Shown: positions 1 through 41,347 of the stretch, piece by piece
Position numbering within the stretch: position 1 is the first letter of the stretch
How the letters are laid out: the number at the start of each line of letters is the position of its first letter
Source: a virus
DNA: 41,347 nucleotides
IMG/VR virus record: IMGVR_UViG_3300025889_000082
Span: 1-41,347 of that record
Reading direction: 5' to 3' (one strand)
The notes under the pieces: model-generated
What the model saw: only the letters and a program-made list of their open reading frames with translations
Databases searched by the model: none
Told to the model about the DNA's origin: nothing
Made by a program: the position numbers and the translations under genes

Positions 1-1
1 A

Positions 2-3000
2 ATTGAATGGTTAAGAAGTGTTACTTTCTGGGGTAAGCCTAAAGAAGGTAAAGGTGCTGGTTATAACAGTATGTGGTTTGAGAGAGTGGGTACAGGTGAA
101 GAAGGTGAGTTAAGATTATTCTTCTCTGGAAAAGGAGAGAGTGTATCTTTCACTCCTTTAGCAATGGCAGAACAAAAAGAAACAATTCTTACTATTGTAC
201 AAAATATGTACAACAACGTTAATGCTAGAAAGGTACAAAATACAGATGAATATAATTTACCATATGAAGAGATTATAGGTATTGGTGAAAATGGTGTTCC
301 ACAAACTAAAGAGTGGCAAAACTACCAAACATATTTATTATCAGATGAGGGAAGAACAGCTGATGAGATTCCTTTATTCACTGATATTGCTGCTTTAGAA
401 TCTCCTGAAGATACTAATAGAGAGGGTGTATATTTTACACTAAGTGATGCTGCTGAGAACTTCACTATGTCAGAGGTGGTTAGAACTGTACCAAAGACTG
501 TTACTCCTGGTGGAATTAAAACTACAGCTGCTACAGTTACACAAACCACTCCTTATGGTACACAAGCTGGTCCTACATTAACCACTTCTACAGAATCTTT
601 AGAAGAAGAGTTTAAGATAGGAGAAACAAAAGAAGCTCCTATAGAGAAAGCACCTAATTCAAACTTTGTATTAGATGGTAAGACTAAGAATGTATTTGTT
701 TCTCCAAAAGGAACAAGAATAGCTTTCACAGCTAATCGTGACTTATTGGCTAAAGGAGATATTGATAATGGTATTAAGATATTAAAAGGAGAAGATTTAG
801 ATAAAGCTGAGCAAGCTTTAATTGCTGCAAATACTAAGAAGGAAGATGTAGGAAGAGCTTTAAAAGCCCCTATTGCTAACATGTTAAAGGTGCCTGTACA
901 AAAACAGGCTATTGAAGAAGATGAAGAAAGCTTTGCAATTCCTGATGAGCAAGATGCAGATGAGATAGTAATACCAGTTGCAGAACCAAAAGCTGAAGCA
1001 GAGATTACAGTGAAGGGACCTAACGTAAGAAATAGTGCTATCAAAGCTGCCTTATTAGAAGATGAAGAAGGAGACTTACGTGAAATCATAGAGAAGAAGA
1101 ATAAGATATTCAGACCTGAGAACTGGTCTAAGGTGGAGAAGTGGTTAAAGACCATCTTACCTGGTAACCTATCTGTATACAGAGTGGCTAATGTCATCAA
1201 AGCTACAGGAGGAAGAAAGGCTTATGGTATGTATAAGAAAGGTGCTATCTATGTAACTCAAAATGCAGAAGCTGGTACAACATACCATGAGGTGTTCCAT
1301 GCTATATGGAATATGTTTAGCACTCCTAAAGAACGTAAGGCTATTGTAAATGAGTTTAAGAATAGACCAGGTAGCTTTGAAGATAGAGTTACAGGACAGC
1401 AGGTTAAGTATTCTGAGGCAACTCCTGCACAAATCAAGGAACAATTAGCAGAAGAGTTTAGAGAGTATGTATTAGAGAATAAGCTACCACCTAAACCAGC
1501 TGATGGCAGACCTTATATTATTAAGTTGTTTAGTGAGTTACTTCACTTTATTAAGACTTTCTTTACAGGACCTCAGGCAGCTAGAAACACAGAAGAGTTA
1601 TTCAAGAGAATAGGAGAAGGATTCTATAAGAATGCATCTCCATATGCTTCTAAGTTAGGGTTAGCTCAGGCTGGTATCATTGATATTGAAGATGCCATGG
1701 GTGATCCAACTAGTGAATACAGTTTGATTGCAAAAGGTTTGACAGGAGAGAATGTACATGACATCATTCAACAGATGACATATTCCACTCTTACCAACCT
1801 TATTGCTACTAACCAAAGCTTATTTGAAATAGAATCTCAAGATAGAGCTTCATTATATAAAGAGGCTAAAGATAACCTTGAATATACAGTGGTTGGTAAG
1901 GTGAAGAACATAGCTGCTAAGATGCTTGCTGAAGGAAAGATTACAAAAGAAGAAGCAGCATCTGATATTGCAGAAGCTGAGCAGTTATATAAGATTATAG
2001 ATAAAAACTGGGATGAGATAACTCAAATCTTTGAAGAACAATTGTTATCTTATTCTATTAAGTTTGATGATAATGACCAAACTCAGTTAACAAATGAGAA
2101 CAATACAGGTAGAGGTGATCATCATGACCAAGAGAAAATAGATACATTTAAGAAAGCAAATGCTGCTATTAAGTTGTTGTTTGCTACTATTCCTTACAGA
2201 AATACAAAAGGTAAAAGAATATTGTCTTCAATCAATGGTGTTAAGTTAATACCAATGAGTAAGGTGTATATTGATTTGAAGAACGCTTTATACAATGCAG
2301 ACACTATTGATGATATGATGGAGAAGCTACGTGAATATGTAGAATCTCAAAAACCTGAGTATAGTGTAATATATGAAAGACTTACTAAACAACCAGTTAC
2401 TGAGAAGTTAAATCCTTATGCTAAGGCATCCACTGAGGCTGATCTTCAATTAGCTGCATCTTTCTATGGTGTAATGAAAGGACAAGCTCCTGATGTAGTT
2501 ACAGTGTATACACTTCCTGATGGAACTGTTACAACTACTGATATGTCTGTTGGTACAGCAGCTAAGCAAATTGCTGTTGATATGGAAAATAGCATTATTA
2601 GTTCTATACAAAATAACTTAGGTAAGTATTTCACATTTGATGCTGCCAATAAGATGTATAGAAACATCAAGAGAAACATTGATGATGAGAAGTTAGGAAC
2701 ATTAGAAAAGAGTGTAGCATTCCTTAAGTCATTAGGAATAGAAGTTCCTGCTAGAATGATTAGAAGATTTGGGTTTGAGAGTGATTTCAATAAGGCAGTT
2801 GCTGGTTTAAAAGCAAACTTATTAGCTGCTGATGAGATTAAGTTCATCTCTACTAAAACTATTAACACGTCTGGTAGAATAAGAGAAATCTCTGAAATGC
2901 TTGCTAAGATTCAAAGCCCTGACTTTGAGAGCACATACTTTAACTTAGAAGGGGATAGAGTACAGTCTTTCATTGGTGGTAACGTTATTAGTAACTTACA

Positions 3001-6000
3001 TGACTTCTTAATCAAGATTGATAATAAGAAACAATTAATTGGTTCTAGATATGAGTATTTACTTACAGATAAGTTTGCTAATATAGGTTCTGTATTCATG
3101 GACAAGATCTTTGATAAAAACTCAGGAAACAAACTTCCTAAAGGGAATGACTTCTTAAGTACAGCTTATGCTGGTGGTATGATTGATGAAGGTCTTGGCA
3201 AAAGAAAAGACCCATCTAGTCTTAGCCCTAGCGAGCGTTTGAAAGAAGAGTTAAATCTTAACTTAGCAGGTTACTATATGAACCTTGTTCCAGGAGATGC
3301 CTCTTTGGAATGGGCAAATTATGTAGGTAATAGTATTTTATTAAACAGTTTAAAGAAAGATAATAGTCCAATACACAGAGTATTTAGAGGATACTTCCTA
3401 TCAGAGTTGGCTGTTTCTAGAGAGAATAGACCTATTGTACAAGATGAGAATGAGACTAGAAAGTCTACAGACCTACGTTTCTTCAAGAATATATTAGGAC
3501 CAGAGTTACATAGTGAAATTTTAGCATATGATCCAAAAGGACAAAAGTCTCTTGAAGATGTTTATGATCACTTTGAACCAAAGATAAACAGAGCTATAGA
3601 TGCTTTCATTAAGAAGGATGTAGAGAGAAGAAAGTCTGTATATTCTAACTATAATCTTCTTTACTTAAATGAGAAAGGATATAACTTTAATGGTATAGAG
3701 TTTGAGAAGAAGGAGGCTTTGAGTGAGAATGATGTAAATGTAAATCTTACATACTTATCTGTTAACTATATGATTAACAACATAGAGTTACACAAACTTA
3801 TTTACTCAGATCCATATTTCTACAAGGATGAACTGAAGCGTATTAAGAGCTTCTTATCTCCACGTCAAGCCCTTGTATATGGTTCATCCATGTTCAACGC
3901 AGCTTTAAACAATGTATATAATGAAGGTTACACAGACATTGAAGACATTGGTTATACTAACTTCTTAGATGACTATTTCAAAACAATCACATTAGAAGAT
4001 GTCAAAGGTATAGCAGATGTAGAAGGATTTAGTAAAGAGTATGCATCTTACACTGAAACTGATGGTGCTGGTATGATTACTGCTAAGGCATATCGTAACT
4101 TTAGAATACGTGCTCATAACTGGAATCCTAATGAAGAGAGACAATATAGATATGATGTAGCATTTGAAAAGAGAGAGAAAGGTCAAAAGCTTTCTCCTAA
4201 TGAACTGAACTTATTAGAAGCAGGAAACCCACAAGTGAAGAGTGCTTACACTCCATTAAAGCCAATTGTGGCTGGAGCTAAGATGAGTAAGAATCCTTGG
4301 AATGATGTGGTGTTAGATAAGTTTGCACTTTATCCATTGAGTTTCAGAGTGTTACATGAGATTAATAAAGATTCAAATGCTGTTAAGTTATACAATAAGA
4401 TGCAAGCATCTAAAGTTGACTACGCTGTATTTGATAGTGGTAGAAAGGTAGGTGGTGGTAATTTGATTAAGGTATATGATGAGAAGGGTAACTTTAATGA
4501 CACTCTTGTTGCTGAGGCAGATAAAATCACTGTACCATTTAGTATCATAAGTGTACAGTCTGAAGTGCCTTCAAAGGATGCAGCTTTTGTAACAAGAGGT
4601 TCTCAAATCACTAAGTTAGTTACATTAGACTTCTTACAAGCTGGTGTACCTATTGACTTTATGCCTGATGAGAAAGACTTTAACAAACGTCTAGCTGCTT
4701 GGGAAGAGCTTAAGGATGAGAAAGCTATGGCTGATGCATCTCCATTATTCAAATATATACTTGAGAACCAGGATTTATTAGAGGAGATGATTAACATAGG
4801 TTATAAGAATCTTCTTGATAAGTTAGGTATTAAGCAAACTAAACAAGGATTTGAGGTTCTAGACCCTGAGAAGATTGCTCAAACATTACGTTCTGAGTTA
4901 TTCAAAAGAGAGGTGAATCGTAATATAGTGGCTGCACTTACAGGCTTTGAAAAAGGTCAAGTGTTGATTGAAGCTAGTCCTATGTATAGCCAAGTGAGAA
5001 ACATTCTTTACTCTATCATAGATAAGAACATTGTACGTCCAAAGATTAGTGGTGGAATGAAGGTACAGATTCCTTCTACAATGTTTGAATCAGTAAGACC
5101 TGTGTCAGATAAACCAGGATTGTATGAGTCAAATGTATTGAAGTTTTATGAGAAAGGTGGTGAGCGTGTTGCTGAGGTAATGGTAGGAAGATGGTTTGAT
5201 AGTGACATGTCTGATGAAGAGTTATTAAACTACTTAAACACAACCAAAGAAGGTCAGGCATTATTAAAGGGTGTAGCGTTTCGTATTCCTACACAGAAGC
5301 AAAACTCTGTGGATGTAATCAAGATAGCTAAGTTCTTACCTAAAGAGTTTGGAGACTCTGTAGTGGTTCCATCTGCATTGGTTCAGAAGGTGGGATCTGA
5401 CTTTGACATAGATAAATTGTCTATGTACTTCAAGAACATCTACAAAGGAAAAGATGGTAAGCCTAAGATGATTCCATATTTTGGAATAGGAGATGCTGCT
5501 ATCAAGAAGTTTGAAGAGTTGTTTGACAAGGGAGAGTTCTTAACTCCTGAGCAAGTACAAGAACTTGACAGATACATAGCAGAAGAAACATTCAGATTAG
5601 AAGACTTACTTGAAGAGCAATCTAATGCAAGTAAGTTGATCACAGCAATTGTTGGTAACTTAAATGGATTAGTGAATGAAGAAGAAATCACTCAAGAGTT
5701 CACTAAGGGTATCAAAGCTAAAGATCAATTAATCAATCTATTATATAAGAAGTCTATTGAGAACCAGTATATTCAGTCCCTTGAGAACATCATTGGAAGT
5801 GAAGCTAACTACAATAGATTAGTTACACCAAACTCTGCTAAGCCATTAAAAGACTTATCAACTGAGATTACAGGTAAATTAGGATTTGGTTCATTTGACT
5901 ATTCTTCTACTGACAACATGTTGAATCAAACGTTTATGTCTAGACTTAGACAAGCGTTTGTACGTGGTAAATATGCTATTGGTCTAGCTGCTGTAGCTCA

Positions 6001-7978
6001 GACTAACCATGCTCAGAACCAACGTTCTAATATGTATGTAGATAGAGGGTTAATGTATAAGTTAAGTAAGTCTGATCAAAAATGGTTAGGAGATGGTATT
6101 GTTAGATTTGATAAGTATAACACAGTTAATGTTAATGGCAGAACTGTTCCTAGCTTGTCTGGTATCAAAGATGCTAACAATAAGAATGATATCTCTGATA
6201 TTATAGGTATGTTCATTGATGGTTATGTGGATATTGCTAAAGGTCCATGGATTATGGAATTAGGTGCAAATCCTAACGTAGCTCCTACTTGGTTATTCTT
6301 AATTAAACTTGGAGTTCCAGTTAAAGATGTAGCATATTTCATGAACCAACCAATCATTCGTGACTACATGCGTGAGTTAGAGAACAGTGGATACAGTTGG
6401 TTATTTAATGATGCAATATTAGATAGAGTTAAAGAGTCTGAAAAGTATAAGGTGGAACCAAGTAAGGTGGCTGGTATTAAGAATATTCCTAATATCTCCA
6501 CACTTGATGCTAACTTAAGCAAAACATCATTTGATGCTAATGAAAAAGCTGAACAACAGTTCATCTTAAATGAGTTCTTGAAGTATGGTATGATGGCTAA
6601 CCAATTGTTTAAAGTGGTACAAGGTTCTAACTTTGACACAACAGCTTTCAATGACCCAATGTTGATCTTTAAGAAAGAAGAGCAATTGTCTCAAGCTAGA
6701 GAAACAATCATATCTTCTGTAGATAACTTATTAAACAAATCTTTTATAGGTAGATTAAGAGTGGGATTACGTGATAGTAGAAATGCTATTGGTGATACAG
6801 CATTGACTTCTGATACTAAGAGAGTAAGAGCTGTAATTCAGAATGTGTTAAGACCTTATGTAAACCTATCTGATAGACAATTTGTTAAGGTGGCTAGAAA
6901 GGCAGTTAATGATTTATTTGACTGGGCTGTACAAACTAACCCAACATTCAAGATTAATATGGAGAAAGACTTATTATCTAAGAATGGTACAGCTAAAGAA
7001 ATCACAGACTACTTTAATAAGATTAAGAATGATGTTACACATGAGTTATATAATAATGTGATTGTCAATTCATTAGCTCCTAAGTTTTCTGGAGCTGAAG
7101 AAAGACGTCCTAATAACTTATACGTAACAGGTAAGGATAACAAGGTGTATGATCAGAATAAAATGATTTATGGCTTTGAAGAGTTGAGAAACTACATGGA
7201 AGCTACAGGAGATTTACCTTTGTATAAGAAGCTTGTTAAGCTTTCTATCTTACAGTCTGGATTATCTACTTCTCCTATATCTTTCACATCTCTTATCCCT
7301 TATGATGATTTTGTAGAAGAATACAATGAAATTTTGTCCAAGTTAGAAGTTTTACCTAACTTAGCTGACTTCTATACATTGAATGTTTTTGAGAGAAACA
7401 ACTGGAATGATGATGAGATTGTTCCTCATAAGAAAGCACAATGGAAGACTGAGAAGCAAAAGGATGGTAAGTTGAAAACTAGATATGACAACAATGCATT
7501 AACTATCTTAAACACTGGTGCAAACATTGCAATGAGAAATGGAACAATTCCTCAGGTAATTAAGATATCAACCTTGTCTAGAGAGAGCACTAAGGATATT
7601 ATTGTATATAGTTGGGAAGAGATTCCTAAAGGAAAGACAAGAGCTGAGATGGTCAAAGCATCTGATTTTTCTTTCATTAAGAAAGGATTATTCAAGAAGG
7701 TAACAGAAGATGGTGTTAATCCTTTGATTACTTATAATACTAAAGGATATACATTCATTGTTTATAAAGCTATCAATGCATGGGGTGATTCTTTCAGAGC
7801 TAATGAGTTCTATGACTATGCTGCTCAATCTAAGATTGACAATGGTTTTATGGAGGTGAAAGAAGTAGGTGATGAGGAGATTAATTCAATATTTATGTAT
7901 GGAGCTAAAACTCCTCCAACTCAAGCGTCTGAAATAGATGATGTATTAAACAAGAAAGATCAAGGCTGTAAAAAATAA
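2..7978 (+). CDS. Giant crAss-like virion RNA polymerase-like protein with zincin-like segment (5' partial)
   Basis: The frame is open from base 2, upstream of the first ATG at 71, so the gene is cut by the window start; residue numbers here count from that ATG (2,635 residues). Around residues 1777-1781 there is a DFDID motif (GSDFDIDKLS), preceded by FRIPTQKQNS about 45 residues earlier. This mirrors the R-x-PT-x-H-R ... DFDGD arrangement of the beta' double-psi barrel, and DFDID is the variant known from virion-packaged RNA polymerases of crAss-like phages (phi14:2 gp66). Such enzymes are injected with the DNA and transcribe early genes. Residues 406-410 form HEVFH followed by an EEF at 461-463, an HExxH zincin-like pattern that could process cargo proteins. 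The next giant gene follows after 12 nt. Polymerase-fold assignment is fairly secure; peptidase activity is inference. Confidence 0.75.
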   Translation: MEWLRSVTFWGKPKEGKGAGYNSMWFERVGTGEEGELRLFFSGKGESVSFTPLAMAEQKETILTIVQNMYNNVNARKVQNTDEYNLPYEEIIGIGENGVPQTKEWQNYQTYLLSDEGRTADEIPLFTDIAALESPEDTNREGVYFTLSDAAENFTMSEVVRTVPKTVTPGGIKTTAATVTQTTPYGTQAGPTLTTSTESLEEEFKIGETKEAPIEKAPNSNFVLDGKTKNVFVSPKGTRIAFTANRDLLAKGDIDNGIKILKGEDLDKAEQALIAANTKKEDVGRALKAPIANMLKVPVQKQAIEEDEESFAIPDEQDADEIVIPVAEPKAEAEITVKGPNVRNSAIKAALLEDEEGDLREIIEKKNKIFRPENWSKVEKWLKTILPGNLSVYRVANVIKATGGRKAYGMYKKGAIYVTQNAEAGTTYHEVFHAIWNMFSTPKERKAIVNEFKNRPGSFEDRVTGQQVKYSEATPAQIKEQLAEEFREYVLENKLPPKPADGRPYIIKLFSELLHFIKTFFTGPQAARNTEELFKRIGEGFYKNASPYASKLGLAQAGIIDIEDAMGDPTSEYSLIAKGLTGENVHDIIQQMTYSTLTNLIATNQSLFEIESQDRASLYKEAKDNLEYTVVGKVKNIAAKMLAEGKITKEEAASDIAEAEQLYKIIDKNWDEITQIFEEQLLSYSIKFDDNDQTQLTNENNTGRGDHHDQEKIDTFKKANAAIKLLFATIPYRNTKGKRILSSINGVKLIPMSKVYIDLKNALYNADTIDDMMEKLREYVESQKPEYSVIYERLTKQPVTEKLNPYAKASTEADLQLAASFYGVMKGQAPDVVTVYTLPDGTVTTTDMSVGTAAKQIAVDMENSIISSIQNNLGKYFTFDAANKMYRNIKRNIDDEKLGTLEKSVAFLKSLGIEVPARMIRRFGFESDFNKAVAGLKANLLAADEIKFISTKTINTSGRIREISEMLAKIQSPDFESTYFNLEGDRVQSFIGGNVISNLHDFLIKIDNKKQLIGSRYEYLLTDKFANIGSVFMDKIFDKNSGNKLPKGNDFLSTAYAGGMIDEGLGKRKDPSSLSPSERLKEELNLNLAGYYMNLVPGDASLEWANYVGNSILLNSLKKDNSPIHRVFRGYFLSELAVSRENRPIVQDENETRKSTDLRFFKNILGPELHSEILAYDPKGQKSLEDVYDHFEPKINRAIDAFIKKDVERRKSVYSNYNLLYLNEKGYNFNGIEFEKKEALSENDVNVNLTYLSVNYMINNIELHKLIYSDPYFYKDELKRIKSFLSPRQALVYGSSMFNAALNNVYNEGYTDIEDIGYTNFLDDYFKTITLEDVKGIADVEGFSKEYASYTETDGAGMITAKAYRNFRIRAHNWNPNEERQYRYDVAFEKREKGQKLSPNELNLLEAGNPQVKSAYTPLKPIVAGAKMSKNPWNDVVLDKFALYPLSFRVLHEINKDSNAVKLYNKMQASKVDYAVFDSGRKVGGGNLIKVYDEKGNFNDTLVAEADKITVPFSIISVQSEVPSKDAAFVTRGSQITKLVTLDFLQAGVPIDFMPDEKDFNKRLAAWEELKDEKAMADASPLFKYILENQDLLEEMINIGYKNLLDKLGIKQTKQGFEVLDPEKIAQTLRSELFKREVNRNIVAALTGFEKGQVLIEASPMYSQVRNILYSIIDKNIVRPKISGGMKVQIPSTMFESVRPVSDKPGLYESNVLKFYEKGGERVAEVMVGRWFDSDMSDEELLNYLNTTKEGQALLKGVAFRIPTQKQNSVDVIKIAKFLPKEFGDSVVVPSALVQKVGSDFDIDKLSMYFKNIYKGKDGKPKMIPYFGIGDAAIKKFEELFDKGEFLTPEQVQELDRYIAEETFRLEDLLEEQSNASKLITAIVGNLNGLVNEEEITQEFTKGIKAKDQLINLLYKKSIENQYIQSLENIIGSEANYNRLVTPNSAKPLKDLSTEITGKLGFGSFDYSSTDNMLNQTFMSRLRQAFVRGKYAIGLAAVAQTNHAQNQRSNMYVDRGLMYKLSKSDQKWLGDGIVRFDKYNTVNVNGRTVPSLSGIKDANNKNDISDIIGMFIDGYVDIAKGPWIMELGANPNVAPTWLFLIKLGVPVKDVAYFMNQPIIRDYMRELENSGYSWLFNDAILDRVKESEKYKVEPSKVAGIKNIPNISTLDANLSKTSFDANEKAEQQFILNEFLKYGMMANQLFKVVQGSNFDTTAFNDPMLIFKKEEQLSQARETIISSVDNLLNKSFIGRLRVGLRDSRNAIGDTALTSDTKRVRAVIQNVLRPYVNLSDRQFVKVARKAVNDLFDWAVQTNPTFKINMEKDLLSKNGTAKEITDYFNKIKNDVTHELYNNVIVNSLAPKFSGAEERRPNNLYVTGKDNKVYDQNKMIYGFEELRNYMEATGDLPLYKKLVKLSILQSGLSTSPISFTSLIPYDDFVEEYNEILSKLEVLPNLADFYTLNVFERNNWNDDEIVPHKKAQWKTEKQKDGKLKTRYDNNALTILNTGANIAMRNGTIPQVIKISTLSRESTKDIIVYSWEEIPKGKTRAEMVKASDFSFIKKGLFKKVTEDGVNPLITYNTKGYTFIVYKAINAWGDSFRANEFYDYAAQSKIDNGFMEVKEVGDEEINSIFMYGAKTPPTQASEIDDVLNKKDQGCKK

Positions 7979-7990
7979 AAATCAATCCAA

Positions 7991-10900
7991 ATGGCTGAAT
8001 GTCAAGTATTTAGAAATGATGATGGTGTAATTGAAAGAGTGGAAGCTCCTAATGGACAACCTTCCACTCTGTATAAAACTCTGCAAGATCTTGTAAAAGA
8101 CAAGGAGCAAGCTCTACGTCTATGGGCCCAAGTGTACACTGACTCATTTAAAAACTGGTTTGGTAATTGGGAAAAGGGTCAGGGTTCTAAAACAGTAGAT
8201 GCTAATGGTGAACCATTAATAGTTTATCATGGGGGTGGAGATTTAACAGGTAAAACAATTAATGTACCTTTTCATGTAGCTCCTTCTATGGAAGAGGCTG
8301 CTATATGGGCAAGTAGACCAGGCAAAACATATGGTGGAGGATTGTTTTCAAGAAAGGATCTTTTAGAACTTAATTATAATGGAGTAAAAGATAGTAGTGG
8401 AAAACAAATTAAGACAACTTTTGTACGTGATCCTAAAACAAAAGAATATACTCCAAGTGTAGAAAGAGCTATTGAAATACTAGATGAGTATGAAAAGTTT
8501 ACTCTTACTCCTCTTTTTATAAGCACACAAAATAATTGGGAAGAAACAGAACTTAATGGAAAAGAGTTAAAAGAACTTAGAATATTTAATCCTAATCAAG
8601 TTAAGTCTGTACTTAATGAAGGATCATTTGCTATTGACAAAGGTGGATATGATAATACACAGGTGAGAACTGAAGCTATCCCTAGTGGAGGAAATGTTGT
8701 AGAACGTAAAATGGCAAGAAAGTCTGAGCTTGAAGGACGTGGTGCTTTCAATGTACAGTTTATTGAGGGAGGTATTAAGTATAGCTTTGATCCTACTAAT
8801 ATCTACTTTCAGGATAAGGAAATGGAAAGCTCCACTGCATCTGCACAAACTATAGCTAAGATTAAAGAGGTGCTTAATAAGATGGGAGTTAGCATAGAAG
8901 AGTTATATAGTTATGCTAAGAAAAATAACATTGATGTAAAAGGCAAGTCTGGATTGGCTGACCTTACTAGAGGAGTCATAGCTATAGCTGACCAACAAGA
9001 AGGACAAGCATTAACAGAGGAGATGGTACACATAGCTACAGCTATGATAGAACAAACTAATCCTGCGTTAATCACTCAGATGATTTCTAAGATAGATAGA
9101 TTTAAGATTTATAAAGAAACATTTGAAGCATATAAAGATACTTACACACTTCCTAATGGCAAACCTGATATTCGTAGAATAAAGAAGGAAGCTGTTGATA
9201 AGTTAATAGCTGAGCTGATTGTTAACCAAATGGAAAACACAGATCAGTTCCCTGAATTAAGAGAAGAGGTTAACCAATCTTTTGTAAGAAACTTATGGAA
9301 TACTATTCTTGATTTCATTAAAGGAATGTATACCAAAGCAAACATTGATATATTTACAGAGGTAGCTTCTCAGATAGGATCAGGAGATATCAGTGGTGAT
9401 ATAGCTGACATGAAGCAAGGAGGTATATTCTTCCAGCTGTCTGATGCTCAAAAGAAAATTGTAGATAGCTTAGATCAAACTAAGAATACTATCACTAAGG
9501 TTTATGAAGATCAGGAGAAAGTAGATCCTATATTACTTGACTCAGAAGAAGCAAGTAACTACTATCAAGCTCAAAAGCCTGATGGTACCACTGAAAGAGT
9601 ACTTAAGAGAGTTACTGATAGAGTGAAGGCTTGGTATAAGAAGAAGTTCCCTGGAAAGATATTTACTAAACAGGAGAAAGAATTTAATGAATTAAAGAGA
9701 AAGTTTGGTGTTAAAGGTCACCAAGATCTTGAGGATATCCATCACAGATACTATAATGAAGATGGTACCAGAAGAGTAAAACCTATAGATGCTCCAAGCA
9801 CTTTCAACTTGGACACTAAACAAATGTACCAACTCCTTGAAAACTATTATGTAAAATTGATTGATAGTTTTGATAAGGATACAATAATTAGAGCTGAGGT
9901 TATTATATATAATTCTAAGGATAAAGAAGCAGGAACAATTGACTTCTTGGCAATTGAACCAGATGGTAAAACACACATCTTAGACTGGAAGTTCTTGCAG
10001 TTTGCAGAAGGTTCAGAAGATGTAGCATTCTTTAAACAAGGAGCATATGATATCCAGCTAGGAACTTACAAGGACATCTTACGTAATTATTATGGAGTGA
10101 AGAGTTTTGGTATGACCAGAGCTATTCCTATCATGATGAAGATGGAGATGGAAAATAAACCAGATGGTACTTCTGAGAATGTAATTAAAGGAATAGCAAT
10201 TGGTTCTGTAGATCCAAAACAAATCACAGACTTAAGATTGCTTCCTGTATCTGAGAAGACAGAATCTACTGGTTATCAAAAACTTGATAAGTATTTGGCT
10301 AAGTTGAATAGCTTATATGAACGTATTTCTAGTCAACCTGCAGAGGAAGAAGAGCGTCAGTTTAAGTATGCTCGTATGAGAGAACTTAAAAGAGCTATAC
10401 GTCTTGCACAAGGAACTGGTAATATTGCTGAATTAATTAATGTTATCTTAACTACTAGAGCTAAGGGAGAACAACTTATTAATACATATGATGTATCCTT
10501 TAAGAATAGAGATGCAAACTCTGAAGACTCTACCAATGAAGAACTATCTGAGTTTGCAGGAGAGTTAAGAAACTACATAGAAACTGCTGAAATCTTTGAT
10601 AGAGTGGATGCAGAAATTGGTGATCTTATCTATTCTCCTGAAATGGAAATAGATGCTAAAACAGATGAAGATAAGAAGTTACTTAATGAGTTAAAGACAT
10701 TAAGAGATAATCTTAAGCGTGAGGGAGAAAATATCTACAAGTCCAAGCAAGAGCTTATTGACATTGCCTTCAAGTTTGCAGATAAACATATTGGTCAAAG
10801 AAACTTAATCACAGGTCTGACTAAGCCTGAAGCTGTTACAAAAGGTTTGGCTTCCAACTTTAGAGGCTTAGAAGACTTAGGACAAAGATCTTTGAATATA

Positions 10901-13552
10901 CTTGCTAAGTTAAACAGACAAGCTAGAACTAATGCCAATGCTGAGTCTTTAGAGGAAATCAAAGAGTTGATGGATATTAGAGAGAGGTTTGTTAAGAGAG
11001 GTGGAGACATTAGACAGACTATTAAAAAGATCTATCAAAAGGATGATAAAGGACAATGGATAAACAGACTTGTATATAAGTTTGATAAGAAGTTCTTTGA
11101 AGAAGTTGATGCTAGAGCTGCAGCTGGAGGAGATATGACTTGGCTTAGAAATAACATTGATGTTGATGCCTATAAGAAAGAAGCAGATGCTGTTCTAGAA
11201 AAGAATCTTAAACGTATAAATGAGCAGTTTCCTGGTGATAGTCCAGAAATTGTAGAGAAAAGAGAAAAGGCAATTACACAAGAAAGTCGCAAGTATGATA
11301 TTACTAGAAAAGACTTTAATGGTTGGAACAATTATATTATTAAAAGACATCCTATAAGTAAATGGGAATCTGCTGATTATAAGGATATTAAGAATGATCC
11401 AGACTTACTAGCATTATATAATTACGTTAGTAAGATTAATAAAAAGGCTAACCAAGAAGGATTTATTCAAAACTCTGTATCATCATTCTTCTTGCCATTT
11501 GTTAGAAAGACAATGGCAGAAAGTCTTGTTTGGGATGGTAAGTTATCTGTAATGGATAATTTCTATCAAAGCTTAAAGATTAATCCAGATGATGTAGGAT
11601 ATGGTAAGTTTGATGAAATCACTGGTAAGATGGAGAACTCCATTCCTAAGTATTACACATATGACTTTACCAATAAAGATGGTGTGAATGATTATTCTGA
11701 GGTGAGTGAAGACTTATTTAAGAACATGATCTTATACATCCAACAGGTTAATAAGTATAAATACCTAACAGAAGTAGAAGAACAAGTTAAATTCTTACGT
11801 ACTATTGAGGAGTTCAAGAATGCACATCTTGCTGTAGACAGAGTTAGTAATATTGTGATGGATGATGATGGTGAGCCTAAAGTGATGACAGGTAATGATG
11901 AGAACATCAAAATGTTAGATGACTTTACAAGAGCTGTATTCTATGAACAAAAGTATGTATTGTCAGATACTGACACTCCACTATACTTTGGTAAGGTGGT
12001 AAATGGTATGAAAGGAGTGTTTAATTCTATAGTGGGAAGAGAGGTGTTTAAACCTAATGAGCAAGTAACAGCAACATCTATGATTAAAACCATGGATGCT
12101 ATGAACAGAGGATTTCAAATTAAAACATTAGGTCTTGAGTTCTTATCAGGAGCTGTGAACGCATTTGGTACTAACATTCAGATGGCTGCCCAAGCAGGAG
12201 AATACTTCAAAGCAAGAGAGTTTGCTAAGAATGAAGCAAAGCTTTTATTACAGAATATAGAAGATAAACAAAAGTTTGTTGAGTTAATCAATACATTCTT
12301 ACCTCTTTCAGAAGATCCTTCTTATGAAATGTTTAAGAAAGCAGGTTTAACTACATTAACTCAGAATAACTTAGGTGACATGTTGATGATATTTATGAAA
12401 TATCCTGAACAACATGCAGAAAAGACAACCTTCCTTACCTTGTTAGAAAACACAATGGTAGTAGATGGTAAGATTGTAAGCATACCTAAGTATGTAAAAA
12501 ACAAATACAAAGATCGTAACTCTAGTCAAGCTAGATATAGAGAGACTAAACCTTTGATAGAGAAGGAGATAGAGGAATTGAAGAAAGACAAATCTATTGC
12601 TGCTACATCAAAAATGGAAGATGGCAAGTTAGTTATCCCTGGTTTAGATTTAAGCAATAAAAAAGAGCTACAAAGATTAGGACTTCTAAGCAAACGCTTA
12701 TCTGAGGCTGCAACTGGTAATGTTAGTAAAGAGAATATGAACAGAATGGGGATGTCTATCTGGACAGCTAGCATGATGGTATTCAAGAGATGGATTCCTA
12801 AGCTTGCAGACACACGTTTCTCTGAGTTCAGAAAGGTAGCTAATGACTTCTCTGTAGAGTTTGGAGAAGAGGGTATCCATGGAGAGAGCTATGATATTGG
12901 TAGAATACGTCTACTAGGTTCTGTATTAGGAAGATCTATCATGGAACGTAGTAACTATATCAAGGATATTCTTGTTATGAATGATGCAGGTATTGCAGAA
13001 CTTGATAGAATGTACTATGAATATGCTCAAGAATATAAGAAAAGAACTGGTGAAGAGATGACTATGACCAAGGATGATTTCATTGACATGGTTAGAAACA
13101 ACTTACGTAACCAGCTTAAGGAATTAGCAATCTTGTTATCTTTACTTGGTGCAATGCTTGCTCTTGGTATTATGGCTCCTGATGATGATGAGGGAGATAG
13201 AGCTTCTAGAAACTTCCACAGATATGCACAAAAGACAGTTGATAAGTTTGTGGGTGAACTTTCCTTCTTCTATAACCCAGCTGAGGTGCAAAGATTGGCT
13301 AGTGGTAGTATCTTCCCAGCAATTGGAGTTTTAGATGATGTAAGCAAGTTCACAAAACACTTCTTTATAGAAACAACAGGTATGGACTTTGATCCAAGCA
13401 CCACAGAAGAAGAAGCTAGAAAGAAAGCAAGACCTATCAAATACTTAATGAAAGCAGCTCCTGTAACTAAATCTATATTGACTTATGGAGCAATATTTAG
13501 CCCTGAGTTTGCTAAAGAATTTGATATTACTATCCAAAAACAAAATAGATAG
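7991..13552 (+). CDS. Giant polyvalent phage protein: ART-like N-terminus, PD-(D/E)XK nuclease-like domain, C-terminal membrane segment
   Basis: This 1,853-residue protein follows the polymerase-like gene by 12 nt. Residues about 50-85 contain SFKNWFGNW ... VDANGEPLIVYHG, the signature found at the start of ADP-ribosyltransferase-like domains of phage polyvalent proteins. Residues 343-347 (EEMVH) lie in a helical segment that resembles a degenerate zincin. Residues 651 (D in TIDFLAI), 665-667 (DWK) and 689-693 (QLGTY) give the D...DxK...QxxxY pattern of RecB/Cas4-type PD-(D/E)XK nucleases. The rest is long and charged, with probable coiled coils. Near residues 1709-1728 there is a hydrophobic stretch (LAILLSLLGAMLALGIMA) that could span a membrane. 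Giant proteins next to the virion polymerase in crAss-like phages are capsid cargo, and I infer the same here, perhaps with a role in entry or defence against host systems. Each catalytic activity is untested. Confidence 0.7.
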   Translation: MAECQVFRNDDGVIERVEAPNGQPSTLYKTLQDLVKDKEQALRLWAQVYTDSFKNWFGNWEKGQGSKTVDANGEPLIVYHGGGDLTGKTINVPFHVAPSMEEAAIWASRPGKTYGGGLFSRKDLLELNYNGVKDSSGKQIKTTFVRDPKTKEYTPSVERAIEILDEYEKFTLTPLFISTQNNWEETELNGKELKELRIFNPNQVKSVLNEGSFAIDKGGYDNTQVRTEAIPSGGNVVERKMARKSELEGRGAFNVQFIEGGIKYSFDPTNIYFQDKEMESSTASAQTIAKIKEVLNKMGVSIEELYSYAKKNNIDVKGKSGLADLTRGVIAIADQQEGQALTEEMVHIATAMIEQTNPALITQMISKIDRFKIYKETFEAYKDTYTLPNGKPDIRRIKKEAVDKLIAELIVNQMENTDQFPELREEVNQSFVRNLWNTILDFIKGMYTKANIDIFTEVASQIGSGDISGDIADMKQGGIFFQLSDAQKKIVDSLDQTKNTITKVYEDQEKVDPILLDSEEASNYYQAQKPDGTTERVLKRVTDRVKAWYKKKFPGKIFTKQEKEFNELKRKFGVKGHQDLEDIHHRYYNEDGTRRVKPIDAPSTFNLDTKQMYQLLENYYVKLIDSFDKDTIIRAEVIIYNSKDKEAGTIDFLAIEPDGKTHILDWKFLQFAEGSEDVAFFKQGAYDIQLGTYKDILRNYYGVKSFGMTRAIPIMMKMEMENKPDGTSENVIKGIAIGSVDPKQITDLRLLPVSEKTESTGYQKLDKYLAKLNSLYERISSQPAEEEERQFKYARMRELKRAIRLAQGTGNIAELINVILTTRAKGEQLINTYDVSFKNRDANSEDSTNEELSEFAGELRNYIETAEIFDRVDAEIGDLIYSPEMEIDAKTDEDKKLLNELKTLRDNLKREGENIYKSKQELIDIAFKFADKHIGQRNLITGLTKPEAVTKGLASNFRGLEDLGQRSLNILAKLNRQARTNANAESLEEIKELMDIRERFVKRGGDIRQTIKKIYQKDDKGQWINRLVYKFDKKFFEEVDARAAAGGDMTWLRNNIDVDAYKKEADAVLEKNLKRINEQFPGDSPEIVEKREKAITQESRKYDITRKDFNGWNNYIIKRHPISKWESADYKDIKNDPDLLALYNYVSKINKKANQEGFIQNSVSSFFLPFVRKTMAESLVWDGKLSVMDNFYQSLKINPDDVGYGKFDEITGKMENSIPKYYTYDFTNKDGVNDYSEVSEDLFKNMILYIQQVNKYKYLTEVEEQVKFLRTIEEFKNAHLAVDRVSNIVMDDDGEPKVMTGNDENIKMLDDFTRAVFYEQKYVLSDTDTPLYFGKVVNGMKGVFNSIVGREVFKPNEQVTATSMIKTMDAMNRGFQIKTLGLEFLSGAVNAFGTNIQMAAQAGEYFKAREFAKNEAKLLLQNIEDKQKFVELINTFLPLSEDPSYEMFKKAGLTTLTQNNLGDMLMIFMKYPEQHAEKTTFLTLLENTMVVDGKIVSIPKYVKNKYKDRNSSQARYRETKPLIEKEIEELKKDKSIAATSKMEDGKLVIPGLDLSNKKELQRLGLLSKRLSEAATGNVSKENMNRMGMSIWTASMMVFKRWIPKLADTRFSEFRKVANDFSVEFGEEGIHGESYDIGRIRLLGSVLGRSIMERSNYIKDILVMNDAGIAELDRMYYEYAQEYKKRTGEEMTMTKDDFIDMVRNNLRNQLKELAILLSLLGAMLALGIMAPDDDEGDRASRNFHRYAQKTVDKFVGELSFFYNPAEVQRLASGSIFPAIGVLDDVSKFTKHFFIETTGMDFDPSTTEEEARKKARPIKYLMKAAPVTKSILTYGAIFSPEFAKEFDITIQKQNR

Positions 13553-13590
13553 TTATTGCTATATTATGTAGGAATCCTTTTCCTAACTCA

Positions 13591-13619
13591 TTGAAACTAA
13601 ATTAAATTTGCTATTTTTG
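13591..13619 (+). promoter_or_regulatory. Bacteroidota-type promoter for the fibre gene
   Basis: TTG at 13591-13593, an 18-nt spacer, then TATTTTTG at 13612-13619 fit the Bacteroidota sigma-A consensus TTG-N(17-23)-TAnnTTTG. Predicted start of transcription is near 13625, about 70 nt before the fibre ATG at 13696. It is the only promoter-like site in the 143-nt gap after the giant genes. Confidence 0.75.
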
Positions 13620-13624
13620 CGTAT

Positions 13625-13657
13625 ATAGGTGTACCTTTTGCTAGAGTGTACACCTAT
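13625..13657 (+). promoter_or_regulatory. 5'-leader stem-loop of the fibre transcript
   Basis: A perfect 10-bp inverted repeat, ATAGGTGTAC at 13625-13634 and GTACACCTAT at 13648-13657, encloses a 13-nt loop. It begins at about the predicted transcription start, so the mRNA would carry a hairpin at its very 5' end. No U-tract follows directly, which argues against a terminator. A 5' mRNA-stabilising structure or a binding site for a regulator are both possible. Confidence 0.6.
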
Positions 13658-13695
13658 TTGTATATCAATTACTTATACATTATTTTTATTAATAT

Positions 13696-16600
13696 ATGGA
13701 TCCAATTTGCTCTACTGAACCTTGTCCAGTCATACTGAATTCTACCTGCGTATTCTATGAAGGTGCTAATTTGTTGTACACTGGTATCAATACTAATGAC
13801 AGCATCCAAACTGCTCTACAAAAAATAGATGCTAAGTTTCAGGAAGCTGCAATTGGATATTTATTTAATAATGGTGTCTATCAGTCTGGACCAGGATTAC
13901 CTGTAGGACTTGGTGGCACTATGGATCATGACACTATTATTACAGCTGCAGGATTTGATTTAACATATACAGGAGATGTATATGCAGCTAAACATATTAC
14001 AATTGGTGGTACCTCTTCTGATTTTGTTAAGGGAGATGGTAGCTTAGATAGTACAGCATACCAACCAGCAGGTGCTTATATCACAGCACTTACAGGAGAT
14101 GGAACTGCTTCAGGACCTGGTTCTGCATTGTTTACATTAGCAACAGTTAACCCTGCTCCTGCTACCTATGGTTCTGCTACACAAGTTCCTAGATTTACAG
14201 TGGATGGAAAAGGACGTGTTACAAGTGTTACTCCTGTAACAATTGCTGTTCCTTCTGCATCTTTATCTTTTATAGGAGATGTAACAGGTATTGGAACAAC
14301 AGGTTCTCCTGTGACGTTGACATTGGCTACAGTGAACAATGATGTATATGGAAGTAATACTTTCTTAAAGTTTGCTGTGAATGCTAAAGGATTGGTTACA
14401 TCAGCCACTCCTGTTACACATCTTGATATTGAATCTGTGCTTGGATACATACCTGTTCCTAGCACTAGAACATTAACAATCAATGGTGTTGCCTATTCAT
14501 TATCTGCAAATAGAACATGGTCAGTAGGTACCTTGATTTCTGTGGCATTAACAATGCCTCCAGCATTCACTGTACTCACATCTGCAACAGGAACAAATGG
14601 TACAATCAATGTCATAGCTAATGGTTCAGCCTCTCAATATATAAGAGGTGATGGTACTCTTGGTAGCTATTTTGGTACAGCAGGTACATCAGGCTCCAGT
14701 GGTACATCAGGTATATCTGGAGACAAATATAGAACAACATCCACTACACCTTTTACATTAGGTAATAGTGGTACGTTGATTGTAGCAACACAGCTAGGAT
14801 ATAGTGTAGCTCAATCCATCATAGTAGTGTATGATCTTAACAACTTCCAAGAGTGTGAGGTGGTTGCTTATGACTTTAACACTGGTTTATTAGAATTTGC
14901 ATTTCCTACAAGAACTGTAGGAAGTGGTACATATAGTGATTGGACAGTAAACTTAGATGGTGCTAGTGGTGGTAATGGAACTTCTGGAACCTCTGGTTCT
15001 AGTGGTACTACAGGATCTAGTGGCTCTAGTGGAACTGCTGGTACATCTGGCTCTGCTGGTACATCAGGTAGCAGTGGTAGTAGTGGTGTAAGTGGAACCT
15101 TTGGTACATCAGGAACTGATGGTAGCTCTGGCACTTCTGGTTCTTCTGGAACAACTGGTACATCTGGTTCTAGTGGATCTTCAGGTACAAATGGTTCTTC
15201 TGGAACCTCTGGAACATCTGCAAGCTCTGGTAGTTCAGGCACCACTGGTACATCTGGTACTAGTGCAAGCTCTGGTACTTCTGGATCTTCTGGATCTTCT
15301 GGTACAAGTGGAACTAATGGTACGTCTGGTACAGCTGGAACATCAGGGTCATCTGGAACAAGTGGAACAAATGGTAGCTCTGGAACCAGTGGTACATCAG
15401 CTACATCTGGCTCTTCTGGCTCTAGTGGTACATCTGGCTCTAGTGGTACGTCTGGATCAAGTGGTACAAGTGGATCAGCAGGAACAAGTGCTACCTCTGG
15501 AACTTCTGGATCTAGTGGTACGTCTGCTACAAGTGGAAGTTCTGGTAGCTCAGGTACAAGTGGTACGTCTGGTTCATCAGGAACAAGTGCAACAGCAGGT
15601 TCTAGTGGAACCTCTGCAACTAGTGGATCTTCTGGCACTTCTGCTTCTTCAGGCACAAGTGGGTCTTCTGGAACTAGTGGAACAAGTGGAAGTAGTGGTA
15701 CATCAGCAACAAGTGGTACTTCAGGATCATCTGGATCATCTGGAACAAATGGTTCTAGTGGAACAAGTGCTTCCTCAGGTACATCTGGTAGCTCTGCTAC
15801 ATCAGGTACATCTGCTACAAGTGGTTCGTCAGGATCTAGTGGAACCTCTGGTACATCTGGAAGTTCTGGAACGTCAGCTTCAAGTGGTTCTAGTGGAACA
15901 AGTGGAACGTCAGGTTCAAGTGGTACATCAGGTACTAATGGAAGTTCTGGTACAAGTGCTACATCAGGCTCATCAGGTACAAGTGCAACCAGTGGCTCTT
16001 CAGGTACTAGTGGTACAAAGGGTACGTCTGGAACTAGTGGGACAAGTGGAAGCAGTGGATCAAGTGGAACTTCTGCAACTTCAGGATCAAGTGGAACCAG
16101 TGGTACTAATGGATCAAGTGGCACAGCAGGTACATCTGGTACGTCTGCAAGTAGTGGTACTTCAGGTAGTTCTGGCACATCTGGTACAGCAGGAAGCTCT
16201 GGTGTAAGTGGTGTGGCTGGTGGTCTTGTATACTACATGAACTTGTCTACTAATACCAATAGTGCATTTGGTACACCTACATACAAGGAGTGGAGTCCTA
16301 TTGCATCAGGTGCTGCACAACAGACAACTAATATTACATTAGGTGCTTCTGCTAGTGGTACTATTGCAACATTTGCTACAGATAGTGGTGTTCCAGGAGC
16401 AACTGTATTAGAAGCAGGTAACTGGGCTTGGACATTGCACTTCTTATCTAGTGCTGATTCAACATGGGATATAGACGTACATTTATATAAATATACAACA
16501 GGTGGTGTTTCTACAATGTTAGGAAACACAAACAATGTTGTTACAACAATTAGTGGAACTGTAGTAACACAAATCTACATTGACACATTCATTGCATCAC

Positions 16601-19344
16601 AGTCATTGAATTCAACAGATAGACTGTATTGCCAAGTGAACGTAATAAATAATGATAGCGTAAGCAGAACATTAACTCTCTATACAGAAGGAACAAGTTA
16701 TTATTCTTACGCACAAACCACATTCAATCCTCCTAGTGGTACCTCTGGTACATCTGGAGCTAATGGTTCTTCAGGCACCTCTGGAACGTCAGGGTCTTCA
16801 GGTACATCAGCTACCAGTGGTACGTCTGGTTCAAGTGGATCAAGTGGTACAAGTGGAACTAAGGGTACCTCTGGTACATCAGGCACAAGTGGAAGTTCTG
16901 GCACTAGTGGAACGAGTGGTTCTTCTGGTACCAGTGGCTCTAGTGGTACTAGTGGGTCAAGTGGAACAAGTGCTACAAGTGGATCAAGTGGTACATCAGC
17001 AACCTCTGGTTCATCTGGTTCTTCTGGAACATCTGGCACATCAGGATCTTCAGGAACTTCTGCTTCTAGTGGAAGCTCTGGTACGTCTGGCACATCTGGA
17101 TCTAGTGGCACAAGTGCTACTAGTGGATCTAGTGGAACTAGTGGAAGCTCTGGAACAAGTGGGTCTAGTGGCACATCAGCTACATCTGGGTCTTCAGGTA
17201 CAAGTGGAACAAAAGGAACAAGTGGTACAAGTGGTACCAATGGTTCTTCAGGTACAAGTGGTACGTCTGGGTCTTCTGGTACAGCAGGTACAAGTGGTAG
17301 CTCTGGTTCTAGTGGAACATCTGGTTCTAGTGGTACAAGTGCAACATCAGGATCTTCTGGGTCTAGTGGTACTAGTGGCACGAGTGGAAGTAGTGGAACA
17401 TCAGGAACTGATGGAAGCTCAGGTAGTAGTGGTACAAGTGGTTCATCTGGTACATCAGCAACATCAGGCACTTCTGGTTCATCAGGTACTTCAGGTACTA
17501 AGGGGACATCAGGTACATCAGGAGCAAATGGTTCCAGTGGTACTAGTGGTACTAAGGGCACATCTGGAACTAGTGGAACTTCTGGTTCATCAGGAACATC
17601 AGCTACAAGTGGTTCCTCTGGAACATCTGGTACAGATGGTAGTTCTGGGTCTTCTGGAACAAGTGGTACAGATGGTAGTTCTGGTTCAAGTGGTACATCT
17701 GGTACTGATGGTAGCTCAGGTTCATCAGGAACATCTGGAACTTCTGGTTCTTCAGGAACAAGTGGTACTAAAGGAACATCAGGAACTTCTGGAGCTAATG
17801 GTTCTAGTGGTACTTCAGGAACAAAAGGTACATCTGGAACTTCTGGAACTTCAGGCTCTAGTGGAACTGCTGGTACTAGTGGTAGTTCTGGTACAAGTGC
17901 AGCTAATGGAACTTCTGGAACTTCAGGAACTGATGGATCTTCTGGAACTAGTGGTATAAACGCAACTGCAGGAACTAGTGGTGTAAGTGGTTCTAGTGGT
18001 ACTAGTGCTACAGCTGGAACAAGTGGTACCAATGGATCTAGTGGAACTTCTGGTGCCAATGGTGCTGCAGGTAGCAGTGGTACTTCTGGTACGTCAGGAG
18101 CAAATGGTGCTGCTGGGTCTAGTGGTACTAGTGGAACAAAGGGAACATCAGGAACATCTGGAGCTAATGGAGCTGCTGGTTCTTCAGGAACTAGTGGTAC
18201 TAAGGGTACAAGTGGTACAGCAGGAGCCAATGGTGCTAATGGATCTAGTGGAACGTCTGGTGCAGGTACAATCAGTGGTACTACAGGTTATATAGCCAAA
18301 TTTACTAATAGTACAACTGTTGGTAATAGTATTATAAGTGAAAGTGGTACTGTTATATCAGTCGCTGGAAGTTTAACTGCAACAGGTACTGTAACTGGAA
18401 ATGGTGTATCAATTGGTGCAAGTGATGTAAGGTCAAGTAGTAATGTTTTGACATTAGGTGGAACTTCAGAAGTTATTCGTATTGTTGGTTCTACTGGCTT
18501 TGTAGGTGTTGGTACTACTGCACCATCTTATCAATTAGATGTTCAAGTAAATAATGGTTCTTTCACATCAAGAATTAAAAACTTAAACACCACAACTGAT
18601 AACGCAGGTTTAATAGTTAGTGCTGGTGTTAATGCAGGTAATGAAATTATTTTACTTGAGAATGCTGCTGGTACTGATAGATTTACTGTATTTGCAAATG
18701 GGCAGGTGACAATGGTTGGAGCAAACACTACAACTGTTCCTATACTTGGTATAACAGTGTCAGGTTCTGGTGCATTCCAAAGAGGTGTTAGAATGTTAAA
18801 TAGTGGTATGGGTGCTGGGGATAGTTTAATGTATGCAACTGGACAGTCTGATGGTTCTAAAAACATGGGTCAATTCTATTTCTATTATGCTGGTGCAGCA
18901 AGTAATAGTAATAGATTGTCAATGGGATTACATTCTGTTGATGATGTATTTAATATTTTTGGAAGTTCTAACGTAACCATAGGCACAACATCAGATGCAG
19001 GGTATAAACTATATGTTAGTGGCACTATCTACGCAACTGGAGATATCACAGCATCTTCTGATGCCAGATATAAAACAAACATCAGACCAATTGAGAATGC
19101 TTTAGAAAAGATAGTTAGCTCAAGAGGGGTGGTATATGACAGAGTGGATGAAGAGAGCTTTGACAACATTGGATTTATTGCTCAAGAATTGGAGGTGTAT
19201 TTCCCAGAACTAGTTTCTACAGATAACCAAGGATTCAAGGGAGTTAAATACCAAAATGCTGTAGCTGTTCTATTCGAGGGAATCAAAGAACAACAAAAAC
19301 AAATTGAAGAATTAAAAACTTTAATAGATGGCTTTACCAAGTAG
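13696..19344 (+). CDS. Long collagen-like tail fibre with C-terminal S74 (endosialidase-type) autoproteolytic chaperone
   Basis: The 1,882-residue protein starts with a tail-fibre-like head (GINTNDSIQTALQKID, then repeated 'TVDGKGRVTSATPV'-type segments) typical of phage fibres and probably attaching to the tail. Two Gly-X-Y blocks follow, about 140 and 169 triplets, nearly all GTS/GSS, separated by a globular domain around residues 842-1014. After them comes a beta-rich region with APSYQLDV, then the S74 domain (about residues 1785-1882): S1788-D-A-R-Y-K1793 matches the Ser/Lys dyad of intramolecular chaperones, which trimerise the fibre and then cut themselves off just before the serine. 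The C-terminus ends in a coiled coil (EQQKQIEELKTLI). Own promoter with a hairpin leader; the next gene overlaps by 17 nt. No proline occurs in the collagen-like blocks, which is unusual. Confidence 0.9.
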   Translation: MDPICSTEPCPVILNSTCVFYEGANLLYTGINTNDSIQTALQKIDAKFQEAAIGYLFNNGVYQSGPGLPVGLGGTMDHDTIITAAGFDLTYTGDVYAAKHITIGGTSSDFVKGDGSLDSTAYQPAGAYITALTGDGTASGPGSALFTLATVNPAPATYGSATQVPRFTVDGKGRVTSVTPVTIAVPSASLSFIGDVTGIGTTGSPVTLTLATVNNDVYGSNTFLKFAVNAKGLVTSATPVTHLDIESVLGYIPVPSTRTLTINGVAYSLSANRTWSVGTLISVALTMPPAFTVLTSATGTNGTINVIANGSASQYIRGDGTLGSYFGTAGTSGSSGTSGISGDKYRTTSTTPFTLGNSGTLIVATQLGYSVAQSIIVVYDLNNFQECEVVAYDFNTGLLEFAFPTRTVGSGTYSDWTVNLDGASGGNGTSGTSGSSGTTGSSGSSGTAGTSGSAGTSGSSGSSGVSGTFGTSGTDGSSGTSGSSGTTGTSGSSGSSGTNGSSGTSGTSASSGSSGTTGTSGTSASSGTSGSSGSSGTSGTNGTSGTAGTSGSSGTSGTNGSSGTSGTSATSGSSGSSGTSGSSGTSGSSGTSGSAGTSATSGTSGSSGTSATSGSSGSSGTSGTSGSSGTSATAGSSGTSATSGSSGTSASSGTSGSSGTSGTSGSSGTSATSGTSGSSGSSGTNGSSGTSASSGTSGSSATSGTSATSGSSGSSGTSGTSGSSGTSASSGSSGTSGTSGSSGTSGTNGSSGTSATSGSSGTSATSGSSGTSGTKGTSGTSGTSGSSGSSGTSATSGSSGTSGTNGSSGTAGTSGTSASSGTSGSSGTSGTAGSSGVSGVAGGLVYYMNLSTNTNSAFGTPTYKEWSPIASGAAQQTTNITLGASASGTIATFATDSGVPGATVLEAGNWAWTLHFLSSADSTWDIDVHLYKYTTGGVSTMLGNTNNVVTTISGTVVTQIYIDTFIASQSLNSTDRLYCQVNVINNDSVSRTLTLYTEGTSYYSYAQTTFNPPSGTSGTSGANGSSGTSGTSGSSGTSATSGTSGSSGSSGTSGTKGTSGTSGTSGSSGTSGTSGSSGTSGSSGTSGSSGTSATSGSSGTSATSGSSGSSGTSGTSGSSGTSASSGSSGTSGTSGSSGTSATSGSSGTSGSSGTSGSSGTSATSGSSGTSGTKGTSGTSGTNGSSGTSGTSGSSGTAGTSGSSGSSGTSGSSGTSATSGSSGSSGTSGTSGSSGTSGTDGSSGSSGTSGSSGTSATSGTSGSSGTSGTKGTSGTSGANGSSGTSGTKGTSGTSGTSGSSGTSATSGSSGTSGTDGSSGSSGTSGTDGSSGSSGTSGTDGSSGSSGTSGTSGSSGTSGTKGTSGTSGANGSSGTSGTKGTSGTSGTSGSSGTAGTSGSSGTSAANGTSGTSGTDGSSGTSGINATAGTSGVSGSSGTSATAGTSGTNGSSGTSGANGAAGSSGTSGTSGANGAAGSSGTSGTKGTSGTSGANGAAGSSGTSGTKGTSGTAGANGANGSSGTSGAGTISGTTGYIAKFTNSTTVGNSIISESGTVISVAGSLTATGTVTGNGVSIGASDVRSSSNVLTLGGTSEVIRIVGSTGFVGVGTTAPSYQLDVQVNNGSFTSRIKNLNTTTDNAGLIVSAGVNAGNEIILLENAAGTDRFTVFANGQVTMVGANTTTVPILGITVSGSGAFQRGVRMLNSGMGAGDSLMYATGQSDGSKNMGQFYFYYAGAASNSNRLSMGLHSVDDVFNIFGSSNVTIGTTSDAGYKLYVSGTIYATGDITASSDARYKTNIRPIENALEKIVSSRGVVYDRVDEESFDNIGFIAQELEVYFPELVSTDNQGFKGVKYQNAVAVLFEGIKEQQKQIEELKTLIDGFTK
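14959..16218 (+). repeat. Collagen-like Gly-X-Y coding repeat, block 1
   Basis: About 140 consecutive 9-bp units encode GTS, GSS, GTN and related triplets. At intervals the glycine is replaced by alanine (ATS, ASS, ATA). Codons for Ser, Thr and Gly vary constantly, so the DNA repeat is much less regular than the protein repeat. The lack of stop codons in this composition also creates long spurious frames on both strands. Confidence 0.93.
16738..18258 (+). repeat. Collagen-like Gly-X-Y coding repeat, block 2
   Basis: About 169 triplets, similar to block 1 but richer in GTK, GTD and GAN triplets near the 3' end. Higher-order repeats exist: a 12-residue GTD-led unit occurs three times in tandem at 17629-17736. 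A 33-residue stretch beginning GTKGTSGTSGAN at 17494 recurs identically at 17764 with many synonymous differences. Confidence 0.93.
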
Positions 19345-19780
19345 TGGACCATTAAGCTTTTCACAAATAGGAGCAGCACTGTGTACACCACAGTCTGCTC
19401 CTTACTCATTAAGATCAATGAGTTCTGCAGCTGGTTTTTCTACACCAGATTCTGTAAGTGAGTTCTATGGATATAGTTGTGATAGTTGTTCTATTTCAGG
19501 TACTAATGTAGCAAGTCCATCTGCTACTTATGTATCAGGTACTGTTTATATAACTGGAACTAAAACAGTTAGATTTTCTACATTTGGAGGTGCTTCTCCT
19601 GGTGCATTTACTAACTCATATTTAGTATTAACTGGTAGTGGAAACTATTCTCAAAATCCAACAAGAAACCAAACACAAACAACAGACATTACACTTACTA
19701 CTGGAACATATCCATTTACACTAGAACTACTTTCATATAGTGGAACTTCAGGTAATAACGCTTCAATAAATTGTTTATAA
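19328..19780 (+). CDS. Small phage tail/fibre-associated protein
   Basis: This 150-residue protein starts MALPSSGPLSFSQIG and contains a SVSEFYGY motif near residue 45. The pattern 'ALPSSGPLSFS-I ... LSEFYG' is common at the N-terminus of small phage tail or baseplate-appended proteins. The rest is Ser/Thr/Gly-rich and beta-like, ending GTSGNNASINCL. It overlaps the end of the long fibre gene by 17 nt, which suggests translational coupling and a role on the same structure. There is no signal peptide. The exact function is unknown. Confidence 0.65.
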   Translation: MALPSSGPLSFSQIGAALCTPQSAPYSLRSMSSAAGFSTPDSVSEFYGYSCDSCSISGTNVASPSATYVSGTVYITGTKTVRFSTFGGASPGAFTNSYLVLTGSGNYSQNPTRNQTQTTDITLTTGTYPFTLELLSYSGTSGNNASINCL

Positions 19781-19796
19781 AACTTAAAATAAAAAT

Positions 19797-20156
19797 ATGG
19801 AAATTGTTTATCAATGGGTGATATCCCAAATGCAAGAAGTGCCTCAAGAAGGTTCTTTAACAGATATAGTAATGTTTATTCACTGGAGAAGAAATGCATT
19901 TACAACAGTAGATGGCAAAGAGTATGTAGCAGATACATATGGAGCATATGCATGTCCTGCTCCAAGTGGAACAGACTTCACTCCTTATAGTGAACTTACT
20001 GAGGATCAAGTAATTAGCTGGTTAGATGCTGGCTTAGATGTAGAAGCTATTAATAGGAACTTAGCAGCTCAGTTAGATCAACAAATCAATCCTCCTCTTA
20101 TAGTCCTACCTCTACCTTGGGAAACTACCACCACTACAACTACAACTACAATATAA
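19797..20156 (+). CDS. Small phage protein with poly-Thr tail (DUF7936-like)
   Basis: The 119-residue product contains YQWVISQM near the start, then IVMFIHWRRNA and SELTEDQVISWLDAGLDVE, ending in PPLIVLPLPW. This layout matches a small family of unknown function that recurs in tailed phages (I believe DUF7936; name from memory). Unusually it continues into nine consecutive threonines (codons 20124-20150) before the stop. Similar poly-Thr tails end two other small proteins in the window, at 37668 and 38869. It is the last gene of the fibre transcription unit. Confidence 0.65.
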   Translation: MEIVYQWVISQMQEVPQEGSLTDIVMFIHWRRNAFTTVDGKEYVADTYGAYACPAPSGTDFTPYSELTEDQVISWLDAGLDVEAINRNLAAQLDQQINPPLIVLPLPWETTTTTTTTTI

Positions 20157-20157
20157 T

Positions 20158-20188
20158 TTGGTATATTAAAACATTGTTCTTAACTTTG
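20158..20188 (+). promoter_or_regulatory. Bacteroidota-type promoter
   Basis: TTG at 20158-20160, a 20-nt spacer and TAACTTTG at 20181-20188. The start codon of the next gene (20207) lies 18 nt beyond, giving a leader of roughly 12-14 nt. Confidence 0.7.
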
Positions 20189-20206
20189 TTTATAAAACTA
20201 TAATAT

Positions 20207-20554
20207 ATGAAAGCTTTAGAGTTAAAGTTTGGTAAGGAGAAAATTCAAGGAAGAGAGACATTCTTTTCTACAGCTGACTTATTAAAAGCAGCTATTAATA
20301 ATGTACCTAGAGAAGGAGGTATGGATGTTAAAGAGATGTCTACAAGACTTCGCTTATTAAAGATTGTAGATGCTCACAAAGAGTTTAATATTGAAGAGAA
20401 AGACTTTACAGATTCTTACTTAGCTATCAGAAAGACTGTAGAGTTTGAAGATGCTGACTTTGTAAAGTTGAAAGATTTATTCAATGCTGTGAAGTGGGGT
20501 GTTGTTTCTGAATTCATTATTGAGTTAGGTGAAACATTAGAAAAAACTAAATAA
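20207..20554 (+). CDS. Hypothetical phage protein, 115 residues
   Basis: A soluble, charged, mostly helical protein (MKALELKFGKEKI...) with no membrane segment, signal peptide or catalytic motif that I recognise. Residues about 35-65 (GGMDVKEMSTRLRLLKIVD) and 75-110 look like helical bundles. It has its own promoter and a convergent neighbour whose stop codon overlaps it by 8 nt, so it is a monocistronic unit between the fibre genes and the glycosylation operon. The shape resembles small hypothetical proteins seen in other Bacteroidota phages, but I cannot assign a role. Confidence 0.75.
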   Translation: MKALELKFGKEKIQGRETFFSTADLLKAAINNVPREGGMDVKEMSTRLRLLKIVDAHKEFNIEEKDFTDSYLAIRKTVEFEDADFVKLKDLFNAVKWGVVSEFIIELGETLEKTK

Positions 20555-20562
20555 GTTTTTTC
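20540..20562. terminator. Bidirectional terminator between convergent genes
   Basis: GAAAAAACT at 20540-20548 and AGTTTTTTC at 20554-20562 form a 9-bp stem with a 5-nt loop, with A and T runs that give U-tracts in both directions. It overlaps the stop codons of both convergent genes. The stem is AT-rich, so its strength is uncertain. Confidence 0.55.
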
Positions 20563-21614
20563 ACTTCTTCCAATACATCATTCATAGAAATAGCCTTATG
20601 ACATTCAAAATGTCTAGGGCTATTTTCATTTTCAGGACACCAGTTCCAGTCTCCCTTATTAAACTTAAACAATGGATTGTTCCAACATCCATGGCACACA
20701 TTCTTATTAGTGATTCTTATACAACTAAACTCATGGTCTTCTTCTGTGAAGTTAGATATCATCACTGTCTCTTTACCAACAGCCCAGTTTAACCAGCTGA
20801 TGCCACTAGATAGTCCTATATATGCCTTTGCATAATATAGATAGTTCATTACATTGTTTAAGGAAGTGTCTGTAAGTTTGATTGCACCTAAGTCATCAGC
20901 TTCTTGAGACATCTCAATCACTTTATATCCCATTGATTGTAGCTCACTGATAAGCTCTTTCCAATAATACCAATGTTTACATTGTGCTGTAGATCTTGTA
21001 GATATGCAAATATATCTATCTTCTATAGGACGTGTTGGTGTAAAAGCTATCCTAGGTTGTATTTCTCTATGCTTTAGATTTAATATATTAGAAGCTGCTT
21101 GTTGTAATGGTATAGTGGCAGGATGTATAGGTTCTTTATTACTATCCCAGAACCATCCTATTTCAAACATTGCTATGAGGTTATCTACTCTCACCCCTCT
21201 ACCTACAAACTTAAGCTCAGGATATACAGACTCAAACAGTTCATTCTTGAATGTAGATACTATGACATCACATTGGTATACATTCTTAAACTCTAAACAG
21301 TATGGTATCCAAGCAATGCTGTCTCCCAATGAACTAGATTCAAAAGATATAAACACACGCTTACCTTTTATTTCATCTAACAGATTGATTTGCTTAATGG
21401 TGCGTCCTTGATACTTAATGAATATAGCTATGTCTGATAGATATTTTCTGCTAAGCTTAGCCCAACTTCCTGGTCTCATCTTCACTTCATATATAATCTC
21501 ACTCTTTGATGTAGTTGTATCTACAAACACTACATCATACTCTCTGTTCTTGCCCTCATCTCCTAGTAACTCAAAGTGCAAACCATGGACATGTGTTAAA
21601 TTATAAGTTACCAT
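20547..21614 (-). CDS. TibC/BAHT-like protein O-heptosyltransferase
   Basis: The 355-residue protein matches bacterial autotransporter O-heptosyltransferases (TibC, Aah family). Visible motifs are FESSSLGDSIAWIPY (residues 91-105), STRSTAQCKHWYYWKE in the nucleotide-sugar-binding half, a GLSSGISWLNWA segment, and the C-terminal cysteine set C307, C310, C326, C338 within CHGC ... GDWNWCP ... FEC. In TibC four such cysteines bind an iron ion and the enzyme puts heptose on serines of a beta-helical surface protein. Here it ends the - strand operon, overlapping the GT4 gene by 14 nt. A natural substrate would be a Ser-rich phage protein such as the nearby fibre; a host surface protein is the alternative. 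The donor sugar is not deducible. Confidence 0.8.
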   Translation of the reverse strand: MVTYNLTHVHGLHFELLGDEGKNREYDVVFVDTTTSKSEIIYEVKMRPGSWAKLSRKYLSDIAIFIKYQGRTIKQINLLDEIKGKRVFISFESSSLGDSIAWIPYCLEFKNVYQCDVIVSTFKNELFESVYPELKFVGRGVRVDNLIAMFEIGWFWDSNKEPIHPATIPLQQAASNILNLKHREIQPRIAFTPTRPIEDRYICISTRSTAQCKHWYYWKELISELQSMGYKVIEMSQEADDLGAIKLTDTSLNNVMNYLYYAKAYIGLSSGISWLNWAVGKETVMISNFTEEDHEFSCIRITNKNVCHGCWNNPLFKFNKGDWNWCPENENSPRHFECHKAISMNDVLEEVKKLI

Positions 21615-22623
21615 ATGCTTCTATGTATAATTGTTTTGTTATTTCAGATGTGTATTCTTTACCTATTATACGAACGTTGTCGTAATATTTCTTTAATATC
21701 TTACACACTTCCAACCAGCTTCTACTTTTACGTGCATTTAGCATTTCTTTTCTTCTGTGGTCATAGGTTTTAATTGTTTCTTCTATACCTGTAATAACAG
21801 CAGCTGTACTAATTTCAGGTATCACCCACATACCATCCATATGTCTACTTCCTTTGTAAGTTCCCACAATGGGAATAGCACATGCTGTGGCTTCCATAAG
21901 TGTTAGGTTAGGATGGCCTGCTTCTAGCATAGATGGATGTAAGAATATATCATGTGTTTGATATAGCTCTCTCATCTCTTCATCTGTAGGATTTGTTAAC
22001 TTTAAAGTTAACTTTGGATAGTCTAATAAGTCTTTATGAATTTCAAAGAACTTTTGGTTATCAGGATGACCAGCTATAGTGATAGGAAGATTCAACTGCT
22101 TAGCTGCTTCTATACCATATCTAAATCCTTTTCTATCAAACCCACTGTCTCCACCTAGTCCATTGTTAGCTATCATCAATAGTGCATATTCAAATGTAGT
22201 TGTGAAAGCATAGTTTGGTGTAAAGAAATCTGTATCTGCACCATGTGGTAGGTAGAACAACTTATCCACTGTATCAAAGTAGTCTATTAAATACTCAGCA
22301 TGTGTAAAGGATATAATACTTCCTTTCATAGCTTCTACATTCTGATTGTACACCCAGCTATCTTTACCATACCATTCTGTGTGGTGGTCATGTAGTGAAT
22401 AGATATAAGGGATGCCTCTATCTTTACAGTCTAGAGCTAAGTTAGCAAGATGTACATGTACTATCTGGTCAGGCTTTTTCTCCACCTGATTGATATATTG
22501 TATATCAACAGTTTCTCCTAGTTGTTCTAGTCCTTGTTTATATGCCCATATAAGTCTTTCTACAGCACCCCAACCATTTGGTGGGATGGTAATTAATCCT
22601 GTGGCTACTTGTACTATCCCCAT
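21601..22623 (-). CDS. Glycosyltransferase family 4-like protein
   Basis: This 340-residue GT-B protein begins VQVATGLITIPPNGWGAVERLIW, the usual GT4 acceptor-side start with a Gly-rich loop. The N-terminal half holds IVHVHLANLAL and YIYSLHDHH. The C-terminal half holds ITIAGHPDN, LYQTHDIFLHPSMLEAGHPNLTLMEATACAIPIVGT, which is the GT4 E-x(7)-E-type donor-binding region. It transfers a sugar from a nucleotide donor; donor and acceptor cannot be read from sequence. It overlaps both neighbours (14 nt and 10 nt), so it is co-translated within the operon. Confidence 0.85.
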   Translation of the reverse strand: MGIVQVATGLITIPPNGWGAVERLIWAYKQGLEQLGETVDIQYINQVEKKPDQIVHVHLANLALDCKDRGIPYIYSLHDHHTEWYGKDSWVYNQNVEAMKGSIISFTHAEYLIDYFDTVDKLFYLPHGADTDFFTPNYAFTTTFEYALLMIANNGLGGDSGFDRKGFRYGIEAAKQLNLPITIAGHPDNQKFFEIHKDLLDYPKLTLKLTNPTDEEMRELYQTHDIFLHPSMLEAGHPNLTLMEATACAIPIVGTYKGSRHMDGMWVIPEISTAAVITGIEETIKTYDHRRKEMLNARKSRSWLEVCKILKKYYDNVRIIGKEYTSEITKQLYIEAYGNL

Positions 22624-23306
22624 TTTCTTTCAAATTTAATTTTGTCTTCCTCCATTTTCTTAATGCTTTCAGGAGTGAGCTTGGTTATATTTACGCTCCT
22701 TAAATGACAAACAATAGAATCTTTTACCAAGGCATGTTTAATACCATGTTTCATCAACATTCTTGCATAGTCATTGTCTTGGTAATACATATCAAACTGC
22801 TCATCAAAAGGACTAATCTTATCTAGTGCTTCCTTTTTAATAACTAAACACCAACCCATCACTGCTTCATGTACAGTGTAGTCTTCAAAGTACTTAGATG
22901 GACTATCTATAAAATGCCAATCAAAAAACCTTATATATAATGCAGGATCTTTTGGAGAGAAAGAATGTATGTCTGGTCTTTCTTTACTAATAGCCATTAT
23001 TTCAGATAGCCAGTTCTTCTCATAACCTACATCATTGTTAGATATGATAACCCATTCTGATGTTACATAGTTCATAGCAATGTTAATAAACTTGTTATAG
23101 TTAAATGGTTCATTAGGCTTAATGTAATTGGCTACTATTTGTGTTTCAAGATAGTCTTTTGTATAGTCATCTCCTGACTCCACTAAGTGTATCTTGAACT
23201 TATATCCTATTTCACTATCACGTAGGGTGTATATAGTTCTTAAAGTCATTCTAAGATTCTTTTCAGTCTTAGTATTTGTAAGTATGATTACGTCTATTGT
23301 TTGCAT
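22614..23306 (-). CDS. Glycosyltransferase family 2-like protein
   Basis: A 230-residue GT-A protein: IDVIILTNTKTEKNLRMTLRTI at the start, the DxD-equivalent SNND at residues 89-92, and GWCLVIKKEALDKISPFDEQF with a following YQDNDYARMLMKHG, as in rhamnosyl- and related transferases of GT2. It lacks membrane segments, so it acts in the cytoplasm. It sits between the methyltransferase and the GT4 gene, 2 nt and -10 nt away. Confidence 0.85.
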   Translation of the reverse strand: MQTIDVIILTNTKTEKNLRMTLRTIYTLRDSEIGYKFKIHLVESGDDYTKDYLETQIVANYIKPNEPFNYNKFINIAMNYVTSEWVIISNNDVGYEKNWLSEIMAISKERPDIHSFSPKDPALYIRFFDWHFIDSPSKYFEDYTVHEAVMGWCLVIKKEALDKISPFDEQFDMYYQDNDYARMLMKHGIKHALVKDSIVCHLRSVNITKLTPESIKKMEEDKIKFERKWG

Positions 23307-23308
23307 GT

Positions 23309-23860
23309 TTATTTTTTTAATAGTCCCCAGAAGTATAAATCACAGCTATTCTCATCTACATAGAAATGATGTGCAGCAAAATACTTATCTAAATCTATAG
23401 CTGCTCTTACATCTAATTCTGTAACATTCATATAATACCCAGCCCAATCTTCTTCTTGTATTGTGAATGGACTATCTTGTGGATCAAATATACTAGTTCC
23501 ATGTGTAGGTCTTCCTGTCGTAGCACATGTAAATAAAAACAATCCTCCTGGACGTAATAGATTATCTATAACATTCTGGATAGTTTCCTTCCAATACATA
23601 TCATGTTCAAACACTTCTGTGCTTATAACAGTGTCATACTTTTTACCATCTATAGGTCTGTATTCATGTCCTTTACTTACAACATTTACATTTCTACCCT
23701 TACCAATATCTATACCAATATAGGAATAGTCTTCAAATAGATAGTGATTGTTACCATTTAAGTCTAGTGAACCAATGTCACAGACATTTACATTATTGAA
23801 ATACTCAGGAAAGATTTGTTTTACAAAGTTGCAAAATGCTTGCTCTGCTGGATGTGCCAT
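23309..23860 (-). CDS. Class I SAM-dependent methyltransferase
   Basis: The 183-residue protein has motif I as VCDIGSLDLNGN (residues 26-37), YIGIDIGKGRNVNVV as the acidic strand-2 motif, YDTVISTEVFEHDMYW near residues 75-90 and LLRPGGLFLFTC near 101-112: a complete Methyltransf_11-type Rossmann fold. It probably methylates a sugar being built by the surrounding transferases, perhaps as a cap. It is one base from the neighbouring GT gene and 2 nt from the GT2 gene. Confidence 0.85.
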   Translation of the reverse strand: MAHPAEQAFCNFVKQIFPEYFNNVNVCDIGSLDLNGNNHYLFEDYSYIGIDIGKGRNVNVVSKGHEYRPIDGKKYDTVISTEVFEHDMYWKETIQNVIDNLLRPGGLFLFTCATTGRPTHGTSIFDPQDSPFTIQEEDWAGYYMNVTELDVRAAIDLDKYFAAHHFYVDENSCDLYFWGLLKK

Positions 23861-23861
23861 A

Positions 23862-24848
23862 TTAGTTTAATTTAATTGTTCCCTTTTCTTTAAACAGGGA
23901 TAAGTTTTGGTTGGTTAATGTAAATTTCTTAGACAAAAATAAGTATTTTTTATCAATGTCATACACTTCTACACGTATTTCTTCTCCATCTAATTTGTAT
24001 GTATTGAACCAGTAGTGTCCTTTACCTAATATCTGTGTTTGTGTTAGTTCATTATTCTTGTAAATGTCAACATGTTTCCACTCTTCTAGTATAAGTGTAT
24101 TCATTATAAATAGAACAGGCTCTTCTGGAACCACCTCATTATACAATAGCTCACAGTTAAAGAGTCCATATCTAAGCACATTCACATCACTGTCTGTGAA
24201 GATGTTAGAGCTATGGTCATGTACTAGTAAGAACTGGTCTTCATGTTTACTAAACTGTTCGTAGAAAGATAGTTCTAATGTATAGCCCATAGGAATTCTT
24301 AACCACTCGTGTACATCTAATGGAGGTTGGAATGTATATAGGAAGTAGTCTAGATTACCACCAAACAATAAGGTTTCATATACATAAGAACCTTCACAGT
24401 CCCTATACTCCTCAGGTCTAAAGAATAACATCTTCTTACCCAAGCCACCCATTTCATCCATCAGTCCAACTAGTTTTGCTGCATCAGGTTGAGATAGAAG
24501 AACATCACACTCTGTAAATACAAACTCATCATAGCCCATTGCTTTTGCTAGGTTCATTCCAGCTCTCATGTTTCTGCATATAGGTAGTGTGTGTCCTGCA
24601 TTAAATATATTTATAATATATTCATCTGTTTGAAACCACCAGTTGGGAGTGTATGTAGGGGGGAGGAAGGTGTTGTTGCTATCATAGATGGTATATTGCA
24701 CCTTTTCAGCAGTGGCTTTATCAATTGGCAAATGAGCTACAATCATAATATCCCACCCTGTATGTTTGAATCCATCTATACATCTGTTAAGAATATCTAT
24801 CTCTCTTTGACCAGATGGATAACAATCTATAATAGCTATTCTTTTCAT
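23862..24848 (-). CDS. GT-A-like putative glycosyltransferase
   Basis: This 328-residue protein starts MKRIAIIDCYPSGQREIDILNRCIDGFKHTGWDIMIVAHLPID and contains MGYDEFVFTECDVLLSQP, where ECDV takes the place of a DxD metal site. The same layout (IIIGTYPN ... IMLVSHYPVDDET ... YKRVFYNTYDVVVDSKD) occurs in the middle module of the upstream 883-residue protein, so the two are paralogous. The C-terminal 80 residues are beta-rich. It overlaps the upstream gene by 4 nt (ATGA). A glycosyltransferase is the best guess; family unassigned. Confidence 0.65.
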   Translation of the reverse strand: MKRIAIIDCYPSGQREIDILNRCIDGFKHTGWDIMIVAHLPIDKATAEKVQYTIYDSNNTFLPPTYTPNWWFQTDEYIINIFNAGHTLPICRNMRAGMNLAKAMGYDEFVFTECDVLLSQPDAAKLVGLMDEMGGLGKKMLFFRPEEYRDCEGSYVYETLLFGGNLDYFLYTFQPPLDVHEWLRIPMGYTLELSFYEQFSKHEDQFLLVHDHSSNIFTDSDVNVLRYGLFNCELLYNEVVPEEPVLFIMNTLILEEWKHVDIYKNNELTQTQILGKGHYWFNTYKLDGEEIRVEVYDIDKKYLFLSKKFTLTNQNLSLFKEKGTIKLN

Positions 24849-27496
24849 TTCTTTCTAAATGATTTTTCCATGTTGTCTATTAAGGAGAATCCATCTGCTT
24901 GGGTAGTAAGTCTTTCGTACACAATACCCATCTTTTGGTTGTTAAATATAATGTTGAAATACATATCTGCAGCATCCCAAGGTTCTTTACGTAATGTTTC
25001 TTTCAACCATGGAGCTATATGTATAGGGAACATAATTGATTGTAAACCAATGATATGATCTGTTTCATACATTACATCATTAATCTTTCTCACCTCAGGG
25101 CTTTGTGGCCAGCCATGTTCTAATGTATCTTTATCTCCAAAGGACATGAATTCAATATTGTTAATAATCATTTCATGTGCACAGCTTTCCACAGTGGATA
25201 TGAAGTGTTCAATTGGTGCTTCAATAATACAATCACCTTCACACACCATCAAGAAATCACAGTCATGGAATTCACTTAGGATGGCATCTCTGAATGCTTG
25301 GTAGCATCCATAATGTGCTGGGGTAAGTGCAGTGCCATACTGTTGAACTTGCTGTTCATTGAAGAGTTCCATTGAAACACAAAAGGGCCTGATGCAGTTG
25401 TGCTCAGGTGGTAATGATCTGTAGGGATAGTTAAGATGTAATTTGTATTCCCATCCATGGTCTCTAACTCTTTCAAGGGATGCTCTGCTAGCTTGTTCTC
25501 TTTCATCGTTTAATGTAGTTTGTATATGAACTAATTTAATTCTAGGTCTTTCTTTCTTCTTAAATTCAAACCTACCTGTGCTTTGATACTTATCTAAATT
25601 GTCCTTATGTAGGGTGTGTTTTTCTATCTTGTAGCAATGGTCTCCATCATAGAAGTCTAGTTGTATATCAATAGGCTCTCCCTTAAATACAAAAGGATAC
25701 ATCCATTCTCTAGTCTTAGCCACCTGTATTCTCTTATCTATATCACCAATAGTAACATATATAGTTCTATGGTCTACATTATATGTAAAGAAATAGAACA
25801 TATAATTGTTTGGTTTTCCAACAATTGGTATAATAGAATAATATTCACTGTTAGAAGATGTGCCTAAGCCACTATGAACCAATAAGGTTTCTTGTTCATT
25901 GGTGATTATTTCTGTATTATCATCAGTGATTCTCTTTGATAGATAGTCTTCTAGGAAGTTATGAGCTCCTATCCACTCACAGATTCTGTTGTATTCTTGT
26001 GGATCTGTAGCGTCATCAAATGTCTTCAAGAAATAATCTACATCATACATCATTCCATTGGTCTGAATTCCCTTACCCATAGGTGTAGGGAGGGTAGCTA
26101 CATATGCGTTCTTACCAGAGGATAATGCTTTTTCAATAACATCTAAATCTTTACTATCTACCACCACATCATATGTATTGTAGAACACTCTCTTATATCC
26201 ATTCTGTTTAGCAGCTTTCATTCCATTGAATATATTAACTAACACTGTAAGGGACTGGTTGGTATCCTTCAATCCATTGATATTAATCTCAGCATAGTAG
26301 TTAGGAGTATCATTATAAAACCTAGTGTAATAGCTATGATGAGTGAGTGGGTTGTTCTTGTCATATACATAATAGTCTACCATGCGTTGTGTCTCATCGT
26401 CTACAGGATAGTGACTTACTAACATAATCTTTCTACCTAAGGGCTTCATAGATTGTATTGTACGTTTTGTAAGACTAACTCTTTCCTTCAGATTGGGATA
26501 GGTACCTATGATGATAAGTTCCTCATCTAATCTGTTGAGATTTAGACGTATCATAATATTAACTAAATCAAAAGAAACATCTCCTGTTAGATACATAACA
26601 TCTTCCTGTCCATTATACTTATTACAATACACATCTAGATTATACATCATCTTAATTAAGTCAGGATACTCCATGGCTTCTTTGATGGCTATAGGGTTTA
26701 GTTCCTTATTGCCTCTGTCTCCTTTGGATGGGAAGAAGAACACATCACATGCCTGTAAGAATTCAGATACATCATTACGTTCTCCCCAGACAACACAATT
26801 ATCTGGTTTGTTATTCATCAATGGTTCCCAATAGTCTTTAAAGTTGTCTGCTTGGTTACCTAGGAAATGAAACTTCACCTTATACTTCTCCAAGTGCTTA
26901 GCTATTTCAAAAGCATAGGCTTGGTTCTTTCTTGGAGTGAACAATCCCACTATAGCAAAGTGTTTATATGCAGGATCTAAGCCTAGTTTATTCTGCATCT
27001 CTATTTTGTTACGCTCTTTCTTATCTATAGGGTATTCAATAATCTCTGTTGGAACAGGTAAGTTTACATATTTAAAAGCATTGTATGCACTAACAAATAT
27101 AAATTTATCAGGTAGATAGTATTTATGTTTAGGATTGAAAGAACTATCATGTGTAGTTTCTACTATCTTCCAAGGTTTTTTTAAATCATACAAGTAGTCT
27201 GCAGATTGTCTATCTAAGAACATCTCTGGAAACTCTTCCATAGCTATTACATCTGGTTGCCAGTTCTCTACCACTCTTGTAAGCTCTTCATACTTGTTCT
27301 CTCCTAGGGATATAAAGTTGTTAACTCCTACTAGTTCTATAATTCTATTTCTTTGCACTACAAAGTTCCATGCTATGAATGCATGTTCTATCACTAATAT
27401 ATCAAACACATCCTTAAGAAGTGCTATCTTATTCACTGTTACCTGAGGGGCTCCTCCTGTTGATAGATGAGGAGTGATTACTAATAGTTTTTTCAT
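24845..27496 (-). CDS. Three-module glycosyltransferase (GT4-like + GT-A-like + GT25-like)
   Basis: I place the start at ATG 27496 (MKKLLVITPHLSTGGAPQV), because it makes an ATGA overlap with the upstream gene's stop; this gives 883 residues. Residues 1-330 are a GT-B/GT4-like module (THDSSFNPKHKYYLPDKFIFVS, FAIVGLFTPRKNQAYAFEIA, FLQACDVFFFPS). Residues about 330-620 resemble the next gene's product, with NTYDVVVDS as candidate metal site. Residues about 640-883 carry LTPAHYGCYQAFRDAI and DFLMVCEGDCII, similar to the 'GAVGCFLSH ... ALILEDD' layout of GT25 enzymes. A single polypeptide could add successive sugars. It is the second gene of the operon. Module families are assigned by eye. Confidence 0.75.
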   Translation of the reverse strand: MKKLLVITPHLSTGGAPQVTVNKIALLKDVFDILVIEHAFIAWNFVVQRNRIIELVGVNNFISLGENKYEELTRVVENWQPDVIAMEEFPEMFLDRQSADYLYDLKKPWKIVETTHDSSFNPKHKYYLPDKFIFVSAYNAFKYVNLPVPTEIIEYPIDKKERNKIEMQNKLGLDPAYKHFAIVGLFTPRKNQAYAFEIAKHLEKYKVKFHFLGNQADNFKDYWEPLMNNKPDNCVVWGERNDVSEFLQACDVFFFPSKGDRGNKELNPIAIKEAMEYPDLIKMMYNLDVYCNKYNGQEDVMYLTGDVSFDLVNIMIRLNLNRLDEELIIIGTYPNLKERVSLTKRTIQSMKPLGRKIMLVSHYPVDDETQRMVDYYVYDKNNPLTHHSYYTRFYNDTPNYYAEININGLKDTNQSLTVLVNIFNGMKAAKQNGYKRVFYNTYDVVVDSKDLDVIEKALSSGKNAYVATLPTPMGKGIQTNGMMYDVDYFLKTFDDATDPQEYNRICEWIGAHNFLEDYLSKRITDDNTEIITNEQETLLVHSGLGTSSNSEYYSIIPIVGKPNNYMFYFFTYNVDHRTIYVTIGDIDKRIQVAKTREWMYPFVFKGEPIDIQLDFYDGDHCYKIEKHTLHKDNLDKYQSTGRFEFKKKERPRIKLVHIQTTLNDEREQASRASLERVRDHGWEYKLHLNYPYRSLPPEHNCIRPFCVSMELFNEQQVQQYGTALTPAHYGCYQAFRDAILSEFHDCDFLMVCEGDCIIEAPIEHFISTVESCAHEMIINNIEFMSFGDKDTLEHGWPQSPEVRKINDVMYETDHIIGLQSIMFPIHIAPWLKETLRKEPWDAADMYFNIIFNNQKMGIVYERLTTQADGFSLIDNMEKSFRKK

Positions 27497-28431
27497 ATAA
27501 GTCTGGATATTATATTTATAACGTGTTCTACAGATGGATGGCATTCAAATGTTTCTTTCTTCTCTAAGCATCCAATTAGAGGTTGTACAGAGTCTATAGT
27601 GTCCCAATACTCAAGAGCATATTTCATGTTAGAGCTGCAATGTAATCCACAGCTTCCTCCAATATATTCATGTCTCCACCCCTGCTCTCCATATCTATAA
27701 GGAGTTCTAAACTCAGGATTGATAGCTGATCCTAATTCAAATATTAATGTTTCAGTGGTGGCTGCTAGATGTAGAATACCAGAGTCCATAGTGACTACAG
27801 CTGTAGAATTGTTAAGGATGTACCAAGTTTCAGATATGGATGTCTGATTCATTAGGTTGATGATGTTGGTGTTTCCTAATTCATGTACAGGTTTGTTTAC
27901 ATTAAAGAAACCTGTCTCAGAACTATCTTTACCTATGGCAACCACTTTGTATCCCAGCTCAATTAACTTTTCAGATAGTTTAAGCCAATTATCTTGAGAC
28001 CAAGTTCTATTAGGCCAGCTGTTAACAGGATGTATCACTACATATTTACCTGATATATTGTTAACCATTTGTTCTGTTGGTCTATAGAAACAATCCATCT
28101 CATCTCTTCTAAGCATAAATCCTAAATGAATTGCATGGAACTGCCTGATATCCATCATGTTATGCTTCATTTCTACACCTCTCTCATCCTTCTTACCTAC
28201 CAAATAGAATGAATTATGAACAATGTAATTACTTTGTATATACTCCATGTCTATAGAGCTGTTCTTATAGCTCTTCTCTACATAAGGATTCATCTTAAAT
28301 AACTCAGGCATCTGAGACAGTATAGTTATCTTTCTACCATAGCTTTCAGATAGTTTTTTGATGGTGGGAGTAGCACAAATAAGGTCCCCAAGACCATTAC
28401 ATTCTGATAAGTTTAAACAAACTGGTTTCAT
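27493..28431 (-). CDS. Glycosyltransferase family 9 (heptosyltransferase-like)
   Basis: The 312-residue protein shows the GT9 pattern: GLGDLICATPTIKKL (residues 13-27), VVIHPVNSWPNRTWSQDNW (131-149), and TMDSGILHLAATT (214-226), which is the conserved nucleotide-sugar-binding region. GT9 enzymes transfer ADP-heptose or related sugars. It is the promoter-proximal gene of the - strand operon, about 11 nt from the predicted transcript start, and pairs well with the distal TibC-like transferase that also belongs to the heptosyltransferase world. Actual donor is unproven. Confidence 0.85.
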   Translation of the reverse strand: MKPVCLNLSECNGLGDLICATPTIKKLSESYGRKITILSQMPELFKMNPYVEKSYKNSSIDMEYIQSNYIVHNSFYLVGKKDERGVEMKHNMMDIRQFHAIHLGFMLRRDEMDCFYRPTEQMVNNISGKYVVIHPVNSWPNRTWSQDNWLKLSEKLIELGYKVVAIGKDSSETGFFNVNKPVHELGNTNIINLMNQTSISETWYILNNSTAVVTMDSGILHLAATTETLIFELGSAINPEFRTPYRYGEQGWRHEYIGGSCGLHCSSNMKYALEYWDTIDSVQPLIGCLEKKETFECHPSVEHVINIISRLI

Positions 28432-28433
28432 TG

Positions 28434-28464
28434 TTGTTTATTTTCAACAAAGTTACTATATTTG
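28434..28464 (+). promoter_or_regulatory. Bacteroidota-type promoter for the DUF6165-like gene
   Basis: TTG at 28434-28436, 20-nt spacer, TATATTTG at 28457-28464. The expected transcript start, near 28470, leaves about 19 nt before ATG 28489. It overlaps the opposing promoter at 28448-28478. Confidence 0.7.
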
Positions 28465-28478
28465 TGGGGAATATTCAA
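28448..28478 (-). promoter_or_regulatory. Bacteroidota-type promoter for the glycosylation operon
   Basis: On the - strand, TTG at 28478-28476, a 20-nt spacer and TAACTTTG at 28455-28448. The transcript would start near 28442, some 11 nt before the GT9 start codon (28431). It shares 17 bp with the opposing + strand promoter. Confidence 0.7.
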
Positions 28479-28488
28479 CAAATTTTTT

Positions 28489-28857
28489 ATGCAAATAGAA
28501 GTAAGTATTGGAGAAATAGTGGACAAATGGACCATTCTTTCTATCAAAGCCCTAAATATTACAGACAAAGATAAGTTAGTCAATGTATTTAAAGAACGTA
28601 ACTATCTAAATACCATCATAGATCCTGAGGTTTTACATGATTCTTTAACAGATAGTTTGCTCACAGTAAACAAAAGACTCTGGGATGTAGAGGATAGACT
28701 CAGAGATTGTGAAAGAAGCAAGGTGTTTGATGACCACTTTGTACAACTAGCCAGATCTGTTTATATGTTGAATGACAAGCGAGCACATATTAAAAAAGAA
28801 ATTAATATTAAGTGGGGATCTGACTTTATAGAGGAGAAATCCTACCAGCCATACTAG
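28489..28857 (+). CDS. DUF6165-like protein
   Basis: The product from ATG 28489 has 122 residues. An upstream TTG at 28462 is in frame but lies inside the promoter's TATATTTG, so I reject it. The start, IEVSIGEIVDKWTILSIKALNITDKDKLVNV, matches the DUF6165 pattern (I-x-V-x-IGE-xx-DK-x-TIL-xIK). DUF6165 members are often found beside glycan-synthesis genes, and here the gene is transcribed divergently from a seven-gene glycosylation operon. The rest is helical and charged, with no membrane segment. Biochemical role is unknown. Confidence 0.7.
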   Translation: MQIEVSIGEIVDKWTILSIKALNITDKDKLVNVFKERNYLNTIIDPEVLHDSLTDSLLTVNKRLWDVEDRLRDCERSKVFDDHFVQLARSVYMLNDKRAHIKKEINIKWGSDFIEEKSYQPY

Positions 28858-28868
28858 CAAAAAAAGAT

Positions 28869-28899
28869 TTGGTAGTTTCATTTTTTTACCTTACTTTTG
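28869..28899 (+). promoter_or_regulatory. Bacteroidota-type promoter for the lysis cassette
   Basis: TTG at 28869-28871, 20-nt spacer, TACTTTTG at 28892-28899. The transcript would begin near 28905, leaving about 77 nt of leader before ATG 28982, one of only two long leaders in the window. Confidence 0.7.
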
Positions 28900-28946
28900 C
28901 GAGGAATTCTATAGTTTAACCTAAATAGGTCTTCCTGACCACATTG

Positions 28947-28967
28947 TACACCCATGTTCTGGGTGTA
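28947..28967 (+). promoter_or_regulatory. 5'-leader stem-loop before the lysis cassette
   Basis: TACACCC at 28947-28953 and GGGTGTA at 28961-28967 form a perfect 7-bp stem with a 7-nt loop, followed by a T-rich run up to base 28978. It could be an attenuator, since a stem plus U-rich tail resembles an intrinsic terminator, or a stabilising leader hairpin. A smaller GGTC/GACC hairpin lies just upstream. The 8-mer TGTACACC (28945-28952) also occurs in the fibre leader. Confidence 0.55.
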
Positions 28968-28981
28968 TTTTATTTTATACC

Positions 28982-29278
28982 ATGAGAGAAAATTCTAGTA
29001 TCCAAGCCTTCAAGGTGTGGGTGTTCCCTAGCCTAGTATCAATCATCAGCCTTTTAATATGGAATGATGTAAATGAAATCAAGTCTGATGTCAAAGCCCT
29101 AATGGCCCAGTCTAATATAGACAAGACACGTATTGATAACCTTGAAAGACAGGTATACAAAACAACTGCTTCCTATCCTACTATTCCCCCTGTGACACCA
29201 GTGGTAATGGAAACTGTAGGGGTTCTTCCTGAACAATTAACACTTAAACAGAAAAAGTATGAAAAAGTTCTTCTCTGA
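28982..29278 (+). CDS. Small membrane-anchored protein of the lysis region
   Basis: The 98-residue protein has one N-terminal membrane segment (VWVFPSLVSIISLLIW, about residues 12-27), then a heptad-like stretch (DVNEIKSDVKALMAQSNIDKTRIDNLERQVY) that should form a coiled coil, then a Pro/Thr-rich tail. The overlapping downstream gene (20 nt) is a holin-like protein, so this is probably part of the lysis cassette: an antiholin, a pinholin partner or an inner-membrane spanin are all consistent with the topology. No family recognised. Confidence 0.6.
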   Translation: MRENSSIQAFKVWVFPSLVSIISLLIWNDVNEIKSDVKALMAQSNIDKTRIDNLERQVYKTTASYPTIPPVTPVVMETVGVLPEQLTLKQKKYEKVLL

Positions 29279-29501
29279 TCTATTTAATGACAGTAATTCA
29301 ATTAATGAGAAAGCTGTAATTGGATTTGCAGCATTTGTTATGATGGTGGTGTTTGCTGTAGCAGATATTGTTACAGGGGCTATGAATAAACCACTCTTAG
29401 TTAATGAGTTCATATTTGACTCATTCAAGGTGTTAACTATTGCTTGCTTTGGTATTGCATCTGTTGACAAATGGATAAATAAAACCAAAGGAAATGAATA
29501 A
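29259..29501 (+). CDS. Putative holin
   Basis: An 80-residue protein with two membrane segments, about residues 19-42 (VIGFAAFVMMVVFAVADIVTGA) and 54-72 (FDSFKVLTIACFGIASVD), and a charged C-terminus (KWINKTKGNE). Size, topology and position three genes ahead of a GH19 endolysin fit a phage holin, which would let the endolysin reach the cell wall. It overlaps the previous gene by 20 nt and the next one by 8 nt. Confidence 0.65.
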   Translation: MKKFFSDLFNDSNSINEKAVIGFAAFVMMVVFAVADIVTGAMNKPLLVNEFIFDSFKVLTIACFGIASVDKWINKTKGNE

Positions 29502-30090
29502 ACTTCTTACAGGAATAATAGTGGTGCTAGTGTTTTATGTAGCGTTCTCAAAGAATGGCTGCACTCCTAAGCATCAGAAGTCTGATACAACTATTGTACA
29601 TGATACAACCTGGTCTGTACATGATAGTCTTATTTACAGCAAACCTAAACCTGCTAAGATTATACATGACACTATTCCTCCAATCTTCTTAGCTGATACA
29701 AACTATGCACGTCTTAAACAACAGTATGATTCTTTATTAAAAGAATTCTTTGCTCTTAAGATATATGCTGATACAGTGAGACTAGACACTCTTGGATATG
29801 TTTCTATTATAGACTCTGTGCAGAAGAATGGTATATTAGGTAGATCATTCCACACAAACTATAAGATTCCTACAGTGACTGTTACTAAGACTATCACTCA
29901 CTATGCTCCTCCTACATCAGCTCTATTCTTTGGTGGTGGTGTTCAGGGTAACAAGACCATGGGAGTAACAGGTGCTCATATTGGACTTCTTTATAAGTCT
30001 AAGAAAGATAAAATCGTTGGACTCAACGTGGGCTCAACCATAGGTGAACAATTAACCTTTGGCATAAGCTCTTATTGGAAAATTAAATAA
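29494..30090 (+). CDS. Membrane-anchored periplasmic protein, spanin-like candidate
   Basis: The 198-residue product has an N-terminal hydrophobic segment (LLTGIIVVLVFYVAFS) followed by KNGC, possibly a lipobox-like cysteine, then a periplasmic region with repeats of 'VHDT/IHDT', a helical middle (YARLKQQYDSLLKEFFALK) and a C-terminal beta-rich part (ALFFGGGVQGNKTMG ... LTFGISSYWKIK). Proteins of this shape with 'HDT' repeats occur in Bacteroidota phages (similar to DUF6808, from memory). Its place between holin and endolysin candidates suggests spanin-like work in outer-membrane disruption, but this is inference from context. Confidence 0.55.
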   Translation: MNKLLTGIIVVLVFYVAFSKNGCTPKHQKSDTTIVHDTTWSVHDSLIYSKPKPAKIIHDTIPPIFLADTNYARLKQQYDSLLKEFFALKIYADTVRLDTLGYVSIIDSVQKNGILGRSFHTNYKIPTVTVTKTITHYAPPTSALFFGGGVQGNKTMGVTGAHIGLLYKSKKDKIVGLNVGSTIGEQLTFGISSYWKIK

Positions 30091-30097
30091 AAATAAC

Positions 30098-30277
30098 ATG
30101 AGTATTATATCATTTATTAAATCATTGTTTGCTAAACGTGAAGAACATGTTAAATCTGTTGAACAAATAGACAAACAAATAGAAGAGGCTTTATATAAAG
30201 TTGAACCTGTAGAAGCTAAACCTAAGAAGAAAGCTAAAAAGAAACCTGCAAAAAAGAAAGTAAATGGATCTAAGTAA
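30098..30277 (+). CDS. Small lysine-rich hypothetical protein, 59 residues
   Basis: ATG 30098 opens a 59-codon frame ending TAA 30275-30277, overlapping the endolysin start by 14 nt and following the previous stop by 7 nt. The N-terminus is helical (MSIISFIKSLFAKREEHV), then EQIDKQIEEALYKVE, and the C-terminal third is nearly all Lys, Ala and Pro (KPKKKAKKKPAKKK). The amphipathic start could touch membrane and the tail could bind nucleic acid or lipid. It lies inside the lysis operon; function unknown. Confidence 0.65.
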   Translation: MSIISFIKSLFAKREEHVKSVEQIDKQIEEALYKVEPVEAKPKKKAKKKPAKKKVNGSK

Positions 30278-30863
30278 GTTAAAAGGACATGTTCCTGATA
30301 AAGTGATAGAACAAATTCCTGGTATACAGGAAAAGTTTGGCATTAATACAGGGCTAAGACTTGCTCATTTCCTAGCACAAGCTGGTCATGAAAGTGGTGG
30401 TTTTAGAATAGTTAATGAAAACCTTAACTATTCAGCTAAAGGATTGCAGGGTATATTCAAAAAGTATTTCCCTTCTGAAGCTGTAGCTTTAGATTATGCT
30501 AAGAAACCACAGAAGATTGCTAATAGGGTGTATTCTGGTAGAATGGGTAATGGTAATGAAGCTAGTGGAGATGGCTATAAATTCAGAGGAAGAGGATATA
30601 TTCAATTGACAGGACGTGATAATTACACAGCATTTGGTAAGTCAATTGGTGTAGCTATAGAAGAGAACCCTGACTTGGTGTCTACACAATATGCACTATC
30701 ATCAGCTGCTTGGTTTTGGAGCAAAAACAATTTGAATAAGATTGCAGATACAGGAGCTACAGATGCTGCTGTTACAATGATTACTAAGAGAGTGAATGGT
30801 GGTACCATTGGCTTGGCTGATAGAATTAAACACTTTAAAGAATTTTATTCACTACTAACATAA
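30264..30863 (+). CDS. GH19 endolysin (chitinase/lysozyme-type)
   Basis: The 199-residue protein is a full-length single-domain glycoside hydrolase 19 lysozyme, which cuts the peptidoglycan sugar backbone to release virions. AHFLAQAGHESGGF places the general acid at E43, E99 (GNGNEASGDG) is the probable second acid, and FRGRGYIQLTGRDNY (108-121) is the hallmark GH19 segment. NLNYSAKGLQGIFKKYFP also matches the family. There is no signal peptide, so a holin is needed, and candidates lie just upstream. It overlaps the small Lys-rich gene by 14 nt. Confidence 0.92.
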   Translation: MDLSKLKGHVPDKVIEQIPGIQEKFGINTGLRLAHFLAQAGHESGGFRIVNENLNYSAKGLQGIFKKYFPSEAVALDYAKKPQKIANRVYSGRMGNGNEASGDGYKFRGRGYIQLTGRDNYTAFGKSIGVAIEENPDLVSTQYALSSAAWFWSKNNLNKIADTGATDAAVTMITKRVNGGTIGLADRIKHFKEFYSLLT

Positions 30864-30869
30864 ACCAAC

Positions 30870-30998
30870 ATGGCAAAAGCAAAAAATGCAGGCAGTGCTA
30901 AGAAGATCACTTTTGGAAAACGCAAGGGTGGTAAAGCTGCTAAGACGTCAGGACCTAAAGATAAAGCTGTAAGTAAATACAGAGGACAAGGAAGATGA
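30870..30998 (+). CDS. Small basic protein, 42 residues
   Basis: ATG 30870 opens a 42-codon frame ending TGA 30996-30998, which makes an ATGA overlap with the next gene. The product is very basic: GKRKGGKAAKTSGPKDK and a C-terminal KYRGQGR. Similar tiny Lys/Gly-rich proteins recur in Bacteroidota phages and in this window (33829, 40942). A nucleic-acid- or virion-binding role is possible but not shown. Confidence 0.7.
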   Translation: MAKAKNAGSAKKITFGKRKGGKAAKTSGPKDKAVSKYRGQGR

Positions 30999-31459
30999 TA
31001 AATTTATTATTGATATTAACATTATGGTTTCAAACACCATCTGTTGCCATTGGTAATATAACAAACAAGGTGAAGATTGGAGCACTTGCTGGTAATCGTA
31101 AACTTGAGTTTGGTGTAAGAAATGTTTTAGAAGAAATCCTACAGGACAAGAGCTATGACATAGACCATAGCTCTGATAGTAGATTAGATATTGACATTAT
31201 ATATTTAGATGTTCTAAAAACACAATCTAGTTTTTCTGTAATGCATTCTAACAAAGAGTCTGTAGTTATTAGACTATATGGAACAATAATTAAAGATGGT
31301 AAAGTTATTAAGAAAGCTCTTGTTGAAGAGTCTGCAGATGAAACAAGTATGTCCACTTTATTGATAGATGAGGGGGGCAAATTTAACCAACAGAATCTAT
31401 CCACAGCTTTGAAGAAAGCATGTAATTCACTGGTTAACAAACTATTAGACACAAAATAA
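30995..31459 (+). CDS. Exported protein, possible CsgG/TolB-N-like alpha/beta fold
   Basis: The 154-residue protein has a short hydrophobic start (MINLLLILTLWFQTPSVA) that looks like a signal peptide, then KVKIGALAGNRKLEFGVRNVLEEILQDKSYDI, LDIDIIYLDVLK, VVIRLYGTIIKDGKVIKKALVEE and a C-terminal helix (NLSTALKKACNSLVNKLLD). This order of strand, helix, strands and final helix parallels the periplasmic domain of CsgG-like proteins but without the pore-forming hairpins. It starts a run of exported proteins and abuts the next start codon directly. Family membership is a guess from pattern. Confidence 0.55.
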   Translation: MINLLLILTLWFQTPSVAIGNITNKVKIGALAGNRKLEFGVRNVLEEILQDKSYDIDHSSDSRLDIDIIYLDVLKTQSSFSVMHSNKESVVIRLYGTIIKDGKVIKKALVEESADETSMSTLLIDEGGKFNQQNLSTALKKACNSLVNKLLDTK

Positions 31460-33148
31460 ATGAAAAAACTACTATTTTTTGTCACAATTTTTCAAATAAT
31501 TGTGACATTTTCTTATGCACAACTTCCAGAATTAAGGTTAACACCTACAGTTCAAAGCGTCAATTCAAGAGGAACTCAGATAGTTAAGGGAGATACAATT
31601 GTTCTTGACCTTGAGCTTAAACCAAATGGTTCAGCTGTAAGGTCTTTTTACTTAGATTTCCAACATCAGATTACAGCTATCAATTTTATTGATGTTGTAT
31701 TTCCAACATCAAGCTCAGCTCTTCCACAAGGAGCTACTGCTACCTTCCAGAATAACTACTATCCTGGATACACATTCAATAAGAATGCTAACAACACAAC
31801 TACAGATGGTCTTACCAACTTTAACTATGCTAACTATACATATACACAAGGAGGTAACAAAGCCATCAATCGTATATGGATTAACACAGCTTCTGCTACC
31901 AATCTTAGTGATGGAGTTATTGGCAGATTAAGATTTAAGGTGGCTAATATAGATGCAGGTTTTGCATATGACTCAGTGTATTTTAATGCTGCTTATGCAT
32001 ACACAGCAAACTATAACACCCTAAGTAGTGTATACATGCCTAAGCCTACAGGGGCTTGGGTAACACCTATTCCTAGTTCAAATGCTTTGATTAATGGTCA
32101 GGTGGATGTAGGTAAGATTGTTCCTACAATATATATTGTGGACACATTAAGTGGTATTGTCAAAGCACAAGTGACTCCTTCAACTAATGGTACCTTCTTC
32201 TTAGGATCTGAACTATCTCCTAATACATGGTATAGAGCATTTGCTGTAGTGCCTTCAGATAGTTTAGGTAGTTATTTGAATAAAGCCATTACAGTTAGTG
32301 ATTATACAGCAGCACAGAATGAGTTTATCAAACAGGATTTGTTTGGAGGATTTACATTAACCACTATGAAATCAGGAGCTAGTTTCTTAGCTGCTGATGT
32401 AAATAAAAATTACAGATTTGATGGTGGAGATTTAACAGCTTTGTTTGCTCAGGTAAGTTTAGTAGATACAATTATTAGACCTACTGCTGGTCAAACTGTA
32501 TATACAATTCCAATGTTTGCAGCTAGTGAATTTGATACATTGTCTCCTGCTTACTGGCATACAGCTAATCAATATGGTGTATTGTTTAAGACAGGAACTA
32601 CAGCTCAAGATTTAAAACTTAAATACTTAATCCCTGGAGACATTAACAGATCACATAGCTCTCAGGTGGTTCTTCCAGATAACACAATACAAGCATACAG
32701 TGTGAAAGCATCTGCTGTGAACACTACAAGAAAGCCTGGTACAATTGATGTAAGTTTAAACAATCTTACAGTGTTAGGTAATGAATTCACAATTCCTATC
32801 AATGTAGATACAAAAGGAGACACATTATCAGGACTACAGTTTGAATTTGTATATGATCCAGCTAAGGTGAAGTTTGAGTCAATAAAGATAGACATGCCTA
32901 CATGGTTAGTATTTGTTAACAACACTGCTGGAAAGATAAAGTTTGGGGCTGTAGACAGAGAACTAAGAACAGGATACACAGGTGGAACACCATTTAAGTT
33001 AGTGTTCTCTACACTAGAAAATGGATTAAACATCAACTCTGCTATCAAAGTGACAGAAAACATGGATGCTTCTAATATGCAGGGTACTCAGTTAGGTATG
33101 AATCTAAACTCAACAACAATTAAATTAACAGGATATAACAACTTCTAA
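31460..33148 (+). CDS. Secreted protein with cohesin-like and dockerin-like modules
   Basis: A 562-residue protein with a clear signal peptide (MKKLLFFVTIFQIIVTFSYAQ). Residues about 25-200 and 415-560 are beta-sandwich regions resembling cohesins (FTIPINVDTKGDTLSGLQFEFVYDPAKVKFESI in the second). Between them is a fibronectin/carboxypeptidase-regulatory-like stretch and, at residues 312-325, ADVNKNYRFDGGDL, where D313, N315, N317 and D324 resemble a dockerin/EF-hand calcium loop. Cohesin-dockerin pairs hold together extracellular complexes. A phage copy with a Sec signal is unusual. It lies in the exported cluster and its stop overlaps the lipoprotein start (TAATG). Confidence 0.65.
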   Translation: MKKLLFFVTIFQIIVTFSYAQLPELRLTPTVQSVNSRGTQIVKGDTIVLDLELKPNGSAVRSFYLDFQHQITAINFIDVVFPTSSSALPQGATATFQNNYYPGYTFNKNANNTTTDGLTNFNYANYTYTQGGNKAINRIWINTASATNLSDGVIGRLRFKVANIDAGFAYDSVYFNAAYAYTANYNTLSSVYMPKPTGAWVTPIPSSNALINGQVDVGKIVPTIYIVDTLSGIVKAQVTPSTNGTFFLGSELSPNTWYRAFAVVPSDSLGSYLNKAITVSDYTAAQNEFIKQDLFGGFTLTTMKSGASFLAADVNKNYRFDGGDLTALFAQVSLVDTIIRPTAGQTVYTIPMFAASEFDTLSPAYWHTANQYGVLFKTGTTAQDLKLKYLIPGDINRSHSSQVVLPDNTIQAYSVKASAVNTTRKPGTIDVSLNNLTVLGNEFTIPINVDTKGDTLSGLQFEFVYDPAKVKFESIKIDMPTWLVFVNNTAGKIKFGAVDRELRTGYTGGTPFKLVFSTLENGLNINSAIKVTENMDASNMQGTQLGMNLNSTTIKLTGYNNF

Positions 33149-33519
33149 TGAAAGAATTAAAAGTATTACTAGGAATTTATTTCCTAATCATTATAACAGT
33201 GATTGCTTGTACAAAGGTGGCATCTGTACCAGTAATTGAACTAGGTGAAAAAGCTACAGCTACAAAGATTAATAGTGTATATCCTCCTATCACTACAGGT
33301 AAGGTGGTAGCTAATCTATCAGTGACTCCTGGAGCTAAATATTCAATTCAGTTAACTAATTTAACTGGAGATGTTAAATATGCAACAGGTTTTACAGCTG
33401 ATAAAACATTGGTAACTAAGGATTTAGACTACTCAGATGTTAAATCTGGAGACTATATGATTGTATTAATTGATATAGCTGGTAATGAATATAAACATAA
33501 TATAACTATTAAAAAATAA
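33148..33519 (+). CDS. Putative lipoprotein, 123 residues
   Basis: The N-terminus MKELKVLLGIYFLIIITVIAC is a lipoprotein signal with cysteine at position 21, so the mature protein should be lipid-anchored. The remaining 100 residues look like one beta-sandwich (GKVVANLSVTPGAKYSIQLTNLTGD ... DYMIVLIDIAGNEYKHNITIKK). It is translationally coupled to the cohesin-like gene (TAATG overlap) and followed 5 nt later by a membrane protein. No specific family recognised. Confidence 0.7.
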   Translation: MKELKVLLGIYFLIIITVIACTKVASVPVIELGEKATATKINSVYPPITTGKVVANLSVTPGAKYSIQLTNLTGDVKYATGFTADKTLVTKDLDYSDVKSGDYMIVLIDIAGNEYKHNITIKK

Positions 33520-33524
33520 TCAAC

Positions 33525-33827
33525 ATGGCAGAAGAAAAAGAAGAATCAACTGGTACCTCTATCAAGAGCATTATCATTGGTTTAATCAGCACAATCACAC
33601 TAGGTGTGGGTGGTTTTATTACAACTAAGTTAACAGGAGGTGATGAGAAAGAAACTCCAGCTCAACAAGCTGCTCCAGTTATTAACATCCAAAATACCAA
33701 TCAACAGTCTCAAGCTGCAGGTGGTAAAACTGTTATCATCAAGGAGAAAGAAGCTGCAACTAAACCTGCACCTGCTCCTAAGAAGAAAGAAGGGGATGAA
33801 TTTAAAGAAGAAGCTCCAAAGTGGTAA
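33525..33827 (+). CDS. Small single-pass membrane protein, 100 residues
   Basis: After an acidic start (MAEEKEESTG) comes one membrane segment (IIIGLISTITLGVGGFITT, residues 16-34), a Gln/Asn-rich linker (VINIQNTNQQSQAAGG) and a Lys/Pro/Ala tail (KPAPAPKKKEGDEF). It follows the lipoprotein by 5 nt. The topology is compatible with an inner-membrane linker or small holin-associated protein. Unrecognised. Confidence 0.65.
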   Translation: MAEEKEESTGTSIKSIIIGLISTITLGVGGFITTKLTGGDEKETPAQQAAPVINIQNTNQQSQAAGGKTVIIKEKEAATKPAPAPKKKEGDEFKEEAPKW

Positions 33828-33828
33828 T

Positions 33829-33966
33829 ATGGCACAGAAGAAAAAGAAACCTGTTGCTCAGAGATCTAGAAGATCTGGTATAAAGAAAGCTGAGCTAGTA
33901 AAATCAAACCAAGAAACAATTGCAAACGTATGGACTTATTTAAACACAAACCAGCTGAGAAAGTAG
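33829..33966 (+). CDS. Small basic protein, 45 residues
   Basis: ATG 33829 opens a 45-codon frame (AQKKKKPVAQRSRRSGIKKAE ...) ending at 33966, after a 1-nt gap from the previous stop. A longer in-frame start at 33640 would run antiparallel in phase to the preceding membrane protein gene and is unlikely. The last 37 nt overlap the next gene. Highly basic N-terminal half; function unknown. Confidence 0.55.
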   Translation: MAQKKKKPVAQRSRRSGIKKAELVKSNQETIANVWTYLNTNQLRK

Positions 33967-34520
33967 AACAACCTTCAGGGTTCAAAGAATTATTAAATGC
34001 TATGATGCTTAGACGTTGGTATATCACAGCGTTGGTATTAGGATCATTTGTGTTAATCATAGGTGGAATATTTATGGCTCTTAACAATAACATATCTGCT
34101 GCTGCAGAATGGAAAGAGCTGTTGTTATTAATGTTAGGTGCATTCATTGGTAGCTATGGTAAAATCATAGACTACTGGTTCTCTGATACAGACAAGGATA
34201 AGATGTTAGTACAGAAGATGGATGAGGAAGATGGTACTACACTGTCTCACACCAATGATATGAAGGAGTCTAACAAACCTGTAGCTCCATTGATTCCTGA
34301 TGCATTTGTGCAAGGAGCTGTAGCTGCTAGAGAACTTGCTAAAGATGAGCAAGAGCATAGACAAGCTATGGAGATTGATGAACAAGAGCATGAGCAAGAA
34401 ATGGAAAAGCTCAAGCTTGAACATGAGATCAAAGCACATAGACAATGTGATCATGTATATGCTGACGTGGATCATGATGGTGACTATGAATGTATTCACT
34501 GTGGTAAAATCAAAGAATAA
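33930..34520 (+). CDS. Two-TM, holin-like membrane protein with coiled coil and C-terminal zinc-ribbon-like motif
   Basis: The 196-residue protein has two membrane segments, about 30-52 (WYITALVLGSFVLIIGGIFMA) and 62-82 (ELLLLMLGAFIGSYGKIIDYWF); 'LGAFIGSYGKIIDYWFS' resembles the 3TM phage holin family. A long Glu/His-rich coiled coil (residues about 130-170) follows, and the end has C-D-H ... C-x2-C-G-K, a small zinc-ribbon-like cluster. The coupling of a holin-like head to a metal-binding tail is odd. It overlaps the next gene by one base (TAATG). Confidence 0.6.
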   Translation: MDLFKHKPAEKVEQPSGFKELLNAMMLRRWYITALVLGSFVLIIGGIFMALNNNISAAAEWKELLLLMLGAFIGSYGKIIDYWFSDTDKDKMLVQKMDEEDGTTLSHTNDMKESNKPVAPLIPDAFVQGAVAARELAKDEQEHRQAMEIDEQEHEQEMEKLKLEHEIKAHRQCDHVYADVDHDGDYECIHCGKIKE

Positions 34521-35239
34521 TGATTAAAATATTATTAGTGTTTGTAACATTTTTATATACAAATTTGTTACAAGCACAATTAGCAAAGACTTCTACAGAG
34601 CAGTATAAAGCTAGCTTTGAGAAGGCTATTGATATTTCAAGCTTTATGGATTATGAAGGACCTCAAATCCCCATCCAAATCCTTAAGTGTGGTATCAATG
34701 ATGAGATGTATGAGATGTACCCTGAGCTGAAAGAGAAACGTGTAGGCTTAGGTGTGGCTAATATATCCATGGAATATTTAGAGAATCTAAACAGATTCAA
34801 GTTTACAGAAGATAAGACTGAAATCAAGAACAGGATGGTGAAGCAGTTCCAAGCTAGTCAAGCTGGAATATCTGAGAACAAACTGGATGGACGTGGCAAG
34901 ATTAACCTTGCTAAGTATTTTGTAACTATTGAATGTTATGATTATAGTATTTCAGAAGATGAGACTATTTCTCTTAAAGAGGGTACAAAGCAACTTATGG
35001 TTACCAGGATTGGTTTACAGGTTAGATTCACTGATGCTGAGACTGGAGTGGTATTTAGTGGTTCTGGGCTTGGTGATGCAAAGACTACTAAAGAAACTGC
35101 TGGTATAACTTCTGATGCTGCTTTAGATCCTGTTAAGTTTAATCAATCTACTATATCAATAGCAACTAAGAAAGCACTAGATATAGCTTGTGCTAGGATA
35201 TTAGATAGGATGGTGAAGAAAGGGATCTTCACAAAATAA
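34520..35239 (+). CDS. CsgG-like secreted protein (outer-membrane pore candidate)
   Basis: A 239-residue protein with signal peptide (MIKILLVFVTFLYTNLLQAQ, no lipobox cysteine). The core follows CsgG order: RVGLGVANISMEYL, then FKFTEDKTEIKNRMVKQFQ (the helix before the pore in CsgG), AKYFVTIECYDYSI, VTRIGLQVRFTDAETGVVFSGSGLGDA (matching the 'VNLRVVNVSTGEILSS' strand pair) and a final helix STISIATKKALDIACARILD. CsgG forms the outer-membrane channel that exports curli. Here it is followed at once (TAATG) by an outer-membrane barrel candidate. The similarity is at fold-pattern level; a pore function in phage infection is inferred. Confidence 0.6.
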   Translation: MIKILLVFVTFLYTNLLQAQLAKTSTEQYKASFEKAIDISSFMDYEGPQIPIQILKCGINDEMYEMYPELKEKRVGLGVANISMEYLENLNRFKFTEDKTEIKNRMVKQFQASQAGISENKLDGRGKINLAKYFVTIECYDYSISEDETISLKEGTKQLMVTRIGLQVRFTDAETGVVFSGSGLGDAKTTKETAGITSDAALDPVKFNQSTISIATKKALDIACARILDRMVKKGIFTK

Positions 35240-36462
35240 TGAAACAGTTTATTTTTATTCTAATAGCAGTAGTATTACTACCAGTATATGCGTATTCTCA
35301 AACCATTATACAAACTTGGACAGATCCTTGTACAAAAGTTACAAGCGTCTTTAGTATTCCTATTACTGGCTCTACCACTATTATTATTTATAATAAATCT
35401 AAAACTTTTACAGCTAGTGATGTTTATAGTGGGGCTTTTCAAGCCTGGATCAGTCAAGCTTTCGAGGAGTATAAAAAGTTCTCTGCGTGCTCAGTGGCTC
35501 AAGCAACACAAACTGCTACAAATATTACAGCATCTGCTGTCTCGTCAGCTGTAGGTGGAGCTGTTGCATCAGCAGCTAGCTCTGCTGCTTCCTCTGCAGC
35601 AAGTGCTGCAGCTTCTAGTGCAGCTAGTTCTGCTGGTGGAAGTGTAGCTACAGGAGGTGGAGACACAGGTGGGGGTGGATCAACATCCTCTTCTAGTTCA
35701 GAGTCTAGCTCTGGTGGAGGAGGAGGAGAATCAAAATCTGAATCCAAATCAGAAAGTAAATCTGAAAGTAAGGGGGGAGGGGGTAAGTCAGGAGGTAAGG
35801 GGGGAGGTAAAGCTCAAGCTAAGATGAACCCTATACTATTCAACTCTGACTTGACAGCAGGACAGACAATGGATAACTCTATACAGCTTGTAGTGACATC
35901 TGGTATATCACAGTCATCCATGGCTGGTGATGTAAGCTGGGGACTCACAGGAATGGTGTGGAGTAATCTTCAGCAGTTTGCTCTAAGTGGACGCTACACC
36001 AAAATGAACTTTGATGAAGGTAAATTAAGTAGGATAGATAATACTGGTGCTACCATAGTACATGCTTTTGGTAACACTTTTGGTTTCTTAACATATGCAC
36101 AAATATATCCACTAGGAAAATGGGGAGTGACAGGCATAAATGCTACAGTGGCTGTTCAAAAATCAGAACAACAATTCACTACAACTCATTCATTACTAGT
36201 GTTTTATACTAAACCATTTACAATTAACAGAAAACTGACCATATCTCCTGACCTATATATCTCTGGGAGCCCTGTAACTTATGGAATAAAGGATAACACC
36301 TTTGTGATAAGTGAAGATATAATGTTCCTTACAGGCTTCAATATGGACTACTCAATTACAAAAAGATTTAAGTTTAACACTGGTCTTAAGACTAGTCTAA
36401 GCACCAATCCTTCTATACCAATGCTGTTCTTTGCAGTGGTGGGAAGTAAGATAAATTTATAA
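35239..36462 (+). CDS. Exported protein with low-complexity Ala/Ser and Gly/Ser linkers and a beta-barrel-like C-terminus
   Basis: The 407-residue protein has a signal peptide (MKQFIFILIAVVLLPVYAYSQ), an N-terminal domain with one cysteine pair (C32, C75 by my count), then an Ala/Ser-rich helix-prone run (about 95-140), a Gly/Ser run and Lys-Ser-Glu repeats (about 140-190). The remainder (about 195-407) is beta-rich with alternating hydrophobics and ends in FFAVVGSKINL, compatible with an outer-membrane barrel. It is coupled to the CsgG-like gene. The terminator right at its stop marks the operon end. Specific family unrecognised. Confidence 0.6.
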   Translation: MKQFIFILIAVVLLPVYAYSQTIIQTWTDPCTKVTSVFSIPITGSTTIIIYNKSKTFTASDVYSGAFQAWISQAFEEYKKFSACSVAQATQTATNITASAVSSAVGGAVASAASSAASSAASAAASSAASSAGGSVATGGGDTGGGGSTSSSSSESSSGGGGGESKSESKSESKSESKGGGGKSGGKGGGKAQAKMNPILFNSDLTAGQTMDNSIQLVVTSGISQSSMAGDVSWGLTGMVWSNLQQFALSGRYTKMNFDEGKLSRIDNTGATIVHAFGNTFGFLTYAQIYPLGKWGVTGINATVAVQKSEQQFTTTHSLLVFYTKPFTINRKLTISPDLYISGSPVTYGIKDNTFVISEDIMFLTGFNMDYSITKRFKFNTGLKTSLSTNPSIPMLFFAVVGSKINL

Positions 36463-36499
36463 CTAAAAAAGTTAAAATAGTTATAACTTTTTTGGTTAT
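36459..36499 (+). terminator. Intrinsic terminator of the exported-protein operon
   Basis: A 15-bp stem with a single G-T mismatch position (36459-36473 with 36485-36499) and an 11-nt loop, containing an A run and then a T run. It overlaps the stop codon of the preceding gene and is followed 20 nt later by a new promoter. Confidence 0.65.
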
Positions 36500-36518
36500 T
36501 GTAAATTATTGATACTCA

Positions 36519-36548
36519 TTGTTAATATTAAAATTCAACATATCTTTG
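36519..36548 (+). promoter_or_regulatory. Bacteroidota-type promoter for the second fibre unit
   Basis: TTG at 36519-36521, 19-nt spacer, TATCTTTG at 36541-36548. The ATG at 36556 is only 7 nt beyond, so the transcript may be nearly leaderless. Confidence 0.75.
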
Positions 36549-36555
36549 TTAGATT

Positions 36556-37665
36556 ATGGCAATACCAAGTAGACAGATAGGCTGGGGCACAACAGACAAC
36601 TTGTTGTGGGAAATCTCTAAACAGATAGAGGGCATTGGTTGTATCATTGCGTGTGGTACTTCTGGGTATGGTACGTCAGGTACATCAGGATACTCAGGAG
36701 ATAAGTATTTAACTACATCTAGTAGTTCATTTACACTAGGTACTTCTACAACATTAACTGTTGGAACTGGTTTAGCTTACACTGTAGCCCAAGACATCAT
36801 CATAGCACATGATATTGATAATCATCAAACTTGTATGGTTGAAAGCTATGATCCTGTTACAGGTATAATGGTTATAGGTCCTCCTTTTACAGTTACTGGT
36901 AGTGGAACCTATACATCTTGGTTTATTAATCTTGATGGAGCAGCTGGGGGTAATGGTACAAGTGGCACTTCTGGAACTTCTGGGTCATCAGGGTCATCTG
37001 GTTCTAGTGGAACTACAGGAACTAGTGGATCTTCAGGTAGCTCAGGAACTAGTGGAATAAAAGGAACAAGTGGCACTAGTGGTACAAATGGCTCTTCTGG
37101 TACTGCTGGAACAAGTGGGTCTTCAGGAACTTCTCCTGTGTTTCCTTTTCCAACAGTATTTGGATTATTCTCTCAAACAGGTGATAGTACTCCAGTTACA
37201 AATACAGTAACAGAAACAACAATCATTAATGGTGGTGTTGGTACACTGACTGTAGGAGCTAATCAATTTTCTGTTGGTGATAGTTTTAGAGCAGACTTTG
37301 GTGGTGTTGTAAGCACTGGTAATAATCAAACTATTAGACTTAGAGTGAAAGCAGGATCTGTAATATTGTTAGATAGTGGAGCACAGAATATAAATAATGT
37401 TACTAACAATGTTTGGTCTTTATCAATCAACTTTACTATTAGACAGTTAGGTGCTGCAGGTGTAGCGTCAATTGTTTCTTTAGGAACATTTAATTATGCT
37501 AAGACAGTAAATGGTACTGTGGAAGGATTTTCTTTCAATACTGTGAATAACACTACATTTAACACAACAGTTAGTAATACATTAGATGTTACAGTTGAAT
37601 GGGGTGCTGCTACTACAGCAAATACTATCTATAGTGACATATTTGTATTAAATAAAATATATTAA
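36556..37665 (+). CDS. Short collagen-like tail fibre protein
   Basis: The 369-residue protein starts MAIPSRQIGWGTTDNLLW, an N-terminal module repeated in the next gene. Residues about 47-127 hold a domain (GDKY-TTS ... TVAQDIIIAHDIDN ... GSGTYTSWFINLDGAAGG) nearly the same as one just before block 1 of the long fibre. A 22-triplet Gly-Thr/Ser-Ser block follows, then a C-terminal beta domain (FSVGDSFRADFGGVV ... TIRLRVKAGSVILLDSG ... YSDIFVLNKIY) common in phage structural proteins and probably the tip. It lies in a unit with a glycosyltransferase gene. Virion location is inferred. Confidence 0.8.
   Translation: MAIPSRQIGWGTTDNLLWEISKQIEGIGCIIACGTSGYGTSGTSGYSGDKYLTTSSSSFTLGTSTTLTVGTGLAYTVAQDIIIAHDIDNHQTCMVESYDPVTGIMVIGPPFTVTGSGTYTSWFINLDGAAGGNGTSGTSGTSGSSGSSGSSGTTGTSGSSGSSGTSGIKGTSGTSGTNGSSGTAGTSGSSGTSPVFPFPTVFGLFSQTGDSTPVTNTVTETTIINGGVGTLTVGANQFSVGDSFRADFGGVVSTGNNQTIRLRVKAGSVILLDSGAQNINNVTNNVWSLSINFTIRQLGAAGVASIVSLGTFNYAKTVNGTVEGFSFNTVNNTTFNTTVSNTLDVTVEWGAATTANTIYSDIFVLNKIY
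36937..37134 (+). repeat. Collagen-like Gly-X-Y coding repeat, block 3
   Basis: About 22 triplets (GTS, GSS, GTT, GIK, GTN) that parallel the blocks in the long fibre gene 20 kb upstream. No proline. Synonymous codons vary from unit to unit. Confidence 0.9.
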
Positions 37666-37667
37666 TA

Positions 37668-37805
37668 ATGGCAATACCTTCTAGACAAATAGGATGGAGT
37701 ACAACTGATAATTTGCTTTGGCAAATATCCAAGCAATTGGAGTATTTGACACAAGTGACAGCTAATGGTACTACTACAACCACTACTACAACAGCAGCTC
37801 CTTAA
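37668..37805 (+). CDS. Small protein: fibre-head module with poly-Thr tail, 45 residues
   Basis: ATG 37668 follows the previous stop by 2 nt. The start MAIPSRQIGWSTTDNLLW then QISKQLEYL is nearly the N-terminal module of the upstream fibre (GTTDNLLWEISKQIE). The rest is a short linker and eight threonines ending in AAP. It looks like a minimal copy of the fibre anchoring module with the rod and tip replaced by a Thr tail. It could be a short decoy or a second, glycosylated appendage sharing the same attachment site. Confidence 0.7.
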   Translation: MAIPSRQIGWSTTDNLLWQISKQLEYLTQVTANGTTTTTTTTAAP

Positions 37806-37832
37806 TAGGAACAAAACCAACAAACTACATAT

Positions 37833-38849
37833 ATGAAGGATTTAAAATTTATCTGTGCACAACCAGATGATGTCTACTATACATGGCAGGTTCATCTTTG
37901 GTTGGAAAGCTTGAAGAAGCTTGGACATTCAGACAAGGCAATTGTTTTAGTGTACACACCCAGTTTCAGAGAATACAATAAGAAGTGGGAAAAGATAATG
38001 GAACTGTATCCAGAAGCAGACTTTGCTTTCTATAAGGATACAGGAGATGTAAGTCAATACTTAGGAGTATATATTCCTATCCTACGTCCATATTGCTTAA
38101 TGAGATATTTCCAGGACCATCCTGAGATGGTTACCAAAGCAGTGTTTTATTGTGATTGTGATGTAATCTTCACAGAGAAATTTGACCTTGAGAAATTCAA
38201 GGATGATGATGTTAACTACTTATCTGATACAAACAGTTATATTAGTGCTTCATATTTTGATAGTAAATTAAAAGATGTTCTTCCTGATAAACTGGAAGAA
38301 TACAAAACTAGAGATGTTCTAGCTGAGGTGACAAGTTTAGTGGGCATCAGTAGAGAAATAGCTGAAGCTAACAATGATCACTCAGGAGGAGCTCAGTATT
38401 TCCTAAAGAATGTAGACTCTGAGTTTTGGAAGAAGGTGATGAATGACTGTATACTAATACGTGTCTACCTTCAGAATATAAACAAAGCTTTCTTTAAAGA
38501 TGAAAACAAAGGGTTTCAAAGTTGGTGTGCTGACATGTGGGCTGTCCTTTGGAACATATGGCTTAGAGAGAAAGAAACTAAAAACATTCCTGAATTAGAA
38601 TTCTGTTGGTCTTCAGATCCTATCGAGAAACTAGAGAGAACAACACTATTGCATAATGCAGGTATTACAGGACAGAACACCATGGGCTATCCTGCTTTTT
38701 ATAAAGGAGCATATCACACTGGTAAAGATCCTTTTCAAGATACACACTTAGATAAGGTGTTAAATAATGAGGAGTCTAAGAAACGTGCAACTCATTACTA
38801 TCTAAGTCAACTTATTGAATTAAAAAACAAATATAACCTTAACTATTAA
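37833..38849 (+). CDS. Putative GT-A glycosyltransferase with DxD motif
   Basis: The 338-residue protein has FICAQPDDVYYTWQVHLWLESLKKLG at the start, a helical region with RPYCLMRYF, and FYCDCDVIF at residues 105-113, where D108-x-D110 is a classical metal- and donor-binding DxD. Near the C-terminus TTLLHNAGI supplies a His typical of GT-A closing motifs. No signal peptide or membrane segment. It lies 28 nt after the poly-Thr protein and in the same unit as a collagen-like fibre, which suggests it glycosylates those Ser/Thr tracts. CAZy family unassigned. Confidence 0.7.
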   Translation: MKDLKFICAQPDDVYYTWQVHLWLESLKKLGHSDKAIVLVYTPSFREYNKKWEKIMELYPEADFAFYKDTGDVSQYLGVYIPILRPYCLMRYFQDHPEMVTKAVFYCDCDVIFTEKFDLEKFKDDDVNYLSDTNSYISASYFDSKLKDVLPDKLEEYKTRDVLAEVTSLVGISREIAEANNDHSGGAQYFLKNVDSEFWKKVMNDCILIRVYLQNINKAFFKDENKGFQSWCADMWAVLWNIWLREKETKNIPELEFCWSSDPIEKLERTTLLHNAGITGQNTMGYPAFYKGAYHTGKDPFQDTHLDKVLNNEESKKRATHYYLSQLIELKNKYNLNY

Positions 38850-38868
38850 CCTAATTAAAAAAACAATT

Positions 38869-39078
38869 ATGGGAAGCAATCAAAATTTAAAAGCTTATGT
38901 TCGCTATGATGGTAGTGGCAGAGTAGTTGCAGGTAGTCTTATCTTTAGAGTTAAGAAGCCTACAGTGGGAAGATGGCATGAAATTGCTATTACAGAATGT
39001 TGTGAGTATGTACCTACAACTACAACAACAACAACAGCAGCTCCTACAACAACAACAACTACTACAGCGGCTCCTTAA
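38869..39078 (+). CDS. Small protein with tandem Thr7-Ala-Ala-Pro tail
   Basis: The 69-residue protein has a small N-terminal beta domain (AYVRYDGSGRVVAGSLIFRVKK, then WHEIAITECCEYV) and two tandem copies of seven threonines followed by Ala-Ala-Pro at the C-terminus (bases about 39016-39075). The same tail type ends the 37668 protein and, as nine threonines, the 19797 protein. The tail is mucin-like and a possible O-glycosylation site. A small beta domain of this kind is common in phage appendage proteins. Function unknown. Confidence 0.7.
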   Translation: MGSNQNLKAYVRYDGSGRVVAGSLIFRVKKPTVGRWHEIAITECCEYVPTTTTTTTAAPTTTTTTTAAP

Positions 39079-39088
39079 AATAAAACTA

Positions 39089-39508
39089 ATGGCAAAATCA
39101 TTATTTCCAGAAGAAATGTTGAGTAAAGGAGGGAGTGAACTATCCTTGGATAAGATCAAAGCAAAACTTAATTACTTTGAACTTCAATTACATGAACTAC
39201 ATTGGCAAACAAAAAGCTTTGCAGAACATAGTGCCTTAGGTGGTATCTATGACAAAGTGTTTGACCTTAAAGATGAGATTGTAGAGAAGATCATGGGCTA
39301 TACAGGAACTAGAACAAAAGCTATGCCTATAGAACCAATTAAGGATTATGCTGTTGGTATGTCTGAGAAGGTGGTTACTGAATTAGAAACCTTTGCTAAA
39401 CAACTTGAAGCATTTGGGGCATCAAATAACATGCCTGATATTGAAAACATAGCACAATCTCTATCTGGAGAAGCTGCTCAAACTAAGTATAGATTAACCT
39501 TGTCTTAA
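39089..39508 (+). CDS. Dps/ferritin-like phage protein
   Basis: I take ATG 39089 as the start because earlier codons in this frame run through the previous gene. The 139-residue, all-helical product contains LNYFELQLHELHWQTKSFAEHSALGGIYDKVFDLKDEIVEKIMG (given here in two parts: helix with H-x-x-H-W, then LGG-x-YD-x-x-x-D-x-x-DEI), the pattern of the Dps first helices that carry the di-iron ligands. It is shorter than Dps (about 160-180). Related phage proteins exist (DUF5856, from memory). It might bind iron or DNA, or be a structural scaffold. Its stop overlaps the next start (TAATG). Confidence 0.65.
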   Translation: MAKSLFPEEMLSKGGSELSLDKIKAKLNYFELQLHELHWQTKSFAEHSALGGIYDKVFDLKDEIVEKIMGYTGTRTKAMPIEPIKDYAVGMSEKVVTELETFAKQLEAFGASNNMPDIENIAQSLSGEAAQTKYRLTLS

Positions 39509-39798
39509 TGCAAGTAAATAAAAAATTCTTTCCTCAAGTGATGCAAGATAATGAATTAGCATATTTTGCACATCTTGAGGGAATTATTGCATCTGTAGAC
39601 GAATTGTCTACACTTGAAATTACTAAGAACCCTCTATCATATCATTTTAGATTGGCCCCCTCATTGCCTAAATACAATGAGATGTTGCTACAAGAGATTC
39701 TGAAACTACATAATTTGTTTCAAATCAAGCTTAACCTATCTAAAAGTATAAAGAGTTCTGCAACTATAGTGTTTGAAATAAATTTGGAAAATATATAA
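39508..39798 (+). CDS. Hypothetical protein, 96 residues
   Basis: The product (MQVNKKFFPQVMQDNELAYFAHLEGIIASVDELSTLEI ...) is soluble and mixed alpha/beta, with no motif that I recognise. It is translationally coupled to the Dps-like gene by a one-base overlap. A promoter with an inverted repeat starts just inside its 3' end. The frame is 96 codons and the base composition agrees with its neighbours, so I accept it as a gene of unknown function. Confidence 0.6.
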   Translation: MQVNKKFFPQVMQDNELAYFAHLEGIIASVDELSTLEITKNPLSYHFRLAPSLPKYNEMLLQEILKLHNLFQIKLNLSKSIKSSATIVFEINLENI

Positions 39799-39814
39799 CT
39801 TTTCCATATCTTTG
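39784..39814 (+). promoter_or_regulatory. Bacteroidota-type promoter with an inverted repeat in its spacer
   Basis: TTG at 39784-39786, 20-nt spacer, TATCTTTG at 39807-39814. The spacer contains TGGAAAA (39785-39791) and TTTTCCA (39800-39806), a 7-bp inverted repeat with an 8-nt loop. It could be an operator or a short terminator of the upstream gene. An apparent GTG start at 39814 lies in the promoter and is rejected. Confidence 0.7.
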
Positions 39815-39831
39815 TGATTAAAACAAAAATT

Positions 39832-40128
39832 ATGTCAGAAGAAATTAAAGAATTTGCTCCAGTGGTAGACTTAAATCAAGCTTCTCAAGAAGCTCCTAAG
39901 TTTGATCCTAGTAAGAAATACACATGGTCTCCTAATGACACATTTGTATTTAGTGGCTCTGAATTTGGTGTTGTATTAAATGCATTGCGTGCTACATTAT
40001 CTACACAAGAAGCTGCTCGTATCCTATTAGCTAATGAAGCCCACGCTGTGGTAGAATCTGCATTAGGTAAGGCTGTAGAAGCTGGTGTAGTTAAAGAAGT
40101 GCCAGAAACTCCTAAAAATAGTTTATAA
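39832..40128 (+). CDS. Small hypothetical phage protein, 98 residues
   Basis: Starts at ATG 39832, about 12 nt after the predicted transcript start. The product has an acidic N-terminus, then YTWSPNDTFVFSGSEFGVVLNALRATLSTQEAARILLANEAHAVVESALGKAVEAGVV (split here by helices), which looks like a strand followed by helices. This layout is familiar from small Bacteroidota phage proteins, but no function is known to me. It heads the operon of small basic proteins and is coupled to the next gene (TAATG). Confidence 0.7.
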   Translation: MSEEIKEFAPVVDLNQASQEAPKFDPSKKYTWSPNDTFVFSGSEFGVVLNALRATLSTQEAARILLANEAHAVVESALGKAVEAGVVKEVPETPKNSL

Positions 40129-40583
40129 TGGTAACAGTAAAAAAAATAAGCAAAACCTCAAAAGGTAAGAAGTATCAAGGTGGTGGATCTATAGATCCTA
40201 CAACTTTTTTTAAAGAGAGAGCTGCAAAAGATACAACAAAACCTTATAACAGAGAAGAGGCAATTTATAACATGAATAGAATCATTCGTGGTGAATTAAA
40301 ACCTGTTGCAAGTAAACCTCGTTCTACAGCAAAAGGTGTAACCAAATATGCTGATGTTAAGGATGGTGATACTACCTACATGACTAAAGGAGAATTTGAA
40401 AGAAAACATTCAGATCTTATCAAAAAGCAAAAAAGTGGTGGTAAATTATTAAAACGTGCTGATGGTTCTAAATCTCCACGTGGTTTGTGGGACAACATTA
40501 GAGCTGCTAAAGGATCTGGAAAGAAGCCTACAGCTGCCATGCTTAAACAAGAAAAGAAAATAAAAGCTAAAACTAAAAAATAA
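40128..40583 (+). CDS. Small basic phage protein, 151 residues
   Basis: A Lys-rich protein (KKISKTSKGKKYQGGGS...). The C-terminus (SPRGLWDNIRAAKGSGKKP, then TAAMLKQEKKIK) matches a pattern common among small proteins near the head genes of Bacteroidota phages. No signal peptide or membrane segment. Coupled by TAATG overlaps on both sides. It may bind DNA or be a minor virion component; unproven. Confidence 0.7.
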   Translation: MVTVKKISKTSKGKKYQGGGSIDPTTFFKERAAKDTTKPYNREEAIYNMNRIIRGELKPVASKPRSTAKGVTKYADVKDGDTTYMTKGEFERKHSDLIKKQKSGGKLLKRADGSKSPRGLWDNIRAAKGSGKKPTAAMLKQEKKIKAKTKK

Positions 40584-40939
40584 TGGCAAAGATTAAAAAA
40601 TCTGCAATTGGTAGTATGTCAGGCTTAAAAGCTTCTGACAAACGTGTGGGCCCTGTTGATCCTGCTGGTGCTTGGACTAAGGTTCAAGAAGCAACTCTAG
40701 CTGATGCTAGAATGACTCCTAAGTTAAAGAAAGACAAGGAATTAGGTGCTACCAAAATGAAAAATGGTGGTGCTATGGGACGTTCTGAAAAGTCTTATGG
40801 TTTACATAAGAAGACAGCTGCTCACAAAGAAATCAATCCAGCTACATTCAGAAAAGCTGCTTTAAAGCGTGAATCTGAAGTGATGGAAAAGCGTAGTGGT
40901 GAGATGGCTCCTAAGTTAAAAATGGCTAAAAAGAAATAA
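40583..40939 (+). CDS. Small basic phage protein, 118 residues
   Basis: A Lys/Ala/Met-rich soluble protein (MAKIKKSAIGSMSGLKASDKRVGP ... KLKMAKKK) with a strongly positive charge throughout. It is co-translated with its neighbours (TAATG overlap with the previous gene, 2-nt gap to the next). I recognise no domain. The cluster suggests a common role in DNA packaging or capsid interior. Confidence 0.65.
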   Translation: MAKIKKSAIGSMSGLKASDKRVGPVDPAGAWTKVQEATLADARMTPKLKKDKELGATKMKNGGAMGRSEKSYGLHKKTAAHKEINPATFRKAALKRESEVMEKRSGEMAPKLKMAKKK

Positions 40940-40941
40940 TC

Positions 40942-41283
40942 ATGGCAAAAGTTAAAAAGGCACAAACAGGTGCTGATGTTCCTAAAGGATATGTTCGTGG
41001 TGAAATGACTGGCAAACTTATCAAGAAGTCTGTTCAAGACAAATGGGAATCTGGTATGGCTGATGCTTTAGATAAGCAAGCTGGTACTGGTAAATATGCT
41101 AAGAAACCTGTTGCAACTAAAAAGGCAGCTCCTAAAGCTAAAGATGGTAAATGGATTCAGAAAGCAATCAACCCTAAACATAAAGGTTATTGCACTCCAA
41201 TGACCAAAGCTACTTGTACTCCTAAGAGAAAAGCATTAGCTAAAACTCTTAAGGCTATGGGTAGAGCTAGAAAAAACAAATAA
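40942..41283 (+). CDS. Small basic phage protein with C-terminal KGYCTPMTKATCTP motif
   Basis: A 113-residue Lys-rich protein. Its C-terminal half has WIQKAINPKHKGYCTPMT and then KATCTPKRKALAKTLKAM, a motif with two cysteines in CTP contexts that I have seen repeatedly in small proteins of Bacteroidota phages. The paired cysteines could bind a metal or form a disulphide. It follows the previous gene by 2 nt and precedes the last (partial) gene by 2 nt. Confidence 0.7.
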   Translation: MAKVKKAQTGADVPKGYVRGEMTGKLIKKSVQDKWESGMADALDKQAGTGKYAKKPVATKKAAPKAKDGKWIQKAINPKHKGYCTPMTKATCTPKRKALAKTLKAMGRARKNK

Positions 41284-41285
41284 CT

Positions 41286-41347
41286 ATGGCTAGAATACCT
41301 AAAGCAAAAGTGTATAACCCACAGAAAGCTGAAGCTTATGTAGGTAA
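41286..41347 (+). CDS. Partial gene at window end
   Basis: ATG 41286 is 2 nt after the previous stop and opens a frame with no stop before the window end (MARIPKAKVYNPQKAEAYVG). The visible 20 residues are basic, like its neighbours. It continues the small-protein operon; nothing more can be said. Confidence 0.55.
   Translation, partial: MARIPKAKVYNPQKAEAYVG

What the first reader, a model, noticed from the sequence alone, without database searches (positions are those of the whole stretch)
20547..28431. Seven-gene glycosylation operon with a TibC-like protein O-heptosyltransferase beside a Ser/Thr-rich fibre
GT9, a three-module GT, a GT-A-like protein, a methyltransferase, GT2, GT4 and a TibC/BAHT homologue with its four-cysteine C-terminal set form one operon. 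TibC-type enzymes attach heptose to serines of surface proteins. The only obvious Ser-rich substrates nearby are the phage fibres. A phage that builds its own methyl-capped glycan on its receptor-binding rod could evade host recognition or alter adsorption.
Basis: partly seen in the sequence, partly recalled or inferred. Interest (0 to 1): 0.8.

Follow-up and report, generated by a model that had tools for sequence, protein, structure and literature searches.

The report
Phage sugar-coating operon for collagen-like fibres
A water-borne crAss-like phage carries its own seven-gene sugar-attachment operon beside a tail-fibre gene whose rod is a serine/threonine-rich, collagen-like repeat, and the same kind of enzyme sits next to the same kind of repeat in unrelated phages and in bacteria, so these enzymes probably glycosylate collagen-like rods.

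Summary
The seven-gene operon is real, at the stated coordinates. The 20547-21614 product is a true TibC relative: NCBIfam TIGR04414 at 232 bits against a cut-off of 200, and PDB TibC at E=2e-44. The catalytic Asp and all four iron-finger Cys are present, but the adenine-contact Arg286 is not, so heptose as donor is unproven.

The neighbouring 'Ser-rich fibre' is a collagen-like Gly-X-Y rod with 262 clean triplets, mostly GTS and GSS, no proline among the common residues, and an S74 tip.

The link between enzyme and rod is much stronger than the finder could know:
- 17 of 20 TibC-bearing regions from other viruses hold a Ser/Thr-rich collagen gene, against 0 of 11 antipodal control regions.
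- TIGR04414 occurs in 19 of 50 viruses picked only for such collagen, against 0 of 30 controls.
- One crAss-like clade lacks both operon and rod, although the fibre ends remain.
- Methanotroph bacteria repeat the pairing (7 of 8), while classical members sit beside autotransporter-type repeats.

Most likely the operon O-glycosylates the phage's own collagen-like fibres. The glycan, its donor and its purpose are inferred. A host-surface role is not excluded. Best filed as a new, collagen-directed variant of bacterial autotransporter heptosyltransferase (BAHT)-type glycosylation.

The parts
20547..21614 (-). TibC/BAHT-like protein O-glycosyltransferase (GT-B, GT9 clan)
   Evidence: TIGR04414 232.4 bits > cut-off 200; PDB 4rap/4rb4 E 2e-44; D98 (=D110), T209 (=T226), K213 (=K230), W274 (=W305) and four Cys conserved; R286 position is V255
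21601..22623 (-). GT4 glycosyltransferase; fused to the TibC domain in several relatives
   Evidence: PF00534 2.9e-9; GT4 and TibC domains in one ORF in L032, L043 and Microcystis phage Mel-JY01
22614..23306 (-). GT2 glycosyltransferase
   Evidence: PF00535 2.2e-6; phrog_22332 3.7e-13
23309..23860 (-). SAM-dependent methyltransferase, candidate sugar O-methyltransferase
   Evidence: PF13489 7e-7; phrog_32762 2.6e-45; present in only some relatives
23862..24848 (-). Putative GT-A-like glycosyltransferase, paralogue of the middle module of the next gene
   Evidence: No Pfam family; aligns with residues 300-560 of the three-module protein, 22% identity
24845..27496 (-). Three-module glycosyltransferase: GT4 N-module plus two modules with the look of tandem GT-A domains (the ORF as listed opens at 27544; the start at 27496 gives an ATGA overlap)
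   Evidence: PF00534 1.5e-9; model pLDDT 82, pTM 0.55; Foldseek to GT4 BshA/HepE and, weakly by TM-score, to collagen galactosyltransferase COLGALT1 (E 8e-10, TMt 0.27) and LH3
27493..28431 (-). GT9 (heptosyltransferase-like) glycosyltransferase
   Evidence: PF01075 2.7e-15; TIGR02195 43 bits, far below cut-off; PDB 1psw WaaF E 8e-6
28462..28857 (+). DUF6165 protein, probable accessory gene of the same system
   Evidence: PF19662 3e-9; in 18 of 30 TibC-positive records and 0 of 16 true negatives; directly adjacent to TibC in several lineages
13696..19344 (+). Collagen-like Ser/Thr-rich tail fibre with S74 intramolecular-chaperone C-terminus: proposed acceptor
   Evidence: PF01391 5.5e-102, PF13884 1.7e-12; 262 triplets, GTS 121 and GSS 88
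36556..37665 (+). Second, shorter Ser/Thr-rich collagen-like protein (20 triplets): possible further acceptor
   Evidence: PF01391 6.1e-7; composition. A third, 1541 aa with 235 triplets, lies outside the window at G000:88631-93256

Best explanation
The operon is a phage-encoded protein O-glycosylation system for the phage's own collagen-like fibres. The TibC-type enzyme attaches the first sugar to serines (perhaps also threonines) of the Gly-X-Ser rod. The GT9, GT4, GT2 and three-module transferases extend the chain, and the methyltransferase may cap it. Such a coat would hydrate and stabilise a proline-free triple helix, and may also change adsorption or shield the fibre. Shown here: gene identities, conserved catalytic and metal residues, and very strong genomic linkage and joint absence with Ser/Thr-rich collagen rods across unrelated viruses and bacteria. 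Inferred: the enzymatic reaction, the sugar donor (ADP-heptose or another nucleotide sugar), the order of action, and the benefit.
For: Homology to TibC with D110, T226, K230, W305 and all four Cys conserved in all 39 phage and bacterial sequences examined. Collagen-like Ser/Thr-rich fibre beside it. Of 46 viral loci fetched by the TibC-like gene alone, 31 hold a collagen ORF with at least 60% Ser+Thr in the X/Y positions, usually convergent and within a few kb. Reverse test: of 50 viral records picked only by a GTSGSSGTSGTSG DNA pattern, 19 have TIGR04414, against 0 of 30 records picked by an unrelated helicase motif (Fisher 3e-5). Position test in those genomes: Ser/Thr-rich collagen in 17 of 20 regions of 20 kb around TibC, against 0 of 11 antipodal regions (Fisher 4e-6). 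Natural deletion: crAss-like relatives G007, G013 and G014 keep the fibre's N-terminal region at 59-62% identity (and in G007 the S74-like end), but have no collagen rod, none of the seven operon genes, and only 21-27 low-Ser/Thr triplets elsewhere, whereas all 12 near-complete TibC-positive relatives have extensive collagen. Bacterial replication: among 151 Methylococcaceae genomes, 7 of 8 divergent TIGR04414 genes (303-327 bits) adjoin a GTS-type Gly-X-Y gene, with an apparent signal sequence in the two read; 0 of 4 classical loci (654-663 bits) do, and two of those adjoin SLS/AIDA-type repeats. The tree needs several phage/bacterium changes, so the pairing is not one inherited block.
Against: No glycoproteomic data. 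R286, conserved and needed in the characterised TibC family (PMC4358343), is Val, so the donor may not be ADP-heptose. TibC was shown to modify Ser but not Thr on beta-helical autotransporters (PMC4358343), not on Gly-X-Y repeats. Half of the 24 Ser/Thr-collagen records of 60 kb or more have no TIGR04414 match, so such rods can exist without a cis-encoded enzyme. The crAss-like loss is one clade, hence one event. One TibC-positive huge phage (LR756504) has no collagen match. GT operons in phages are also used to alter host surface glycans.
Confidence: 0.75

Rival explanations
1. Host-surface modifier: the operon alters LPS, capsule or S-layer of the infected cell to block superinfection, and lies near the fibre genes because host-recognition genes cluster.
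For: GT9, GT4 and GT2 families are typical of LPS synthesis; papers on aquatic phages usually propose this role (PMC7029224, PMC10202952).
Against: The transferase scoring over its family cut-off belongs to a protein-glycosylating family, not an LPS one. Presence of the operon follows the collagen rod, not merely the fibre slot: G007, G013 and G014 have fibre but neither rod nor operon. In methanotroph chromosomes the same enzyme sits alone beside a Gly-X-Y repeat gene.
Confidence: 0.13
2. Mixed role: only the TibC-like enzyme acts on the fibre, while the other transferases act elsewhere (host glycans, nucleic acid or other virion proteins).
For: Bacterial pairs have only the TibC-like gene without the other transferases; operon content varies between relatives.
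Against: GT4 and other modules are fused in one polypeptide with the TibC domain in several viruses, which points to one glycan; tight overlapping operon.
Confidence: 0.3
3. Linkage without function: both gene types belong to a fast-recombining host-recognition island of aquatic phages, so co-occurrence is hitch-hiking.
For: Collagen-like and fibre genes lie in hypervariable islands in other phages (PMC10202952); relatedness among records inflates counts; the crAss-like loss is a single event.
Against: The same pairing in methanotroph genomes and in distant viruses (Microcystis phage, 735-kb phage, 60-436 kb records) with several phage/bacterium changes in the enzyme tree; classical members switch partner to autotransporter-type repeats.
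Confidence: 0.08

Closest known systems
TibC / AAH bacterial autotransporter heptosyltransferases (BAHT, TIGR04414; PMC4358343)
   Same: Same fold family with over-cut-off profile score, catalytic Asp, phosphate-binding Thr/Lys, heptose-contact Trp, four-Cys iron finger; acts (by analogy) on Ser in a long repetitive surface protein encoded next door
   Different: Partner is a Gly-X-Y collagen-like rod, not a beta-helical autotransporter; Arg286 replaced; phage-encoded and embedded in a multi-transferase operon or fused to other transferases
Mimivirus L230 collagen hydroxylase/glucosyltransferase (reviewed in PMC4691112)
   Same: A virus glycosylates its own collagen-like proteins
   Different: L230 hydroxylates lysine and adds glucose to hydroxylysine; here the acceptor would be Ser/Thr in a bacteriophage fibre and the enzyme is of TibC type
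BclA collagen-like glycoprotein of Bacillus spores (PMC8968730)
   Same: Bacterial collagen-like rod that is glycosylated, with the sugar thought to support the hydration network of the helix
   Different: BclA glycosylation is not known to me to use a TIGR04414 enzyme; this rod is proline-poor and dominated by GTS/GSS triplets
Mycobacteriophage virion glycosylation (Freeman et al. 2023, as cited in PMC12619734)
   Same: Phage virion proteins carry glycans
   Different: Capsid and tail-tube C-termini rather than collagen-like fibres; no TibC-type enzyme is mentioned in the passage read

Membership tests
BAHT / TIGR04414 (TibC, AAH) | Profile score above curated cut-off (200 bits) | tested here: met
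   232.4 bits, nearly full length
BAHT / TIGR04414 (TibC, AAH) | Catalytic base Asp110 and sugar/phosphate contacts Thr226, Lys230, Trp305 | tested here: met
   D98, T209, K213, W274; invariant in 39 sequences
BAHT / TIGR04414 (TibC, AAH) | Arg286 adenine contact, needed for activity in TibC | tested here: not met
   V255 in the window protein; V/I/T/A or other in most relatives, R in some bacterial ones
BAHT / TIGR04414 (TibC, AAH) | Four-cysteine iron finger | tested here: met
   C307, C310, C326, C338 aligned to C339, C342, C358, C370
BAHT / TIGR04414 (TibC, AAH) | N-terminal TibC beta-barrel domain (PF21129) | tested here: inconclusive
   No hit at E 0.1 in the window protein, weak hit in the Microcystis phage homologue (5e-4); N-terminus aligns across relatives
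BAHT / TIGR04414 (TibC, AAH) | Partner autotransporter with strand-loop-strand repeats | tested here: not met
   The neighbouring gene is a collagen-like S74 fibre, not an autotransporter; SLS-type repeats found only beside classical members
BAHT / TIGR04414 (TibC, AAH) | Heptosyltransferase activity and dodecamer | not testable with these tools
   Needs biochemistry
Collagen-like protein (PF01391) | Gly-X-Y repeats over cut-off | tested here: met
   334 bits, E 5.5e-102; 262 triplets
Collagen-like protein (PF01391) | Actual triple helix | not testable with these tools
   Needs CD or structure
crAss-like phages (Crassvirales) | Portal and terminase homology to crAss-like phages | tested here: met
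   Portal tblastn gives crAss-like cr*_1 genomes over nearly full length at 24-26% identity; phrog_6547 portal, phrog_6681 terminase, phrog_11589 head protein. No formal tree with reference families was made

The most novel reading that the evidence does not exclude
The broad TIGR04414-like family, in phages and bacteria alike, consists mainly of O-glycosyltransferases for proline-poor Gly-X-Ser/Thr collagen-like rods, with the TibC/AAH autotransporter enzymes as a specialised offshoot. The added sugar does for these rods what hydroxyproline does for animal collagen.
Probability: 0.45. Interest if true: 0.87.

Novelty: new variant of a known kind. Interest (0 to 1): 0.74.

Why it matters
If right, it names the modifying enzyme for the widespread GTS/GSS collagen-like fibres of aquatic phages, and shows that phages carry dedicated protein-glycosylation operons for their fibres. 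It would also offer a concrete answer to how proline- and hydroxyproline-free collagens in bacteria and phages could be stable, and it widens a family known only from bacterial adhesins. It is directly testable with one enzyme and one repeat peptide.

Tried and rejected
HldD (ADP-heptose epimerase) in 52 records: none over cut-off; only G016, a fragment whose own TibC would lie beyond the contig end, has a half-length gene that fits the heptose epimerase model best (112 bits over half the model). HldE, GmhA and GmhB were not searched. DUF6165 fold: all-helical, pLDDT 88, no significant PDB match. A sequence profile of module 3 and of the GT-A-like gene against PDB found nothing, so the Foldseek match of the three-module protein to COLGALT1/LH3 (E 8e-10 but TM-score 0.27, rmsd 17) is only suggestive. 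A single-sequence genome-contig scan found no bacterial relative; the alignment-based one found 20. Genome-wide PF01391 presence in Methylococcaceae is noisy (54 of 151); adjacency was used instead. Promoter and terminator scans were at background level. Large minus-strand ORFs opposite the collagen gene (14868-16178, 16707-18230) are antisense shadows of the repeat and were dismissed. The literature search for 'collagen-like' plus 'heptosyltransferase' gave one paper, by title on Cronobacter autoaggregation, with one mention of each term.
Full report
WHAT IS THERE. The window is bases 1-41347 of a 105,347-base virus record. The portal matches crAss-like genomes over nearly its full length at 24-26% identity, with phrog matches for terminase, portal and major head protein, so this is a crAss-like phage; the closest viral contigs share a portal at 81-100% identity. 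On the minus strand, 28431 down to 20547, seven ORFs overlap or abut: GT9, three-module GT, GT-A-like protein, methyltransferase, GT2, GT4, TibC homologue. The three-module gene most likely starts at 27496, giving an ATGA overlap. Downstream, converging with the operon, lies the fibre 13696-19344. It is a collagen-like protein (PF01391, E 5.5e-102) ending in an S74 chaperone. The rod has 262 clean Gly-X-Y triplets; X is Thr 155 and Ser 90, Y is Ser 212, with no proline among the common residues. The phage has two more such proteins, at 36556-37665 and at 88631-93256 of the record.

IS THE TibC CALL RIGHT. Yes as homology: 232.4 bits to TIGR04414 (cut-off 200) and E 2.2e-44 to the TibC crystal sequence. 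The eLife 2014 paper (PMC4358343) gives the test residues. D110, T226, K230, W305 and the four iron-finger Cys are kept in all 20 viral and 19 genome-collection sequences aligned; R286, which contacts adenine and whose loss abolishes or greatly reduces TibC activity, is Val here and varies elsewhere. So it probably works like TibC, but the donor nucleotide must be treated as open. It fails two tested features of the autotransporter family (R286, autotransporter partner) and I do not file it as a BAHT proper.

IS THE FIBRE THE SUBSTRATE. Five lines of genomic evidence follow.

(1) Of 46 viral loci found through the TibC-like gene alone, 31 contain a collagen ORF with at least 60% Ser/Thr in X/Y. 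Most of the rest are cut off close to the gene or belong to the divergent 33-38% identity set, where collagen was found elsewhere in four of the five records searched.

(2) The reverse test: 50 large viral records picked only by a GTSGSSGTSGTSG-encoding DNA pattern contain TIGR04414 in 19 cases (18 over cut-off), against 0 of 30 picked by a helicase motif (Fisher 3e-5). The controls are smaller on average; restricted to about 60 kb and up the figures are 12 of 24 against 0 of 7, p 0.02.

(3) Within those genomes, 17 of 20 regions of 20 kb around TibC hold a Ser/Thr-rich collagen ORF, against 0 of 11 antipodal regions (p 4e-6). Two records are near-duplicates, so there are 10 independent paired genomes, sign test 0.001.

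(4) Among near-complete crAss-like relatives chosen by portal, 12 of 12 TibC-positive records have 9 or more collagen matches. Three lack TibC (G007, G013, G014); they have only 21-27 Gly-X-Y triplets with 5-7% Ser/Thr in another gene. Those three carry the homologous fibre in the same slot (N-terminal 59-62% identity; S74-like end read in G007) without a collagen rod, and none of the seven operon genes. The portal tree makes this one clade nested among positives, so one event. Two further TibC-negative records (G012, G016) have Ser/Thr-rich collagen close to a contig end and DUF6165; they are consistent with truncation but are not counted.

(5) Bacteria: relatives recovered from genome contigs have a collagen-like ORF nearby in 15 of 20 loci, though several are phage contigs. 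In 151 Methylococcaceae genomes TIGR04414 is bimodal: eight genomes at 303-327 bits, seven of which have a GTS-type Gly-X-Y gene next door, and three genomes (four loci) at 654-663 bits with none, two of those four having SLS/AIDA-type repeats next door. The two methanotroph repeat proteins read in full begin with a signal-like sequence. The enzyme tree requires several phage-bacterium changes, so the pairing is kept in separate lineages, including Microcystis phage Mel-JY01 and a 735-kb phage.

MECHANISM. Most likely the TibC-like enzyme starts an O-glycan on Ser (TibC modified Ser and not Thr, PMC4358343) in the rod, and the other transferases elongate it; fusion of GT4 and other modules with the TibC domain in several viruses suggests one pathway. 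The methyltransferase could cap the glycan, but only some relatives have it; others carry a sulfotransferase-like, an APS-kinase-like and a nucleotidyltransferase-like gene close by. The three-module protein's second and third modules gave a Foldseek hit to the human collagen galactosyltransferase COLGALT1 (E 8e-10), but with TM-score 0.27 and no profile support, so this is only a lead. Why glycosylate: the rod lacks the proline that usually stabilises a triple helix, and sugar on a bacterial collagen is thought to support the hydration network (BclA, reviewed in PMC8968730). Stabilisation is therefore my favoured benefit, with shielding or adsorption tuning as alternatives. No data here decide.

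LIMITS. Everything is sequence evidence. Half of the large Ser/Thr-collagen records lack a recognisable TIGR04414 gene, so other enzymes or unmodified rods exist. Records are related to one another and mostly incomplete, so the p-values are guides, not corrected for phylogeny. The host, sugar, occupancy and purpose are unknown.

VERDICT. Observation confirmed; interpretation right in its core and incomplete in its details. New variant of a known kind (BAHT-type protein O-glycosylation redirected to collagen-like rods), of real interest because the pairing is general rather than local.

Noticed in passing
window 28462-28857; G054:95311-95679; G091:13382-13747: DUF6165 gene tracks the TibC-like gene (18 of 30 TibC-positive records, 0 of 16 true negatives) and is often immediately adjacent; predicted all-helical with no PDB fold match. 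Candidate accessory factor of the glycosylation system.
   Followed up: partly
L175:680-2323 (G016), L007:11291-12920, L012:11264-13689: Relatives carry a sulfotransferase-like, an APS-kinase-like and an adenylyltransferase-like gene in or beside the glycosylation island, suggesting sulfated glycans in some of these phages.
   Followed up: partly
L175:2-490 (G016): Half of a gene that fits the ADP-glyceromanno-heptose 6-epimerase model far better than other epimerase models, at the contig end near a Ser/Thr-rich collagen fibre: a hint that heptose is the sugar in that relative.
   Followed up: partly
L202:739-2298 (PP395634.1, WWT39287.1): Microcystis phage Mel-JY01 'hypothetical protein' is the antisense of a 1016-codon collagen-like Ser/Thr-rich ORF on the other strand; probable mis-annotation hiding the fibre gene.
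   Followed up: yes
L354:8923-9783, L360:11214-11924 and similar: Methanotroph chromosomes encode proteins with a signal-like N-terminus and GTS-type repeats next to a divergent TIGR04414 enzyme; function unknown.
   Followed up: partly
window 24845-26599: Modules 2-3 of the three-module transferase resemble tandem GT-A domains of human collagen galactosyltransferase COLGALT1 and LH3 by Foldseek E-value but with poor global superposition.
   Followed up: partly
G000:42703-43383 (L048:1703-2383): A further GT2 glycosyltransferase gene outside the operon in the same phage.
   Followed up: no
window 31460-33148: 562-aa protein with a weak cohesin-like domain (PF00963, 1.9e-5), conserved in relatives; unusual for a phage.
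   Followed up: no
G083 (436 kb), G054, G052 and G068 viral records: Some viruses carry two TIGR04414-type genes, in G054 and G083 far apart, possibly for different fibres.
   Followed up: no

Follow-up and report, generated by a model that had tools for sequence, protein, structure and literature searches.

What does a phage do with a set of genes whose products are exported into the envelope of its host? This question is raised by positions 30995 to 36462 of the window analyzed here, which consists of bases 1-41347 of a 105,347-base IMG/VR virus record. Because the rest of the record encodes a terminase, a portal, a major head protein, a DNA polymerase, a ribonucleotide reductase and an rIIA-like gene, the virus was identified as a tailed phage. 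The original prediction described the region as a coupled, eight-gene envelope cluster. The evidence below supports this view of a phage-encoded cluster for exported envelope proteins, with a CsgG fold, a beta-barrel and a cohesin protein.

Layout of the cluster

The cluster contains eight ORFs on one strand, at 30995, 31460, 33148, 33525, 33829-33966 (45 aa), 33930, 34520 and 35239. They overlap or abut at 31459/31460, 33148, 33930-33966, 34520 and 35239. N-termini resembling Sec signal peptides were found in 31460, 34520 and 35239, while 30995 has a hydrophobic segment at its N-terminus and 33525 and 33930 contain transmembrane (TM) segments. The Sec signal calls made across families are heuristic and are also triggered by TM proteins. 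The coupling proposed for the eight genes is borne out by the shared strand and the abutting or overlapping ORFs. Four genes had been credited with Sec or lipoprotein signals; this holds for 31460, 34520, 35239 and the lipoprotein gene 33148, and the count becomes five if 30995 is included.

An endolysin gene (30264) precedes the cluster and a collagen-like tail-fiber gene (36556) follows it, so that the module lies between tail-fiber genes (13696-19344 and 36556-37665) and lysis genes. Terminator-like sites were more frequent than in shuffled sequences (14 vs 4.3), and since several of them fall within genes, the ends of the operon were left undefined. Promoter-like sites were no more frequent than in shuffles. 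A search of the cluster with PADLOC and NCBIfam returned no anti-phage defense model and only a negligible OmpA-lipoprotein match, in the neighboring gene 29494.

Distribution and conservation

Relatives of 34520 are encoded on 483 stretches in IMG/VR. When the corresponding protein of the Flavobacterium phage immuto was the query, 113 stretches were found, a set that may overlap with the 483. The environmental contigs bearing the module range from fragments to records of more than 300 kb, and the viruses that carry it number in the hundreds, come from freshwater and infect Bacteroidota. Gene content was compared across 86 viral loci for which no less than 7.5 kb of upstream and 7 kb of downstream sequence was available, and which contain 63 distinct CsgG-like sequences. 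A core is found on one strand, made up of a small one-TM protein that we call TMPQ, the CsgG-like protein and the barrel (each 86/86), the cohesin protein (85/86) and a YajG-like protein (81/86). The recurrence of the cluster in all 86 adequately flanked loci and the median dN/dS of the CsgG-like protein confirm that it is real and conserved, and not a product of chance.

Median pairwise dN/dS, calculated for each family from its closest pairs (150 at most) and descriptive only because pairs share members, was 0.046 for the CsgG-like protein, 0.082 for the endolysin, 0.103 for the YajG-like protein, 0.129 for the membrane protein M2 (33930), 0.135 for the cohesin protein, 0.149 for TMPQ and 0.16 for the barrel. 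The CsgG-like protein is the most constrained of the families compared, and constraint on the cohesin protein, the barrel and TMPQ is weaker.

Among annotated phages, only Immutovirus records match 34520, and tblastn searches of phages with 30995 and 35239 gave no matches. The cultured Immutovirus, Flavobacterium phage vB_FspM_immuto_2-6A, carries the same module at gp013-gp019, with a syntenic set of cohesin, TMPQ, CsgG-like, barrel and YajG-like genes, and its gp017 is 50% identical to 34520. It also has a C-type lectin protein and a T9SS tag on its cohesin protein, and its annotation is mostly hypothetical. The original prediction had proposed looking for the gene set in related phages, where it is indeed seen, both in the sampled loci and in immuto. 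Virion proteomics for immuto were not found in the literature, and the phage goes unmentioned in the LMO8 paper (PMC7077304).

A bacterial collection with one genome per species (84,980 species) was searched with two peptide patterns, and the single match was one contig of a metagenome-assembled genome (MAG). When 396 genomes from the phylum of this MAG (titled Bacteroidetes) were searched with a profile, the same MAG was the sole match. The 254-kb contig (L163, CAIWBA010000291.1) also carries an endolysin gene and is possibly a binned phage.

Two CsgG/YajG-type proteins

The exported protein encoded at 34520-35239 (+ strand) has 239 aa and an alpha/beta core at about 34667-35218. Its AF2 model, made with 34 relatives as input, is of moderate confidence (pLDDT 74.6, pTM 0.68). 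Foldseek against the PDB placed CsgG on top (E 6e-7, TM-scores 0.40-0.50), followed by FlgT, GNA1162 and PelC. A significant Pfam match is lacking for the protein itself, but a homolog hits the CsgG family (PF03783, E 2.3e-4), and the profile of 34520, which matches E. coli CsgG over 25 columns only, aligns with it in a plausible register. A PDB sequence search with the CsgG-like profile gave nothing usable. The fold comparison, the Pfam-matching homolog and the profile register support a CsgG alpha/beta fold in 34520, as had been predicted.

The further reading, that this protein is itself the outer-membrane channel, is not supported. Each CsgG subunit has two transmembrane hairpins. When 34520 is aligned to CsgG, HTVC008M and Melnitz, the stretch of pore hairpin 2 is absent, the moderate-confidence model likewise has no return strand after residues 178-193, and the hairpin 1 region is charged. 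The signal ends in ...LLQAQ without a lipobox, so the N-terminal lipidation of CsgG is not found either; a heuristic flagged a lipobox in 14 of the 162 members of the CsgG-like family. The outer-membrane element is more probably the barrel protein 35239.

The first gene of the cluster (30995-31459, + strand) encodes a core protein of 154 aa with a CsgG/YajG-type fold, probably exported or periplasmic, whose match to YajG (PF03923, E 3.4e-4) is below the cut-off. Profile comparison of its family with that of 34520 (probability 94.6%, E 7e-8) indicates that the two are mutually related, which gives the module two CsgG/YajG-type proteins.

CsgG/CsgF pairs have been described in pelagimyophages (PMC7029224), to which HTVC008M belongs, and in the Methylophilales phage Melnitz, where they were proposed to act in the timing of lysis (PMC9004378). 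Those systems share with ours a phage CsgG-fold exported protein that lies beside other exported proteins and whose function is unsettled. The fold of 34520 could thus reflect secretion of the curli type, in which an amyloid-like or other fiber is secreted as by these CsgGF operons, and the appearance of FapF, the Fap amyloid exporter, among the best fold matches of the barrel points the same way. HTVC008M and Melnitz have a CsgF and a CsgG recognizable by sequence, the latter 37-40% identical to E. coli CsgG, and adjoining curlin-associated genes. In contrast, our module has a CsgG-fold protein with only a 25-column profile match and no recognizable hairpin 2, together with a separate barrel, a cohesin protein and a YajG-like protein. 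No CsgA/B/E-like gene was recognized in the cluster, the family of 35239 compared with E. coli CsgF gave a probability of 0.1%, and CsgF was not detected in the other cluster proteins by Pfam comparison. With CsgF undetected and the second pore hairpin missing, assignment to the curli (type VIII) system was rejected, and we consider a curli-type secretion system like these phage CsgGF operons unlikely.

The barrel protein

The core gene at 35239-36462 (+ strand) encodes a protein of 407 aa with, in predicted order, a signal peptide, a small N-terminal domain with a Cys pair, a helix, a disordered linker and a 12-stranded outer-membrane beta-barrel (about 35824-36459). AF2 placed the 12 main strands at residues 199-406, and pLDDT in the barrel block was mostly 71-87. 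The nearest folds in Foldseek were FapF, KdgM and NanC, with the best E-values for FapF. Structure prediction returned both features that had been expected of the cluster, the CsgG fold and the exported barrel, the latter through its 12 strands and its barrel matches. A PDB sequence search with the barrel profile was unusable, its matches being low-complexity stretches in the linker.

FapF is a 12-stranded barrel with an N-terminal coiled coil and a disordered linker (PMC5557850). The predicted strands, helix and linker of 35239 resemble this arrangement, whereas sequence identity is 6-8% and a Fap operon is not recognizable. Because the NanC and KdgM barrels exceed FapF in target-normalized TM-score, with generic barrels scoring similarly, kinship with FapF is not established. 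PelB-PelC offers a second parallel, as it combines a CsgG-fold ring protein with a single-chain outer-membrane barrel (PMC12141448), and the Foldseek result suggests that 34520 is akin to PelC in fold. PelC is a lipoprotein and the PelB barrel has 16 strands (PMC12141448), whereas 34520 lacks a lipobox, our barrel has 12 predicted strands and no Pel biosynthesis genes were recognized; a ring of 34520 would be drawn from this analogy. Both parallels serve as works-like comparisons only.

The PelC analogy, along with glycosyltransferase matches next door (20547-28431), could mean that a PelBC-like ring and barrel export a polysaccharide made by these enzymes. No polymerase or inner-membrane synthase was recognized, however, the glycosyltransferase block was not seen within the conserved module, and the strand number differs from that of PelB. 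We regard this explanation as barely plausible.

The cohesin protein and putative cargo

The secreted protein encoded at 31460-33148 (+ strand; 562 aa) has a cohesin domain at about 32777-33115 (PF00963, E 1.9e-5, above the curated cut-off). It had been called cohesin/dockerin-like; the cohesin part stands, while the dockerin part comes down to one calcium-loop-like motif, DVNKNYRFDGGDL. In a sample of 27 family members, a cohesin match (at E 0.01) was found in 20, a T9SS C-terminal sorting domain in 12 and a weak Dockerin_1 match in 2; one lectin protein has a Dockerin_1 match below the cut-off. The 31460 protein of the window phage is without a T9SS sorting domain.

Other families accompany the module in part of the loci. 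A lectin-type family, with individual members matching Lectin_C, is near it in 53/86 loci, and 53 of 57 lectin-family proteins contain the calcium-loop pattern. A nuclease family with members that match Endonuclease_NS is near it in 15/86 loci. At loci L027, L126, L158 and L002, an exported DNA/RNA non-specific endonuclease adjoins the module. The predicted lipoprotein at 33148-33519 (+ strand; 123 aa, lipobox ITVIAC) is present in 29/86 loci, with the lipobox Cys21 invariant in 19 homologs. It may be a T9SS sorting domain that has split off as a separate gene, but its resemblance to such a domain is weak (Por_Secre_tail E 0.017, profile comparison probability 26%).

Lectins in relatives, and the position of the module between tail-fiber and lysis genes, might mean that the proteins belong to the particle, as virion-associated or host-recognition components. 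The Sec signal-like N-termini across families (called by the heuristic that TM proteins can also trigger) and a lipoprotein argue against this, as does the lack of a significant PHROG structural match, and we judge a virion role quite improbable.

Phage-encoded cargo with T9SS sorting domains is known from Cryophage (PMC7468147). There the cargo occurs alone, whereas in relatives of our phage tagged cohesin proteins belong to a conserved module with a putative ring and a barrel; the cohesin protein of the window phage differs from Cryophage cargo in lacking the tag. The original prediction knew of no described phage system of this kind. This was too broad with respect to phage CsgGF (PMC7029224, PMC9004378) and phage T9SS cargo (PMC7468147), both already described, but the composition of the module was not found described.

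Membrane proteins and the lysis genes

TMPQ (33525-33827, + strand; 100 aa) is a core protein with one TM segment, a Q/P/K-rich tail and a terminal W. The next gene (33829-33966, + strand), read within ORF 33640-33966, encodes a small basic protein of 45 aa with homologs 80-92% identical in L003, L004, L006 and L019. M2 (33930-34520, + strand; 196 aa) has two TM segments in a holin-like hydrophobic pattern and a C-terminus with a cysteine. It has no family match and is near the CsgG-like gene in 59/86 loci. Kinship of M2 with a holin-like family was tested and none was found. Since neither M2 nor a holin-like gene occurs within 3 kb in 23/86 loci, both were placed outside the core.

The lysis genes adjoining the cluster (28982-30863, + strand) are a one-TM gene (28982), a two-TM holin-like gene (29259), a candidate spanin (29494) and the endolysin (30264), which is GH19-like and matches PHROG 181 (E 2e-74). 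Size, position and TM pattern suggest the roles of 29259 as holin and 29494 as spanin. The candidate spanin (29494-30090) has an N-terminal TM segment, a charged middle and a C-terminal segment judged by eye to be rich in beta structure.

Among 36 contigs that are 100 kb or longer, 27 had an endolysin gene within the fetched stretch, compared with 4.8 expected under random placement, and after dereplication it was nearby in 5/5 vs 0.7 expected. This nearness supports late expression of the module, and because it is far more frequent than expected, disruption of the outer membrane for lysis is the main rival explanation. The barrel, the CsgG-like protein and the inner-membrane protein would open or tether the outer membrane after holin and endolysin, in place of a spanin. 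Such a role fits the several relatives in which a holin-like gene within the module is flanked by TMPQ and the CsgG-like gene, and the scarcity of the family related to the candidate spanin, which is near the module in only 25/86 loci. However, late genes cluster in phages anyway, which makes nearness to the endolysin, the sole late gene compared, weak evidence of shared function. The 23 loci without M2 or a holin-like gene within 3 kb also speak against lysis, as does the candidate spanin that the window phage has in 29494, and a lysis device would have no obvious use for the cohesin, lectin, T9SS-tagged and nuclease proteins. A lysis function is conceivable and, on balance, somewhat unlikely; if correct, it would represent a novel mechanism for breaching the Bacteroidota outer membrane.

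Proposed function

We favor, with slightly less than even confidence, a module specific to phages whose products assemble across the envelope of the infected Bacteroidota cell and export or anchor surface proteins late in infection. We base this on the fold of 34520, the barrel of 35239, the one-strand core in 86 loci and the two CsgG/YajG-type proteins, of which the putative ring protein is the most constrained. It also rests on the cohesin and T9SS domains of the 27 sampled proteins, the lectin and Endonuclease_NS neighbors, and the single match, on a possibly viral contig, in 396 sampled Bacteroidota genomes. Against it stand the moderate model of 34520, the lack of a T9SS domain in 31460 and the nearness of the endolysin, for which lysis is the more direct explanation.

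While the anatomy of the module is supported, we infer its topology, multimerization and function, and the ring and its pairing with the barrel are analogies. The CsgG-fold protein would form a periplasmic ring, as in PelC, and the barrel would cross the outer membrane and extend its N-terminal domain and helix into the periplasm. An anchor in the inner membrane may be provided by the one-TM protein. In the late phase of infection, this complex would export or anchor the co-encoded surface proteins, with cohesin and dockerin-like proteins as putative cargo, joined by C-type lectins and a nuclease in relatives and by the lipoprotein here. Where relatives have a T9SS sorting domain, the host T9SS may instead carry the cargo across the outer membrane, and the ring and barrel would be the anchor of this cargo. 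The outcome would be a changed cell surface, most simply one that blocks further infection or adheres to other cells.

A more specific and more tentative possibility is a widespread phage-specific machine, made of a CsgG-fold periplasmic ring, a 12-stranded outer-membrane barrel and an inner-membrane anchor, through which infected Bacteroidota cells would present a cohesin-dockerin-lectin scaffold at their surface. This would be a kind of surface organelle, made by the phage, not described before. If the envelope assembly is real, phages invest in envelope or surface structures on a dying host, which could help settle why they carry CsgG-like proteins at all. With hundreds of environmental viral contigs and one cultured Flavobacterium phage, the module is both common and testable.

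Other genes of the record

Two very large proteins of 2635 aa and 1853 aa are encoded at 71-7978 and 7991-13552, and neither has a Pfam or PHROG match. The block at 20547-28431 is on the minus strand, contains glycosyltransferase-like genes and a methyltransferase, and adjoins collagen-like tail-fiber genes. The rIIA-like gene is located at record positions 53482-55860 (L169:12483-14861) and matches PHROG 612 (E 9e-58).
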